Source of the DNA: Liolophura sinensis
Lineage: Eukaryota > Mollusca > Polyplacophora > Chitonida > Chitonidae
Assembly (NCBI RefSeq): GCF_032854445.1
Contig: NC_088307.1
Location: 124,001 to 188,000 of the forward strand
DNA: 64,000 bases
Direction: 5' to 3'
Positions 1-64,000 of the stretch are shown here, piece by piece. The notes beneath the pieces are model-generated. The model was not told the DNA's origin and did not search any database. It saw only the letters and a list, made by a program, of their open reading frames with translations. A program made the position numbers and the translations under genes. Numbering within the stretch: the stretch's first letter is position 1; the number at the start of each line of letters is the position of its first letter.

Positions 1-2791
1 CTACCTGAGTGGTGTCTTAGCTTGGCAGTGTACACAGGAAACTGTCCTACTTGAGTGTTGTATAAGTGTACAGAGGAGACGGTCCTACCTGAGTGGTTTC
101 TAAGCTTGAAAATGTACAGACCAACCTGTCCAACCTGAGTGGTGTCTTAGCTTGGCAGTGTACAGAGGAGACTGTCCCACCTGAGTGGTGTCTTAGCTTG
201 ACAGTGTGCAGAAGAACCTGTCCTACGTGAGTGGTGTCTTAGGTTGGCAGTGCACAGTGGAACCTGTCCTACCTTAGTGCTGCCTTAGCTTGGCAGTGTA
301 CATAGGAACCTGTTTTACCTGAGTGGTGTATCAGTGTACAGAGGACACTGTCTTACATAAGTGGTGTCTAAGTTTGGAAGTGTACAGAGAAACCTGTCCT
401 ACCTGAGTGGTGTCTTAGCTTGGCAGTGTACAGAGAAATCTGTCCTACCTGAGTGGTGTCTCAGTGTAGAGTGGTCTGTCCTACCAGAGTGGTGTTTTAC
501 ATGTACCTTGGCAGTATGCATAGGAACCTGTCCTACTCGAGTGGTGTCTCAGTGTACACATGAACTTTTCCTCCTTGAGTGGTGTCTTAGCTTGAAAGTG
601 TACAGAGTAACCTCTCCTACCTGAGTGGTGTCTCAGTGTACCGATCGAGGAACCTATCCTACTTGAGTGGTGTCTAAGCTTGGAAGTGTACAGAGGAGGC
701 TGTCCTACCTAAGTGGTGTCTAAGCTTGGCAGTGTGCAGAGGAGATTGTTCTATATAAGTGGTGTCTTAGCTTGGAAGTGTACAGAGGAGACTGTCTTAC
801 ATGAGTGGTGTCTAAGCTTGGCAGTGTACAGAGGAGACTGTCCTATCTGAGTGGTGTCTTAGCTTGGAAGTGTACAGAGGAAACTGTCCTATCTGGGTGT
901 TGTCTTAGCTTGGAAGTGTGCAGAGGAGATTGTTCTATATAAGTGGTGTCTTAGCTTGGAAGTGTACAGAGGAGACTGTCTTACATGAGTGGTGTCTAAG
1001 CTTGGCAGTGTACAGAGGAGACTGTCCTATCTGAGTGGTGTCTTAGCTTGGAAGTGTGCAGAGGAACCTGTCCTACCTGAGTTGTTTCTAACTTTGGAAG
1101 TGTTCAGAAGAACCTGTCCTACCTGAGTGGTGTCTTAGCTTGGCACTGTTCACAGGAAACTGTCCTACTTAAGTGTTGTATCAGTGTACAGAGGAGACGG
1201 TCCTACCTGAATGGTTTCTAAGCTTGAAAATGTACAGACCAACCTGTCCAACCTGACTGGTGTCTTAGCTTGGCAGTGTGCAGAGGAACCTGTCCTACCT
1301 GAGTGGTGTCTTAGCTTGGAAGTGTACAGAGGAACCTGTCCTACCTGAGTGGTGTCTTAGCTTGGCAGTGTACAGAGGAACCTGTCCTACCTGAATGGTG
1401 TCTCAGTCTAGAGTGGTCTGTCCTACCAGAGTGGTGTCTTACATGTACGTGTACCTTGGCAGTGTGCAGAGGAACCTGCCCTACTCGAGTGGTGTCTCAG
1501 TGTACACATGAACTTTTCCTACTTGAGTGGTGTCTTAGCTTGAAAGTGTACAGAGTAACCTCTCCTACCTGAGTGGTGTCTTAGTGTACAGATCGAGGAA
1601 TCTATCCTACTTGAGTGATGTCTTAGCTTGGAAGTGTACAGAGGAAACTGTCCTATCTGAGTGGTGTCTTAGCTTGGCAGTGTACAGAGGAACCTGTCCT
1701 ACCTAAGTTGTTTCTAACTTTGGAAGTGTTCAGAAGAACCTGTCCTACCTGAGTGGTGTCTTAGCTTGGCAGTGTACACAGGAAACTGTTCTACCCAAGT
1801 GGTGTCTCAGTGTACAGAGGAACCTGTCCTACCTGAGTGGTGTCTTAGCTTAACAGTGTACAGAGGAGACTGTCCTACCTGAGTGGTGTCTTAGCTTGGC
1901 AGTGTACACAGGAAACTGTCCTACCTGAGTGGTGTATTACCTTGGAAGTGTACAGAGGGACCTGTCCTACCTGAGTGGTGTCTTAGCTTGACAGTGTATT
2001 GAGGAGTCCTTCCTACCTGAGTGGTATATCTCAGTGTACAGAGGGGCTTGTCCTACCCGAGTGGTATCTCAGTGTACAGAGGTGCTTGTCCTATCTGAGT
2101 GGTGTCTTAGCTTGGAAGTGTACAGAGTAACCTCTCCTACCTGAGTGGTGTCTCAGTGTACAGATCGAGGAACCTGTCCTACTTGAGTGGTGTTTTAGCT
2201 TGGAAGTGTACAGAGGAGACTGTCCTATCTGAGTGGTGTCTTAGCATTGGCAGTGTACAGAGGAACCTGTCCTACCTTAGTGCTGTCAGTGTACAGAGGA
2301 GACTGTCCTACCTGAGTGGTGTCTTAGTTTGGCAGTGTACAGAGGAGCCTGGCCTACCTGATTGGTTTCTAACTTTGGAAGTGTACAGAAGAACCTGTCC
2401 TACCTGAGTGGTGTCTCAGTGTACAGATCGAGGAACCTGTCTTACTTGAGTGGTGTTTTAGCTTGGAAGTGTACAGAGGAGACTGTCCTACCTGAGTGGT
2501 GTCTCAGTGTACAGATCGAGGAACCTGTCCTACTTGAGTGGTGTTTTAGCTTGGAAGTGTACAGAGGAGACCGTCCTATCTGAGTGGTATGTTAGCTTGG
2601 CAGTGCACACAGGAACCTGTCCTACCTGAGTGGCGTCCTAGCTTGACAGTGTATTGAGGAGTCTTTCTTACCTGAGTGGTATCTCAGTGTACAGAGGGGC
2701 TTGTGCTACCTGAGTGGTGTCTTAGATTCACAGTGTACAGAGGAACCTGTCTTACCTGAGTGGTGTCTCAGTATAGAGAGGTCTGTCCTAC
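1..2791. repeat. 46-bp minisatellite carrying exon 14's 5' splice site
   Basis: About 60 copies of a ~46-bp unit occur here, with a 38-bp variant lacking 'tagcttgg'. The array begins at the exon 14 donor and runs off the left edge. Read on the gene strand, units contain ACACCACTCAGGTAGGACAG, identical to the exon 14 end plus donor. Higher-order duplications are visible: a ~186-bp block near 723 and 909, and a ~1.1-kb block near 22 and 1139. Confidence 0.95.
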
Positions 2792-2941
2792 CTGAGTGGT
2801 GTCTTTGAGTTCCTGGTTAAACTTCCAGATCATGGCTGTACAGCGTGTTAGAAGCTCCTTCTCTTGCGAAATCCCAACGTGGGTGGTTATTGCCCGGGAC
2901 CTGCCTTTCATTTCTCGCATCTCCTCCTCAAAGTGGGCAAG
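2792..2941 (-). CDS. NUP214: NUP214 exon 14 (coiled coil)
   Basis: This 150-bp exon has acceptor tctttgtacag and donor gtagga (phase 0 to 0). It encodes [20 protein letters not shown] then [10 protein letters not shown] and a segment ending ELKDTTQ, matching the vertebrate coiled-coil start that ends EIKETTES. Its last 13 nt plus donor form the core of the 2.8-kb array that follows in the intron. Confidence 0.93.
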
Positions 2942-5900
2942 CTGTACAAAGACAACAGAAAAATTCAATGCACTACCAGTGCCAAGATCCCAAAGCACAA
3001 ACCTTCTGTCACAGCTAAATATAACAATTCTCTCAATACAGACAAATGGTTGATACATGTACATGCATCCAAGTGCGAATCTGGATCACCATCAAAATTT
3101 CATGCACTCAATCCACGTTTGTCAAGCAACTGAAGACATAAAGTCCTAGTTCAGCGAAATCACATGCTTTCAAAAAGTAAAAGTTTGGTATATGCTTTTT
3201 AAAGTGAGTAGATGTAAAAGTCAATTTTTAAAAAATACAATGCCTTTTTAGTGTTTTTGTCAACTTTCAGACTTGCTCCAAAACCTGTTTGCACTTGGTA
3301 ATTTCCAACGACAGAGCCTAAATAATAAGTCACAAGTAGACAATGTGAGTTTGGTAGCCATATAGTCAACAGTGGAGGCCAGTGAAAGACGTGCCCAAAA
3401 ACTACATTGAACAGCATAACATGAGTAAGCTATGCGAGGAGAAACCTCCACAACACCACCATAGAAGACAATAGAAAGAATTTCCATTAATGTATAATTC
3501 TCACTCAGTCATTGCATATCCTTTGGAAAATAAATGTACACTGACAAAATCTAAGTACTGACCAGTCATTTCTTTCTCAACTGCACGATTGCAGATCTCA
3601 TAGATACACATATGCTACCAAATAAAACCTTGGTGTCCAAAAAAGAGATTTGAACTAAACTAAACTTTCTTTGTCACTGAAGCCAGTATTTCAAACGCTC
3701 ATCTCTGTGTCATCAGCTAAGCTTCCAGGTGTATATCTGGTTGTGTCAAACACCACATGATAAAGCAGAAGTGCTCCAAAAATCTTGTTTAAACATATCC
3801 TGAGAGGTTAAAATGCTTTGTAAAGATTAAGTTAATGGAGTTCAGTGCCAATATCGCACATATTTTGCAGCGTTATTTGTGTCAGATGATTTGGCTAGTG
3901 GTCGTTTTGACCTGTCCCCTGCTGCCAGTAAGATCTACATGTGGGACTTCTCAGCGCCATGTCTTTCCAAATACTAAAGAAATAATGCCTGAGACAAAGT
4001 GTAATTTACAATTTTTTTTTCTGGTTATAGATGACAGATTACATAGACCTATAAACTACTGAAAGCTTTATTTCAGCCACAGAGCTAAGTCATATATGTA
4101 CAGGTGTGTATATGCATATCATACCAGACTGATGATGGGTCATTTTTCATCAGGTCACAAGTATTTTTCAATCAATTTTAACACAGAATTAAAATTCAAA
4201 AATGTTATTTTCTTTCCTGAAAGAAAATCCTTCAGTGTAAAGGAATATCATTGGTTTTATGGCATTTTATGTTCAATAAGGCCAGTTATACCCTGCCAAA
4301 ATCAATACGTGTCACTAGCATGTGCTCCATTTTGCCATATGAAGAGCTGTGAAGTCTGATCAGCTGTCTACTTGTGACATCCCCCAATCCATATCATGCT
4401 CTGCAGTACAGTCCTATCAGCTGTCTACTTGTGATGTCCCCCAATCCACATCATGCTCTGCAGTACAGTTCTATCAGCTGTCTACTTGTGACGTCCCCCC
4501 AATCTATATCATGCTCTGCAGTATAGTCCTATCAGCTGTCTACTTGTGACATCCCCCAATCCATATCATTTTCGGCAGTACAGTCCTATCAGCTGTCTAC
4601 TTGTGATGTCCCCCAATCCATATCATGCTCTGCAGTACAGTCCTATCAGCTGTCTACTTCTGATGTCCCTGATCCATATCATGCTCTGCAGTACAGTCCT
4701 ACCAGCTGTCTACTTGTGACGTCCTGCAATCCATATCATGCTCTGCAGTACAGTTCTATCAGCTGTCTACTTCTGATGTCCCCCAATCCATGTCATGCTC
4801 TGCAGTATAGTCCTATCAGCTGTTTACTTGTGACGTCCTGCAATCCATATCATGCTCTGCAGTACAGTCCTATCAGCTGTCTAATTGTGACGTCCCCCAA
4901 TCCATATCATGCTCTGCAGTACAGTCCTATCAGCTGTCTACTTGTGATGTGCCCCAATCCATATCATGCTCTGCAGTATAGTCCTATCAGCTTTCTACTT
5001 GTGACGTTCCGCAATCCATATCATGATCTGCAGGCCAGTTCAATTACGTTCATTATAAATGAATTTGGCAAGTTCAATGAAGTACAGTACAGCTCAAGCT
5101 AAAGGTTAAAACAGACAGAAGATTAGCACAATACTAGATGTCTTGTGGAGAGTTTGAAGACAGATAGATAGTCACCTGCAGATTCAGTGATCCATCCACT
5201 GTGACTGATCATACACACGTGCCTGAGTATAGGACTAATGTCTTGGCGTTCTCTATACTCGTGTGAAAAAATATCATGGGTGTTTAATAGGCAGCAATAG
5301 CAAAGGAGATTACCGTAGGATCTGTGATTAAGATATATAAATAAAATATTTGGCAATGTCACGGAGAGATATGGCAAAAGAACCCCAAAGTCAGTAGAGA
5401 GTACTCAAAAGTGTCAAACTTTATCAACTGACAAACATTGTATGGTTTTAAATATCGTAAACAACAGGAACAAATACATCTCTCAAAACTGGCTGGCGGG
5501 GCTGGATTCACTATTTCTGAGTAAATCTCTCTTCTGTACAACTTTCCTGAGGGACATTCGGTCAGCAACTGAGCATGTCTGCACTGACAATCAATGATGT
5601 ACGCAAATCTTGAAAACTTCGTAAACACACCAGTCAGATTAAAAAATACACCAGCCATTTAAAGTTACTTGTTGAAAACATCACTAGCTGCGACTCAGCC
5701 TACATGTTCGTCTACTAGAAGTAGCACACAGTGAATCGTCTGTAGCCTGGTGTTGCCGGATTCTGACATGAACGTATGGATTTTTTTTCTGCAGAGGTAG
5801 GTTATACATGTATATTACAAAATAAATCTGCCTCTTTTCACAGCTAGTATACATGTATGTTCAAACAGCTGAAGCACGGGGACTGCACCTTCGCCAACTG

Positions 5901-8900
5901 GGATAGGCCTATGTCTGTACACGGAACTATATTCACACTTTCCAACGAGAATCCTGCGCGCCTCAGCAGGTCGCCGACACAACCCAGTAGACAGCTTGTC
6001 ATGCGCCAACTGAGTGTGTTTAATCCCAGAGTACCCAGCAAAATCCATGTGCCCACAACATTTGAGAATGAAAGACAGACAAATACATGCACATTCACAT
6101 GTAAACGTCTGTGACACTTTAACGTAACTTCTTTAGTGGAGATAATATATGAAGAACACCAGCCATGGAGACTTACCTCTTCATGTATGCTGTTTGTGAA
6201 GACACTCTCCACAGCCTTGTTGATGCTCTCATCAGTTCTACTGACAGACGGCTGGTGAACAACCACAGGTGAGCCTACAAGTGAAAACCATGTATATATC
6301 TTCTCACATCAACATAAATGTCTTCTTTCACAATTTAAAGACTACAAATGTGCAATGTATGTACAATGTATGAGTGCTAAGGATCTCTGGTATTGGGTGT
6401 GCACATATACGTACGATGTACAAGTGCTAAGGATGTCTGGTATTGGGTGTGCACATACATGTACAATGTATGAGTGAAAGGATCTCTGGAGTTGGGTGGG
6501 CACATACACTACATGTACAATGTACGAGTGCTAAGGATCTCTGGTATTGGGTGTGCACATATACGTACAATGTACGAGTGCTAAGGATGTCTGGTACTGG
6601 GTGTGCACACACATGTACAATGTATGAGTGAAAGGATCTCTGGTGTTGGGTGTGCACATATATGTACAATGTACGAGTGCTAAGGATGTCTGGTATTGGG
6701 TGTGCACATACATGTACAATGTATGAGTAAAAGGATCTCTGGTGTTGGGTGTGCACATACACTACATGTACAATGTATGAGTGCTAAGGATCTCTGGTAT
6801 TGGGTGTGCACATATACGTACAATGTACGAGTGCTAAGGATGTCTGGTATTGGGTGTGCACATACGTGTACAATGTATGAGCGAAAGGATCTCTGGTATT
6901 GGGTGCGCACATACATGTACAATGTATGAGTGAAAGGATCTCTGGAGTTGGGTGGGCACATACATGTACAATGTATAATTGCTAAGGATGTCTGGTATTG
7001 GGTGTGCACATACACTATATGTACAATGTATGAGTGCTAAGGATGTCTGGTATTGGGTGTGCACATATACGTACAATGTACAAGTGCTAAGGATGTCTGG
7101 TATTGGGTGTGCACATACATGTACAATGTATGAACGAAAGGATCTCTGGTGTTGGGTGAGCACATACATGTACAATGTATGAGTGAAAGGATCTCTGATG
7201 TTGGGTGGGCACATACATGTACAATGTACGAGTGCTAAGGGTCTCTGGTGTTGGGTGTGCACATATACGTACAATGTACAAGTGCTAAGGATGTCTGGTA
7301 TTGGGTGTGCACATACACTATATGTACAATGTATGAGTGCTAAGGATCTCTGGTATTGGGTGTGCACATATATGTACAATGTACAAGTGCTAAGGATGTC
7401 TGGTATTGGGTGTGCACATACATGTACAATGTATGAGTGAAAGGATCTCTGGAGTTGGGTGGGCACATACACTACATGTACAATGTATGATTGCTAAGGA
7501 TGTCTGGTGTTGGGTGTGCACATACATGTACAATGTATGAGTGAAAGGATCTCTGGAGTTGGGTGTGCACATACATGTACAATGTATGAGTGAAAGGATC
7601 TCTGATGTTGGGTGGGCACATACATGTACAATGTACGAGTGCTAAGGGTCTCTGGTGTTGGGTGTGCACATATACGTACAATGTACAAGTGCTAAGGATG
7701 TCTGGTATTGGGTGTGCACATACACTATATGTACAATGTATCAGTGCTAAGGATCTCTGGTATTGGGTGTGCACATATATGTACAATGTACAAGTGCTAA
7801 GGATGTCTGGTATTTGGTGTGCACATAAATGTACAATGTATGAGTGAAAGGATCTCTGGAGTTGGGTGGGCACATACACTACATGTACAATGTATGATTG
7901 CTAAGGATGTCTGGTGTTGGGTGTGCACATATACGTACAATGTACGAGTGCTAAGGATGTCTGGTATTTGGTGTGCACATAAATGTACAATGTATGAGTG
8001 AAAGGATCTCTGGAGTTGGGTGGGCACATACATGTACAATGTACGAGTGCTAAGGATGTCTGGTATTGGGTGTGCACATACACTATATGTACAATGTATG
8101 AGTGCTAAGGATGTCTGGTATTGGGTGTGCACATAAATGTACAATGTATGAGTGAAAGGATCTCTGATGTTGGGTGAGCACATACATGTACAATGTATGA
8201 GTGAAAGGATCTCTGGAGTTGGGTGGGCACATACACTACATGTACAACGTATGATTGCTAAGGATGTCTGGTATTGGGTGTGCACATACATGTACAATGT
8301 ATGAGTGAAAGGATCTCTGGTGTTGGGTGTGCACATACACTACATGTACAATGTACAAGTGCTAAGGATATCTGGTGTTGGGTGTGCTCATACATGTACA
8401 ATGTACAAGTGCTAAGGATGTCTGGTGTTGGGTGTGTTCATACATATTCAATGTATGAGTGCTAGGGATGTCTGGTGTTGAGTGTGCTCATAAATGCACA
8501 ATGTACAAGTGCTAAGGATGTTTGGTGTTGGGTGTGCTCATACATGTACAATGTACAAGTGCTAAGGATGTCTGGTGTTGGGTGTGCTCATGTACAATAT
8601 ACAAGTGCTAAGGATGTCTGGTGTTGGGTGTGCTCATACGTGTACAATGTACAAGTGCTAAGGATGTTTGGTGTTGGGTGTGCTCATACGTGTACAATGT
8701 ACAAGTGGTAAGGATGTCTGGTGTTGGGTGTGCTCATACATGTACAATATACGATCGCTAAGGATGTCTGGTGTTGGGTGTGCTCATACGTGTACAATGT
8801 ACAACTGTTAAGGATGTCTGATGTTGGGTGTGTTCATACATGTACAACGTACAAGTGCGAGTGCTAAGGATGTCTGGTGTTGGGTGTGCTCATACGTGTA

Positions 8901-11900
8901 CAATGTACAAGTGCTAAGGATGTTTGGTGTTGGGTGTGCTCATACGTGTACAATGTACAAGTGGTAAGGATGTCTGGTGTTGGGTGTGCTCATACATGTA
9001 CAATATACGATCGCTAAGGATGTCTGGTGTTGGGTGTGCTCATACGTGTACAATGTACAACTGTTAAGGATGTCTGATGTTGGGTGTGTTCATACATGTA
9101 CAATGTACAAGTGCGAGTGCTAAGGATGTCTGGTATTGGGTGTGCACATGCACTATATGTACAATGTATGAGTGCTAAGGATGTCTGGTATTGGGTGTGC
9201 ACACAAATGTACAATGTATGAGTGAAAGGATCTCTGATGTTGGGTGGGCACATACATGTACAATGTATGAGTGAAAGGATCTCTGGAGTTGGGTGGGCAC
9301 ATACACTACATGTACAATGTATGATTGCTAAGAATGTCTGGTATTGGGTGTGCACATACATGTACAATGCACGAGTGAAAGGATCTCTGGTGTTGGGTGT
9401 GCACATACACTACAAGTACAATGTACAAGTGCTAAGGATATCTGGTGTTGGGTGTGCTCATACATGTACAATGTACAAGTGCTAAGGATATCTGGTGTTG
9501 GGTGTGCTCATACATGTACAATGTACAAGTGCTAAGGATGTCTGGTGTTGGGTGTGTTCATACATATTCAATGTATGAGTGCTAGGGATGTCTGGTGTTG
9601 AGTGTGCTCATAAATGCACAATGTACAAGTGCTAAGGATGTTTGGTGTTGGGTGTGCTCATACATGTACAATGTACAAGTGCTAAGGATGTCTGGTGTTG
9701 GGTGTATTCATGTACAATGTACAAGTGCTAAGGATGTCTGGTGTTGGGTGTACTCATACATGTATAATGTACAAGTGCTAAGGATGTTTGGTGTTGGGTG
9801 TGCTCATACGTGTACAATGTACAAGTGCTAAGGATGTCTGGTGTTGGGTGTGCTCATACATGTACAATATACGATCGCTAAGGATGTCTGGTGTTGGGTG
9901 TGCTCATACGTGTACAATGTACAACTGCTAAGGATGTCTGATGTTGGGTGTGCTCATGCATGTACAATGTACAAGTGCTAAGGATGTCTGGTGTTGGGTG
10001 CGCTCATACATGTACAATATACGATCGCTAAAGATGTCTGGTGTTGGGTGTGCTCATACATGTACAATATACGATCGCTAAGGATGTCTGGTGTTGGGTG
10101 TGCTCATACATGTACAATGTACAAGTGCTAAGGATGTCTGGTGTTGGGTGTGCTCATACATATTCAATATACGATCGCTAAGGATGTCTGGTGTTGGGTG
10201 TGCTCATACATGTACAATGTACGATAGCTAAGTATGTCTGGTGATGAGTGTGCTCATACATGTACAATGTACAAGTGCTAAGGATGTCTGGTGTTGGGTG
10301 TGCTCATAAATGTACAATATACGATCGCTAAGGATGTCTGGTGTTGGGTGTGCTGATACATGTACAATGTACAAGTGCTAAGGATGTCTGGTGTTGGGTG
10401 TGCTCATACATGTACAATGTACAAATGCTAAGGATGTCTGGTGTTGGGTGTGCTCATACATATTCAATATACGATCGCTAAGGATGTCTGGTGTTGGGTG
10501 TGCTCATACATGTACAATGTACGATAGCTAAGTATGTCTGGTGATGAGTGTGCTCATACATGTACAATGTACAAGTGCTAAGGATGTCTGGTGTTGGGTG
10601 TGCTCATAAATGTACAATATACGATCGCTAAGGATGTCTGGTGTTGGGTGTGCTGATACATGCACAATGTACAAGTGCTAAGGATGTTTGGTGTTGGGTG
10701 TGCTCATACATGTACAATGTACAAGTGCTAAGTATGTCTGGTGATGAGTGTGCTCATACATGTACAATGTACAAGTGCTAAGTATGTCTGGTGATGAGTG
10801 TGCTCATACATGTACAATGTACAAGTGCTAAGGATGTCTGGGTTTGGGTGTGCTCATACATGTACAATGTACAAGTGCTAAGGATGTCTGGTGTTGGGTG
10901 TGCTCATACATGTGCAATATACGATCGCTAAAGATGTCTGGTGTTGGGTGTGCTCATACATGTACAATATACGATCGCTAAGGATGTCTGGTGTTGGGTG
11001 TGCTCATACATGTACAATGTACAAGTGCTAAGGATGTCTGGTGTTGGGTGTGCTCATACATGTACAATATACGATCGCTAAGGATGTCTGGTGTTGGGTG
11101 TGCTCATACATATTCAATATACGATCGCTAAGGATGTCTGGTGTTGGGTGTGCTCATACATGTACAATATATGATCGCTAAGGATGTCTGGTGTTGGGTG
11201 TGCTCATACATGTACAATGTACAAGTGCTAAGGACCTCTAGTGTTGGGTGTGCACATACATGTACAATGTACAAGTGCTAAGGATCTCTGGTGTTGGGTG
11301 TGCACATACATGTACAATGTACAAGTGCTAAGGATGTCTGGTGCATACATGTACAATGTATGAGTGCTAAAAATGTCTGGTGTTGGGTGTACACACACAT
11401 GAACAATGTATGAGTGGTGTTTAGATCTGTTCAGGGCTCACACCTTGCCTATCCAGGAAATGAACTAGGTATTTACAGAGATCCAGTACCCAGTATCTAC
11501 AGAGATCCAGCACCCATTATCTATACAGATCCAGCACTTACAGAGATCCGGCACCCAGTGTTTATAGAGATCCAGCACTTAGAGACCCAGTACTCAGTAT
11601 CTACAGAGATCCAGCACCCAGTATCTACAGAGATCCAGCACCCAGTATCTACAGAGATCCAGAACTTACTGCGATCCAGCACCCAGTGTCTACAGAGATC
11701 CACCACTTACAGAGATCCAGTATTCCATATCTACAGAGATCCAGCACCCAGTATCTACAGAGATCCAGCAAATACAGAGATCCGACACCCAGTGTGTATA
11801 GAGATCCAGCACTTACAGATCCAGTACTCAGTGTCTACAGAGATCCAGCACTTACAGAGATCCAGAACCCAGTGTCTACAGAGATCCAGTACTCAGTGTC

Positions 11901-14900
11901 TACAGAGATCCAGCACTTACAGAGATCCAGCATTTAGTGTCTATAGAGATCCAGCACTTACAGAGATCCAGCACCCAGTGTCTATAGAGATCCAGCACTT
12001 ACAGATCCAGTACTCAGTGTCTACAGAGATCCAGCACTTACAGAGATCCAGCACCCAGTGTCTATAGAGATCCAGTACTTACCAATCCAGTACTAAGAGT
12101 ATCTAAGGAGATCCAGCACCCAATATCTACAGAGATCCAGAATTTACTGAGATCCAGAACCCAGTGTCTACAGAGATCCAGTACTCCGTATCTACAGAGA
12201 TCCAGCACTTACAGAGATCCAGCACCCAGTATCTACAGAGATACAGCACCCTATATCTTCAGAGATCCAGCACCAAGTATCTACAGAGCCAGAGTTACAG
12301 AAACCCTGTACCTACCACTCTCTACAGAGATCTATTTATTTATTTATGTGACTGGTGTTTCACGACGTACTCAAGAATATTTCATTCATACGAAGGCAGC
12401 CAGCATTATGCTGGGAGGAAATTATGCCATGCATGGGGTAAACCTACCAAATCCATAGATTCCTGGCAGACACTTTCACATGGAACCGGAGAGGGAGCCA
12501 ACATAGGCTAGACTTTAACTCACAGCAACCACATTCGTGGGAGGGTTCTGGGTCATGGCTATGCACTGACATGCTAACCCCCCTCGGCCACATACAGAAA
12601 GCACCTAGATACCCAGTATCTACCACTCTCTACAGAGATTTAGCATCTGGAGACACCCAATAACTAAAGAGCTGGCACCTATAGAGATCTAGCACTTACA
12701 GCCCCAGTATCTAGAGAGACCTAGTATTCACAGAGACACAGTAGCTATAGAGACCCAGTATCTACAGAAACCCAGTATATACAGAGATTCATGCAGTGCC
12801 TGTGGAGACCCAGTATCTACAGAAACCTTGTACCGACAGAGACCCAGTGTCTATATTCAACATCTACAGAGACCAGTTTCTACAGAGATTCAGTGCATAC
12901 ACTCTGTATCCAAAGAGACCCAGTATCCACAAACTCCCAGTATCTAAGGAAACCCAGTATATACGGAGACTCAATATCTTTGGAGACCCAGTATATACAG
13001 AAACCTTGTACGTACAGAGACCCAGTGTCTACATTCAACATTTGCAGAGATCAGTATCTACAGAGATTCGGTGCCTACAACCAGTATCTAAGGAGACCCA
13101 ATATATACAGAGACTAAGTATATGTGGAGACCTAGTATCTAGAGAAACCTTGTACCTACAGAGACCCAGTGTCTATATTCTACATCTGCCGAGACCCAGT
13201 AGCTACAGAGAATCAGTATCCACAGAGATTCAGTGCCAACACTCTGCATCTACAGACACCTGGTATATAAGGAGACCCAGTATCTACAGAGACTCAGTGC
13301 CAACACTCTGCATCTACAGACACCCGGTATATAAGGAGACCCAGTATATACAGAGACTCAGTATCTATAGAGACTCAGTGCCAACGCTCTGTATCTACAG
13401 ACACCCGGACTATTAAGGAGACCCAGTATATACAGAGACTCAGTATCTACAGAGACTCAGTGCCAACACTCTGTATCTACAGACACCCGGTATATAAGGA
13501 GACCCAGTATGTACAGAGACTCAGTATCTACAGAGACTCAGTGCCAACACTATGTATCTACAGAGACCCAGTACATATATAGACTCAGTATCTATGGAGA
13601 CACAGTATCTACAGAATTCTTGTACGTACAGAGATCCAGTGTCTATATTCAACATCTGCAGAGACCCAGTATATACAGAGACTGAGTATCTGTGGAGACC
13701 CAGTATCTACAGAAACCTTGTATCTAAAAGAGACGCAGTGTCTATATTCAACGTCTGCTGAGACCAGTATCCACAGAGATTCAGTGTTTACACTTAGTAT
13801 CTACAGAGACCAAGTACCTCCAGAGACCTGTTATCTACAGACATCCAGTGTCTACACATTCACCTCCAGCACCTACAGCTTTTAAGACCTGGCAGGTATC
13901 ATTAGGTGTTCATTGTCAACATCCACTTTTTACAAGGTCATTTATATCGCCCTCATGGCAGGAGTATACAACTTGAAATTTAAAAGAACTGATCAAAATT
14001 CAAATAGGGTTTAGCGCCTACAGTGATCTGTACACTCCCATTACAGAGTTATGTCCCTTACCAGGTTTTTCCACTGGCCTCTGCTCAACTTGTGCTGGCA
14101 GACTGCTGGACAAAGACTGGCTAAGCCTGGCTGCTGCAGCCTGCCCTGGTTGACTGACACTATTTGGTGGTGTCTGTCTGGACACTATCTGGCTTGATAC
14201 AACTGGTTGGTTATAAGCAGGAACTTGGCTTGATGGCATCTCTCCTGGGACAGGCTTGTTCTGACTTACAGCCACAGGTGCAGCACTAAAGGCTGGGACT
14301 GGATTGTTTTGACTTACAGCCACAGGTGCAGCACTAAAGGCTGGGACTGGATTGTTTTGACTTACAGCTACAGGAACAGAGCTGAAGGCAGGGCTCCCAA
14401 TTGTTGCAGGCTGCTGAGCATTAGAAGCCACACTCACGGGAAGCTTACCAGGAACTGAGGTCGAAGAAAAAACAACATCATTCTCACAATTCTTGCAAAA
14501 AAGGACCTTGTCTGGCAAATTTATCTATTTGGTATTTATGTTACAGCACCAAAATATTTGACAGGTACAGTTTGAAAGAGGAAAGACAAATGAATATTGA
14601 TAACATCATTTTTCAAATTGTCCAAGTAATATTTTTATCAAAGGAATCATTTATTAAGGGCATGCTTTGTTAGAATCAACACCAACATACTGTCTAACTT
14701 TTACAATTTCTCATCATAAAAGGCTAAAACTCTCCACATGTTGGGTAATTTATTTATTTATTTATTGATTAGTGTTTTACGAATATTTCATTTATACGAC
14801 GGCGGCCAGTATTATGGTGGGGAGGGAGGGGAGGGAGGGGAGGGGAGGAACTGGGCAGAGCCCAGAGAAAACCCACAACCATCCACAGCTTGCTGGCAGA

Positions 14901-17900
14901 TCTTCCCACATACAGCCGGAGAGGAAGCCAGCATGAGCTGGACTTGAACTCACAGCGACCGCATTGGTGAGAGGCTCCTGGGTCATTACGTTGAGCTGGC
15001 GCTCTAACCAACTGAGCCACGGAGGCCCCTGTTGGGTAATGGGCTACAACATAGTGATCATAATACTAAATGGCTGGTGTGTTCAAACAATCATTACATG
15101 ATTCCATTCCATGATGGTGCTGAATGTAAGCAAGGTGAAATGGAAAATTTTCAATATTTGTATAACTGAGGTCTTGTCAAAAATTCATTCGAGATTCATT
15201 CAGATTTGAGCTCAGTGCATGTACAATGTGTGAGAATGACTTCTATGGACCTCTGAATACAGTGACTTCTTCCAAATGACAAAATCTTGATACCTTGAGT
15301 GACTCCAGTAAAAGCCATGCTAGGTCCAGACTGACCAAAAGTAATGCTTCCCGTTGGCTGGTTTGTTCCAAATGAAAAGGAAGGCCCAAAAGAGAAAGAT
15401 GGCACTGGATTGGCTAGAGCAGAACCTGCTGGCTGATTGGATGGGTTATAGGTGGCCGGGGTAGAACTGGCTGGTTTGAAAAGGCTTGACTTTTGAGTAG
15501 TGGCTGTAGAGATTGGGGGTTCTGACTGCTGAGGCATTCTGGCTGTAGATGAACTTTGTGAAGACCCTCCATCAAAACGAAGTTCTGCAGTTCCAATTCC
15601 TGCCACACTGCCTACAATATATAAAAATGCCATAAATCACACACTATCACCGTCCTTCACCTGACCTGTGAGTGTGCTTCACTTGTAACATGATCCAAAT
15701 ATATGCTGTACATTTTTGAGAAAAAAACCAAAGATTTACTTTCACAATGATTCTAAAATACAAGACCAAAAGTTGTGTTTATTTATTTGATGGGAGATTT
15801 ATGCCACACTCTAGAATATTTTACCTACATGTATACAACGGGCACCTGCATTATGGTGGGAAGAAACTGGGCTGAGCCCGGGTGAAACCCACCACCATCT
15901 GCAGGTTGCTGACAGGCCAGAGATGAAGTCTGCAAGAGCTGGACTTAATGTACATCGATTGCATTGGTGAGAGGCTGGTGGGGTATCACTATATGGAAGT
16001 TGCGAACTAAGTAATATTTCGTAATCGACTGCACACAAAACATCAACAATGGAACATTACCTTTGTGTCAGTGTGATTGTTTGCATTCATAGCTCAATGT
16101 AAGCAGTAATTTTTGATGAGAGATAAGACCTCTACATGCCCAATGATCTATGTCAACATTGATTCTTATACATGCCATATTTGGAACAGTCAAACAGTCT
16201 CGGCACAGTGGGACACCACAGTTTTATTACCAGAGGTGTGTCAACAGTCAAACAGTCCAGGCATAGTGGGACACCACAGTTTTATTACACTACAGGTGTG
16301 TCAACAGTCAAACAGTCTTGACAAAGTGAGACACGACAGTTTTATTACACTACAGGTGTGTCAACAGTCAAACAGTCTGGGCACAGTGGGACAATGAAGT
16401 TTTATTACACTACAAATGTGTCTACAGTCAAACATTCTTGACAAAGTGAGACACCACAGTTTTATTACACTACAGGTGTGTCAAAAGGCAAACAGTCTGG
16501 GCACAGTGGGACAATGAAGTTTTATTACACTACAGATGTGTCATTCTTGGCACAGTGGGACACCAAAGCTTTATTACTACAGGTGTGTCAACAGTCAAAC
16601 AGTCTCGGCACAGTGGGACACCACAGTTTTATTACCAGAGGTGTGTCAACAGTCAAACAGTCTTGGCACAGTGGGACACCACAGTTTTATTACACTACAC
16701 ATGTGTCAACAGTCAAACATTCTTGACAAAGTGAGACACCACAGATTTATTACACTACAGGTGTGTCAACAGGCACACAGTCTGGGCACAGTGGGACAAT
16801 GAAGTTTTATTACACTACAGATGTGTCATTCTTGGCACAGTGGGACACCAAAGCTTTATTACTACAGGTGTGTCAACAGTCAAACAGTCTTGGCACAGTG
16901 GGACACCACAGTTTTATCATCAGAGTTGTGTCAACAGTCAAACATTCTTGGTATAGTGGCACACCAAAGTTTTATTACACAACAGATGCGTCAACAGTCA
17001 AACACTCTTGGCATAGTGGGACACCAAAGTTTTATTACAATACAGATGTGAGAAACACCACAAATAGTGTACACCTGTATATACACTGTATGTAGGTGAG
17101 ACCAGGCACTACATTTATCACCATGGACCCAATGCCCAAGTATTCAGTTGCTACATGTATAGGTGTGGTATTTTTGCTACATTATGAAAGTATGGATGTG
17201 CTTCACCGTAAATAGTCTACACCTGTATACACACTGTATGTAGGTGAGACCAGGCACTACATTTATAACCATGGACCCAGAGCCCAAGAATTCATGTGCT
17301 ACATGTATAGGTGTGGTCAATTTTGCCACATAATGCATGTATGGATGAGCTACACCATAAATAGTGTACAACTGTATATACCCTGTATGTAGGTGAGACC
17401 AGGCACTACATTTATCACCATGGACCCAACGCCCAAGTATTTATGTGCTACATGTATAGGTGTGGTCAATTTTGCCACATAATGCATGTATGGATGAGCT
17501 ACATCATAAACAGTGTACACCTGTATATACACTGTATGTACGTGAGACTAGGCACTACATGTATAGGTGTAATTTTGCCACATAATGCATGTATGGATGA
17601 GCTACATCATAAACAGTGTACACCTGTATATACACTGTATGTAGGTGAGACTTGGCACTACATGTATAGGTGTGGTCAATTTTGCTACATAATGCATGTA
17701 TGGATGAGCTACACCATAAATAGTGTACAACTGTATATACCCTGTATGTAGGTGAGACCAGGCACCACATTTATCACCATGGACCCAACGCCCAAGTATT
17801 TATGTGCTACATGTATAGGTGTGGTCAATTTTGCCACATAATGCATGTATGGATGAGCTACACCATAAATAGTGTACAACTGTATATACCCTGTATGTAG

Positions 17901-20900
17901 GTGAGACCAGGCACTACATTTATCACCATGGACCCAACGCCCAAGTATTTATGTGCTACATGTATAGGTGTGGTCAATTTTGCCACATAATGCATGTATG
18001 GATGAGCTACATCATAAACAGTGTACACCTGTATATACACTGTATGTACGTGAGACTAGGCACTACATGTATAGGTGTAATTTTGCCACATAATGCATGT
18101 ATGGATGAGCTACATCATAAACAGTGTACACCTGTATATACACTGTATGTAGGTGAGACTTGGCACTACATGTATAGGTGTAATTTTGCTACATAATGCA
18201 TGTATGGATGAGCTACATCATAAACAGTGTACACCTGTATATACAATGTATGTAGGTGAGACTTGGCACTACATGTATAGGTGTGGTCAATTTTGCCACA
18301 TAATGTATGTATGGATGAGCTACACCATAAACAGTGTACACCTGTATATACAATGTATGTAGGTGAGACTTGGCACTACATGTATAGGTGTGGTCAATTT
18401 TGCTACATAATGGGTGCATGGATGAGGTGCATGGTCAATTTGGCTCCCAAACTGCTTACGAGAATAGAATGTTGACAACATATAGACAAGGACTACTAAA
18501 CAAATACTGCCACTTGGCAGGACCTTCAACAGGTACAGTGACATCACCTTGTCTGACTAAAAACACATCTGTTTACTTTGATTTGGGAAGCCAATAAAAT
18601 AACACCAATTTAGATCTAGATTTGTCTATTATTTAACAGATTAGAATCTTTCTCAAATCGAACTAATCTATGTTTTACCTTGAGCTGGAGTTGTTGGCCC
18701 TGGCAGAGGTTCAGGTGGTACAGTGAGACAGGCTGCGCTGGCGATTGTGTACATCATATAAAATGGGACGAGAACTCCGTCTGATGAAAGCAGGAGCAGC
18801 ATGGGACAAGGCGGATAAGACGATTTATCATCTGAAATCATAAATATTAATTCTTCTCAGACGTCATCTCTACAGAGTTCTGTCAGCACTGGATAGACCT
18901 GCCAGCACTCGTGAGGACTGCCTGCACTGGTGTGGCCTGTCAGCACTGGTGACACCTGCCAGCACTGGAGAGACCTGCCAGCACTGGTAAGGCCTGTCAG
19001 TACTGGAGAGACCTGTAAGCATTGGTGAGGCCTGGCAGCACTGGTGACACCTGTCAGCACTGGTAACACCTGTCAGCACTGGAGAGACCTGTCAGCACTG
19101 GTGACACCTGCCAGCACTGGTGACACCTGCCAAGACAAGTGACACATCAGCACTGGAGAGACCTGTCAGCACTGGAGAGACCTGTCAGCACTGGTGACAC
19201 CTGCTAGCACTGGAGAGGCCTGCCAGCACTGGTGACACCTGCAAGCACTGGTGAGGCCTGCCAGCACTGGTGAGACCTGTCAGCACTGGTGAAACCTGTC
19301 AGCACTGGTAACACCTGTTAGCACTGGAGAGACCTGCCAGCACTGGTGACACCTGCCAGCACTGGAGACACCTGTCAGCACTGGTGACACCTGCCAGCAG
19401 TGGTGAAACCTGACAGCACTGATGGCACCTGCCAGCACTAGTGAGCTAATTATTCAAACCCACTGTCGTGAGCCACATGATACGTGTGACAAAGTAAAAC
19501 CTTTGTATCCAAACTCAGTTGCAATATATCACATACATTATTGAACAAAAACACTGTATAATACATATTTACATGTAAATCTAACCAAATTGGAAGAGTC
19601 AATACGATATACGAAGAATACCCACCCAATGTGAGTGTAGTCTGCGAGCTGTAGTCCACTGCCATGCCCACGGGGAACGTATCTGCGTACTCCTCATCCA
19701 GGGGTAGCTCTGCCCTCCCATTGTCATCCAGGTTCCATTTCTCCCACACTGTCTGCCAGCAAACAATAACCACAGCTACAACTGCTTTCCTCTCATGATT
19801 ATCAGGCATGTTCACAATAACCACATCTACAGTTGGTTTTCTCTCATGATTCTCAGACATGTTCACAATAACCACAGCTACAGTTGGTTTTCTCTCAAGA
19901 TTCTCAGACATGTACACAATAACCACAGCTACAAACTGCTTTCCTCTCATGATTATCAGACATGTTCACAATAACCACAGATACAGCTGGTTTTCTCTCA
20001 AGATTCTCAGACATGTACACAATAACCACAGCTACAAACTGGTTTCCTCTCATGATTCTCAGACATGTTCACAATAACCACAGCTACAGTTGGTTTTCTC
20101 TCATGATTCTCAGACATGTACACAATAACCACAGCTACAGCTGGTTTTCTCTCATGATTATCAGACATGTTCACAATTACCACCGCTACAAACTGGTTTC
20201 CTCTCATAATTCTCAGACATGTTCACAATAACCACAGCTACAAACGGGTTTCCTCTCATGATTATCAGACATGTTCACAATAACCACAGCTACAATTGGT
20301 TTCCTCTCATGATTTTCAGGCATGTTCAGTTGTATTATTGACAGCTGTTTCCAATCACCCGTTGTCCACTATTTCAATCTCACCAGGAGTTTGGACAAAT
20401 TTTTGATTATTTTATAATGAATTTCTTTCTACAATCTGCGTTGACTGTTTCTCCGTTTTTTTTCAGAACATGTAACTGTCCTGCTAAGAAGTCAATGGCA
20501 GCCTTTTTCCTTAATCAATAAATACTATTAGATTGAGCAGGAGTGAGCTATGAAATCTGCACTCTGAATCTTTACTAAATAACTCTGCACACTTACCTTA
20601 TTTTCCAGATTTCTTCCTATAACAGCTATGGAAGAAGAACTGGCTGATGCAAACAATATTATTTCCCTGTAAACAGAGAGAAAAAACAATATCATTTACA
20701 CCCAAAAAATAAAAAAAAAATTAAAACACTATATATTTATTAGTAATCTGAAATGGTGTGTTATAACTCTTGCCATTATAGGTGAATGAAGAGAACTGTG
20801 TACCATTTGGCAATGATGGTTTTGAAGAATTTGCGGGGAATATCCTCTCCGGCCCCATAGCACAGATCCTCCAGGTTGACAAAAGATGCTGCTCCGTCTT

Positions 20901-23900
20901 TCTGTAACATGGAAAACACTGTCATCATTGACTTCACTGAATGAAATTATTATATTCCTAATTGTTTAGTACATGTAAATCAATGCAGGGCAGATATTAT
21001 AACTAAAAACAGCAAGTAGAAAAATGCATATACTATACAGCTGGGGGTAATGTATTTATAGACAGTCTTACAAGTATGTATATGGTAGACGGAGAAAATG
21101 GCATTCTGGTTAACGTGACAAACAGAAAAACGGATAAATGTCATGAGCAACACATTCCCAACTCTTCATATGGAAAGGACTTGTGGCTGCAGACCCAGAA
21201 CCCTGTCCTGTCTATCACAGTGCACAGAACCAGGTCTTGGCTATCACAGTGCACAGAACCAGGTAATGTCTATCACACTGCATAGAGCCATGTCCTCTCT
21301 ACCACAGTGCACAGAGCCCTGCCCTGTTTACCACAGTGTACAGAACCCTGCCTTGTCTATCACAATGCACAGAAACATGTCCTGTCTATTACAGTGCACA
21401 GAACCCTGCCCTGTCTATCACAATGTATAGGACCTATCCTATATCCTGTGTGTGTCCTATGCATAGAACCAGATCTTATCTATCACAGAGCAAAGAACCC
21501 TGTCCTATCACAGAGCAAAGAAACCTGTCCTGTCTATCAGAGTGCACAGAATTATCCTGTCTATTACAGTGCACAGGGCCCTGTTCTGTCTATTACAGTG
21601 CACGGGATCCTGTCCTGTCTATTACAGGGCAGAGCCCTGTTCTGTCTATTACAGTGCAAAGGATCCTGTCCTGTCTATTACAAGGCACAGAACCCTGTTT
21701 GGACAATTGCAGTGCACTGGATCCTGTTCTCACTACTACAGTGCTCAGAACCCTGTCCTGTCTATCAGAGTGAACAGCACCCTGTCCAGTCTATCGCAGT
21801 GCACAGTACCCTGTCCTCTCTGTCACAGTGCGAAGGACCCTGCCCTGCCTATTACAGTGCACACTGCACAGAACCCTGTCCTGTCTACTTCAGCGCACAG
21901 AACCCTGCCCTGTCTATTACAGAGCACAGAACCCTGTCCTGTTTATCACTTTTACAGAGCACAGAACCCTGTCCTGTCCAGTGCAGAGCACAGGATCCTA
22001 TCCTGTCTATTTCAAGGCATAGAATCTCTCCTGTCTGTTACAATGCACAGAGCCCTGTATATGTGAATGATATGACTTAGTGATATTTAGGATGTATTGA
22101 GTATCAAAACTTACAGTGATATTTAGGATGTATTGAGCATTGCAAATTACAGTGATATTTAGGATGTATTGAGTATCAAAATTTGGGGATATTAGGATGT
22201 ATTGAGTATCAAAACTTACAGTGATAGTTAGGATGTATTGAGTATCAAAACTTACAGTGATATTAGGATGTATTGAGCATCACAACTTAGTGATATTAGG
22301 ATGTATTGAGCACTGCAAATTACAGTGATATTTAGGATGTATTGAGCATCACAACTCACAGTGATAGTTAGGATGTATTGAGTATCAAAACTTACAGTGA
22401 TAGTTAGGATGTATTGAGTATCAAAACTTACAGTGATATTAGGATGTATTGAGCATCACAACTTAGTGATATTAGGATGTATTGAGCACTGCAAATTACA
22501 GTGATATTTAGGATGTATTGAGCATCACAACTCACAGTGATAGTTAGGATGTATTGAGAATCAAAACTTACAGTGATAGTTAGGATGTATTGAGTATCAC
22601 AATTTACAGTGATATTAGAATGTACTCAGTATCTCAACTTACAGTGATATTTAGAATGTATTCAGTACCACAACTTGGGGATATTAGGATGTATTGAGTA
22701 TTACAACGTACAGTGATATTTATGATGTATTGAGTCTAACAACTTACAGTGATAGCAAGAAGTACTGAATATCACAACTTACAATGATTTTAGGATGTAT
22801 TAGCATCATAACTTAGTGATATTAGGGTGTATTGAGTATCACAACTTACAGTGATATTAGGATGTATTGAGTACCACAACTTAGTGATACTAGGATGTAT
22901 TAAGTATCACAACTTAGTGATACTAGGATGTATTAAGTATCACAACTTAGTGATACTAGGATGTATTAAGTATCACAACTTAGATGTATTAAGTATCACA
23001 ACTTAGTGATACTAGGATGTATTAAGTATCACAACTTAGTGACATTAGGATGTATTAAGTATCACAACTTAGTGACATTAGGATGTATTAGGAACCATCC
23101 CCAATTATCATTCCTTTTTTACACATTTTAAACCTACTGTGACGACTGAATCAGTGCTGCAGATGTCCGATACAGAGTCGACGGCCTGTGACGCAGATCA
23201 AACACTGCTACCGTGCAGTTACAAAGCAATTCTGTGACGTACCTAATTTTCGCAGATTTCGCGCTCAATAAGTTACTGCGAAAAATAATTCCAGAGAAAA
23301 AAATATCCAATATTGAATAATATACATCATGTAGTAGTGATAATGAAGTGAAATCTTTACTAGGGTGCCGGAAATTGCGCTAAGAAAGCAAGACAGGCCA
23401 GCTAAATTTTTTTAAGAGCAGAGAAGGGAAATTATGGTTTAAATATATACAAACTCTGGTGTTAAGGTTTGGTGGGTATAAAACAAAGTGCGAGTTTATT
23501 CGTCTTTAGTTTGATCAAACTCCACTATTCCTGTAAAGTGAAAGAAAAGTAGATACCAGCATGTGCTGGCTTCTGATGAATGTCACTCTGACACACACTA
23601 TCCCATTGGCTGTGTCTCTCCAGTGATCCAATGAGTGAGCTTCTAACAAACTGTGAAGTGTGTGCAACAACACAATGGCTGTTAGACAGCTATGGCAATG
23701 TTTGCGGTTTCTGACCTGCTACAGAGGACGATTAAAACTAAAAACAACGCAAACTTACCATAAAGAATGAGTGACTGGTGTTGATAATGGTGAATTCATA
23801 TGTTTTGCATTGAACTGCTCAAAAGGTGACAGGTCACTTAGCCAGATGCTTAAAAGTACTCATTCCCCACTGTTTTAATCTCTGATCCAGATCACAAAGA

Positions 23901-26900
23901 TTAGCTACACTGCAGGAATCAAAGGAGGATTAAAGCCACCCATGATGATACCTGTTTGACATGCTTGAATAATTTATATCTTGGAAAATTTTAGGATCTT
24001 AAGATTTGTTTCTCAGTATTCTCTTAAATTCGCTAAAATGAATTCCAGCAACATATTTTTGGAGACAATCTTCAAAAAAAATAATAAGTACTTTACATCA
24101 CCATTTTGGTTTCTATATTGACTGTGGATCTGTTTATTGGTTATTCTCTACTCATAATAATGTTTGTCAGGAATTTTGAGATCTGGAATAAAACAGTAAA
24201 AAACTGATCACAGGTTTTCTTAGGATTAATTAATTTACTATACCACCAAATAATCTGAAATCAGGTATGACACACTGGAGGAATTGGTGCATGGAATACA
24301 AGTCTAAATTTCGGAAACAAATATTAAAACTTACCATTTTGTTGTGAGGGTGCCATATTTAAAGGTAAGTTGGAATTTTAAACGTTGTCAATAGCCGCAC
24401 AATCAGTCAGTTTATCACTGTGGTTAATTTTCTGATAAAAAGTATGTTGACGGTATGAAGAAATGATTTTATCTGCTCACCGTTGACCAGCAACATATTT
24501 TTGGAGACAATCTTCAAAAAAAATAATAAGTACTTTACATCACCATTTTGGTTTCTATATTGACTGTGGATCTGTTTATTGGTTATTCTCTACTCATAAT
24601 AATGTTTGTCAGGAATTTTGAGATCTGGAATAAAACAGTAAAAAACTGATCACAGGTTTTCTTAGGATTAATTAATTTACTATACCACCAAATAATCTGA
24701 AATCAGGTATGACACACTGGAGGAATTGGTGCATGGAATACAAGTCTAAATTTCGGAAACAAATATTAAAACTTACCATTTTGTTGTGAGGGTGCCATAT
24801 TTAAAGGTAAGTTGGAATTTTAAACGTTGTCAATAGCCGCACAATCAGTCAGTTTATCACTGTGGTTAATTTTCTGATAAAAAGTATGTTGACGGTATGA
24901 AGAAATGATTTTATCTGCTCACCGTTGAGCAGAAACAACTTTATGTACCCTGTCCCCCGAAGGCCTCAAAGATTACGCCGTCCTGCAATGACTCAACACC
25001 AACTCAAAATTAGATTAATTTAATCAATATTAAAAAGGAAGCTAAACTTGAAATACAGCGAGTGGAGAAAATTGGATGTCTTGTTTATAACAAGGATTTC
25101 CACCTGGTCAGCAGAACCCTGCGTTCAATGGTGTGGGTATAATTATCAATGGTTTACTGTTTAGGACTTATGATAAATAAAAGAAGACCAACACCTCCCG
25201 TTAAAGTGGTAAATATGTCTTTTACATTGTTTCAGCACACAACCGATCAACTTTATATATTATTATTTCTTGAATATCAGTAAAACAGAACAAAAAAGTG
25301 AAAAAAAAAAAACAATCCCGAGAATCCGACGTGAATTGGCTGTTGTGACGATTCCGTGCATAAAAATACTAAAAATATACATAACAGTTATATAGCCTAC
25401 TGAACTGTTATTTGGGTATATTTGTGTTGTGTCTATGCAGATCTACCTCAACATGTAACCCGTCGTATAACAGTGTCTAACTAGTTTGAGATTTAGTAAT
25501 GATAAATCTAATATTATGAACAGCCGATTCTAACTTCTTCATATTGCATCATATTCTATTTTGGCTATTTATGTAAGTGAATGTCAATGTGTCAGTCAGG
25601 ACCAATTTGCACAAATATGCCTTTTTAAAATGTACTTAGCAATTAAAGTTCGTTATCGATTGTAAGGTATGCAGAAGCCTGGGATAAAATTGTTGTATAT
25701 ACCAGTTATTTTCCTAATATTGTTTGCTCTGTTTCCGTCTTAAAACTTCACTTATGTAGTTAATTTCTATATGCATCAGCTCAATCCATGCATTCATCTG
25801 GCTAATTTATGTCTTTAAAAATCAGCATTTCAGTACACTAACATTTCTTTTTGCATTTACTGAAAAATAACGTTGAATTGCACTTTTCAATACTAATACA
25901 GAAATTAATAAAGTCAGATTTTATGTTATATTTACAGTTTAATAGTCTATATATACTATATAAGCTTAAAGTCTTTCGTGTCACCGACAAAATAGTAGGC
26001 CCTATCTGAGCAGCATTTGCCTGAACATGCATAACCTATTGTTTTCTAATTAAGCACTCCATGTGTCTGGTGGACTTCAACATAAACCCTGTACTTGAAA
26101 TGAACTCAATTAGAAATCCATGTGTGGTAATCCTGGATTACTCACACATATTCACATGTGTGACTGAATGTCTAATATAGACCTCAAATTTCCCGATCAC
26201 CAATGCCAAACTAAAAGTCGGCAAGTCCGGTACTAGTACCGGCTCTTCATAATTTGACAAGTATTGCAATTCATTTTTACTTGATAACCTTGCGTAATCC
26301 GTAGACTATACCGGTCACTGGCATTCTGTTGTTGTAGCAGGCACTATTTGCCAATTTCGGCAGTAGAAGACCAGTGTACTTATGTCTCTGTTACACATCA
26401 CAATACACTCTTCCTATATTAATACGCAAACGATTTTATGTTCTGTTTGTAAAATAAACGAACTGGTTAAACCACATACGTTTTAACCAAATCGTGTTTA
26501 ATAAGTAGATATAAAACAATAATAGGGGACGGTTCCTTACGTATGACAACTGAAGTATTTTTGACATCCACATATTAAGTATCACAATTTACTGTGATAC
26601 TGAGGATGTGAGTGAGTGAGTGTTTTGGGTTTAATATATTAAGTATCACAACCCACCGGGGTATTGATGAGGACAGCACAGGGCTGCTCACTGCTCTCAG
26701 AGTCCAATGATAAAAACGTTCCTATGAACATGTAAGTCGACTCCCACAGGATGTCAATCACTGAAACATGCAGAAAGGCACAAGCATGGATTATATTGTT
26801 GAATAAGGAGAGATAGATACATGCATCGGTATCAGTGTCTTAATTCTGGTTTGTGTTTCAGGTCACTACACCCCATCCTATATTCCTATTCACGTACACT

Positions 26901-29900
26901 GGTGCTGATTGCCAGATACAGTAGAAATCTTTTTTTCTGCCAGGGTCTGCTCATACTCACTTCAGACCTCTAGACAGTTAGGGTACTCTCCTTGTTTTCT
27001 TTCTTTCAGGGTTTGATCACACTCACATTGAAATCTTCAGGGTTCCAGACAGTTGTTCTAAGGTCCTTACTTACTTTCTTTCTTTCAGGGATTGATCATA
27101 CTCACTTTTAAACCTTTGGGGCTCCAGACAGTTGGGGTATGGTCCTCTCTTTTTTTCTGTCAGGGTTTGATCATACTGACTGAATGTTCCATCCAATTTG
27201 CCAACCACTAGTTGCTTCCCTTTTGGACTCCAACACACTAAGACAGATTTTAACAGATTTTAAATTGACCACATATATATAAAATGTAGTCAGTATAAAT
27301 ATTTTACTAGTACTGTACATGGTGTGGAAAATGTACCCACATACTAGTGAAGCCTACAATGCTATTAATGAAACACATATCACACCCACATCACTGGAAG
27401 TCTGGGTGGGTGTCAAAAGCCAGGCATACGCGACTTACTACAGGTACATGTAGTGGGTGGGTGAAGGGAAGCAGAACTTACATAAGGTAGCCCGGGTGGG
27501 ATGGGGAAGCGTAGGGACCGCATTGGTGAGAGGCTCTTGGGTCATTACGCTGCGCTAGCGCGATAACCAACTGAGCCATAGAGGCCCCCCTTACAGCGAG
27601 TAGCCTGGGTGGATAACGCAAACCGGGCAGACATGGCTTACAGCAGGTAGCCTGGGTGGTTGGGGGAAGCCTGGTGGAAATGGCCTACAGAAGATAACCT
27701 GGGTGGGTTGGGGAAATCTAGTAGACACGGTTTACAGCAGGTAGCCTGGGTGGGTTGGGGAAATCTAGTAGACACGGTTTACAGCAGGTAGCCTGCGTGG
27801 TTGGGGGAAGCCTGGTAGACATGACTTACAGCACATACATGTAGTCTGGGTGGATGCATGAAGTTTGGCAGACATGGTTTACAGCAGGTAACCTGGGTGG
27901 GTGGGGAGTTTGGCAGACATGGCTTACAGAAGGTAGTCTGGGTGGTTGGGGGAAGCCTGGTGGACATGGCTTACAGCAAGTAGTCTGGGTGGGTGGAGGA
28001 AGTCTGGCAGACATAACTTACAGCAGGTAGCCTGGGTGGATGGAGGAAGTCTGGCAGACATAACTTACAGCATGTACCCTGGGTGGGTGGGGGAAGTCTG
28101 GCAGACATAACTTACAGCAGATAGCCTGGGTGGGTGGGGGAAGTCTGGCAGACATAACTTACAGCAGGTAGCCTGGGCGGGTGGGGGAAGTCTGGCAGAC
28201 ATAACTTACAGCAGATAACCTGGGTGGGTGGGGGAAGTCTGGCAGATATGACTTACAGCAGACAGCCTGGGTGGGTGGAGGAAGTCTGGCAGACATAACT
28301 TACAGCAGGTAGCCTGGGTGGGTGGGGGAAGTCTGGCAGACATAACTTATAGCAGGTAGCCTGGGTTGGTGGGGGAAGTCTGGCAGATATGACTTACAGC
28401 AGGTAGCCTGGGTGGATGGAGGAAGTCTGGCCATGACCACCACCTTGTCCGTAACACTGAGAAGGGCTAGACTGCCATCGGACAGACAGAGCGCCAGTAG
28501 GTGGGGCAGGGCTGGGTTCCAGGCAGAGTCCAGGAGGCGGAGCCCTTGATTGTCAATCTGATAACTGGTTCTCACCACAGGAGCTGAACCCTGAAACAAC
28601 ACAACAGACAAACACATCAGCTGACTCCTGAAAACATCTCAACAGACAAACACATCAGGTGACTAATGAAAACATCACAACAGACAAACACATCAGGTGA
28701 CTCCTAAAAACATCACATCAGACGAACACATCAGCTGACTCCTGAAAACATCAGAACAGACAAACACATCAGCTGACTCCTGAAAACATCACAACAGACG
28801 AACACATCAGCTGACTCATGAAACACCACAACAGACAAACACATCAGCTGACTCCTGAGAACATCACAACAAACACATCAGCTGACTCCTGAAAACATCA
28901 CAACAGACAAACACATCAACTGACTCCTGAAAACATCACAACAGATGCTCACATCAACTGACACATCACTGAATGAGTGCTTCAATGATCTAGGTTTGCC
29001 CATTAAGAACATAAACAAACTTTATCATCCTGCAATGTAACCTACATCTCATGCTGAGCTAACCATCATATAAAACACTACAGCATAGTAATATTGGAGC
29101 AAACTAGTTGGCAAATTGCCACAAGCAACAGGCAAAATACACACCCATCATAGATAACAAACATGCAGGGGTGATCATTTCCATTTCCTACACAGTAATC
29201 ATGGTAATACTGGCATGACTTTGCTGCTCTGTAATTACGTACACCAACCCTTTGTTGGTCTGGAATTACGTACCCCACAACTTTGTTGGTCTGGAATTAA
29301 GTACCCCACACCTTTGCTGGTCTGGAATTACGTGCCCCACACCTTTGCTGGTCTGGAATTACATAACCCACACCTTTGCTGGTCTGGAATTACGTAACCC
29401 ACACCTTTGCTGGTCTGGAATTACGTGCCCCACACATTTGCTGGTCTGGAATTACGTACATCACACCTCTGCTGGTCTGGAACTACTTACATCACACCTT
29501 TGCTGATCTGGAACTACGTAACCCACACCTTTACTGGTCTGGAATTACGTAACCCACACTTTTGCTGGTCTGGAATTACGTGCCCCACAGCGTTGTTGGT
29601 CTGGAATTACGTAACCCACACCTTTGCTAATCTGGAATTACGTGCCCCACACCTTTGCTGGTCTGGAATTACGTAACCCACACCTTTGCTGGTCTGGAAT
29701 TACATGCCCCACACCTTTGGTGGTCTGGAATTACTTACATCACACCTTTGCTGGTCTGGAATTACGTACATCACAACTTTGCTGGTCTGGAATTACATAA
29801 CCCACACCTTTGCTGGTCTGGAATTACGTAACCCACACCTTTGCTGGTCTGGAATTACGTAACCCACACCTTTGCTGATCTGGAATTACGTAGCCCACAC

Positions 29901-32900
29901 CTTTGCTGATCTGGAATTACATAACCCACACCTTTGCTGGTCTGGAATTACGTACATCACACCTTTGCTGGTCTGGAATTACGTACCACACACCATTGCT
30001 GGTCTGGAATTACGTAACCCACACCTTTGCTGATCTGGAATTACGTAGCCCACACCTTTGCTGATCTGGAATTACATAACCCACACCTTTGCTGGTCTGG
30101 AATTACGTACATCACACCTTTGCTGGTCTGGAATTACGTACCACACACCATTGCTGGTCTGGAATTACGTAACCCACACCTTTGCTGGTCTGGAATTACT
30201 TACATCACAGCTTTGCTGATCTGGAATTACGTAACCCACACCTTTGCTGGTCTGGAATTACTTACATCACACCTTTGCTGATCTGGAATTACGTAACCCA
30301 CACCTTTGATGGTCTGGAATTACTTACATCACACCATTGCTGATCTGGAATTACGTGCCCCACACCTTTGCTGGTCTGGAATTACGTACCCCACACCTCT
30401 GCTGGTCTGGAATTACGTAACCCACACCTTTGCTGGTCTGGAATTACTTACATCACACCTTTGCTGGTCTGGAATTACGTGCCCCACTCCTTTGGTGGTC
30501 TGGAATTACGTACCCCACATCTTTGCTGGTCTGGAATTATGTACATCACACCTTTGCTGATCTGGAACTACGTAACCCACACCTTTGCTGGTCTGGAATT
30601 ACGTGCCCCACACCTCTGTTGGTCTGGAATTACGTGCCCCACACCTTTGGTGATCTGGAATTACGTACATCACACCTTTGCTGGTCTGGAATTACGAAAC
30701 CCACACCTTTGCTGATCTGGGATTACGTAACCCACACCTTTGCTGGTCTGGAATTACGTAACCCACACCTTTGCTGATCTGGAATTACATAACCCACACC
30801 TTTGCTGGTCTGGAATTACGTACCCCACACCTTTGCTGGTCTGGAATTACTTACATCACACCTTTGCTGATCTGGAATTACGTACATCACACCTTTGCTG
30901 ATCTGGAATTACGTACATCACACCTTTGCTGATCTGGAATTACGTACATCACACCTTTGCTGATCTGGAATTACGTACATCACACCTTTGCTGGTCTGGA
31001 ATTACTTACACCAGATCTTTGCTGGTCTGGAATTACATAACCCACACCTTTGCTGGTCTGGAATTACGTAGCCCACACCTTTGCTGGTCTGGAATTACGT
31101 AACCACACCTTTGCTGATCTGGAATTACGTAACCCACACCTTTGTTGATCTGGAATTACGTACATCACACCTTTGCTGGTCTGGAATTACGTAACCCACA
31201 CCTTTGCTGATCTGGAATTACGTAACCCACACCTTTGTTGATCTGGAATTACGTACATCACAACTTTGCTGGTCTGGAATTACGTAGCCCACACCTTTGC
31301 TGATCTGGAATTACATAACCCACACCTTTGTTGATCTGGAATTATGTACATCACATCTTTGCTGGTCTGGAATTACGTAGCCCACACCTTTGTTGATCTG
31401 GAATTATGTACATCACACCTTTGCTGGTCTGGAATTACTTACACCAGATCTTTGCTGGTCTGGAATAACGTAACCCACACCTTTGCTGGTCTGGAATTAC
31501 GTAGCCCACACCTTTTGTTGATCTGGAATTACGTAACCCACACCTTTGCTGATCTGGAATTACTTACATCAAACCTTTGCTGGTCTGGAATTACGTAGTC
31601 CACACCTTTGCTGATCTGGAATTACATAACCCACACCTTTGCTGGTCTGGAATTACGTAGCCCACACTTTGCTGATCTGGAATTACATAACCACACCTTT
31701 GTTGATCTGGAATTATGTAACCCACACCTTTGCTGGTCTGGAATTACGTAACCCACACCTTTGCTGATCTGGAATTACGTAACCCACACCTTTGTTGATC
31801 TGAAATTACGTACATCACACCTTTGCTGGTCTGGAATTACGTACATCACACCTTTGCTGGTCTGGAATTACATAACCCACACCTTTGCTGGTCTGGAATT
31901 ACGTAGCCCACACCTTTGCTGATCTGGAATTACATAACCCACACCTTTGCTGGTCTGGAATTACATAACCCACACCTTTGCTGATCTGGAATTACGTAAC
32001 CCACACCTTTGCTGATCTGGAATTACATAACCCACACCTTTGCTGGTCTGGAATTACATAACCCACACCTTTGCTGATCTGGAATTACGTAACCCACACC
32101 TTTGCTGATCTGGAATTACGTAACCACACCTTTGCTGATCTGGAATTACATAACCCACACCTTTGCTGATCTGGAATTACGTACATCACACCTTTGCTGT
32201 CTGGAATTACATAAACCACACCTTTGCTGGTCTGGAATTACATAACCCCACACCTTTGCTGATCTGGAATTACGTAACCCACACCTTTGCTGATCTGGAA
32301 TTACATAACCCACACCTTTGCTGGTCTGGAATTACGTACATCACACCTTTGCTGGTCTGGAATTACGTACCCCACACCTTTGCTGGTCTGGAATTACGTG
32401 CCCCACACCTTTGCTGGTCTGGAATTACTTACATCACACCTTTGCTGGTCTGGAATTACGTACATCACACCTTTGCTGGTCTGGAATTACGTACATCACA
32501 CCTTTGCTGGTTTGGAATTACTTACATCAAAGCTTTGCTGGTTTGGAATTACGTAACCCCACACCTTTGCTGATCTGGAATTACGTAACCCACACCTTTT
32601 GTTGATCTGGAATTACGTACATCACACCTTTGCTGGTCTGGAATTACGTAGCCCACACCTTTGCTGGTCTGGAATTACATAACCCACACCTTTGCTGGTC
32701 TGGAATTACATAACCCACACCTTTGCTGGTCTGGAATTACGTAACCCACACCTTTGCTGATCTGGAATTACATAACCCACACCTTTGTTGATCTGGAATT
32801 ACGTACATCACACCTTTGCTGGTCTGGAATTACATAACCCACACCTTTGCTGGTCTGGAATTACGCAACCCACACCTTTACTGATCTGGAATTACGTAAC

Positions 32901-35900
32901 CCACACCTTTGCTGATTTGGAATTACATAACCCACACCTTTGCTGGCCTGGAATTACTTACATCACACCTTTGCTGGTCTGGAATTACATAGCCCACACC
33001 TTTGCTGGTCTGGAATTACGTGCCCCACACCTTTGCTGGTCTGGAATTACTTACATCACACCTTTGCTGGTCTGGAATTACTTACATCACACCTTCGCTG
33101 GTCTGGAATTACGTACATCACACCTTTGCTGGTCTGGAATTATGTACATCACACCTTTGCTGGTTTGGAATTACTTACATCAAAGCTTTGCTGGTTTGGA
33201 ATTACGTACACCAAACCTTTGCCTGCCATCGAAGTTTGGGGGTTAAAAAGTTGGAATGGGTTACCTGTTGAGTGAAGCTGTCAATGGTGTAGAAGAATGC
33301 GACGAGGTTGTCATTGCTGATCATAACAAGTAGTAAGATCTGATCGTCGGAACTGAGGGCGAGAGAGATGGGTGGCTGCGCAGTGTTCACATTCATCCAG
33401 ACAGGGCAGTCAGTTATCACCACTGTGCTCTTGTCTTTGGGGTGCTGACCATCTTTGTGGGAAATATCTGCCGTTTTCAGGACTGTGAACCCTAGGATGC
33501 CAACAAAACCGAGGTATTTACACAACAAGACTTTACTCGATCATTTAATCCAACTGACATATGGTTAAGGTTAATAAGAATATGACAAAAAGACAGTAAA
33601 CATGTATATAATTTACATGTGAATGATGAATGATGATTGACACTTCCTGATGTGAATTATTTCACAGAAAAAAAAAATAGTTTGACACTGAAGGATTTTG
33701 GGGACTGATTAAGAAAGTATTGGTACAGCACAACATGTCCCAAAATGGATTCCTGTACCAATACTGGTGCTACGAATACTTCAGCTTCTGATATTGATGT
33801 GAAGGCTTTTTTCTTTTTTTGCACAAATAAGACGGTTAGACCCATCCTAATTATTACACTATAGGTGAATAAACAATCGTAATTTATCGGTTTACCATTT
33901 CCAGTCTGACATTAGCAGAATTTATAGATTACTGAATAAATCTGAAGGCTGGTACATCTCCAGCACTACAATTGCATAAAACAAATATACGCACAGAAAC
34001 CAGTTGAATAAATAGGCACAGATCCTCAACAGCCATCTTCATGACAAAATTTTAATAGCAAACTTCAACGGTTTATTAATGAAGTACCAGTCTGGATAAA
34101 CAGGTATTTGTACCCAAAATATTTCATATTTTAAATATATCCAAATGCATAGAGCCATGGAGTTTTGGAGCACAAAGATTCTGATGTGTTGTAAAACACT
34201 GTCAGTTAAGTACAAATCTCCTGCAAGACGAATTGTAATTTTCATAGAACAAAATATTTATTTATTTATTTATTTGATTGGTGTTTTACGCCGTACTCAA
34301 GAGTATTTCACTTATACGACAGCGGCCAGCATTATGTTTGGAGGAAAGCGGGCAGAGCCTGGGGTAAATCCATATGGGTAAATCCAACCCGTCTTCAGTT
34401 TGCTGCAGGACAAACTAAACTGAATTCAGCAGAACTTGTGTATTGATAAAAGTAGTTCATATGTAGATACATGTGATATATGTAAATATCTGCCTAGGTC
34501 TTATTTTTACATGCACATGGCCCACTAGCCACCCCTGCCACCTTTTCTGCAAAAAAAAAAACAAAAAAACAAGAACGCACCAACTTGCCAAGCCATGAGC
34601 CATTGGTAAATGCACATGAAGTTTGAAGTGTGCAAGAGTTGATTTTACTTACCACTTGGGCCCCCGACAAATGTGAGGCCATATTTACTGGAACACGTTA
34701 ACAACTGTCCTCTGCCAGTCGTCTGTTCAGGCCATTTGTCAGAAATCTTCACCTTACACAGTTGTTGAAATCTGAACTCCTGTTTATAAGAAAATCAGAT
34801 GAAGTAAGGAAAGAAAAGTTAAACATATCCTGAAGTCTGTGGCGTACCGTATGTGTAGTGGCGAGTCATTAGGTGTGTGTGTACCAGGGCAAGTACATGC
34901 GGCCGAAGTGCTGAGTGCCAAGCGAGGCAGCAACAAGTACCATTTTTAAAGTCTTTGGGATGACCCCACCTGGAGTTGTTACCAGGTCTTCAGACCTGAA
35001 GGTGAATGCTATAACCCTTAGGCCCTGAAGCAGTCACCCATAGCGTTAGAATAATGCACTTCGCATCACGCTCATCCGCACAAAAATTAGAGATGGCAAA
35101 CATGGCTGCATGCTGAAAGTTTCACTGGGTCATGAGTGATTTAAACTGAACAGAAGATAATTTTAATCCAAGAAAAGTGCCCTCCCCTTGCCTAGGGATT
35201 GATTAATGAGAAAATGTCAGGTAGGAAGCATCAGGAAAGTTCTAACTGCAGACAAGATAATGGGGAACTCTGTGGGAGTTGTTAGTCCATCTAGATCGAC
35301 GCACTGTGCTGTTATCCAGCACCGCCTCTCAAAAATATGGTGCAGATTCCCATCACTGTCATGGCAACCCTACTCCGCTTCTCTTCTCAATTCTGTGTAA
35401 TTTTCAGAAAGAATCTTGAATACTCTCTTTGCTGCCTTGTGGTCACATTGACTGCTAGAACTTGACAGTACCAAGCACCTAGCCGTCAACAGACATTTTG
35501 TAGCATCAAGTGAGCTACTTCTGAGTTTGAAATGTAACAGAGCTTTAGCATTGAAACACTGCAAAAAACTACTATATTTCCATTACTATCTGTAAGCATA
35601 ACTTCAATCTTTTTAATTCAACCCAGATTTTTTTTTCTGAGAGGTGGGGATGGACTCAGTGCTACAATGATTTATTTATTTATAGTACAGACGTTGTATC
35701 ATTATCATATGGGGTAGTGGGGTAACTCTTATTGCGCAACGCAATGACGAAGGTTACAGGGAGAAAGAGCCTGAAATGTGTCGGGCTGACGGTAAGGTAT
35801 ATTTTCCGCTGTTCACCGCATTAAATCTTCCCTAGCTTAAATTCACGTCAGTCATGGGTCCATGGCAATCATGTCGGTTCAGGCAAAACAATCCCATTTT

Positions 35901-36833
35901 CTGAGCCTATACCATAGGATTTCATGAGTTATCAATGTGGCACTCACAGTAGGGTAGACCCTAAAAATGTACTTTTCTTTCAATTTATGTTATTGCCCTG
36001 GGCTATTTTTGGTTAGGCCAACATAAGATTAGCTTAGTTAATGTGTAGGAACATGCAGGCAGTAGACATCGATTTATGCGTGGGAAGATTTAATCTCCCT
36101 GTGAACAGTGATGATTGTTCCTTATCGTCGATCCGACGCATTTTGTTTTTCCGAGGTTTTTTTCTGAGGTTTTGAGGTTGTTTTCTGTCAGTGTGTTAAT
36201 TGTGCGTTACACTCAGGTACATCCATCCCACTTGCCGCCTATAAGCATATACGTCAGCTATAACTCGGATACACCTCCACTGAGATGTACTTTAAGTACT
36301 TGAGGTATTAATTTGGATAATTGGCAGAACCTCAGATACAGCTTTAGTATACCTCACATAGACCTCAGATCAGATATGTTAGACCTCAGTGATACACCTC
36401 TGATATACCTCAAGTATGTATACCTTCACTTCAGTATACTTATCAGGGTAAGGGTATATCCATGTATACAGTGGGTCTTATCAGGCAAAAAAGAGGTATC
36501 AATGAACATGTCAAGCTCTGAAAACGCTACATATACACAGTTAATCAGAGTAATCTGTAAAAATATGAATACACTGTATTGTTAGTGCAACGTCTATAAT
36601 TCACCAGGCAAAGCAATGCACTGCATGTGCACCCAGGCTTTGCCTATTTCATATTAAAGCCTCATCGATTCAGTTCACTCACTAATTAACAAAATGAAAT
36701 TAGATCCAATAGTACAACAACAACAACCATGACAACTCGAAATGCCTCTAAACTTAGAATACCGCTTTCCTATCAGCATTTCTTTGTTTGAAAGTTGTCT
36801 GATGTTTACCTTTACATCCCTCTCCACAGCCAT
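2792..36833 (-). CDS. NUP214: Nuclear pore protein NUP214 (CAN), 5' part of gene, 14 exons
   Basis: NUP214 sits on the cytoplasmic face of the nuclear pore. Its N-terminal beta-propeller docks the mRNA-export helicase DDX19/DBP5, its coiled coil binds NUP88, and its FG repeats bind export receptors. Fourteen exons on the minus strand join in frame: 36810-36833, 34653-34779, 33265-33491, 28398-28590, 27106-27237, 26657-26760, 20804-20901, 20597-20666, 19626-19752, 18679-18831, 15294-15611, 14062-14454, 6177-6274 and 2792-2941. All introns are GT-AG and every phase matches, giving 738 codons. Residues ~1-400 align along the vertebrate propeller (for example [29 protein letters not shown]). Residues ~400-655 are a Ser/Pro-rich linker with a few FG motifs. 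Residues ~675-738 begin the coiled coil ([16 protein letters not shown]). The rest of the coiled coil and the C-terminal FG domain must lie left of base 1. Identity rests on my recall of the human protein, not on a search. Confidence 0.95.
2942..4362. other. NUP214 intron 13, non-repetitive part
   Basis: This is AT-rich intron sequence. I see no exon, since the flanking exons join in phase, and no recognisable mobile element. Confidence 0.6.
4363..5035. repeat. 57-bp minisatellite in NUP214 intron 13
   Basis: About 12 copies of a 57-bp unit including 'atcatgctctgcagtacag' and 'cagctgtctacttgtgac' occur here. The unit is 19 codons long, which creates spurious open frames. It does not resemble either neighbouring exon. 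Confidence 0.93.
5036..6176. other. NUP214 intron 13, remaining part
   Basis: This is non-repetitive intron sequence down to the exon 13 donor. Overlapping short open frames around 5815-6266 exist on both strands, but none shows family resemblance apart from exon 13 itself. Confidence 0.55.
6177..6274 (-). CDS. NUP214: NUP214 exon 13 (entry to coiled coil)
   Basis: This 98-bp exon has acceptor cacttgtag and donor gtaagt (phase 1 to 0). It encodes [20 protein letters not shown] then [12 protein letters not shown]. The end runs into [10 protein letters not shown] of exon 14, matching GIGEEIAHFQKEL in vertebrates. Confidence 0.88.
6347..11420. repeat. 5-kb 50-bp minisatellite in NUP214 intron 12
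   Basis: About 100 copies of a 50-bp unit with 'ctaaggatgtctggtgttgg' and 'catacatgtacaatgtacaa' occur here. The left third (to ~8350) has 'gtgcacata' units and 'gtgaaaggatctctgg' variants. The right part has 'gtgctcatac' units. Higher-order copies include a 407-bp block (7183 and 7590), a 1120-bp block (8463 and 9583), ~254 bp (8637 and 8891) and 300 bp (10159 and 10459). Confidence 0.96.
11463..12320. repeat. 24/17-bp tandem array (NUP214 intron 12)
   Basis: This is a mix of 24-bp 'cagtatctacagagatc' plus 'cagcacc' units and 17-bp 'cagcacttacagagatc' units. It is interrupted at 12331 by a SINE and continues as a related array on the far side. Confidence 0.92.
12331..12597 (-). mobile_element. 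Meta-type SINE, diverged
   Basis: A 'tttatttatttatgtgactg' tail/core junction is followed by the core 'caagaatatttcattcatac' and 'gccagcattatgctggg'. A degraded tRNA-like head lies at the right end. The head at the high-coordinate end places the element on the minus strand. It sits inside the 24-bp array and splits it. Confidence 0.75.
12600..13875. repeat. 24-bp-family array with higher-order units
   Basis: These are units of the type 'agacccagtatctacagaga', with interspersed 'cagtgccaacactctg' and 'cacccggtatataagg' blocks. A composite block recurs several times between 13220 and 13560. It is the continuation of the 11463-12320 array but more diverged. Confidence 0.88.
14062..14454 (-). 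CDS. NUP214: NUP214 exon 12 (linker with internal repeat)
   Basis: This 393-bp exon has acceptor cgacctcag and donor gtaagg (phase 1 to 1). It encodes a Val/Pro/Ser/Gln-rich linker with three copies of a 16-residue repeat around [15 protein letters not shown], which is a 48-bp DNA repeat at about 14250-14390. Each copy carries the donor-like word GTAAGT inside the exon. Its phase-1 end joins exon 13 exactly. Confidence 0.82.
14750..15029 (-). mobile_element. Meta-type SINE, full length with target-site duplication
   Basis: A 280-bp element is flanked by the 11-bp direct repeat tgttgggtaat (14739-14749 and 15030-15040). Read on the minus strand it begins with a tRNA-like head with A box 'tggctcagttgg' and B box 'gttcaagtcc', then the conserved SINE core, and ends in a (TAAA)n tail. 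A G-rich expansion lies at about 14817-14849. It is inserted in NUP214 intron 11. Confidence 0.88.
15294..15611 (-). CDS. NUP214: NUP214 exon 11 (Ser/Pro/FG linker)
   Basis: This 318-bp exon has acceptor atattgtag and donor gtatca (phase 1 to 1). It encodes a Ser/Gln/Pro-rich low-complexity stretch containing [10 protein letters not shown] and ITFGQSG. These phenylalanine-glycine motifs fit the NUP214 linker after the propeller. Conservation is by composition and phase rather than by alignment. Confidence 0.85.
15778..15985 (-). mobile_element. Meta-type SINE, degraded
   Basis: The 'gtttatttatttgatggg' tail/core, 'cattatggtgggaagaaact' core and 'gcattggtgagaggctg' B-box side are recognisable. 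The tRNA head beyond the B box is missing. It lies in NUP214 intron 10. Confidence 0.72.
16185..17050. repeat. 60-bp minisatellite in NUP214 intron 10
   Basis: About 14 copies of an exactly 60-bp unit occur here, with 'tgtgtcaacagtcaaacagt', 'cacagtgggacaccacag' and 'ttttattacactacag'. Some units are shortened. The length is divisible by three, giving spurious open frames in several phases. Confidence 0.94.
17055..18440. repeat. ~150/103-bp tandem array in NUP214 intron 10
   Basis: Long units (~150 bp) contain 'accatggacccaacgccc'. Short units (~103 bp) lack that block. Both share 'ctacatgtataggtgtgg', 'gcatgtatggatgagctac' and 'cctgtatatacactgtatg'. A ~508-bp composite of long and short units is duplicated (17443 and 17951). 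Confidence 0.93.
18679..18831 (-). CDS. NUP214: NUP214 exon 10 (last propeller strands)
   Basis: This 153-bp exon has acceptor tgatttcag and donor gtaaaa (phase 1 to 1). It encodes [20 protein letters not shown] then VPFYMMYT and a Pro-rich tail, matching the vertebrate end-of-propeller LMLLSTDGVLCPFYMIN. Confidence 0.94.
18885..19440. repeat. 19-bp minisatellite in NUP214 intron 9
   Basis: About 29 copies of 'cagcactggtgacacctgc' and variants occur here. On the gene strand many copies read GCAGGTGTCACC, a CAG/GTG donor-like word, but the unit shows no resemblance to the neighbouring exons. Confidence 0.94.
19626..19752 (-). CDS. NUP214: NUP214 exon 9 (propeller)
   Basis: This 127-bp exon has acceptor tgctggcag and donor gtgggt (phase 0 to 1). 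It encodes [20 protein letters not shown] then [17 protein letters not shown], matching WESWLLEDSSRAELPV and MGVVVDYTNQ. Its acceptor directly abuts a 51-bp minisatellite. Confidence 0.95.
19755..20325. repeat. 51-bp minisatellite abutting the exon 9 acceptor
   Basis: About 11 copies of a 51-bp unit with 'cacaataaccacagctacag' and 'ttctctcatgattctcagac' occur here. The last unit merges into the exon 9 splice acceptor, so the polypyrimidine region 'gtggttattgtttgctggcag' minus its last base is recognisably unit-derived. The 17-codon period creates open frames on both strands. Confidence 0.92.
20597..20666 (-). CDS. NUP214: NUP214 exon 8 (propeller)
   Basis: This 70-bp exon has acceptor ctgtttacag and donor gtaagt (phase 2 to 0). 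It encodes [19 protein letters not shown], matching DLVLAASAASTEVSILAR in vertebrates. Confidence 0.92.
20804..20901 (-). CDS. NUP214: NUP214 exon 7 (propeller)
   Basis: This 98-bp exon has acceptor tccatgttacag and a somewhat weak donor gtacac (phase 0 to 2). It encodes [20 protein letters not shown] then FKTIIAK plus TG of a Trp codon, matching the vertebrate FVNFMEPCYGS region. Confidence 0.9.
21190..22070. repeat. 30-bp minisatellite in NUP214 intron 6
   Basis: About 29 copies of a 30-bp unit containing 'ctgtcctgtctattacagtg' and 'cacagaaccc' occur here. The unit is 10 codons, so the 257-codon open frame through it is not evidence of a gene. Confidence 0.94.
22080..23087. repeat. 36-bp minisatellite related to the exon 6 donor region
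   Basis: About 28 copies of a ~36-bp unit with 'ttaggatgtattgagtatca' and 'cttacagtgat' occur here, with shorter variants. On the gene strand units read GTAAGTTGTGATACTCAATA, resembling the start of intron 6 (GTGGGTTGTGATACTTAATA at 26656 downward). Confidence 0.92.
23091..26536. mobile_element. Putative 3.4-kb TIR element (possibly Harbinger-like, non-coding)
   Basis: Inverted ends 'ggaaccatccccaattat' (left) and 'ataataggggacggttcc' (right) match at about 16 of 18 positions. They are flanked by TTA on both sides (23088-23090 and 26537-26539). A 3-bp TWA-type duplication is typical of PIF/Harbinger elements. The 3446-bp interior is AT-rich, lacks a transposase-sized frame and contains a 442-bp tandem duplication. 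It lies within the 36-bp array. Class assignment is inference. Confidence 0.55.
24045..24928. repeat. 442-bp perfect tandem duplication
   Basis: The segment starting 'ccagcaacatatttttggag' occurs at 24045-24486 and again at 24487-24928. I see no difference between the copies by eye. It lies inside the TIR element. Confidence 0.93.
26657..26760 (-). CDS. NUP214: NUP214 exon 6 (propeller)
   Basis: This 104-bp exon has acceptor catgtttcag and donor gtgggt (phase 1 to 0). It encodes [20 protein letters not shown] through AVLINTP, matching the vertebrate LDVLWIGTYVFAIVY segment. Confidence 0.92.
26941..27105. repeat. Degenerate tandem copies of the exon 5 3' end with donor
   Basis: Segments starting 'cagggtctgc' (26941), 'cagggtttga' (27007) and 'cagggattga' (27087) repeat the exon's own 'cagggtttgatcatactgac' (27161). 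Two downstream copies retain an actcac word (a gtgagt donor on the gene strand) at 26955-26960 and 27021-27026. The true donor is at 27100-27105. Confidence 0.8.
27106..27237 (-). CDS. NUP214: NUP214 exon 5 (propeller)
   Basis: This 132-bp exon has acceptor tctgtcttag and donor gtgagt (phase 1 to 1). It encodes [20 protein letters not shown], then a Lys-rich loop. The CWSPKGKQL motif is nearly identical to vertebrate NUP214. The exon's 3' half and donor occur as degenerate copies downstream. Confidence 0.93.
27395..28397. repeat. 47-bp minisatellite made of exon 4's 3' end plus 5' splice site
   Basis: About 18-20 copies of a 47-bp unit occur here: roughly 34 bp match the end of exon 4 (28398 upward) and 13 bp match the start of intron 4. 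On the gene strand units read CCAGGCTACCTGCTGTAAGT, the same as the true exon end and donor. The array starts exactly at the exon border. A SINE head interrupts it at 27508-27590. Confidence 0.95.
27508..27590 (-). mobile_element. tRNA-like SINE head fragment
   Basis: On the minus strand this reads 'ggcctctatggctcagttgg' through 'gcctctcaccaatgcggtc', the tRNA-derived head of the Meta-type SINE without core or tail. It is too diverged and too short to be a functional tRNA gene. Confidence 0.7.
28398..28590 (-). CDS. NUP214: NUP214 exon 4 (propeller), flanked by splice-site arrays
   Basis: This 193-bp exon has acceptor gttgtttcag and donor gtaagt (phase 0 to 1). It encodes [11 protein letters not shown], then [20 protein letters not shown] and [11 protein letters not shown], matching MKWNPTVPSMVAVCLADGS in vertebrates. 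Its 3' end with its donor is tandemly repeated downstream, and its acceptor is tandemly repeated upstream. Confidence 0.95.
28600..28960. repeat. 38-bp minisatellite carrying exon 4's 3' splice site
   Basis: About nine copies of a 38-bp unit occur here with 'acaacagacaaacacatcag' and 'ctgactcctgaaaacatc'. On the gene strand each reads tttgtctgttgtgatgtttt followed by cag, almost the same as the true exon 4 acceptor (tttgtctgttgtgttgtttcag). The array begins at the exon border. Confidence 0.93.
29221..33225. repeat. 4-kb 31-bp minisatellite in NUP214 intron 3
   Basis: About 130 copies of a 31-bp unit with 'tggtctggaattacgtaacc' and 'cacacctttgc' occur here. Main variants are 'acgtacatcacac', 'acgtgccccacac' and 'acgtagcccacac'. 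Many copies contain the palindrome TTACGTAA. The left part continues to the end of intron 3. Confidence 0.96.
33265..33491 (-). CDS. NUP214: NUP214 exon 3 (propeller)
   Basis: This 227-bp exon has acceptor catcctag and donor gtaacc. It encodes [10 protein letters not shown] through [14 protein letters not shown], aligning with the vertebrate LQIFPTKNL to IAFFDVRTF stretch. It is bordered on its 3' side by the 4-kb 31-bp minisatellite. Confidence 0.93.
33492..34652. other. NUP214 intron 2, mostly unique
   Basis: No tandem array is present here, unlike the introns downstream. A partial SINE lies at 34255-34370. No other feature is seen. Confidence 0.6.
34255..34370 (-). mobile_element. Meta-type SINE, tail and core only
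   Basis: A (ttta)n tail is followed by 'gattggtgttttacgccgta', 'ctcaagagtatttcacttat' and 'gcggccagcattatg', then the match is lost after 'gggcagagcctgg'. The tRNA head is missing. Confidence 0.8.
34653..34779 (-). CDS. NUP214: NUP214 exon 2 (propeller blade start)
   Basis: This 127-bp exon has acceptor tttataaacag and donor gtaagt. It encodes [12 protein letters not shown] through [14 protein letters not shown], matching the family's N-terminal SNKYGLVFAGG segment. It starts in phase 0 and ends in phase 1. Confidence 0.93.
34868..35035. mobile_element. Degraded fragment of the second SINE family
   Basis: The stretch around 'gagtgccaagcgaggcagca' and 'tttttaaagtctttgggatg' resembles the internal region of the 46785-47144 SINE ('gaacgccaagtgaggaagct'). 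The ends are not defined. Confidence 0.4.
35036..36809. other. NUP214 intron 1, rest
   Basis: This is mostly unique sequence. A loose repetition of 'acctcagatac'-like words lies at about 36300-36420. No exon or element is recognised. Confidence 0.5.
36810..36833 (-). CDS. NUP214: NUP214 exon 1 (start codon)
   Basis: This exon encodes eight codons, MAVERDVK, ending in AAG before a gtaaac donor (phase 0). The ATG has G at -3 and G at +4. The peptide continues into EFRF in exon 2, matching the vertebrate PEREMKDFQF start region, which supports this ATG despite the very short exon. Confidence 0.85.
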
Positions 36834-37734
36834 AACGTCGCCCTTACTCTCTTTTACTAAGAGAAAGAGAAAACGAAGAAATCAGGCCGGATTTACGCCG
36901 CTCTCTAGGCGGTTACCTCTAAACTTTAGTACCTTCGCCATAAGAAATGTTCGATATAAGGGGCGGTAACTCCTAAAAACAAACGGTAACAGGTTATCAG
37001 GCTCAGCCCCACATTGATTTCTATTTCAAAACCTTAATGGCATTGAAAGTTACCCATTCTGTCTCAGATTACCCGAACATGCTGTTGAAAAGTTTATCTT
37101 TCCATTACCCATATCGTTTGGTAATATTGACGTCATAATTATTAGCATTCAATTCGTAAAATTTATGTTTTTCTTTTATTGAAATTAAACACTTCGTGAG
37201 GTACTTTATGTTACAATGGGTAAGTATCTTTCATATGAGTTATCCATAAATCCTGCAAAGCTATGCTGTATATGCTTTGTTAACGTTTTATTTACTTAAC
37301 ACTTCAATCCAGTCTAGGTTTACAATTTTTCTCTTAAGTTTTGCTTTTGTTGTTGGAATATGTCTCCTTCGTTTGGAAACAGAATCTCGTTTCCTTGGGT
37401 TTTAGCTGCTATCAATTTACTAAAATGAAAAGCATGAAAGTCATTATCCATGTCTGTCAACAATATTCCAGATATCATTTTTTTTTCGCGGCAATTGATA
37501 AGATAAAGATAAAAAAGATTCGATTTTGTTAGGCCTATCTCTGGGAAGAAAATGAAAGGATTGAAAAATTCCGAGAAAGATTTCAGATGGTAAATGGTGT
37601 TCAGATTAAAACACATCAATATTAAAATCCCCGAAAAAACTACAGATTAGTTTTCAGGTTTTAAGACGTTCAGTATGAAAATAATTTGCCATTAAAGTCA
37701 TTGTCATTAAAGGCCTACAAATTAGGCCTTTAAG
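36834..37734 (-). promoter_or_regulatory. NUP214 5' UTR and presumed promoter
   Basis: This is the sequence immediately upstream of the start codon on the minus strand. No TATA box or other core element is convincingly placed, so the call rests on position only. The transcription start cannot be located from sequence alone. Confidence 0.35.
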
Positions 37735-38085
37735 GGTATAAGGGATAAGGGTATAAGCACACATTACTTACACCCACCATTTTTACGCCTGGATTGGAGT
37801 GTAAGCGCACATGACTTAAAACCACAGCCTGTACGCCCGGACCAGGGTATAAGCACACATGACTTACACCCACCGCCTTTATGGGCGGATCAGGGTATAA
37901 GCACCCACAAATTTCACTCACCGCCTTTACTCCAGGGTATAAGCACGCATTACTTACAACCACCATCTGTATGCTCGTGTTAGGGTAATAGCGCACATGA
38001 CTTATACCCACAGCCTGTACGCCAGGATCAGGGTATAAATACACCTTACTTACACCCACCGCCTTTACGTCAGGATCAGGGTATA
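37735..38085. repeat. 48-bp minisatellite with donor-like word, upstream of NUP214
   Basis: About seven copies of a ~48-bp unit with 'agggtataagcacacatgac' and 'ttacacccaccgcctttac' occur here. On the minus strand several copies read GGTGGGTGTAAGTCATG, including a consensus GTAAGT. No neighbouring exon is known. Confidence 0.88.
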
Positions 38086-38329
38086 ATTAGGAATATCATA
38101 CACAAAGGCAGTGCCAAGGTTCAACCAGCTTTCCGAGATTTCAGTTAGAGAGAAAGGCTATAGGAAAGTATGTATACTGGTATATCTCTATACCTTTACG
38201 CCCGGATCAGGATTGTAAAAGTGGCAGTGGTATATCTGCCCAAGTTTATAACTACCTCATAAATAACACTGGAAACTTTTACATGCGGTGTGAAGATTTA
38301 TGTTTGAAGCAAGGAAAACCTCTAAGATA

Positions 38330-39005
38330 CACACAGCCCTTTCCGTGCAGTGCCGGTACACAGTGTATACGCACAGTTCTCTTCGTACACTACCGGTACA
38401 CAGTGGATACGCACAGCTCTCTTCGTACAGTGCCGATACAGAGTGGATACGCCTTGGCCTCTCCGTACAGTACCGATACACAATGGATACACACCGGTCT
38501 GTCCGTACAGTACCGATACACAGTGGATGCGCACAGCTCTCTCCGTACAGTACCGATACAGGGTGGATACCCACAGCTCTCTCCGTACGGTGCCGATACA
38601 GAGTGGATACGCCTTGCCCTCTCCGTACAGTACCGATACACAAGGGATACACACCGGTCTGTCCGTACAGTACTAATACACAGTGGATGCGCACAGCTCT
38701 CTCCGTACAGTACCGATACAGGGTGGATACCCACAGCTCTCTCCGTACAGTACCGATACACAGTGGATGCGCACAGCTCTCTCCGTACAGTACCGATATA
38801 GGGTGGATAGCCACAGCTCTCTCCGTGCAGTACCGATACACAGTGGATGCGCACAGCTCTCTCCGTACAGTACCGGTACACGATGGATAAATACGGCCCT
38901 CACCGTACAGCACCAATACACAGTGGATACGCACGACCGTCTCCGTACAGCAACGATACACGGTGGATACCCACAGCTCTCTCCATACAGTACCGATACA
39001 CCTAA
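38330..39005. repeat. 40-bp minisatellite
   Basis: About 17 copies of a 40-bp unit with 'ctctccgtacagtaccgata' and 'cacagtggatgcgcacag' occur here. A four-unit, 160-bp block containing 'gccttgg/ccctctccgt' is duplicated (38451 and 38611). Open frames on both strands arise from the repeat. Confidence 0.95.
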
Positions 39006-39540
39006 GCACAATACCGGTACACGCTGTTTCAGTTTTACGTACCTTTGTGCACATCCTCATCAATTTATCCACATACACATACATGCAGCAATGAATGATT
39101 ATTACAGGGTTTAACTTCTCAATGGCTGTATTTGAGCCATTTCCTCGTATGTAATATCTGTATGGACATTCACAATATACTGGGTGTCTAGATGAGGTGT
39201 CATTGAGGAGAGTGTAGCGGTAATCACGAAATACTATAGTCAGCCTCCTCTTGTTATCAGCAGTCTATCATTAGGCCATATATTATGTGGTAACATATAT
39301 GCAGACTATGTATATGCGAGTTATAGTATAATAATATAATTTATTTATTTGATTGTTGTTTTACGCCGTACTTTTTGTGTTTTGTGTCTATGCACTTATG
39401 CCGTGTTTTGTTAGTTACTCTCAAATATACATGTAGTGACAGATGAGCAGGCTGTATATCACGTGTTGGACAGGACATATCCATCAGTTGGTCATCTTTA
39501 TATTTATTGTGGCGATGTTATGATATGTGTCATGTGGTTA
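39006..39540. other. Intergenic sequence with short SINE fragment
   Basis: 'atttatttgattgttgtttt' followed by 'acgccgtac' at about 39340-39372 is a Meta-type SINE tail/core scrap. Nothing else is recognised. Confidence 0.5.
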
Positions 39541-39544
39541 ACTT

Positions 39545-39895
39545 TATGCGACTGTCAGTTCCATTGACCAATCTGATAGGCAGGTAGAGCCTCGCCATTG
39601 CTGTTTCGCCTGTGATCAATCTGGTAAGCAGTTAGAATCCAGCTATCGTCGTTTTACTTGTGAAGAATGCAGTAAGCAGCTAGAACCTTTATGTAGTTAT
39701 CGCTGTTTTGCCTGTGACCAGTCTGGTAGACAGTGAGGACCTAGCTATTGCTGTTTTGCCTGTGACCAATCGGATAGGCAGGTAGAGCCTCGCCAATGCT
39801 GTTTCGCCTGTGACTAATCTGGTAGGCATTTAGAACCTAGCTTTCGCTGTTTCAGCAGCTAAAACCTCGTCATCGCTGTTTTGCCTGAGGTTTAA
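39545..39895. repeat. ~48-bp degenerate minisatellite
   Basis: About seven copies of a ~48-bp unit with 'cgctgttttgcctgtgacca' and 'tctggtaggcag' occur here, more diverged than most arrays in this window. Confidence 0.85.
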
Positions 39896-39999
39896 CGGCA
39901 GTGAGATTTATATACCCTGCTACTCCCCCCCCCCCACACACATACGTCATGTATCTTTCTACTCCCCTACCCCCACCCCCACATACATACATCCATGTA

Positions 40000-40037
40000 T
40001 AAATTCTTCTACTCCCCTCTACCCCCATACGCATACA

Positions 40038-40068
<31 letters not shown>

Positions 40069-40545
40069 CCTTCTATTACCCTCCTCCACACATACATCAA
40101 TGTGTATACCCTTTTATTCCCCTCCCCCACACATAAATGCATGCATATACCCTTCTACTCCCCTCACAACACATACATGCATGTATCTACCCTTCTACTC
40201 CGATCCCCAACATACATGCATGTATATACCCTTCCAGTCCCCTCCCTCCCCCATACACATACATGCATGTATATACCCTCCTACTCTCCTCCCCAACACA
40301 TACATGCATGTATATACCCTCCTACTCCCCTCCCCAACACATACATGCATGTATATACCCTTCTACTCCCCTCCACAAAACATGCATGCATGTATATACC
40401 CTTTTACCCCCCCCCCCCCCCCCCCCCAACACATACATGCATGTATGTCCCCGCCCTCCCCTACACATCCTTCCAGCCCCCTCCCTCCCCTACACACACG
40501 CATGCATGTATATACCCTTCTACACCCCTCCCCAACACATACAAA
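40000..40545. repeat. ~41-bp CT-rich minisatellite with microsatellites
   Basis: About 12 copies of a unit with 'acacatacatgcatgtatat' and 'acccttctactcccctcccc' occur here. It includes an (AT)n run at about 40041-40068 and a pure C run of about 25 bases near 40405. Strand asymmetry (C/T-rich plus strand) is strong. Confidence 0.92.
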
Positions 40546-40549
40546 TTTT

Positions 40550-41940
40550 CGGCGATTACAAAGTGACATGTACAGTACAAATGTCCGGCGATTACACCAC
40601 GTGGCATGTACAGTACAAATATCCGGGGATTACACCACGTGGCATGTACAATACAAATGTCCGGCGATTACACAAATTGGCATGTACAATACAAGTGTCC
40701 GGCGATTACAAAAATTGGTATGTACAGTACAAATTTCCGGCGAATACACCACATGGGTTCAACAGTAAGAATGTCTGGCGATTACACAAATTGGCATGTA
40801 CAATACAAATGTCCGACGAATACACCACGTGAGTTGAACAGTAAGAATGTTTGGCGAGTACAACAAGTGGCATGTGTAGTACAAATGCCCGGCGATTACA
40901 CCAAGTGGCATGTACAGTACACATATCCGGCGATTACACAAACTGGCATGTATAGTACAAATGTCTGGCGATTACAACACGTGGCATGTATAGTACAAAT
41001 ATCCGGGGATTACACCACGTGGCATGTACAGTACAAATGTCCGGCGATTACACAAATTGGCATGTACAATACAAGTGTCCGGCGATTACACAAATTGGCA
41101 TGTACAATTCAAATGTCCGACGAATACACCACGTGGGTTGAACAGTAAGAATGCCTGGCGATTACACAAATTGGCATGTAGAATTCAAATGTCCGACGAA
41201 TACACCACGTGGGTTGAACAGTAAGAATGTCTGGCGATTACACAAATTGGCATGTACAGTACAAATGTCCGGCGATTACACCACGTGGCATGTATAGTAC
41301 AAATGCCCGGCGATTACACCACGTGGGTTGAACAGTAAGAATGTCTGGCGATTACACCACGTGGGTTGAACAGTAAGAATGTCTGGCGAGTACAACAAGT
41401 GGCATGTACAGTACAAATGTCCGGCGATTACACCACGTGGCATGTATAGTACAAATGCCCGGCGATTACACCACGTGGCATGTACAATACAAATGTCCGG
41501 CGATTACACAAATTGGCATGTACAGTACAAATGTCCGACGAATACACCACGTGGGTTGAACAGTAAGAATGTCTGGCGATTACAACAAATGGCATGTGTA
41601 GTACAAATGTCCGACGAATACACCACGTGGGTTGAACAGTAAGAATGTCTGGCGAGTACACAAATTGGCATGTACAATTCAAATGTCCGCCGATTACACA
41701 AATTGGCATGTACAATACAAATGTCCGCCGATTACACAAATTGGCATGTACAATACAAATGCCCGGCGATTACACCACGTGGGTTGAACAGTAAGAATGT
41801 CTGGCGATTACACAAATTGGCATGTACAATACAAATGCCCGACGAATACACCACGTGGGTTGAACAGTAAGAATGTCTGGCGATTACAACACGTGGGTTG
41901 AACAGTAAGAATGTCTGGCGATTACAACAAGTGGAATGAA
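40550..41940. repeat. 38-bp minisatellite with CACGTG motifs
   Basis: About 36 copies of a 38-bp unit with 'ggcatgtacagtacaaatgt' and 'ccggcgattacaccacgt' occur here. Alternative units carry 'gggttgaacagtaagaatgt'. Many units contain the palindromic E-box CACGTG at their junction. Confidence 0.95.
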
Positions 41941-42017
41941 GAATAGGATTGTTCGGAATGTTCCCCTTTAAGAACTGGTTTTTTATCACAGGGTTTGCAA
42001 CATAGCTCATAATTTTA

Positions 42018-42115
42018 TAAAATATTTATTTATTTATTTATTTGATTGGAGTTTTATGATGTTCTGTTTCATTGATTCAACGATGGCCAGCATTATGTTG
42101 AGAGGAAACCTCAGC
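42018..42115 (-). mobile_element. Meta-type SINE fragment next to array
   Basis: A (ttta)n tail, 'gattggagttttatgatgtt' and 'gatggccagcattatgttga' match the SINE tail and core. The element ends where the 39-bp array begins. A 344-codon open frame starts inside this fragment, which argues against that frame being a gene. Confidence 0.75.
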
Positions 42116-42119
42116 ATGT

Positions 42120-43345
42120 CTTGCATGCCAGAATGTCCACAGCCATTCACAGTACCCTCTTGCATGCAAGGAAGTCCACAATCATTCACAATATTCCCTT
42201 ACAACCCAGAATGTCCACCACCACGCACGATATTCCCTTACACGCCAGAATGTTCACAACCACTCACAGTGTTCCCTTACATGCCAGAAAGTCCACAACC
42301 ATTCACAATATTCCCTTACAACCCAGAATGTCCACTACCACGCACGATATTCCCTTACACGCCAGAATGTTCACAACCACTCACAATATTCCCTTACAAC
42401 CCAGAATGTCCACAACCATTCACAATATTCCCTTACAACCCAGAATGTCCACCACCACCCACGATATTCCCTTACACGCCAGAATGTCCACAACCACTCA
42501 CAGTGTTCCCTTACATGCCAGAAAGTCCACAACCATTCACAATATTCCCTTACAACCCAGAATGTCCACCACCACCCACGATATTCCCTTACACGCCAGA
42601 ATGTTCACAACCACTCACAGTGTTCCCTTACATACCAGAAAGTCCACAACCATTCACAATATTCCCTTACAACCCAGAATGTCCACCACCACGCACGATA
42701 TTCCCTTACACGCCAGAATGTTCACAACCACTCACAGTGTTCCCTTACATACCAGAAAGTCCACAACCATTCACAATATTCCCTTACATACCAGAATGTC
42801 CACAACCCCTCACAGTATTCCCTTGCAACCCAGAATGTCCACAACCACCCACGATATTCCCTTACAAACCAGAATGTCCACAACCACTCACAGTGTTCCC
42901 TTACATGCCAGAAAGTCCACAGCCATCCCAATATTCTCTTACATACCAGAATGTCCAATCGATTCACAGTGTATATGTTACAAGGTCAGCAACCATTCAC
43001 AGTTTTCCCTTACATGCCAGAATGTCCACAACCACACACGATATTCCCATACATAAAAGAATGTCCACAACAGCTCACATTACTTTCTAAAATGCCAAGA
43101 AGTCATCACTCAAAATGCTCTTTATATATCAGAAAGTCTGCAACCACTCACAGCACCCCTTGCATGCCAGAATGTTCACAACCACTCAGAATATTTCCCC
43201 ACATGCCAGAATGTCCACAACCACTCAGGATATTTCCTCGCATGCCAGAATGTCCACAGCCACTCAGAATATTTCCTCACATGCCAGAATGTTCACAACC
43301 AGTCAGAATATTTCCTCGCATGCCGGAATCATCACAACCATCCGC
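42120..43345. repeat. 39-bp minisatellite, block A1
   Basis: About 31 copies of a 39-bp (13-codon) unit with 'ttacaacccagaatgtccac' and 'caccacgcacgatattccc' occur here. All plus frames stay open over long stretches because the unit is a multiple of three and lacks stops. I call no gene. Confidence 0.94.
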
Positions 43346-43724
43346 ACGTATCCTCATGAACGCCCTTTATCTCTGGATTCTTTCTGCACACCTTTGACAA
43401 GGTTAACTGGAGTAATAACGCGAATTGAGATCACTGCAACTGACGTGGCCTCAGTCATCTATCAAATTGTCCGAGAAATTCCAGGTTAAATCTTGTACTG
43501 GGCTCAAACGTCTTGCCAGGATTCTGCTATAGATGAGAAAAACACATTTATTTAATTCCCTTTAAAACAGCTACGCTGAAATGTGGTGACGAATTTTTGC
43601 TAGACTGACAAATGTTGACTGAGAAACCCTTACGTTATTATATCACGTGTCTACAAAATCACCTCGTCGTCATATGACTGAAAAATTGTTGAGAACGACG
43701 TTAAACCCCAAGCACTCACTTACA
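43346..43724. other. Spacer with a short second-family SINE fragment
   Basis: 'catatgactgaaaaattgtt' to 'gacgttaaaccccaagcact' (about 43671-43722) is the reverse complement of the start of the 46785 SINE. The remainder shows no feature. Confidence 0.65.
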
Positions 43725-43920
43725 AAATCACCACTGGAGTGTTTTCACTCGGTCAACCTCATGACTACTTGCCGACAAAATCGCCACTGGAGTGTATTCA
43801 CTCGGCCAACCGCCGAACTACATGCTCACAAAATCATCACTGGGGTGTATTCACTCGGTCAACTGCCTGACTACATGCCGACAAAGTCGCCACTGGAGCG
43901 TATTCACTTGGCCAACCCCC
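43725..43920. repeat. 53-bp minisatellite, block B1
   Basis: About four copies of a 53-bp unit with 'gactacatgccgacaaaatc' and 'gccactggagtgtattcact' occur here. The same family resumes at 44620 after a block of the unrelated 39-bp array. Confidence 0.9.
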
Positions 43921-43924
43921 TGAA

Positions 43925-44620
43925 CTTTACATGCCAGAAAGTCCACAACCATTCACAATATTCCCTTACACGCCAGAAAGTCCACAACCACTCACAGTAT
44001 TCCCTTGCAACCCAGAATGTCCACAACCACTCACAGTATTCCCTTACAACCCAGAATGTCCACAACCACCCACGATATTCCCTTACACGCCAGAAAGTCC
44101 ACAACCACTCACAGTATTCCCTTGCAACCCAGAATGTCCACCACCACCCACGATATTCCCTTACACGCCAGAATGTCCACAACCACCCACGATATTCCCT
44201 TACACGCCAGAAAGTCCACAACCACTCACAGTATTCCCTTGCAACCCAGAATGTCCACCACCACCCACGATATTCCCTTACACGCCAGAATGTCCACAAC
44301 CACCCACGATATTCCCTTACACGCCAGAAAGTCCACAACCACTCACAGTATTCCCTTGCAACCCAGAATGTCCACAACCACCCACGATATTTCCTTACAC
44401 GCCAGAATGTTCACAACCACTCACAGTGTTCCCTTACATACCAGAAAGTCCACAACCCCTCACAGTATTCCCTTGCAACCCAGAATGTCCACACCCACCC
44501 ACGATATTTCCTTACACGCCAGAATGTTCACAACCACTCACAGTGTTCCCTTACATACCAGAATGTCCACAACCACTCACAATATTCCCTTACATGCCAG
44601 AAAGTCCACAGCCATCCCAC
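43925..44620. repeat. 39-bp minisatellite, block A2
   Basis: About 18 copies of the same 39-bp unit as 42120-43345 occur here, now embedded between two blocks of the 53-bp array. A three-unit composite (117 bp) repeats at least twice within it. Confidence 0.93.
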
Positions 44621-45085
44621 CACTGGAGTGTTTTCACTCGGTCAACCCCCTGACTACATGCCGACAAAATCGCCACTGGAGCGTATTCATTTGGCCAACC
44701 GCAGGACTACACGCCGACAAAATCACCACTGGGGTGTATTCACTCAGTCAACTGCCTGACTGCATGCCGACAAAATCACCTCTGGGGCTTTTTCACTCCG
44801 CCAACAGCCTGACTACATGTCGACGAAATCACCACTAGGGTGTATTCACTCGGCCAACCGCCTGACAACATGCCGACAAAATCACCACTGGAGCTTATTC
44901 ACTCGACCAACCACCTGACTACATGCCGACGAAATCACCACTAGGGTCTATTCACTGAGCCAACCGCCTTAATACAAGCCGACAAAACCACCACTAGAGC
45001 GTATTCTGTCGCCAGTCAGTGGTCACAATATGCCGACAAAATCACCACTGGGGTGTATTCAGTCGGCCTAGCGCCAGTTAGCCGT
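44620..45085. repeat. 53-bp minisatellite, block B2
   Basis: About nine copies of the 53-bp unit occur here, decaying toward the Tc1 element. Early units stay close to B1. Confidence 0.9.
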
Positions 45086-45094
45086 CGCCATATA

Positions 45095-46627
45095 TACTAT
45101 CCAAAAAAAGAAACGCATAACCCGGTTTTTTGCGGAGGTGATGCAGTCTTTTCAATTATGCATAACTAAATAAGAATTGCTATTCTGCAAATATTTTTTT
45201 ACACAGATTAAGGAAGGGTCCATATCTAGACAACAAGGCCATCAACTTGAGGTAAGACACTCACAATGAGTCTCCCTCTTGAGTGGAATGTCAGTATCTG
45301 TTGTGACCACCACGGGCACGAATAACAGTTCTGACACGCCTTGTCATGAACTGGATGAAACGCTGGATAGAGGCCTGGGGAATGTCCTGCCACTCCTCCT
45401 GCAAACATCCAACTTGCTCTTGAAGCGTTTGGGGTTGAGGTTGACGTTGGCGTAGACGTCGATCAAGTTCATCCCACAGATGCTCAACTGGGTTAAGATC
45501 TGGGGAACGGGACGGCCAGGGTAGCACATTTACATTGTTTTCGGCGAGGAAGTCCCTTGTGACACGTGCCGTGTGCGGTCTGGCGTTGTCCTGCTGGAAC
45601 AACTCCCGCTGAACGTCAATGACAGGTAAGAGCTGTGGCTGCAGGATGGTGTCTCGGTAGCGTACGGCCGTAAGATTTCCCTGAACGTGGACAAGATTTG
45701 TACGACCAGTATACCATATTGCTGCTCACATCATCACACTCCCTCCACCAAATCTGTCCACTTGGCGTTCGCAGTTAGGGGCATAACGTTCGTGAGCACG
45801 TCTGTAAACCCGGTTTCTACCATCACGTCTCTGCAATAGGAATCTGGACTCATCACTGAAGCAAATGCGTCGCCAGTTGCGTAGATTCCATGCAGTCACG
45901 TTGTTACATCATCGGAGGCGATTGGCGCGATGGTGAGGACGCAGCACGATCCCAACATAGGGCCTCCTGGCTCTCAGTCCATGTTCCCTCAGCCTGTTCC
46001 GCACTGTCTGACCTGATATCCTCCTCAGTCCCGGTATGCTGGCTGCTGTGCTTTCAGCTGTAGCACAACGGTCACGCAAATGGAGGACCTTTATGTAGCG
46101 ATCTTGGGCTGCTGTAGTGACCCGTGGTCGACCTGAACACCGACGGTCATTTGTTGTCCCAGTATTGTTGTAGCGGGCAGCAAGCCGTGAAATCGTGCTC
46201 TGGCTGACGTGTAGATGCCTAGAAATGGACGATTGGGACTCTCCAGCTTGAAGTCTTCCAATGGCAATATTTCTTGTGACAGTGTCAAGACGTGGCATGT
46301 TGAATCAGCTTGAAAACACCACTTGAAAGACGCCGATTTCCGGCCCGAAGTTGCGGTTTTATGGTCACACACTGCATGCTTTCCATGCGTAAGTTCGGCG
46401 TGTAAGACTGCACGTGATGCAGTGTGGTGCTGTATTTTTTACTTCTTCCAAAAACGGCCTCCAAACTCAACATTTTCAACCAAGAAATGTTTTGAGGAAT
46501 AAAATGTGTGCTAACTGTGACTATTAACAATATTAAAACACATTTTGCTCATGAAATGAAGACAAAATGTATTTATTTCATTTTAAAATAAAACAAAACA
46601 CCTATGCGTTTCTTTTTTTGGATAGTA
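45095..46627 (-). mobile_element. Tc1/mariner DNA transposon, inactive copy
   Basis: A 1.53-kb element has terminal inverted repeats of about 25 bp (tactatccaaaaaaagaaac at the left end) and a TA duplication on each side (45093-45094 and 46628-46629). It holds one transposase reading frame on the minus strand, interrupted by two stops. The perfect-looking termini suggest a fairly recent insertion. Confidence 0.95.
45291..46298 (-). pseudogene. Tc1-family DD34E transposase with two in-frame stops
   Basis: The frame is 335 codons long. The N-terminal third has paired helix-turn-helix regions (MPRLDTVTRNIAIGRLQAG; SQSTISRLAARY) and a GRPR-type motif (SGRPRVTT). The catalytic residues are present: Asp in FSDESRF, Asp in FQQDNARPH, and Glu in LNPVEHLWDEL, with 34 residues between the last two. 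In-frame TGA codons occur at 45909-45911 (codon 130) and 45726-45728 (codon 191). The second falls where relatives I recall carry Trp, so each may be a single TGG-to-TGA change. No frameshift is seen. The copy is presumably non-functional but could be mobilised in trans. Confidence 0.93.
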
Positions 46628-46784
46628 TACATGCTTGTCAATGACTGACGTCTGAAGAGCCATTTATCACATTGCAATATTTTTTCTCAGGATTGCGGAA
46701 TTTAACAATGCACCGTTCTGATCTTGATCTCGTTCATTAAATACAGAAGAGTGTCAGAAGAGACAGGTACTTTTGGATGTATCT

Positions 46785-47144
46785 AGTGAGTGCGAGTGCT
46801 TGGAGTTTAACGTCGTACTCAACAATTTTTCAGTCATATGACGACGAAGGAATCTTTAGGATGTATGTAATGTGCCTCCTTGTTGCAGGACGGATTTCCA
46901 CCGCTCTTTTATCTAGTGCAGCTTCACTGAGACGACTTACCGAAGGCAAATAAGCCGCCCCGCCAGAGCCATTACAATGATACGGGTCAACCAGTCATTG
47001 CACTATCCCCTTCATGCTGAACGCCAAGTGAGGAAGCTACAATCTCCTCCTTTAAAGCCATAGGTGTGACTCGACCCAGGATTGACCCTGGATCTACCGG
47101 TCCCGAAGTGGACGCTGTACCAGCTGTGCCATCCATAGTCGGTC
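46785..47144 (-). mobile_element. Second SINE family, near full length with target-site duplication
   Basis: A 360-bp element is flanked by tggatgtatct (46774-46784 and 47145-47155). The left end has 'gtgagtgcgagtgcttgg' and 'gtttaacgtcgtactcaaca'. The right end, read on the minus strand, starts 'ggcacagctggtacagcgtc' and resembles a tRNA-like head. The same family supplies fragments at 26607, 43671 and 50538. Confidence 0.75.
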
Positions 47145-47155
47145 TGGATGTATCT

Positions 47156-48260
47156 GGGATGTATCTAGACAGGAAAGTATTAAGATCGAAAAGACGTCTT
47201 GTGACAAAAGTTGTAAGATTAAGTGAAGTTTATTCAAATATCTTTTATTAAAATCTTTAATGTTTCATACACAATTGATTTTATCAGCATCGTTTACCGT
47301 TTACAAATTCAGGATTGAATATTGCTTAATCTTCGTAACTGTTGCATTCATGTCGTGGAGAGATTACCACGAAGTATTGCTGTCATGCCAAAACTCCAGA
47401 ACGACACGAGTGTGAGTGAGCAACCTGTTACCGAACTCTGATATGAAAAGAGAGACAATTGAACGTGCTCGTAATCTGGTTTACAAAATCCTAAACATTC
47501 ATGGCCAATGTTATAAAACTAACTCGCTGTGCAGCTCTTTTCATTGAGTACCAAATCACAGCATACTGTCTGACGATGTTTTCGTGCTGTTTTGGCGCTG
47601 TTTATCAGCATATTGTTTCGACGTTGTATTTCAACATTTTAGAGAAACTTTATTCGAAAAACCATTGCACATAGATCACGGCGAGAGATCAGAAACAAAA
47701 AACTATTTGCAAACCAGTTTCAGACATTGTGTTTTTCTTTGACTGACGACTGGACCCAAGATTAGAACATCTCATTAACAGCATGGGACGTGTCTATGTA
47801 CATTACATGTAACAACCAGCTATGTGCTCAGAGCTGACGTGGAATAAACTAACCGCCACACAAGCATACAAGTTGAAATATCTGACACGAAGTTAAAGCT
47901 TAATCTGAGTAAGGCGGTGTTAACATCGATCACGGCCCGTTAGCAATGGTGTCTTTATCACAGTCGACACCTGCCGCCAGGCCTTCATGCAAGACGACGT
48001 ACAGGTACAGTTACGATGTATTGATCACAGCGTCGCTCGGAAAATTAAACCTTTTGCTGTCAGTTGTTTTTATCGGCACTCATCACCTGGGCCCATGATT
48101 TGCAGGCGACGAGTTATCTCCCGCTAAGCCAGATAGGTGGCACCACTAGTAGCAAAGCCATTGACTGATGAAAGTTGGGCTTACAGGAACAAATGTAGTA
48201 GGACCTCGTCTGATGGCGCCGTCCATAATACTCAAAAGACAAGACATCGGTCACATCCCA
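47156..48260 (-). other. Presumed 3' UTR and downstream flank of the CAP gene
   Basis: This is non-repetitive sequence after the CAP stop codon. Minus-strand AATAAA words occur at 47649-47654 and 47229-47234 and are possible polyadenylation signals, but neither can be chosen from sequence alone. Confidence 0.35.
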
Positions 48261-48454
48261 TCAGTTACACACGTGCTGCTGGCTGGTCTCGTGAGGGGGT
48301 AAGACATTTTTCTTAAATTCCCCGGGCATGTTGTTATTTCCCGGGGGCCGGTACTGAGTTACTACCACATATTTGTCTGAATCGCGTAACTTAGAAACCC
48401 CAACGCCAATTTCTGATGTAGACTTCCAGATAAGCTGAGTAAAGTTGTTGACAC
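48261..48454 (-). CDS. CAP gene terminal exon with stop
   Basis: This 194-bp coding part has acceptor cttctctcag and begins in phase 1. It encodes VNNFTQLIWKSTSEIGVGVS, then YVVVTQYRPPGN and EFKKNVLPPHETSQQHVCN before TGA. It matches GHFTAMVWKNTKKMGVG, FVVARYFPAGN and FFEENVLPP of the human protein. Confidence 0.93.
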
Positions 48455-51400
48455 CTGAGAGAAGAAAAGGGAAGTAAATAAAAGGTCAAATGTATGTGAC
48501 TAATGGAATAGAATGAAGTTTACCCGCTTCTGGTTTCAATCAGCGGTCGAAAAAATTCTTTGTAACCTCAGTAGAAAAATTAGCCAAAAATTACATTACG
48601 TGTTGAGGTCAAAGGTCTTAAAAGGTAGTCGTGCGTCAAGAACGACAACTGAAAATCCAAGCTTAAGTATGGTAACTTATGAGTGCCATGTTGATTAGTT
48701 TCTCTGTGCTTAGCATATCAACCGTTTTGCGGAGACAAATATTTTCCAAATTATTTAAACGGAAATTTTAAAAACAATATATATTCGCATGATGTTGGAA
48801 CCCCTGTTTTCGTTAAATATGTTAATTTTTCTGTGGAAAAACGCTGTATGTAAGTATATAGATACATTATACTTTTCTCATCCCATTGGCATATTACGCC
48901 AAACCATACGGTTGTCACAACGTCCATCTGCCCGACCCTCTGTCCGTATGGACGCTGTGATCGCAGCAAAAGTCGACAGATTCTATATTTGTAATGTAGG
49001 TTCATACCTTTTTATACTGGGCATTTTCGATCGAATTTCTGCTTTCGCGGCAAAGAATGGGAGACTTGGTTCCAGCAGGGAGTAAGGAAAGGTCTTGTTT
49101 GCAGAGTGTCACTACTTTCACCAGTAAAAACCGTACATTTACATTGAACAAAAACATTTCTGAAACCTCAGGGTAATGAATTTCAAAGACTTATGATTTG
49201 CGATTTTCACATAATTGTTACAATTTAACACGCGGGTTTTATGAAATAGTGCATGCAACATATGCAAATTTTGTTACCGCTAAAAGTGTTAAAAAATAAC
49301 ATCCCATTTGGCTAAAAGATAGCTATGTTCCATGGCATACCAAGGCGTGTAATTACAGGGAAAATTTGGCCACACGGCTTGGCGGCCATTTTGAATTTCG
49401 TGAAATTTAGAAATTTTTTTAAACCCCTTTTTCGCAAGATGTAATTAACTCTGCTTTGAATTTTCATATTCTTGTAGGCTGACCGTGGGTACATTAAGTC
49501 TGAGCAAGGCGTCGAAGTTCATTGTGAACTTTTAAAGCTTGCCATATGGTAAAAATGTGACGTTACAAAAAAGGAGGGTAATCTGATGTATTTCAGGCCG
49601 CTGATTTCCATTCTGATGTTATTTTTTCCTGCGTTGTGTAGTTTTTATAAAATTAACAGCAAAAGTTTTTTAAACTGTTCTAAAGTATCTCATCTACTTA
49701 GCCTGGGGGCTTCGTGCAAGGTACACGAAACTAATTACTGCGGTTTACGGTGGAAAAGGGCTCAACTTTGTCACAGTAAATTCTTTGTCATATAATTTAT
49801 CAGACAATCTCTTTGCTCGCCCATAGTACTAGTCCCATTGTGTGTGATACTTGGCAGTCTTGGGTTTAGATCTAGGACATCTTTTTTCACTTTGGTTACG
49901 TTTTCCTCGAGAGTTATATTTATTATTATTGTGCTTTCTTCATTTTTGTCATGCATTTACTTATCTTTGTTAAACAACGAATAAACTGTGCATGACTGAC
50001 TCATTGGGTTTGTGATGGGGCCAAAAAATGGTACTTTTCATGTCTCTACGCCCACGTGCGACAACATAAGTAATCGGAAACAAAGCTGTTGTTGGCAAAG
50101 GCATTTTTTTCATTTGTTTTTACATGATAAGGTCATGGATTTGATTCCATGAAGGTTGACACGGTTCAGGAAATGGAATATTACCTTTAAGCCAGATAAG
50201 TTTATGGATAGCAAGTGGCTAGGAGGAGGGCCCGTGGACGAAGGAGGCCTGAAGAAAAGGTTTTCTTTGGTTGAGCTTAATCATACAGGTATGCTTTTTC
50301 TCCCAAGCTATGCCTGTTAGTTGATGACGCTTGTGAAGGGTAATGTCATGTAGAAGTGTACAAATGCCGACGATTATCGCAATGGAAAAATGCCTCTTTA
50401 CTTAAAGGTATAATTTAGAGTAACCTCAGATATAGAAAATGAAGGCATAGCCTCAAATATAGAGAATCAAGGCGTAACCTCAAATATACAGTATCAAGGC
50501 GTAACCTCAAATACAGAGAATTAAGGCGTAGCCTCAGATAGAGAGAATGAGTGAGTGAGTGCTTGGGGTTTAACATAGAGAATTAAGGCGTAGTCTCACA
50601 TACAGAGAATGATGGCGTAACCTCAGATACAGAGAATCAAGGCGTAAACTTACATATAGAGAATCAAGGTGTAACGTCAAATGTAGAGAATTAAGGCATA
50701 ACCTTAAAATAGAGAATAAAGCGTGATAGCGAATTTAGACAGGCGTAATCTCAGATATAAAGAGTTAAGGCGTAATCTTGAATACAGAGAATCACGGTGT
50801 AACCTTAGATATAGAAAATCAAGGCATAAACTCAGATATAGAGAACCAAGGCGTATACTCAGATATAGACAATCAGAGCGTAACCTCAGATATAGAGAAT
50901 TAAGACGTAATCTTAGATATGGAGAATCAAATCGTAACCTCAGATATAGAGAATCGAGGCGTAACTTTAGATATGCAGAGCCAGTGTGCATCCTCAGATG
51001 TAGAGAATCAAGGCGTAACCTCAGATATAGAAAATCAAGGTGTAACCTCAGATATAGAGAATCAAGGCGTAACCTTAGATATGCAGAGCCAAGGTGCATC
51101 CTCAGATATAGAGAATTAAGGCGTGACCTCAGATGTAGAGAATCAAGGTGTAACCTCAAATGTAGAGAATTAAGGCATAACCTTAAAATAGAGAATAAAG
51201 CGTGATTAGACAGCCGAAATTTGGAAAAAAAAGGGGCAAGCTCAACTTTTACCTCTTGATAAAGAAGGTGTTTTTGTCTAAAACATCAAATTTTATCAAC
51301 TAACAGGCATATGTCATATGTGAAAAAAACTCTTAGATATAGAGAATCAAGGTGTAACCTTAGACATAGAGAATCAATGCGTAACCTCAGATACAGAGAA

Positions 51401-54400
51401 TCAAAGTGTAACCTTAGATATAGAGAATCAAGGTGTAACCTCAAATGTAGAGAATTAAGGCGTAATCTTAAAATAGAGAATAAAGCATGATCGCGAATTT
51501 ATACAGCCGAAATTTGGAGAATAAAGGGGCAAGCTCAAATTTTACCTCTTGATAAAGAGGTATTTTTGTCTAAAATAGGCCTAATAGGTATATGTAATAT
51601 GTGAAAAAAAAACCCATCTTAGATGTACTTTCCTCACTGAGGACAACTTGTTCTTTGGACCTCCTTCATCCAGATTTGCAGCATCTATAAACACCGTTTC
51701 CTGCCCTGTCTCAACGTTCAACAATTTTGCTTAAACTTGATCGCAGCAGTCCCATTTTAAATAAGAGCCAAGTTCGTTCACACGGACAAAATCACGAACG
51801 GACCGACATCATGATTATACGACATCGGCATAACATGCCTATAAGATAAACAGAATATAATGTGTCTTTGTACATGCACTTACATATAGCGTTTGTCGAC
51901 ATAAAAAATATCGGCACTGAATAAAAATCAGTCTTCCAGCACCTTGTGAAAATAATTTTCTTCGCCGTCTAAATATTTCCACCGCAGTGCAAATGTTTCT
52001 TTTGCGGTTGACATTTCTCAACCGCGGTGGAAATGGATATTATCTAAACCGGGGAGAAATTTTTCTACACATCGGTGGAAATATATTTGCCTTGGAAAAA
52101 TAATTTCTCCTGTAAAAGTGATTTCTCATGTTACTAATGCACTAATACAATACCTGTCTCAAATGAACGTATTGACATCTTATGTGATAAATCTGATACT
52201 CTTATCTTTTAGCATATGTTACACAATGCTTATCACATATTGACAGAAAATTTTGAAATTTATTTCTCATTATAGCACGTTCATTTTCTTTCTTAAATTG
52301 TATAAAATAAACTAAATTTGATCTTTTTTTATCAACGTACATTCTACAGCCTCCTCGTCAACAACGTGGAGTATGCCTCCTGATGACATTAAGGTTTCAA
52401 AAGCCATCTGGAGGCTATAACAGTGTGGAGGGGTGTTTAGTTTTCATTGAAAACTAGAGAGACAACCAAAGGAAACTAACTACCTCTACGCCATCTTGGA
52501 TTTTTATAGTCGTACTTGCTTCTTTCCTCATACCATTGCTTTGTGACGTCAGAGCCAGTTACGTCACGGCCATTTCGGTCCACAATCACCACATTCTCCC
52601 CAATGCCTGAAACAGCCAGGAGAAGTTCTGCCATAAGCCGTTATACAGCTTGTGAAGAAGTGCTGTTTTACGTTCTTGTTTTGATTGTGTAACATAATAT
52701 ATGTCCTTGTCATTAGCGGCGATAAACGTTTAGGGCTATGTATTATCAGATTGTTAAAGTTGCCCAGCATAAATACTATTAGGAATGTACAGAATACTTC
52801 AGTTCGTGTTGATATCTGCCGAAATGTCACAACCAAAACTCAACTAAATAACAATGTAGTGGCAGAAGGGTATGGTTGTACATGTTGTGAACTAAATGAC
52901 AATGTACTGGTGGATGGATATGGTTGTAAGTGTTTTGAACTAAAAGACAATGTACTGGCAGAACAGTATGGTTGTAAGTGTTCTGACCAGAATAACAATG
53001 TACTGGCAGATGGGTATGGCTGTTAGTGTTCTGAACTAAGTGACAGTGTACTGGCAGTTGGGTATGGTTGTTAGTGTTCTGAACTGAACCACTAGGCACT
53101 GGCAGATGGGTATGGTTGTAAGTGTTCTGAACTAAATGACAATGTACTGGCAGAAGGGTATGGTTGTAAGTGTTCTGACCAGAATAACAATGTACTGGCA
53201 GAAGGGTATGGTTGTACATGTTGTGAACTAAATGACAATGTACTGGTAGATGGGTATGGTTGTAAGTGTTCTGACCTGAATTACAAGGCACTTGCGGATG
53301 GGTATGGTTGTAAGTGTTTTGAACCATATGAGAATATACTGGCAGATGGGTATGGTTGTATGTTTTCTGAACCAAATTACAATCTAGTGGCAGAAGGGTA
53401 TGGTTGTACATGTGGTGAACTAAATGACAATGTACTGGTAGATGGGTATGGTTGTAAGTGTTCTGAACCAAATGACAATATACTGTCAGATGAGAAAAGT
53501 TGCAAGTGTTCTGACCTAAATCAGAAAGTACTGGTAGATATGTTTGGTTGTAAGTGTTTTGAACCAAATCACTATATTTTGACACATGAGTATGGTTGTA
53601 AGTGTTCTGAACTAAATGACAATGTACTGGCAGATGGATGTGGTTGTAAGTGTTCTCAGTAAAATGACAATGTACTGGCACATGGACATGATTGTGCTAA
53701 ACCATATACTGTACTAAATCAGAAAGTACTGGCATGTGGGGATTTGGTTGTAACTGTTTTGAATCAAATCACTATGTTTTGACATATAGGTACGGTTGTA
53801 AGTGTTCTGAACTACAGTACTGGCAGGTGGATACAGTTGTAAGGGCTTTGAACTAAATCACAATGCACCGGCAGATGGATAAAGTTGTAAGTGTTCTGAA
53901 CTAAATGACAATGTACTGGCAGATGGATGTGGTTGTAAGTGTTCTCAATAAAATGACAATGTACTGGCACATGGATATGGTTGTAAGTGTTCTGAAAAAA
54001 TGACATTGTACCGGCAGATGGATAAAGTTGGAAGTGTTCTGAACTAAATGACAATGTACTGGCAGATGGATGTGGTTGTAAGTGTTCTCTATAAAATGAC
54101 AATGTACTGGCACATGGATATGGTTGTAAGTGTTCTGAACAAAATGACATTGTACCAGCAGATGGATAAAGTTGTAAGCGTTGTGAACTAAATGACAATG
54201 TGCTGGCAGATGGATATGGTTGTAAGTGTTCTCAACAAAATGACAATTTACTGACAGATGGGTATGGTTGTACGTGTTGTGAACTAAATAACAATTTACT
54301 GGTAGATTGGTATGGTTTCAAGTGTTCTAAACCAAATGACAATATCCTGGCGGATGAATATAGTTGTAATTGGTCTGAGCTAAATCACATTGTACTGGCA

Positions 54401-56750
54401 GATCGGTATGGTTGTAAATGTTCTGAACTAAATGACATTGTGCAGACAGATGGATATGGTTGTTAGTGTTCTGTACAAAAGCACAAACTACTGGTAGATA
54501 GATATGGTTCTTAGTGTTCTGAACTAAATTACAAGGCACTGGCACATGGGTATGGCTGTAAATGTTCTGAAAGAAATCACAGGGCACTGGCAGATGGGTA
54601 TGGTTGTACGTGTTCTGAACTAAATGGCATTGTACTGAGAGATGGATATGGTTGTAAGTGTTCTGTACAAAAGCACAAAGTACTGGCAAATGGATATGGT
54701 TGTAAGCGTTCTGAACTAAATGAGAGTGTACTGACAGATGGATGTGGTTGTAAGTGCTCTGATCTAAATGACAATGTACTGGCAGATGGATGTGGTTGTA
54801 AGTGTTCTGAACTAAACCATAATGTACTGATAGATGGGTATGGTTGTACGTGTTCTGAACGAAATAACAATGTACTAGCAGAAGGGTATGGTTGTAGGTG
54901 CAGTAAACTAAATGACACTTTACTAGTATATGGGTATGGTTGTAAGTGTTTTTAACTAAATGGCAATATACTGGCAGATTGATATGGTTGTAAGTGTTCT
55001 GAACGAAATCACAGTGTACTGACAGATGAATATGGTTGTAAATGTTCTGAACTAAATCACAATGTACTGGGAGATGTGTATGTTTCTAAGTGTTCTGAAC
55101 TAAATGACAGTGTACTAGCAGATGGATGTGGTTGTTAGTGTTCTTATGAAAGTGACAATGGACTGACAGATGAATATGGTTGCAAGTGTTCTGAACTAAA
55201 TCACAATGTACTTGCAGACGGGTATGGCTGTACGTGTTCTGAAATGAATGACAATGTGTAGTGGCGGAAGGGTATGGTTGTAAGTGTTCTGAACTAAATC
55301 ACAAGGCACTGGCGGATGGATATGATTGTAAATGTTCTGAACTAAATGACAAAGTATTGGCAGATTGATATGGTTTAAGTGTTTTGAACCTATTCACAAT
55401 TTACAGACAGAAGGGTATGGTTGTAAATGTTCTGAACTAAATCACAATGTACTGGGAGATGTGTATGTTTCTAAGCGTTGTGAACTAAATGACAGTGTAC
55501 TGGCAAATGGATGTGGTTGTTAGTGTTCTCATGAAAGTGACAATGGACTGACAGATGAATATGGTTGCAAGTGTTGTGGTTTTAGGTGTTCTGAATTAAA
55601 TTACAAAGTACTGACAGATAAGTATGGTGGTATGTGTTTGAACTAAATTACAATGTACTGGCAGAAAGATATGGTTGTAAGTGTTTTAAACTAAATGACA
55701 ATGTACTGGCAAAAGAGTATGGTTGTGAGTGTTCTGAAATGAATGACATTGTACTGACAGATGAGTATGGTTCTAAGTGCTCTGAAATGAATGACAATGT
55801 ACTGACAGATGAGTATGGTTCTAAGTGCTCTGAAATGAATGACAATGTACTGACAGATGAGTATGGTTGTACGTGTTCTGAACTGAATGACAGTGTACTG
55901 GCAGACGGGTATGGTTGTACGTGTTCTGAATTGAATGACAATGTACTGACAGATGGGTATAGTTGTGCGTGTTCTGTACTAAATAACAGTGTAGTGGCGG
56001 AACGGTATGATTGTAAGTGTTCTGAACTAAATCACAATGTACTGGCAGATGGGTATTGTTGTAAGTGTTCTGAACTAAATGACAAGGTACTGGTAGCTGC
56101 ATTTAGTTTTTGTTATGTACTATTAGCGAATGGTTTGACGCTTGGCTTCTGTCATTCTCGATACGGAGGACCGTATTGGAAACAAATATACATTATGCCT
56201 GACTTGGAAAACATTCCCCCACATCGGGGGACTTCATGACCGAGGGGATTAGTGTGTATATCGCGGTGCAATGGCACAGGGGCATCTCACTAATGCGCTC
56301 GCCCTGAGTTAAAGTCCAGCTCATGATGGCTTCCTCTTTTGCCGTACGCGGCCAGCAACCCGCGGATGGTAGAGGGTTTTCCCCGGTCTCTTCCCGTTTT
56401 CCTCCCACCATATTGCTGGCTGCCGTCGTATGAGTGAAATATTCTTGAATTCGTCGTGAAGTCAGATAAATAAATAAATAAATTCTCCCACATCGTCTTT
56501 AAACGAAGGAACACAATGGCACGACGACGTTACCTTTACAGTATAGTTTGATGTTGAAGCCATCATTGTTTGTCAGTAGTTTGCTCACCTGGCGTCTCGC
56601 TGTATTGCAGATAACCCCTGTCTGCCAGAGTGTTCGCCCAGTCCTGTGCGTTGTTGTTCAAATCGTCGGCCAGGTTCAGCCTCGGACAGCCGTGCGACAC
56701 GCGGAACTGATTGTGCGACTGAACAACCTGGATCTTAAAGTTGTCCAAGC
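48261..56750 (-). CDS. GLIPR2/GAPR-1-like CAP-domain protein, 3 exons, N-terminus not certain
   Basis: CAP/SCP proteins of the GLIPR2 (GAPR-1) type are small alpha-beta-alpha sandwich proteins. The vertebrate one is attached to the Golgi cytosolic face. Exons 56589-56750, 52484-52606 and 48261-48454 join phase 1 to phase 1 and end in TGA, giving about 159 codons, close to the ~154 residues of human GLIPR2. Family landmarks in order are SHNQFRVSHGCPRLNL, GENVV, KQWYEE, NNFTQLIWKSTSEIGVGVS and EFKKNVLPP. Of the four cavity residues usual in CAP proteins, both Glu are kept (GEN, WYEE), but the two His positions read Tyr (LQYS) and Asn (VNNFT). No secretion signal is visible in these exons. The first exon lacks a convincing ATG, so an upstream exon is needed. 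Candidates lie at 60157-60285 and 60416-60479. Confidence 0.9.
48455..50420. other. CAP gene last intron, non-repetitive part
   Basis: This is AT-rich intron sequence. Several short open frames (for example 48789-49085) show no family resemblance. No array or element is seen. Confidence 0.5.
50425..51490. repeat. 27-bp minisatellite in the last intron of the CAP gene
   Basis: About 32 copies of a 27-bp (9-codon) unit 'aaggcgtaacctcagatata' plus 'gagaatc' occur in two blocks (to 51205, and from about 51335). A flanking segment with 'gccgaaatttgg' and 'cctcttgataaag' is duplicated with a period of about 288 bp (about 51170 and 51454). A 'gagtgagtgagtgcttgg' SINE scrap lies at 50538-50572. Confidence 0.9.
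51491..52483. other. CAP gene last intron, distal part
   Basis: This stretch contains the second copy of the ~180-bp array-flanking segment, then unique AT-rich sequence. Minus-strand coding-like words around 51640-51720 are not supported, because the flanking exons already join in phase. Confidence 0.45.
52484..52606 (-). CDS. CAP gene exon (middle)
   Basis: This 123-bp exon has acceptor ggctgtttcag and donor gtagtt (phase 1 to 1). It encodes IGENVVIVDRNGRDVTGSDV then TKQWYEERSKYDYKNPRWRR, matching CGENLAW and DRWYSEIKNYNF of human GLIPR2. Confidence 0.9.
52840..56095. repeat. 3.3-kb 48-bp minisatellite in a CAP gene intron
   Basis: About 67 copies of a 48-bp (16-codon) unit with 'ggttgtaagtgttctgaact' and 'aatgacaatgtactggcaga' occur here. 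The multiple-of-three unit gives long open frames on both strands (up to 284 codons), which are not called as genes. Units resemble neither adjacent CAP exon border. Confidence 0.95.
56227..56481 (+). mobile_element. Meta-type SINE with target-site duplication
   Basis: A 255-bp element has its B-box region 'gttaaagtccagctcatg', core 'cctcccaccatattgctggc' and (aaat)n tail on the plus strand. It is flanked by attcYcccacatcg (56213-56226 and 56482-56495, one mismatch). It lies in the first firm CAP intron, opposite to the gene. Confidence 0.85.
56589..56750 (-). CDS. CAP gene exon (first firm exon)
   Basis: This 162-bp exon has acceptor atggtttcag and donor gtgagc (phase 1 to 1). It encodes LDNFKIQVVQSHNQFRVSHG and continues through ANTLADRGYLQYSETP, which is the first helix and strand of a CAP domain. 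Its acceptor and first ~50 nt are present in two further degenerate copies upstream. Confidence 0.9.
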
Positions 56751-57245
56751 CTGAAACCATAAAACATAACAAGTACATCACAAATGTGTGCGGATTTCCT
56801 ATGTGGGTGTCACTGAAGACCCGGCAGCCTCTCACCAATGCGGTCCCTGTGAGTTTAACTTGTGAGTTCAAGTCCAGCTCCTCTCCGTCCATACGAAGGT
56901 TTATCAGCAACCCACGGGTGGTCGTGTGTTTCTCCCAGGCTCTGCCTGGTGTCCTCCCACCATAATGCTGATCGGCGTCATATAAGTGAAATATTCTTGA
57001 GTACGGCGTAAAACACCATGCAAATAAAAAAATAAATCACTGAGGACACACGGGACTAATTGTCGGACTGAACAACGGGGCGTTTAATATTTTTGTAGCC
57101 TGAAACCATAAAACATAACATGCGCATCGTTATTGCGTGAGGAATTCCCCTGTTGATTCCACTGAGGACATATGCAACTGAATGTGGGATAGAACAACCC
57201 GGATCTTGAGTTATCTAAGCCTGGAAACCCACAACATACACCTGT
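56741..57245. repeat. Triplicated acceptor and exon start of the first CAP exon
   Basis: Three ~122-bp segments each contain, on the gene strand, a (ggtttcag or gggtttccag) acceptor followed by an exon-like start GCTT/A. Acceptors fall at about 56751, 57101 and 57223. The spacing between the first two is enlarged by a SINE. Only the copy at 56751 keeps the CAP reading frame. Confidence 0.8.
56821..57036 (+). mobile_element. Meta-type SINE inside the triplicated acceptor region
   Basis: The tRNA-like 'agcctctcaccaatgcggtc' and 'gttcaagtccagctc', core 'cctcccaccataatgctg' and 'gtgaaatattcttgagtacg', and an A-rich tail are present. It is flanked by tcactgaRgac (about 56810-56820 and 57037-57047). 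Confidence 0.85.
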
Positions 57246-57479
57246 CATGTGCGAGGTGTTATGTCCGGAAAGATAGGGGAAAGATGACAAGAAACAATTT
57301 CAACGTCGATCTTCTATTCTCACCATGGCAAAAATACGCGCTTGTACAGTCATGGGATCAGAAAAAAAATAACTGACAATTATACGGAACATACGAGAGT
57401 ATGTACATTTCCCCTTCAGAGTAGGATTTTCAGATAAACAGGAAATGACGTTATGGTTTAGAGTTCATATTTCTGTAAG

Positions 57480-59260
57480 TATCTTGGTGGTCTTCTGTTT
57501 CACCTCGAGATTTGGAAAACAGTTTCTCGTGGATTCTAAAGTTACATGTAGGTCTTCCACTTGTAAATGTGATTGTCTGGGTTGTGCTTCTTGACCTGAC
57601 AGAATACAATGTCTGGCATTCCATGTTGATACATCATCTAACTGGGAAGATGCTAGGCCTGTTTTCGTTGTGATCTGGTTTAGACAAATCTGTTTTTAAC
57701 TTGTGACCTCGTTGTGGACGTTTTACACGAATCCAGTTACCAGATTCAAATTGCCACTGTTTTACATTTCGCCATGCATCGGTGTAACATTTAACCTTGT
57801 CTTGCTTCTTGTTTTTGCCCGTTGATCATCAGTTCCGCAAGTGATTTCTGGGTAAGTGTTGTGGCGTTGCAAGGTAGTTTTGCAAAAGAAAGCGGATACT
57901 TTGTGCGAAGGTTTCCCTCTCTCGGATTTTGGATTTCAGTGCTTCCTTCACGACTCTGTTGACTCTCTCAACGGCTCCGTTGCTTTGAGGACAGACAAGA
58001 GATGTTGGATCCGGTGTCTGGACAGAAACGTTTCAAATTCGCCGGAAGTGAATTGGGAACGGTTATCCGAAATAACATAAGTTAATCCCGAACGATCTGA
58101 GAGATCTTCTTAGATACGAATAACTGCATCTGAAGTTATTCTGTTGGTCGTAGCAATTTCTTGTCCCTTGGAATGGAAATCATGTACAACTAATATAAAT
58201 CTCCGAACCTGTGGAACAATTTGCACTTTGCCATGGATGTCTATGACAATCTCCTTCCAAGCTTGAGTTGGCCAAGGAACTGGCTGTAGTGGAGCCTGAA
58301 TGAGTTTTACCGATTTACCACTGGTCCACTGGTGCACAGTTTCTCACGAAATCTTCAATGTTTGTGTTCATGGAAGGCCACCAGATAGTTTCGCGACATC
58401 CCATGTTTCATGCGAGCTATGCCTGGGTGGGCACTACGCGCCATGTCCGTGAAACGCTCTTGAAGACTGTCAGGTATTACTGCTCTAGAACCACCGGTAA
58501 TATTCGAATCATTCCAAACAGATAACTCATGCTGAAGGCGGTGATATGCTTTCAGTTCTTTTGAAACATGATGAGGCCATCCATATAAACATAGCTGTAG
58601 GAGAACTGGATCGCTGGCTGAAGCTTGCTTGAGATCTTCCTGAATAAGACCGTTGAGATCAGTTCCAAGAACGCCAGCATCCCTCATCGCCGAAGTCGGC
58701 AATGTTTCTTCGGGAGAGAGTCTACTGAGCATGTCTGCTACTTCATTCTTGTTCCACTGATACGTTTCACATTGAAGTTGACTGAAGTAATCTATCAGCC
58801 CACCTGTAGATTCTCAAAGATCCAAATGTTGACAGTAATGCTTTCAGATGTCTGCTATCCTCGGTCTGGGGTATCTGCAGACAGCTACGTCTCAGATCAA
58901 GTTTAGTAGATTCATGAAATTTAGAAGTAGGTTCCCCTTTGGTCAATAGTGAGTATTTGTCTGCTACAAGAGCTTTGTTGACAACCCTTAGATCAACGCA
59001 TAATCGAATCTTTTTCTTTTCCTACGTGCCACAAGCAGACTTGAAATCCATGGCGAGGAATCAGTTTTCTTTATTATGGCGGCTTCCTCTAAACGCTTGA
59101 GTTTTGCTGAAACTCCTGGACGCACAGACAGGGGAACTCATCTCCGTTTCTGTGACACAGGTCGAACGGATGGGCCATCAGCTGGACGGTGTGCTTATTT
59201 GGTTGCCTTTCCAAAACCGGTGAACACTTGGGAAAACTGAGACGGAATGTCCACGGTCTG
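57480..59260 (-). mobile_element. Ty3/gypsy-type LTR retroelement pol relic
   Basis: Broken pol pieces occur in order on the minus strand. Reverse transcriptase start (SPWISSLLVAR, then a shifted LCVDL-like motif) lies at about 59060-58930. An RNase H/connection end (EVADMLSRLSPEE) lies near 58740. An integrase H2C2-like segment (HPGIARMKHGMSRN) lies near 58400. An integrase core piece (PWPTQAWKEIVIDIHGK) lies near 58260, and a C-terminal tail near 57700. Several stops, frameshifts and a deletion between reverse transcriptase and RNase H make it inactive. No LTRs were identified. It lies in the intron between the candidate upstream exons and the first firm CAP exon. Confidence 0.85.
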
Positions 59261-60156
59261 AATAACGTTGCCGTTATACGTGAGTGTAAAGAGATCAGTT
59301 CACATTAGACTGGAACCTTCTTTAGTGACGTAAAACAGAAAGTTCGTCAACATTTGATCGTCGTATTTAACGTTCAAATTAACAAACATCAAGAACAGGT
59401 ATATGACCACTGTTGTACGTTAACAGATTCTGAGGGACAGGGGACAATGAGTGCTGAGAAAAGTACTCCTTATACAGTATCTCACTGAAAATTAACACCT
59501 TGGTGCCTAAATCAATGTGCTTTGACGTGAAGACACACTGTATGCTACACAGTCAGACACACACCAGTTAGTCATAGACGGACGTATTTCCCCGCCTATG
59601 AAATAAAAATGCACATGGGTACTCAAGTATAGCGAACACAAAATAGAGCAGGGAGTATAGTTAAAGGCAATAGTTCAAAAGTACTAGCCAATTTGTTTGG
59701 GCGTGATTTAAACAAGAACTCTTTATGCCATAGTTATTTCCCTTGATTCGGTATTGGTAAACAATGCATTCCAAAGTGAATTCTACCAGTTTAGTTGTTC
59801 AAACAGTTATTATTTGAGGGATTCTGTTGTCATCAACTAGAAACTTGTGAATTGAACAGTGTCATAAGTGAATTCACATGGATAAGCACATAAATTTGTG
59901 AACATGATTGTAATTCCTGGAATTTGATTTTTTCAGAACTCATTTCAGCTCAATTCAAGTATTGATTGTCATCATCGGAGACCTCACATACAGGGACTGT
60001 ATTGTTAGAATACAGGAGTGTATTCTTACTTCAGTCCAACATTAAACTGGGTTACTGGAAAACCTGTGTGAGCGTGAGCCAGTCAAGTCTCCTCCCATTT
60101 CTACCACATACTGTAGACTGAGATATATGTGTTATCCTTAGTGTTAACATTTTTAC
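59261..60156. other. Unassigned intron or intergenic sequence
   Basis: Unique AT-rich sequence. I see no exon, array or element that I can support. Confidence 0.4.
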
Positions 60157-60285
60157 CTGTTCTGTAGATTTGCACGTATATCCAAGATCCCACGCCGTCC
60201 ACAGCAATCACAGTCATGCAATATTTCAAGCACCTCTGTAATGGGCTGGGCAGTATATCAGTGAATCTGACTACAACGTCCGGGA
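60157..60285 (-). CDS. Candidate coding exon upstream of the CAP exons
   Basis: A 129-bp minus-strand segment has possible acceptor tttttaag and donor gtaaaa (phase 1 to 1). It encodes PDVVVRFTDILPSPLQRCLK then YCMTVIAVDGVGSWIYVQIY. The residue mix looks like a folded protein, and its phase-1 end would join the first CAP exon. I do not recognise the family, and it could belong to another gene. Confidence 0.45.
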
Positions 60286-60415
60286 CTTAAAAACATGGCT
60301 CAACTACAAAAATATGCTCACTGAACTGTCGATTGTACTGCAGAACCACCATCTTTAATGAAACCTTTAACATACAAAAGCATTTTCTATGCACAGGCAT
60401 GTGTTCTGTCATCAC

Positions 60416-60479
60416 AGGCATTTTGTTCTGGCATGACCCAAACTTCGGGGCCGAATACCTCGGGGTTCACCGGGGGGTC
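60416..60479 (-). CDS. Candidate small coding exon
   Basis: A 64-bp minus-strand segment has acceptor tgatcaaag and a weak donor gtgatg (phase 0 to 1). It encodes DPPVNPEVFGPEVWVMPEQN and A, then joins the 60285 exon in phase through a Phe codon. The support is composition and phase only. Confidence 0.28.
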
Positions 60480-62925
60480 CTTTGATCACAGATAATTGAC
60501 AGCATGTCACTGATCCCAGTCTGCTAGAATACACATGCATAACATACATGACACAAATAAACGGAATCTCCTGCCACGTGGATGTAGACGAGGCAACACG
60601 AGTACCCGTGCTCTCCATCAGTGCACTTCTTCATTAAGGTTCTCGGTCTATCCGAGGATTGCTGAAATTTTTTGCGTGTGAATGATCTGACATAAAAGCT
60701 AAGAGAGACAGTGTGGTAGAGCCAGATCGTAGTTCAGTCTATGAAAGGAAAATAGTCATCAGGATTTTTTGTCAAATATGCTACTATACACCTGTGACAT
60801 TTTGTGATGGAAATAGGCTGTCACGTTGTCGTGTTTTCTAATACATTAACAAATTAAACAAGAACACAAATTATACTTCATAGGGCACTGCTTCAAATCT
60901 CAAACTACAGTTAAAAAGATTACAGTAAACTATTACATCGTTGAACTTTGGTAACAAGTTGAAACAATCTTCTGGAAATCTTATCGTAAAAAGTCATAAA
61001 CACAATCTGGTGGTAAAAGGCAACTGGCGGACTAACCTACACCAAGCCTCATGAACTTAACGTAAATCATTTGATGTCATGTTACTATCACACCACACGA
61101 CTGTGAAAGTACAGCACAGGCTCGTAGAACATTAGCGACCCGTGAATCTATGAAACTCGTTAGCTCTCTGTGTTGTTCCAAAAGTTGTAAATTTTCCTAA
61201 CGTAGATTTGCGAAGGTACCTTGACACTATCAGCTGAATAAGTTTAACACTGAACCTATAACATGTAAATACTGAGTGTGCATGTGTACGGTTTCTATGG
61301 TTCCATAGCATGTTGGAGATAGCTCAAACCTTAATTATTAAGTCAGCTTACTTGCTAGTAAGTAGGCAAGCTTCATTGTGACCCTTTGACTATCCTGTAG
61401 AATACAAAAGCGCCTAAGACGCCACTCGACTCTGGTGTTTCAAAATTTGATGATGGCCATACGACTTATTCGACATTATACGTCAGTTGTGCAGTTCACA
61501 GATCCTGTCCAGGCAAAAATACTTGCGCTTTAGCTGACGTCTGTAGCGGAAATCAAAAGCATGAATATGGAAAGGTGTAAAAATTATAGTAATTAGTAAA
61601 CACATCTTCAAATATGTACGTTTACTAGGTGCAATAAAGAAAACAAGGTGGATTTATGCCTCCTCTATTGTTGATACACTGTTTGCCTTCAGGGATCTGC
61701 CTGTTCGTGCAGTGAAACAGGGTTAACACAGAGATATAAATGCTCCTGAACGGAAAGGCAAAGAATCCAATCGACCCACATCCGGGCATTTCGTCCGGGA
61801 TCACGAAGATGTGAATTTAAGGCATCTCTCAGTGAATAGATACTGGATAGCCAGGATTGGCCTCGCCTGGTAGAAAAAAGTCAAATGGTTCGGGATTCAA
61901 AGGTAACCGTGACAAAGAAAGCAATTGAATGGCGGTAGTTCTAATGCAATCATATTGCGGCGGGTTTCGGCGAGACTTTCTTTTTGTCTGTTAGGATTGC
62001 CAGGGCTTGTGTCCACTCAGTCGTCCAACACGCGACGATGTTTGTTCTGCGGGAATCTCTCATGGATTTCTACACTTTTTGCGACAGCAAGGATAAGCGT
62101 CCTACTGACACACCGTAAAGCTGCCTTAAAGGTAAATGGAACTAGCTTAGTGATGATAACCACGTCACTAACCCAGATGCATTCAAGATGTGCTACTACT
62201 ACTGTCACATTTTCACAATGGGAACAGTACAGTCAGCCGAAAACAGTATAGTGAGCCGAAAACAGTACAGTCAGCCGAAAACTGTACAGTCAGCCGAAAA
62301 CACAGGCTACAGTTTTAAACATGTACATGTAGCATAGTTTGGTCTTTTCATTATGAGAAGACATATGAACACGTGAAAATGACAGCATGGGACCATTGTA
62401 ATACATTAAAATTCTATGACAGAATATACGCTTTGCGCGAGTTCTAAAGGTGTATTGTAAACTGGCAACATCCTGTCTGCCTAGGGATTCAACCAAGCAT
62501 ATGGCATTCTAACCAATAAATATTATAACTTTTAAATCTATACTCCACATATAGAATACACAAAATTTCACTGCTTATGGTACTTAGTTATAGCAAAAAG
62601 TAAATACATTGTAAGACCGTTATCCCAGGCAAAACCATGAGATAACCTGAGGTAACTCCGAACCGTACCTCTCTGTACTCAGACATCAGACAGCTGTGCG
62701 AATTACTCCATGTTTTCGGTGCCACGCTGGCATATCACTAGAGTTGCCTTGTTATGGTAACAATCTTGGGGAGATTGTCCACACGTTTTGCATGGTAAGG
62801 AGTTTTATGCCCTCCGTACCCTTTTTAAAATGTAGGACACACCGTAAACGACAGGAAACAATATATTTTACGTTACAACAGACGTACACACAGTCTTATA
62901 TGTTTGTGTACTGTCGTCTTTGCAT
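60480..62925. other. Unassigned region
   Basis: This is mostly unique sequence. A minus-strand frame at about 62208-61925 (KAALRCVSRTLILAVAKSVE, then a TGA, then more open frame) has coding-like composition with one stop. I cannot assign it to a family. Four 'acagtacagtcagccgaaaa'-like 19-22-bp copies sit at about 62220-62300. Confidence 0.4.
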
Positions 62926-62929
62926 TAAA

Positions 62930-64000
62930 ATACATGTACACATTGTCATATGTTTGTATTTTCGAATGTGAATTACATGTGCACACTGTCCTATGTTTGT
63001 GTTTTGTTGCCTGTGACTTAGAAGTACACTGTCTTATGTGCATTGTAGCCTGTGCATCACAATACATGTACACATTCTCCTCTGTCCGATGTCTGTGTAT
63101 TGTCGACTTTGCATTGCATGTACACACTGTCCTATGTCTGTGTATTGTCGAATGTGAATTACATGTGCACACTGTCCTATGTTTGTGTTTTGTTGCCTGT
63201 GAATTAGAAGTACACTGTCTTATGTGTATTGTAGTCCGTGCATCACACTACATGTACCCACTCTCCTATGTCCTATGTTTGTGTATTGTCGACTGTGCAT
63301 TGCATATACACACTGTCCTATGTGTATTGTCGACTTTGCTTCGCATGTGCGCACTATCCTATGTTTGTGTCTTGTCGACTTTGCATTGCATGTACACAGT
63401 GTCCTATGTCTGTGTATTGTCGACTTTGCATTGCATGTACACACTGTCCTATGTCTGCATATTGTCGACTTTGCATTGCATGTACACAGTGTCCTATGTC
63501 TGTGTATTGTCGACTTTGCATTGCATGTACACAGTGTCCTATGTCTGTGTATTGTCGACTGTGTATTGCATGTACACAGTGTCCTATGTCTGTGTATTGT
63601 CGACTGTGTATTGCATGTACACACTGTCCTATGTCTGTGTATTGTCCACTTTGTATTGCATATACACACTGTCCTATGTCTGTGTATTGTCCACTTTGCA
63701 TTGCATGTACACAGTGTCCTATGTCTGTGTATTGTCGACTTTGCATTGCATGTACACACTGTCCTATGCCTGTGTATTGTCGACTTTGCATTGCATGTAC
63801 ACACTGTCCTATGATTGTGTATTGTTGACTTTGCATTGCATGTACACACTGTCCTATGTCTGCATATTGTCGACTTTGCATTGCATGTACACAGTGTCCT
63901 ATGTCTGTGTATTGTCGACTTTGCATTGCATGTACACACTGTCCTATGTCTGCATATTGTCGACTTTGCATTGCATGTACACAGTGTCCTATGTCTGTGT
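62930..64000. repeat. 45-bp minisatellite running off the right edge
   Basis: About 23 copies of a 45-bp (15-codon) unit with 'tgtcctatgtctgtgtattg' and 'tcgactttgcattgcatgta' occur here. The left part is degenerate and the right part nearly uniform. Open frames on both strands follow from the unit length. Confidence 0.95.

Follow-up and report, generated by a model that had tools for sequence, protein, structure and literature searches.

The end of exon 4 of NUP214 in the chiton Liolophura sinensis, together with the start of intron 4, is the first unit of a 47-bp minisatellite in which the exon 4/intron 4 junction is repeated over and over. The array was found in a window of 64,000 nucleotides (the whole stretch of DNA that was analyzed), where NUP214 is a gene of the minus strand. 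We regard the array as a "mirage", that is, a hypervariable minisatellite, and it is probably a neutral by-product of tandem duplication, which is tolerated and for which no regulatory role is needed.

The gene was identified by homology. Exons 3-6, when joined in frame, were found to match human Nup214 (PDB 3fmo, E 4.6e-33, query 39-215) and Pfam PF16755 (54.7 bits against a cut-off of 29.6), so that homology to the N-terminal beta-propeller of NUP214 is present. These matches agree with the name given to the gene in the initial annotation of this DNA. The exon 4/5 junction is ungapped in the printed alignment with human Nup214, and the end of exon 4 is supported by the homology to human Nup214 and PF16755; on this basis 28398 is the last exon base. 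The designation "exon 4" is a working number, as the annotation of NUP214 starts here at exon 3. The exons and the array are listed below, where a slash marks the splice site.

33265..33491, minus strand, NUP214 exon 3, donor AACAG/GTAACC
28398..28590, minus strand, NUP214 exon 4 (193 nt), acceptor TTTCAG/GGTTCAG, donor CTGCT/GTAAGT
28392..28397, minus strand, putative GTAAGT donor of exon 4, located from homology and reading frame
27396..28431, minus strand, 47-bp junction minisatellite, 22 units if the decayed ones are counted, with its TRF core at 27590-28431
27515..27590, minus strand, tRNA-like or SINE-like insert in the distal array, recognized by eye
27106..27237, minus strand, NUP214 exon 5, donor TTTAAAA/GTGAGT
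26657..26760, minus strand, NUP214 exon 6, its donor position set by eye

The 47-bp array stands directly after exon 4. Its unit, described at first as about 34 nt of exon and about 13 nt of intron, was found to consist of exactly 34 nt from the end of exon 4 (28398-28431) followed by 13 nt of intron 4, and it spans the exon boundary as the units of mirages do. The direct downstream repetition reported in the initial annotation was confirmed by TRF, which gave 17.8 copies at 27590-28431 with 84% matches, and by a wrap-around alignment, which gave 22 units between 28431 and about 27396 with extra bases in units 17-18 and decay in units 18-21. When the exon end was aligned with the units, the exonic 34-mer was found at 14 offsets in 27396-28397 under a threshold of 27/34 identities. 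Of the 13 distances between successive matches, 11 are 47 or 94. Mononucleotide shuffling of the array, done 200 times, yielded 22/34 at best. Neither ARAGORN nor Rfam reported anything for the tRNA-like or SINE-like insert.

A second copy of exon 4 was found on C496, a 27-kb contig. The identity between C496 and the window is 98.4% in exon 4, 99.1% in the tail of intron 4, and 96.0% and 93.8% in two other intron stretches. The same insert starts right after the array of C496 (the first 40 nt were seen). From the identity of the flanks and the shared insert, the C496 copy is taken as the other allele (allele B, with the window as allele A). The heterozygosity of the genome is reported to be 1.24% (PMC11068029); the name Liolophura sinensis was given to the species in a later correction (PMC12441733). 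If C496 is the allele, the array shows the instability of length between haplotypes that is typical of mirages, with 17.8 copies in the window and 30.8 on C496. The first unit (unit 0) is the same on both alleles, and the inner units differ in order; judged by eye, allele B seems to contain one block of five units twice (units 0-4, then units 5-9).

Tandem arrays are difficult to assemble, C496 is short, and the HiFi coverage is 14x, and one might therefore suspect that the array or its copy numbers were made by misassembly. Alternatively, C496 could be a paralogue instead of an allele, given that an ancient partial genome duplication has been reported for Liolophura sinensis (PMC12005716). 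However, the same array is found on two separate contigs with related but different unit orders and an insert common to both, its units are diverged and not identical, and the same pattern is seen in other genes. An intron identity of 94-99% does not fit an ancient duplicate. We consider an artefact of either type to be very improbable.

The units of allele A that follow the real donor comprise 21 decoys. GTAAGT is kept by 10 of the 20 decoys in which the donor columns are present on allele A and by 18 of 31 on allele B; as in other mirages, many but not all of the units carry splice signals. The initial annotation, in which every unit was said to carry GTAAGT, needs correction on this point. 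The other decoys of allele A read GTAAGC, GTAAAC, GTAGGC, GTAAGG, or ATAAGT, or have lost the donor, and the very first decoy is ATAAGT. The 9-mer of the real donor, GCT/GTAAGT, is present in 9 of 22 units of allele A and in 19 of 32 units of allele B, the real one included, so that the real donor has no sequence advantage over the decoys that share it.

The conservation of each column was determined over 45 nearly complete decoy units from both alleles. The share of the commonest base averages 0.907 in the exonic part and 0.964 in GTAAG, which ranks fifth among the 47 five-column windows, and it falls to 0.60 for the T at position +6, where the unit varies most. The donor is not singled out by conservation, and there are only weak signs of a special constraint on the decoy donors. 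In the predictions of local RNA accessibility, the real donor has a value of 0.11, and the GTAAGT decoys lie at 0.10-0.20. The two ATAAGT decoys were predicted to be more accessible, at 0.49-0.60, and two GTAAGC decoys to be less so (0.002 and 0.03). No RNA structure that hides the decoys was found in these predictions, which covered the first ten decoys on allele A and another twelve on allele B, including one that is out of register. Since decoys equal the real donor in sequence and in predicted accessibility, some other feature must decide among them, and position is the simplest candidate.

The use of a decoy donor was simulated for 17 of the 21 decoy units of allele A, which were translated whether or not a good donor remains (decoy 1 is ATAAGT), and all 17 gave a premature stop. 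For decoys 1-2 the frame is shifted and the stop falls in exon 5, and for decoys 3-17 the stop falls within the extension. It had been predicted from the outset that a downstream copy would shift the frame and soon meet a stop, and this is what was obtained in silico. Of 83 arrays, 10 carry GTRAGT in the sense strand of their units and 3 in the antisense strand, against a background of 92 and 61 (P 0.37), and there is no strand bias of donor motifs beyond that background.

The decoys could in principle act as a regulator, by binding U1 or by splicing unproductively, and so lower the output of NUP214, with the length of the allele tuning the effect. The recurrence of the real 9-mer on both alleles, the stops that follow from all decoys tested, the difference in copy number between the alleles, and the rank of GTAAG in conservation are in keeping with such a role, but we consider it improbable. 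Position +6 is the most variable column, half of the allele A decoys lack GTAAGT, the first among them, and unrelated genes carry similar arrays at about the rate expected by chance (see below). The initial annotation had left three possibilities for the array, namely that it is ignored, that it serves regulated or unproductive splicing, or that it is buffered by strict choice of the first site. "Ignored" or "buffered" fits best, and nothing found here favors regulation, as position +6 is so variable, the accessibilities are equal, and junction copies occur at near-chance rates.

Three further arrays were found in NUP214. The array described in the initial annotation is borne out, and the 38-bp and 75-bp arrays listed here were not mentioned there.

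28582..28945, minus strand, 38-bp array adjoining exon 4 at its acceptor, unit with TTTTCAG/GAGTCAGCT, TRF span entering the exon by 9 nt
26996..27177, minus strand, 75-bp array that covers the end of exon 5, with copy 1 exonic and later copies starting GTGAGT where the exonic sequence has GTCAGT
29219..33222, minus strand, 31-bp array of 129 copies that occupies most of intron 3, with 16 GTAAGT and 29 GTACGT on allele A

Five decoys of the 38-bp array fit TTTYCAG/G, and all five give a stop. The case for a boundary array at the acceptor of exon 4, which is made from the TRF span and the best copy, is weaker than that for the donor side; the best copy of the acceptor junction matches at 30/40 and reads TTTCAT, not CAG. 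A chance estimate for this acceptor was set aside because the random windows contained the array itself. At exon 5, the later copies may have arisen by an exchange in which the donor and an exonic sequence resembling it took part. In the 31-bp array, the motif before AATTCC differs between alleles A and B, with GTAAGT at 16 versus 2 and GTACGT at 29 versus 82, and no copy of the exon 3 junction 28-mer was found at 20/28 within 2 kb. The window and C496 carry 9.7 and 8.3 copies of the 38-bp unit, 2.4 and 2.9 copies at exon 5, and 129.2 and at least 189.8 copies in intron 3, the last array reaching the edge of the contig.

About 52% of the window consists of tandem repeats, and in the pieces fetched for myosins their share is 0-68%. 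The large arrays of the window include 6359-11416 (50 bp x 100) and 52842-56093 (48 bp x 67). Open frames that by eye resemble transposase or retroelement proteins were seen at 45294-46304 and 57832-59304.

The prevalence of junction copies was estimated by using a 28-mer centered on each splice site. Copies were counted at 22/28 or better and on the intron side only. One-sided copies were found at 3 of 15 NUP214 junctions, a number to be read with the knowledge that NUP214 was picked because of the finding; the donor of exon 6 would be a fourth at 20/28. At 23/28 or better, 1 of the 15 remains versus 0.96 expected from positions in the same region. For myosin heads, copies were found at 6 of 108 exon ends (four donors and two acceptors) versus 2.7 expected from intronic positions of the same regions (P 0.05); with donor-like positions (GTRNGT) as controls, the expected number of myosin donors is higher, at 2.2. 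For kinesins, copies were found at 2 of 160 ends (0 of 80 donors, two acceptors) versus 3.5 expected, with a reach of 400 nt for the real positions and 230 nt for the null, which favors finding an excess. The pooled count is 8 of 268 exon ends (95% interval 1.3-5.8%) versus about 6.2 expected (P 0.28), where about 11 of the 268 are ends of protein domains and not of exons.

In a less strict test by windows, a GT anywhere up to about 30 nt away from the exon end was accepted at 21/28 or better. The myosins gave 8 of 54 donors versus 2.9 expected (P 0.008) and 4 of 54 acceptors versus 2.8 expected (P 0.31). The donor windows of myosins and kinesins together, with a reach of 200 nt for real and null positions alike, gave 10 versus 6.7 expected (P 0.14).

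The myosin sample consists of 54 exons out of 81 matches, namely those in the 11 fetched regions, with rows containing stops kept; the kinesin sample consists of the first 80 stop-free rows among 132 matches; and SNF2 matches were left out of the counts. Splice sites were placed by eye in the flagged windows, and elsewhere a window around the end of the profile match was scanned. Among the myosins, we did not count the donor of gene 1 (21/28 at the exact junction), the acceptor of gene 0 (a pair of similar exons), the donors of genes 3, 5, and 7, where arrays begin in the intron beside the donor and the exact junction is uncopied, or the acceptor of gene 10, where the array overlaps the start of the profile match and the exact acceptor is uncopied. 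The kinesin rows that were not counted are L064 (the array stops short of the acceptor), L094 (one-sided only at the shorter reach), and L066 and L068 (21/28 only). The donor of gene 4 was counted despite a 124-bp unit with much of the exon, as was L101 at 22/28.

The enrichment of boundary arrays is borderline in myosins and absent in kinesins. Because intronic arrays are abundant and the pooled count is near chance, boundary arrays need no special cause, and the counts leave room for a mild attraction of arrays to donors. A stronger proposal is that splice sites favor the birth or persistence of minisatellites, either through microhomology between donor and exon or through selection on the terminal unit, which would preserve and re-seed the array. 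At exon 5 the change from GTCAGT to GTGAGT in the later copies is what exchange predicts, and the hexamer GTCATG occurs both in exon 4, just before the unit, and in the consensus unit after the donor. The myosin excess, at exact junctions and in donor windows, points the same way. The independent kinesin set does not repeat this excess, the pooled counts are not clearly above chance, and the myosin donor expectation is higher against the GTRNGT controls; we thus regard the proposal as unlikely.

Several other arrangements were observed elsewhere in the genome. In the joined L015-L016 (C3:25727000-25741900), a 124-bp unit that includes much of a myosin exon with the donor GGACAG/GTAGGT is repeated at least 7.7 times at 13949-14901, where the fetched piece stops. 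In the joined L010-L012 (C12:666600-687600), a 61-bp unit is repeated five times at gene-oriented positions 14873-15180; it carries the acceptor-like TTTTCACAG and, 12 nt on, the donor-like ATG/GTAAGAG. L006 contains two similar adjacent myosin exons (C1:26642195 and C1:26643291) at nearly the same profile positions, which are likely to be alternative exons. On contig C99, COX1 is found seven times at 8348-102844, about 15.5 kb apart and with one match partial, as if mitochondrial genomes had been joined head to tail; this may be a nuclear array or an assembly artefact.

The reading that we prefer is that of a neutral by-product. Slippage or unequal exchange would have duplicated in tandem a segment that by chance included the junction. 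The outermost copy would retain the whole exon followed by its donor, with the extra junctions added in the intron only. As the outer copy is intact, the duplication is tolerated and the protein unchanged if splicing takes the exon-proximal site, and on that condition the duplication could spread. Purifying selection would then keep unit 0 fixed, while the inner units would expand, homogenize, and decay. The donor would be chosen by position, and the use of a decoy would lead to a premature stop and presumably to nonsense-mediated decay, which would remove the errors. The structure of the units, the difference in copy number between the alleles, the identity of unit 0 on both of them, the near-chance prevalence, and the accessible yet unproductive decoys support the neutral reading. 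Counted against it are the myosins, which alone are about two-fold over chance (P 0.05, with donor windows at P 0.008), the copies at 3 of 15 NUP214 junctions, and the higher conservation of GTAAG relative to the exonic part. It is also expected that equal donors in series should compete.

Mirages have been described in amphioxus for Adh3, the globins BflGb6 and BflGb9, troponin C, and PGBD5, where RT-PCR indicated regular splicing (PMC3087553, PMC3902484), and somatic instability has been reported for the Adh3 mirage. The amphioxus cases and the chiton array have in common minisatellite-like boundary copies on the donor or acceptor side, with splice signals in many units, and a copy number that varies between haplotypes. 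The initial annotation did not make this connection, and its reading of the array is supported in part. The chiton differs in being a mollusc and not a cephalochordate, although the host is not a structural criterion. An amphioxus origin of the DNA had first been considered in view of the mirage literature, but the mitochondrial gene order reads as molluscan. It also differs in the size of the array (about 31 copies on one allele, whereas the BflGb6 haplotypes are reported to have 6 and 3 units) and in the presence of arrays at both sides of one exon and at the next exon. Regular splicing was reported for amphioxus, whereas the analysis of the chiton case covers genomic DNA.

Boundary minisatellites that vary in copy number are likewise reported for human segmentally duplicated genes, with 27 intron modifications (PMC2812944). 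Those cases involve novel introns and alternative splicing in recent paralogues, unlike the chiton case, in which the gene is the conserved NUP214 and the array lies on the intron side. Intron gain of the Rogers type likewise starts from a duplication that spans AG/GT signals (proto-splice sites) and could shift a boundary (PMC3087553), but no new intron was seen here, and exon 5 is explicable without a boundary shift. The portion of a report on gastropod hemocyanin introns that we consulted describes no such arrays (PMC7931591), and a topical search of openly licensed papers found no mollusc boundary minisatellite among the matches listed. The NUP214 array is a mirage of a kind known before, most likely a tolerated by-product, for which the phylum Mollusca is a new setting as far as we have found.

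Boundary minisatellites are hereby extended from the lancelet cases and recent human paralogues to a distant animal phylum. The frequency estimate from the 268 sampled ends, together with its chance baseline, makes a special mechanism unnecessary so far. The array is also a natural experiment on tandem donor choice, in which identical 9-mers recur every 47 nt, two alleles of unequal length are present in one assembly, and wrong choices are detectable as premature stops. When identical tandem donors are placed in competition assays, the intron-proximal site is often favored. Given that preference, it would be instructive if the first copy were strictly used here.

We suggest tentatively, and with more doubt than conviction, that a few per cent of the splice junctions of this chiton end in allele-variable ladders of equal-strength sites, and that the exon-proximal copy is taken by a position rule that beats up to some 18 identical competitors. 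If this is true, animal genomes rich in minisatellites would share boundary ladders as a feature that recurs across phyla, and the choice among tandem 5' splice sites could be studied in these ladders as a natural test bed.
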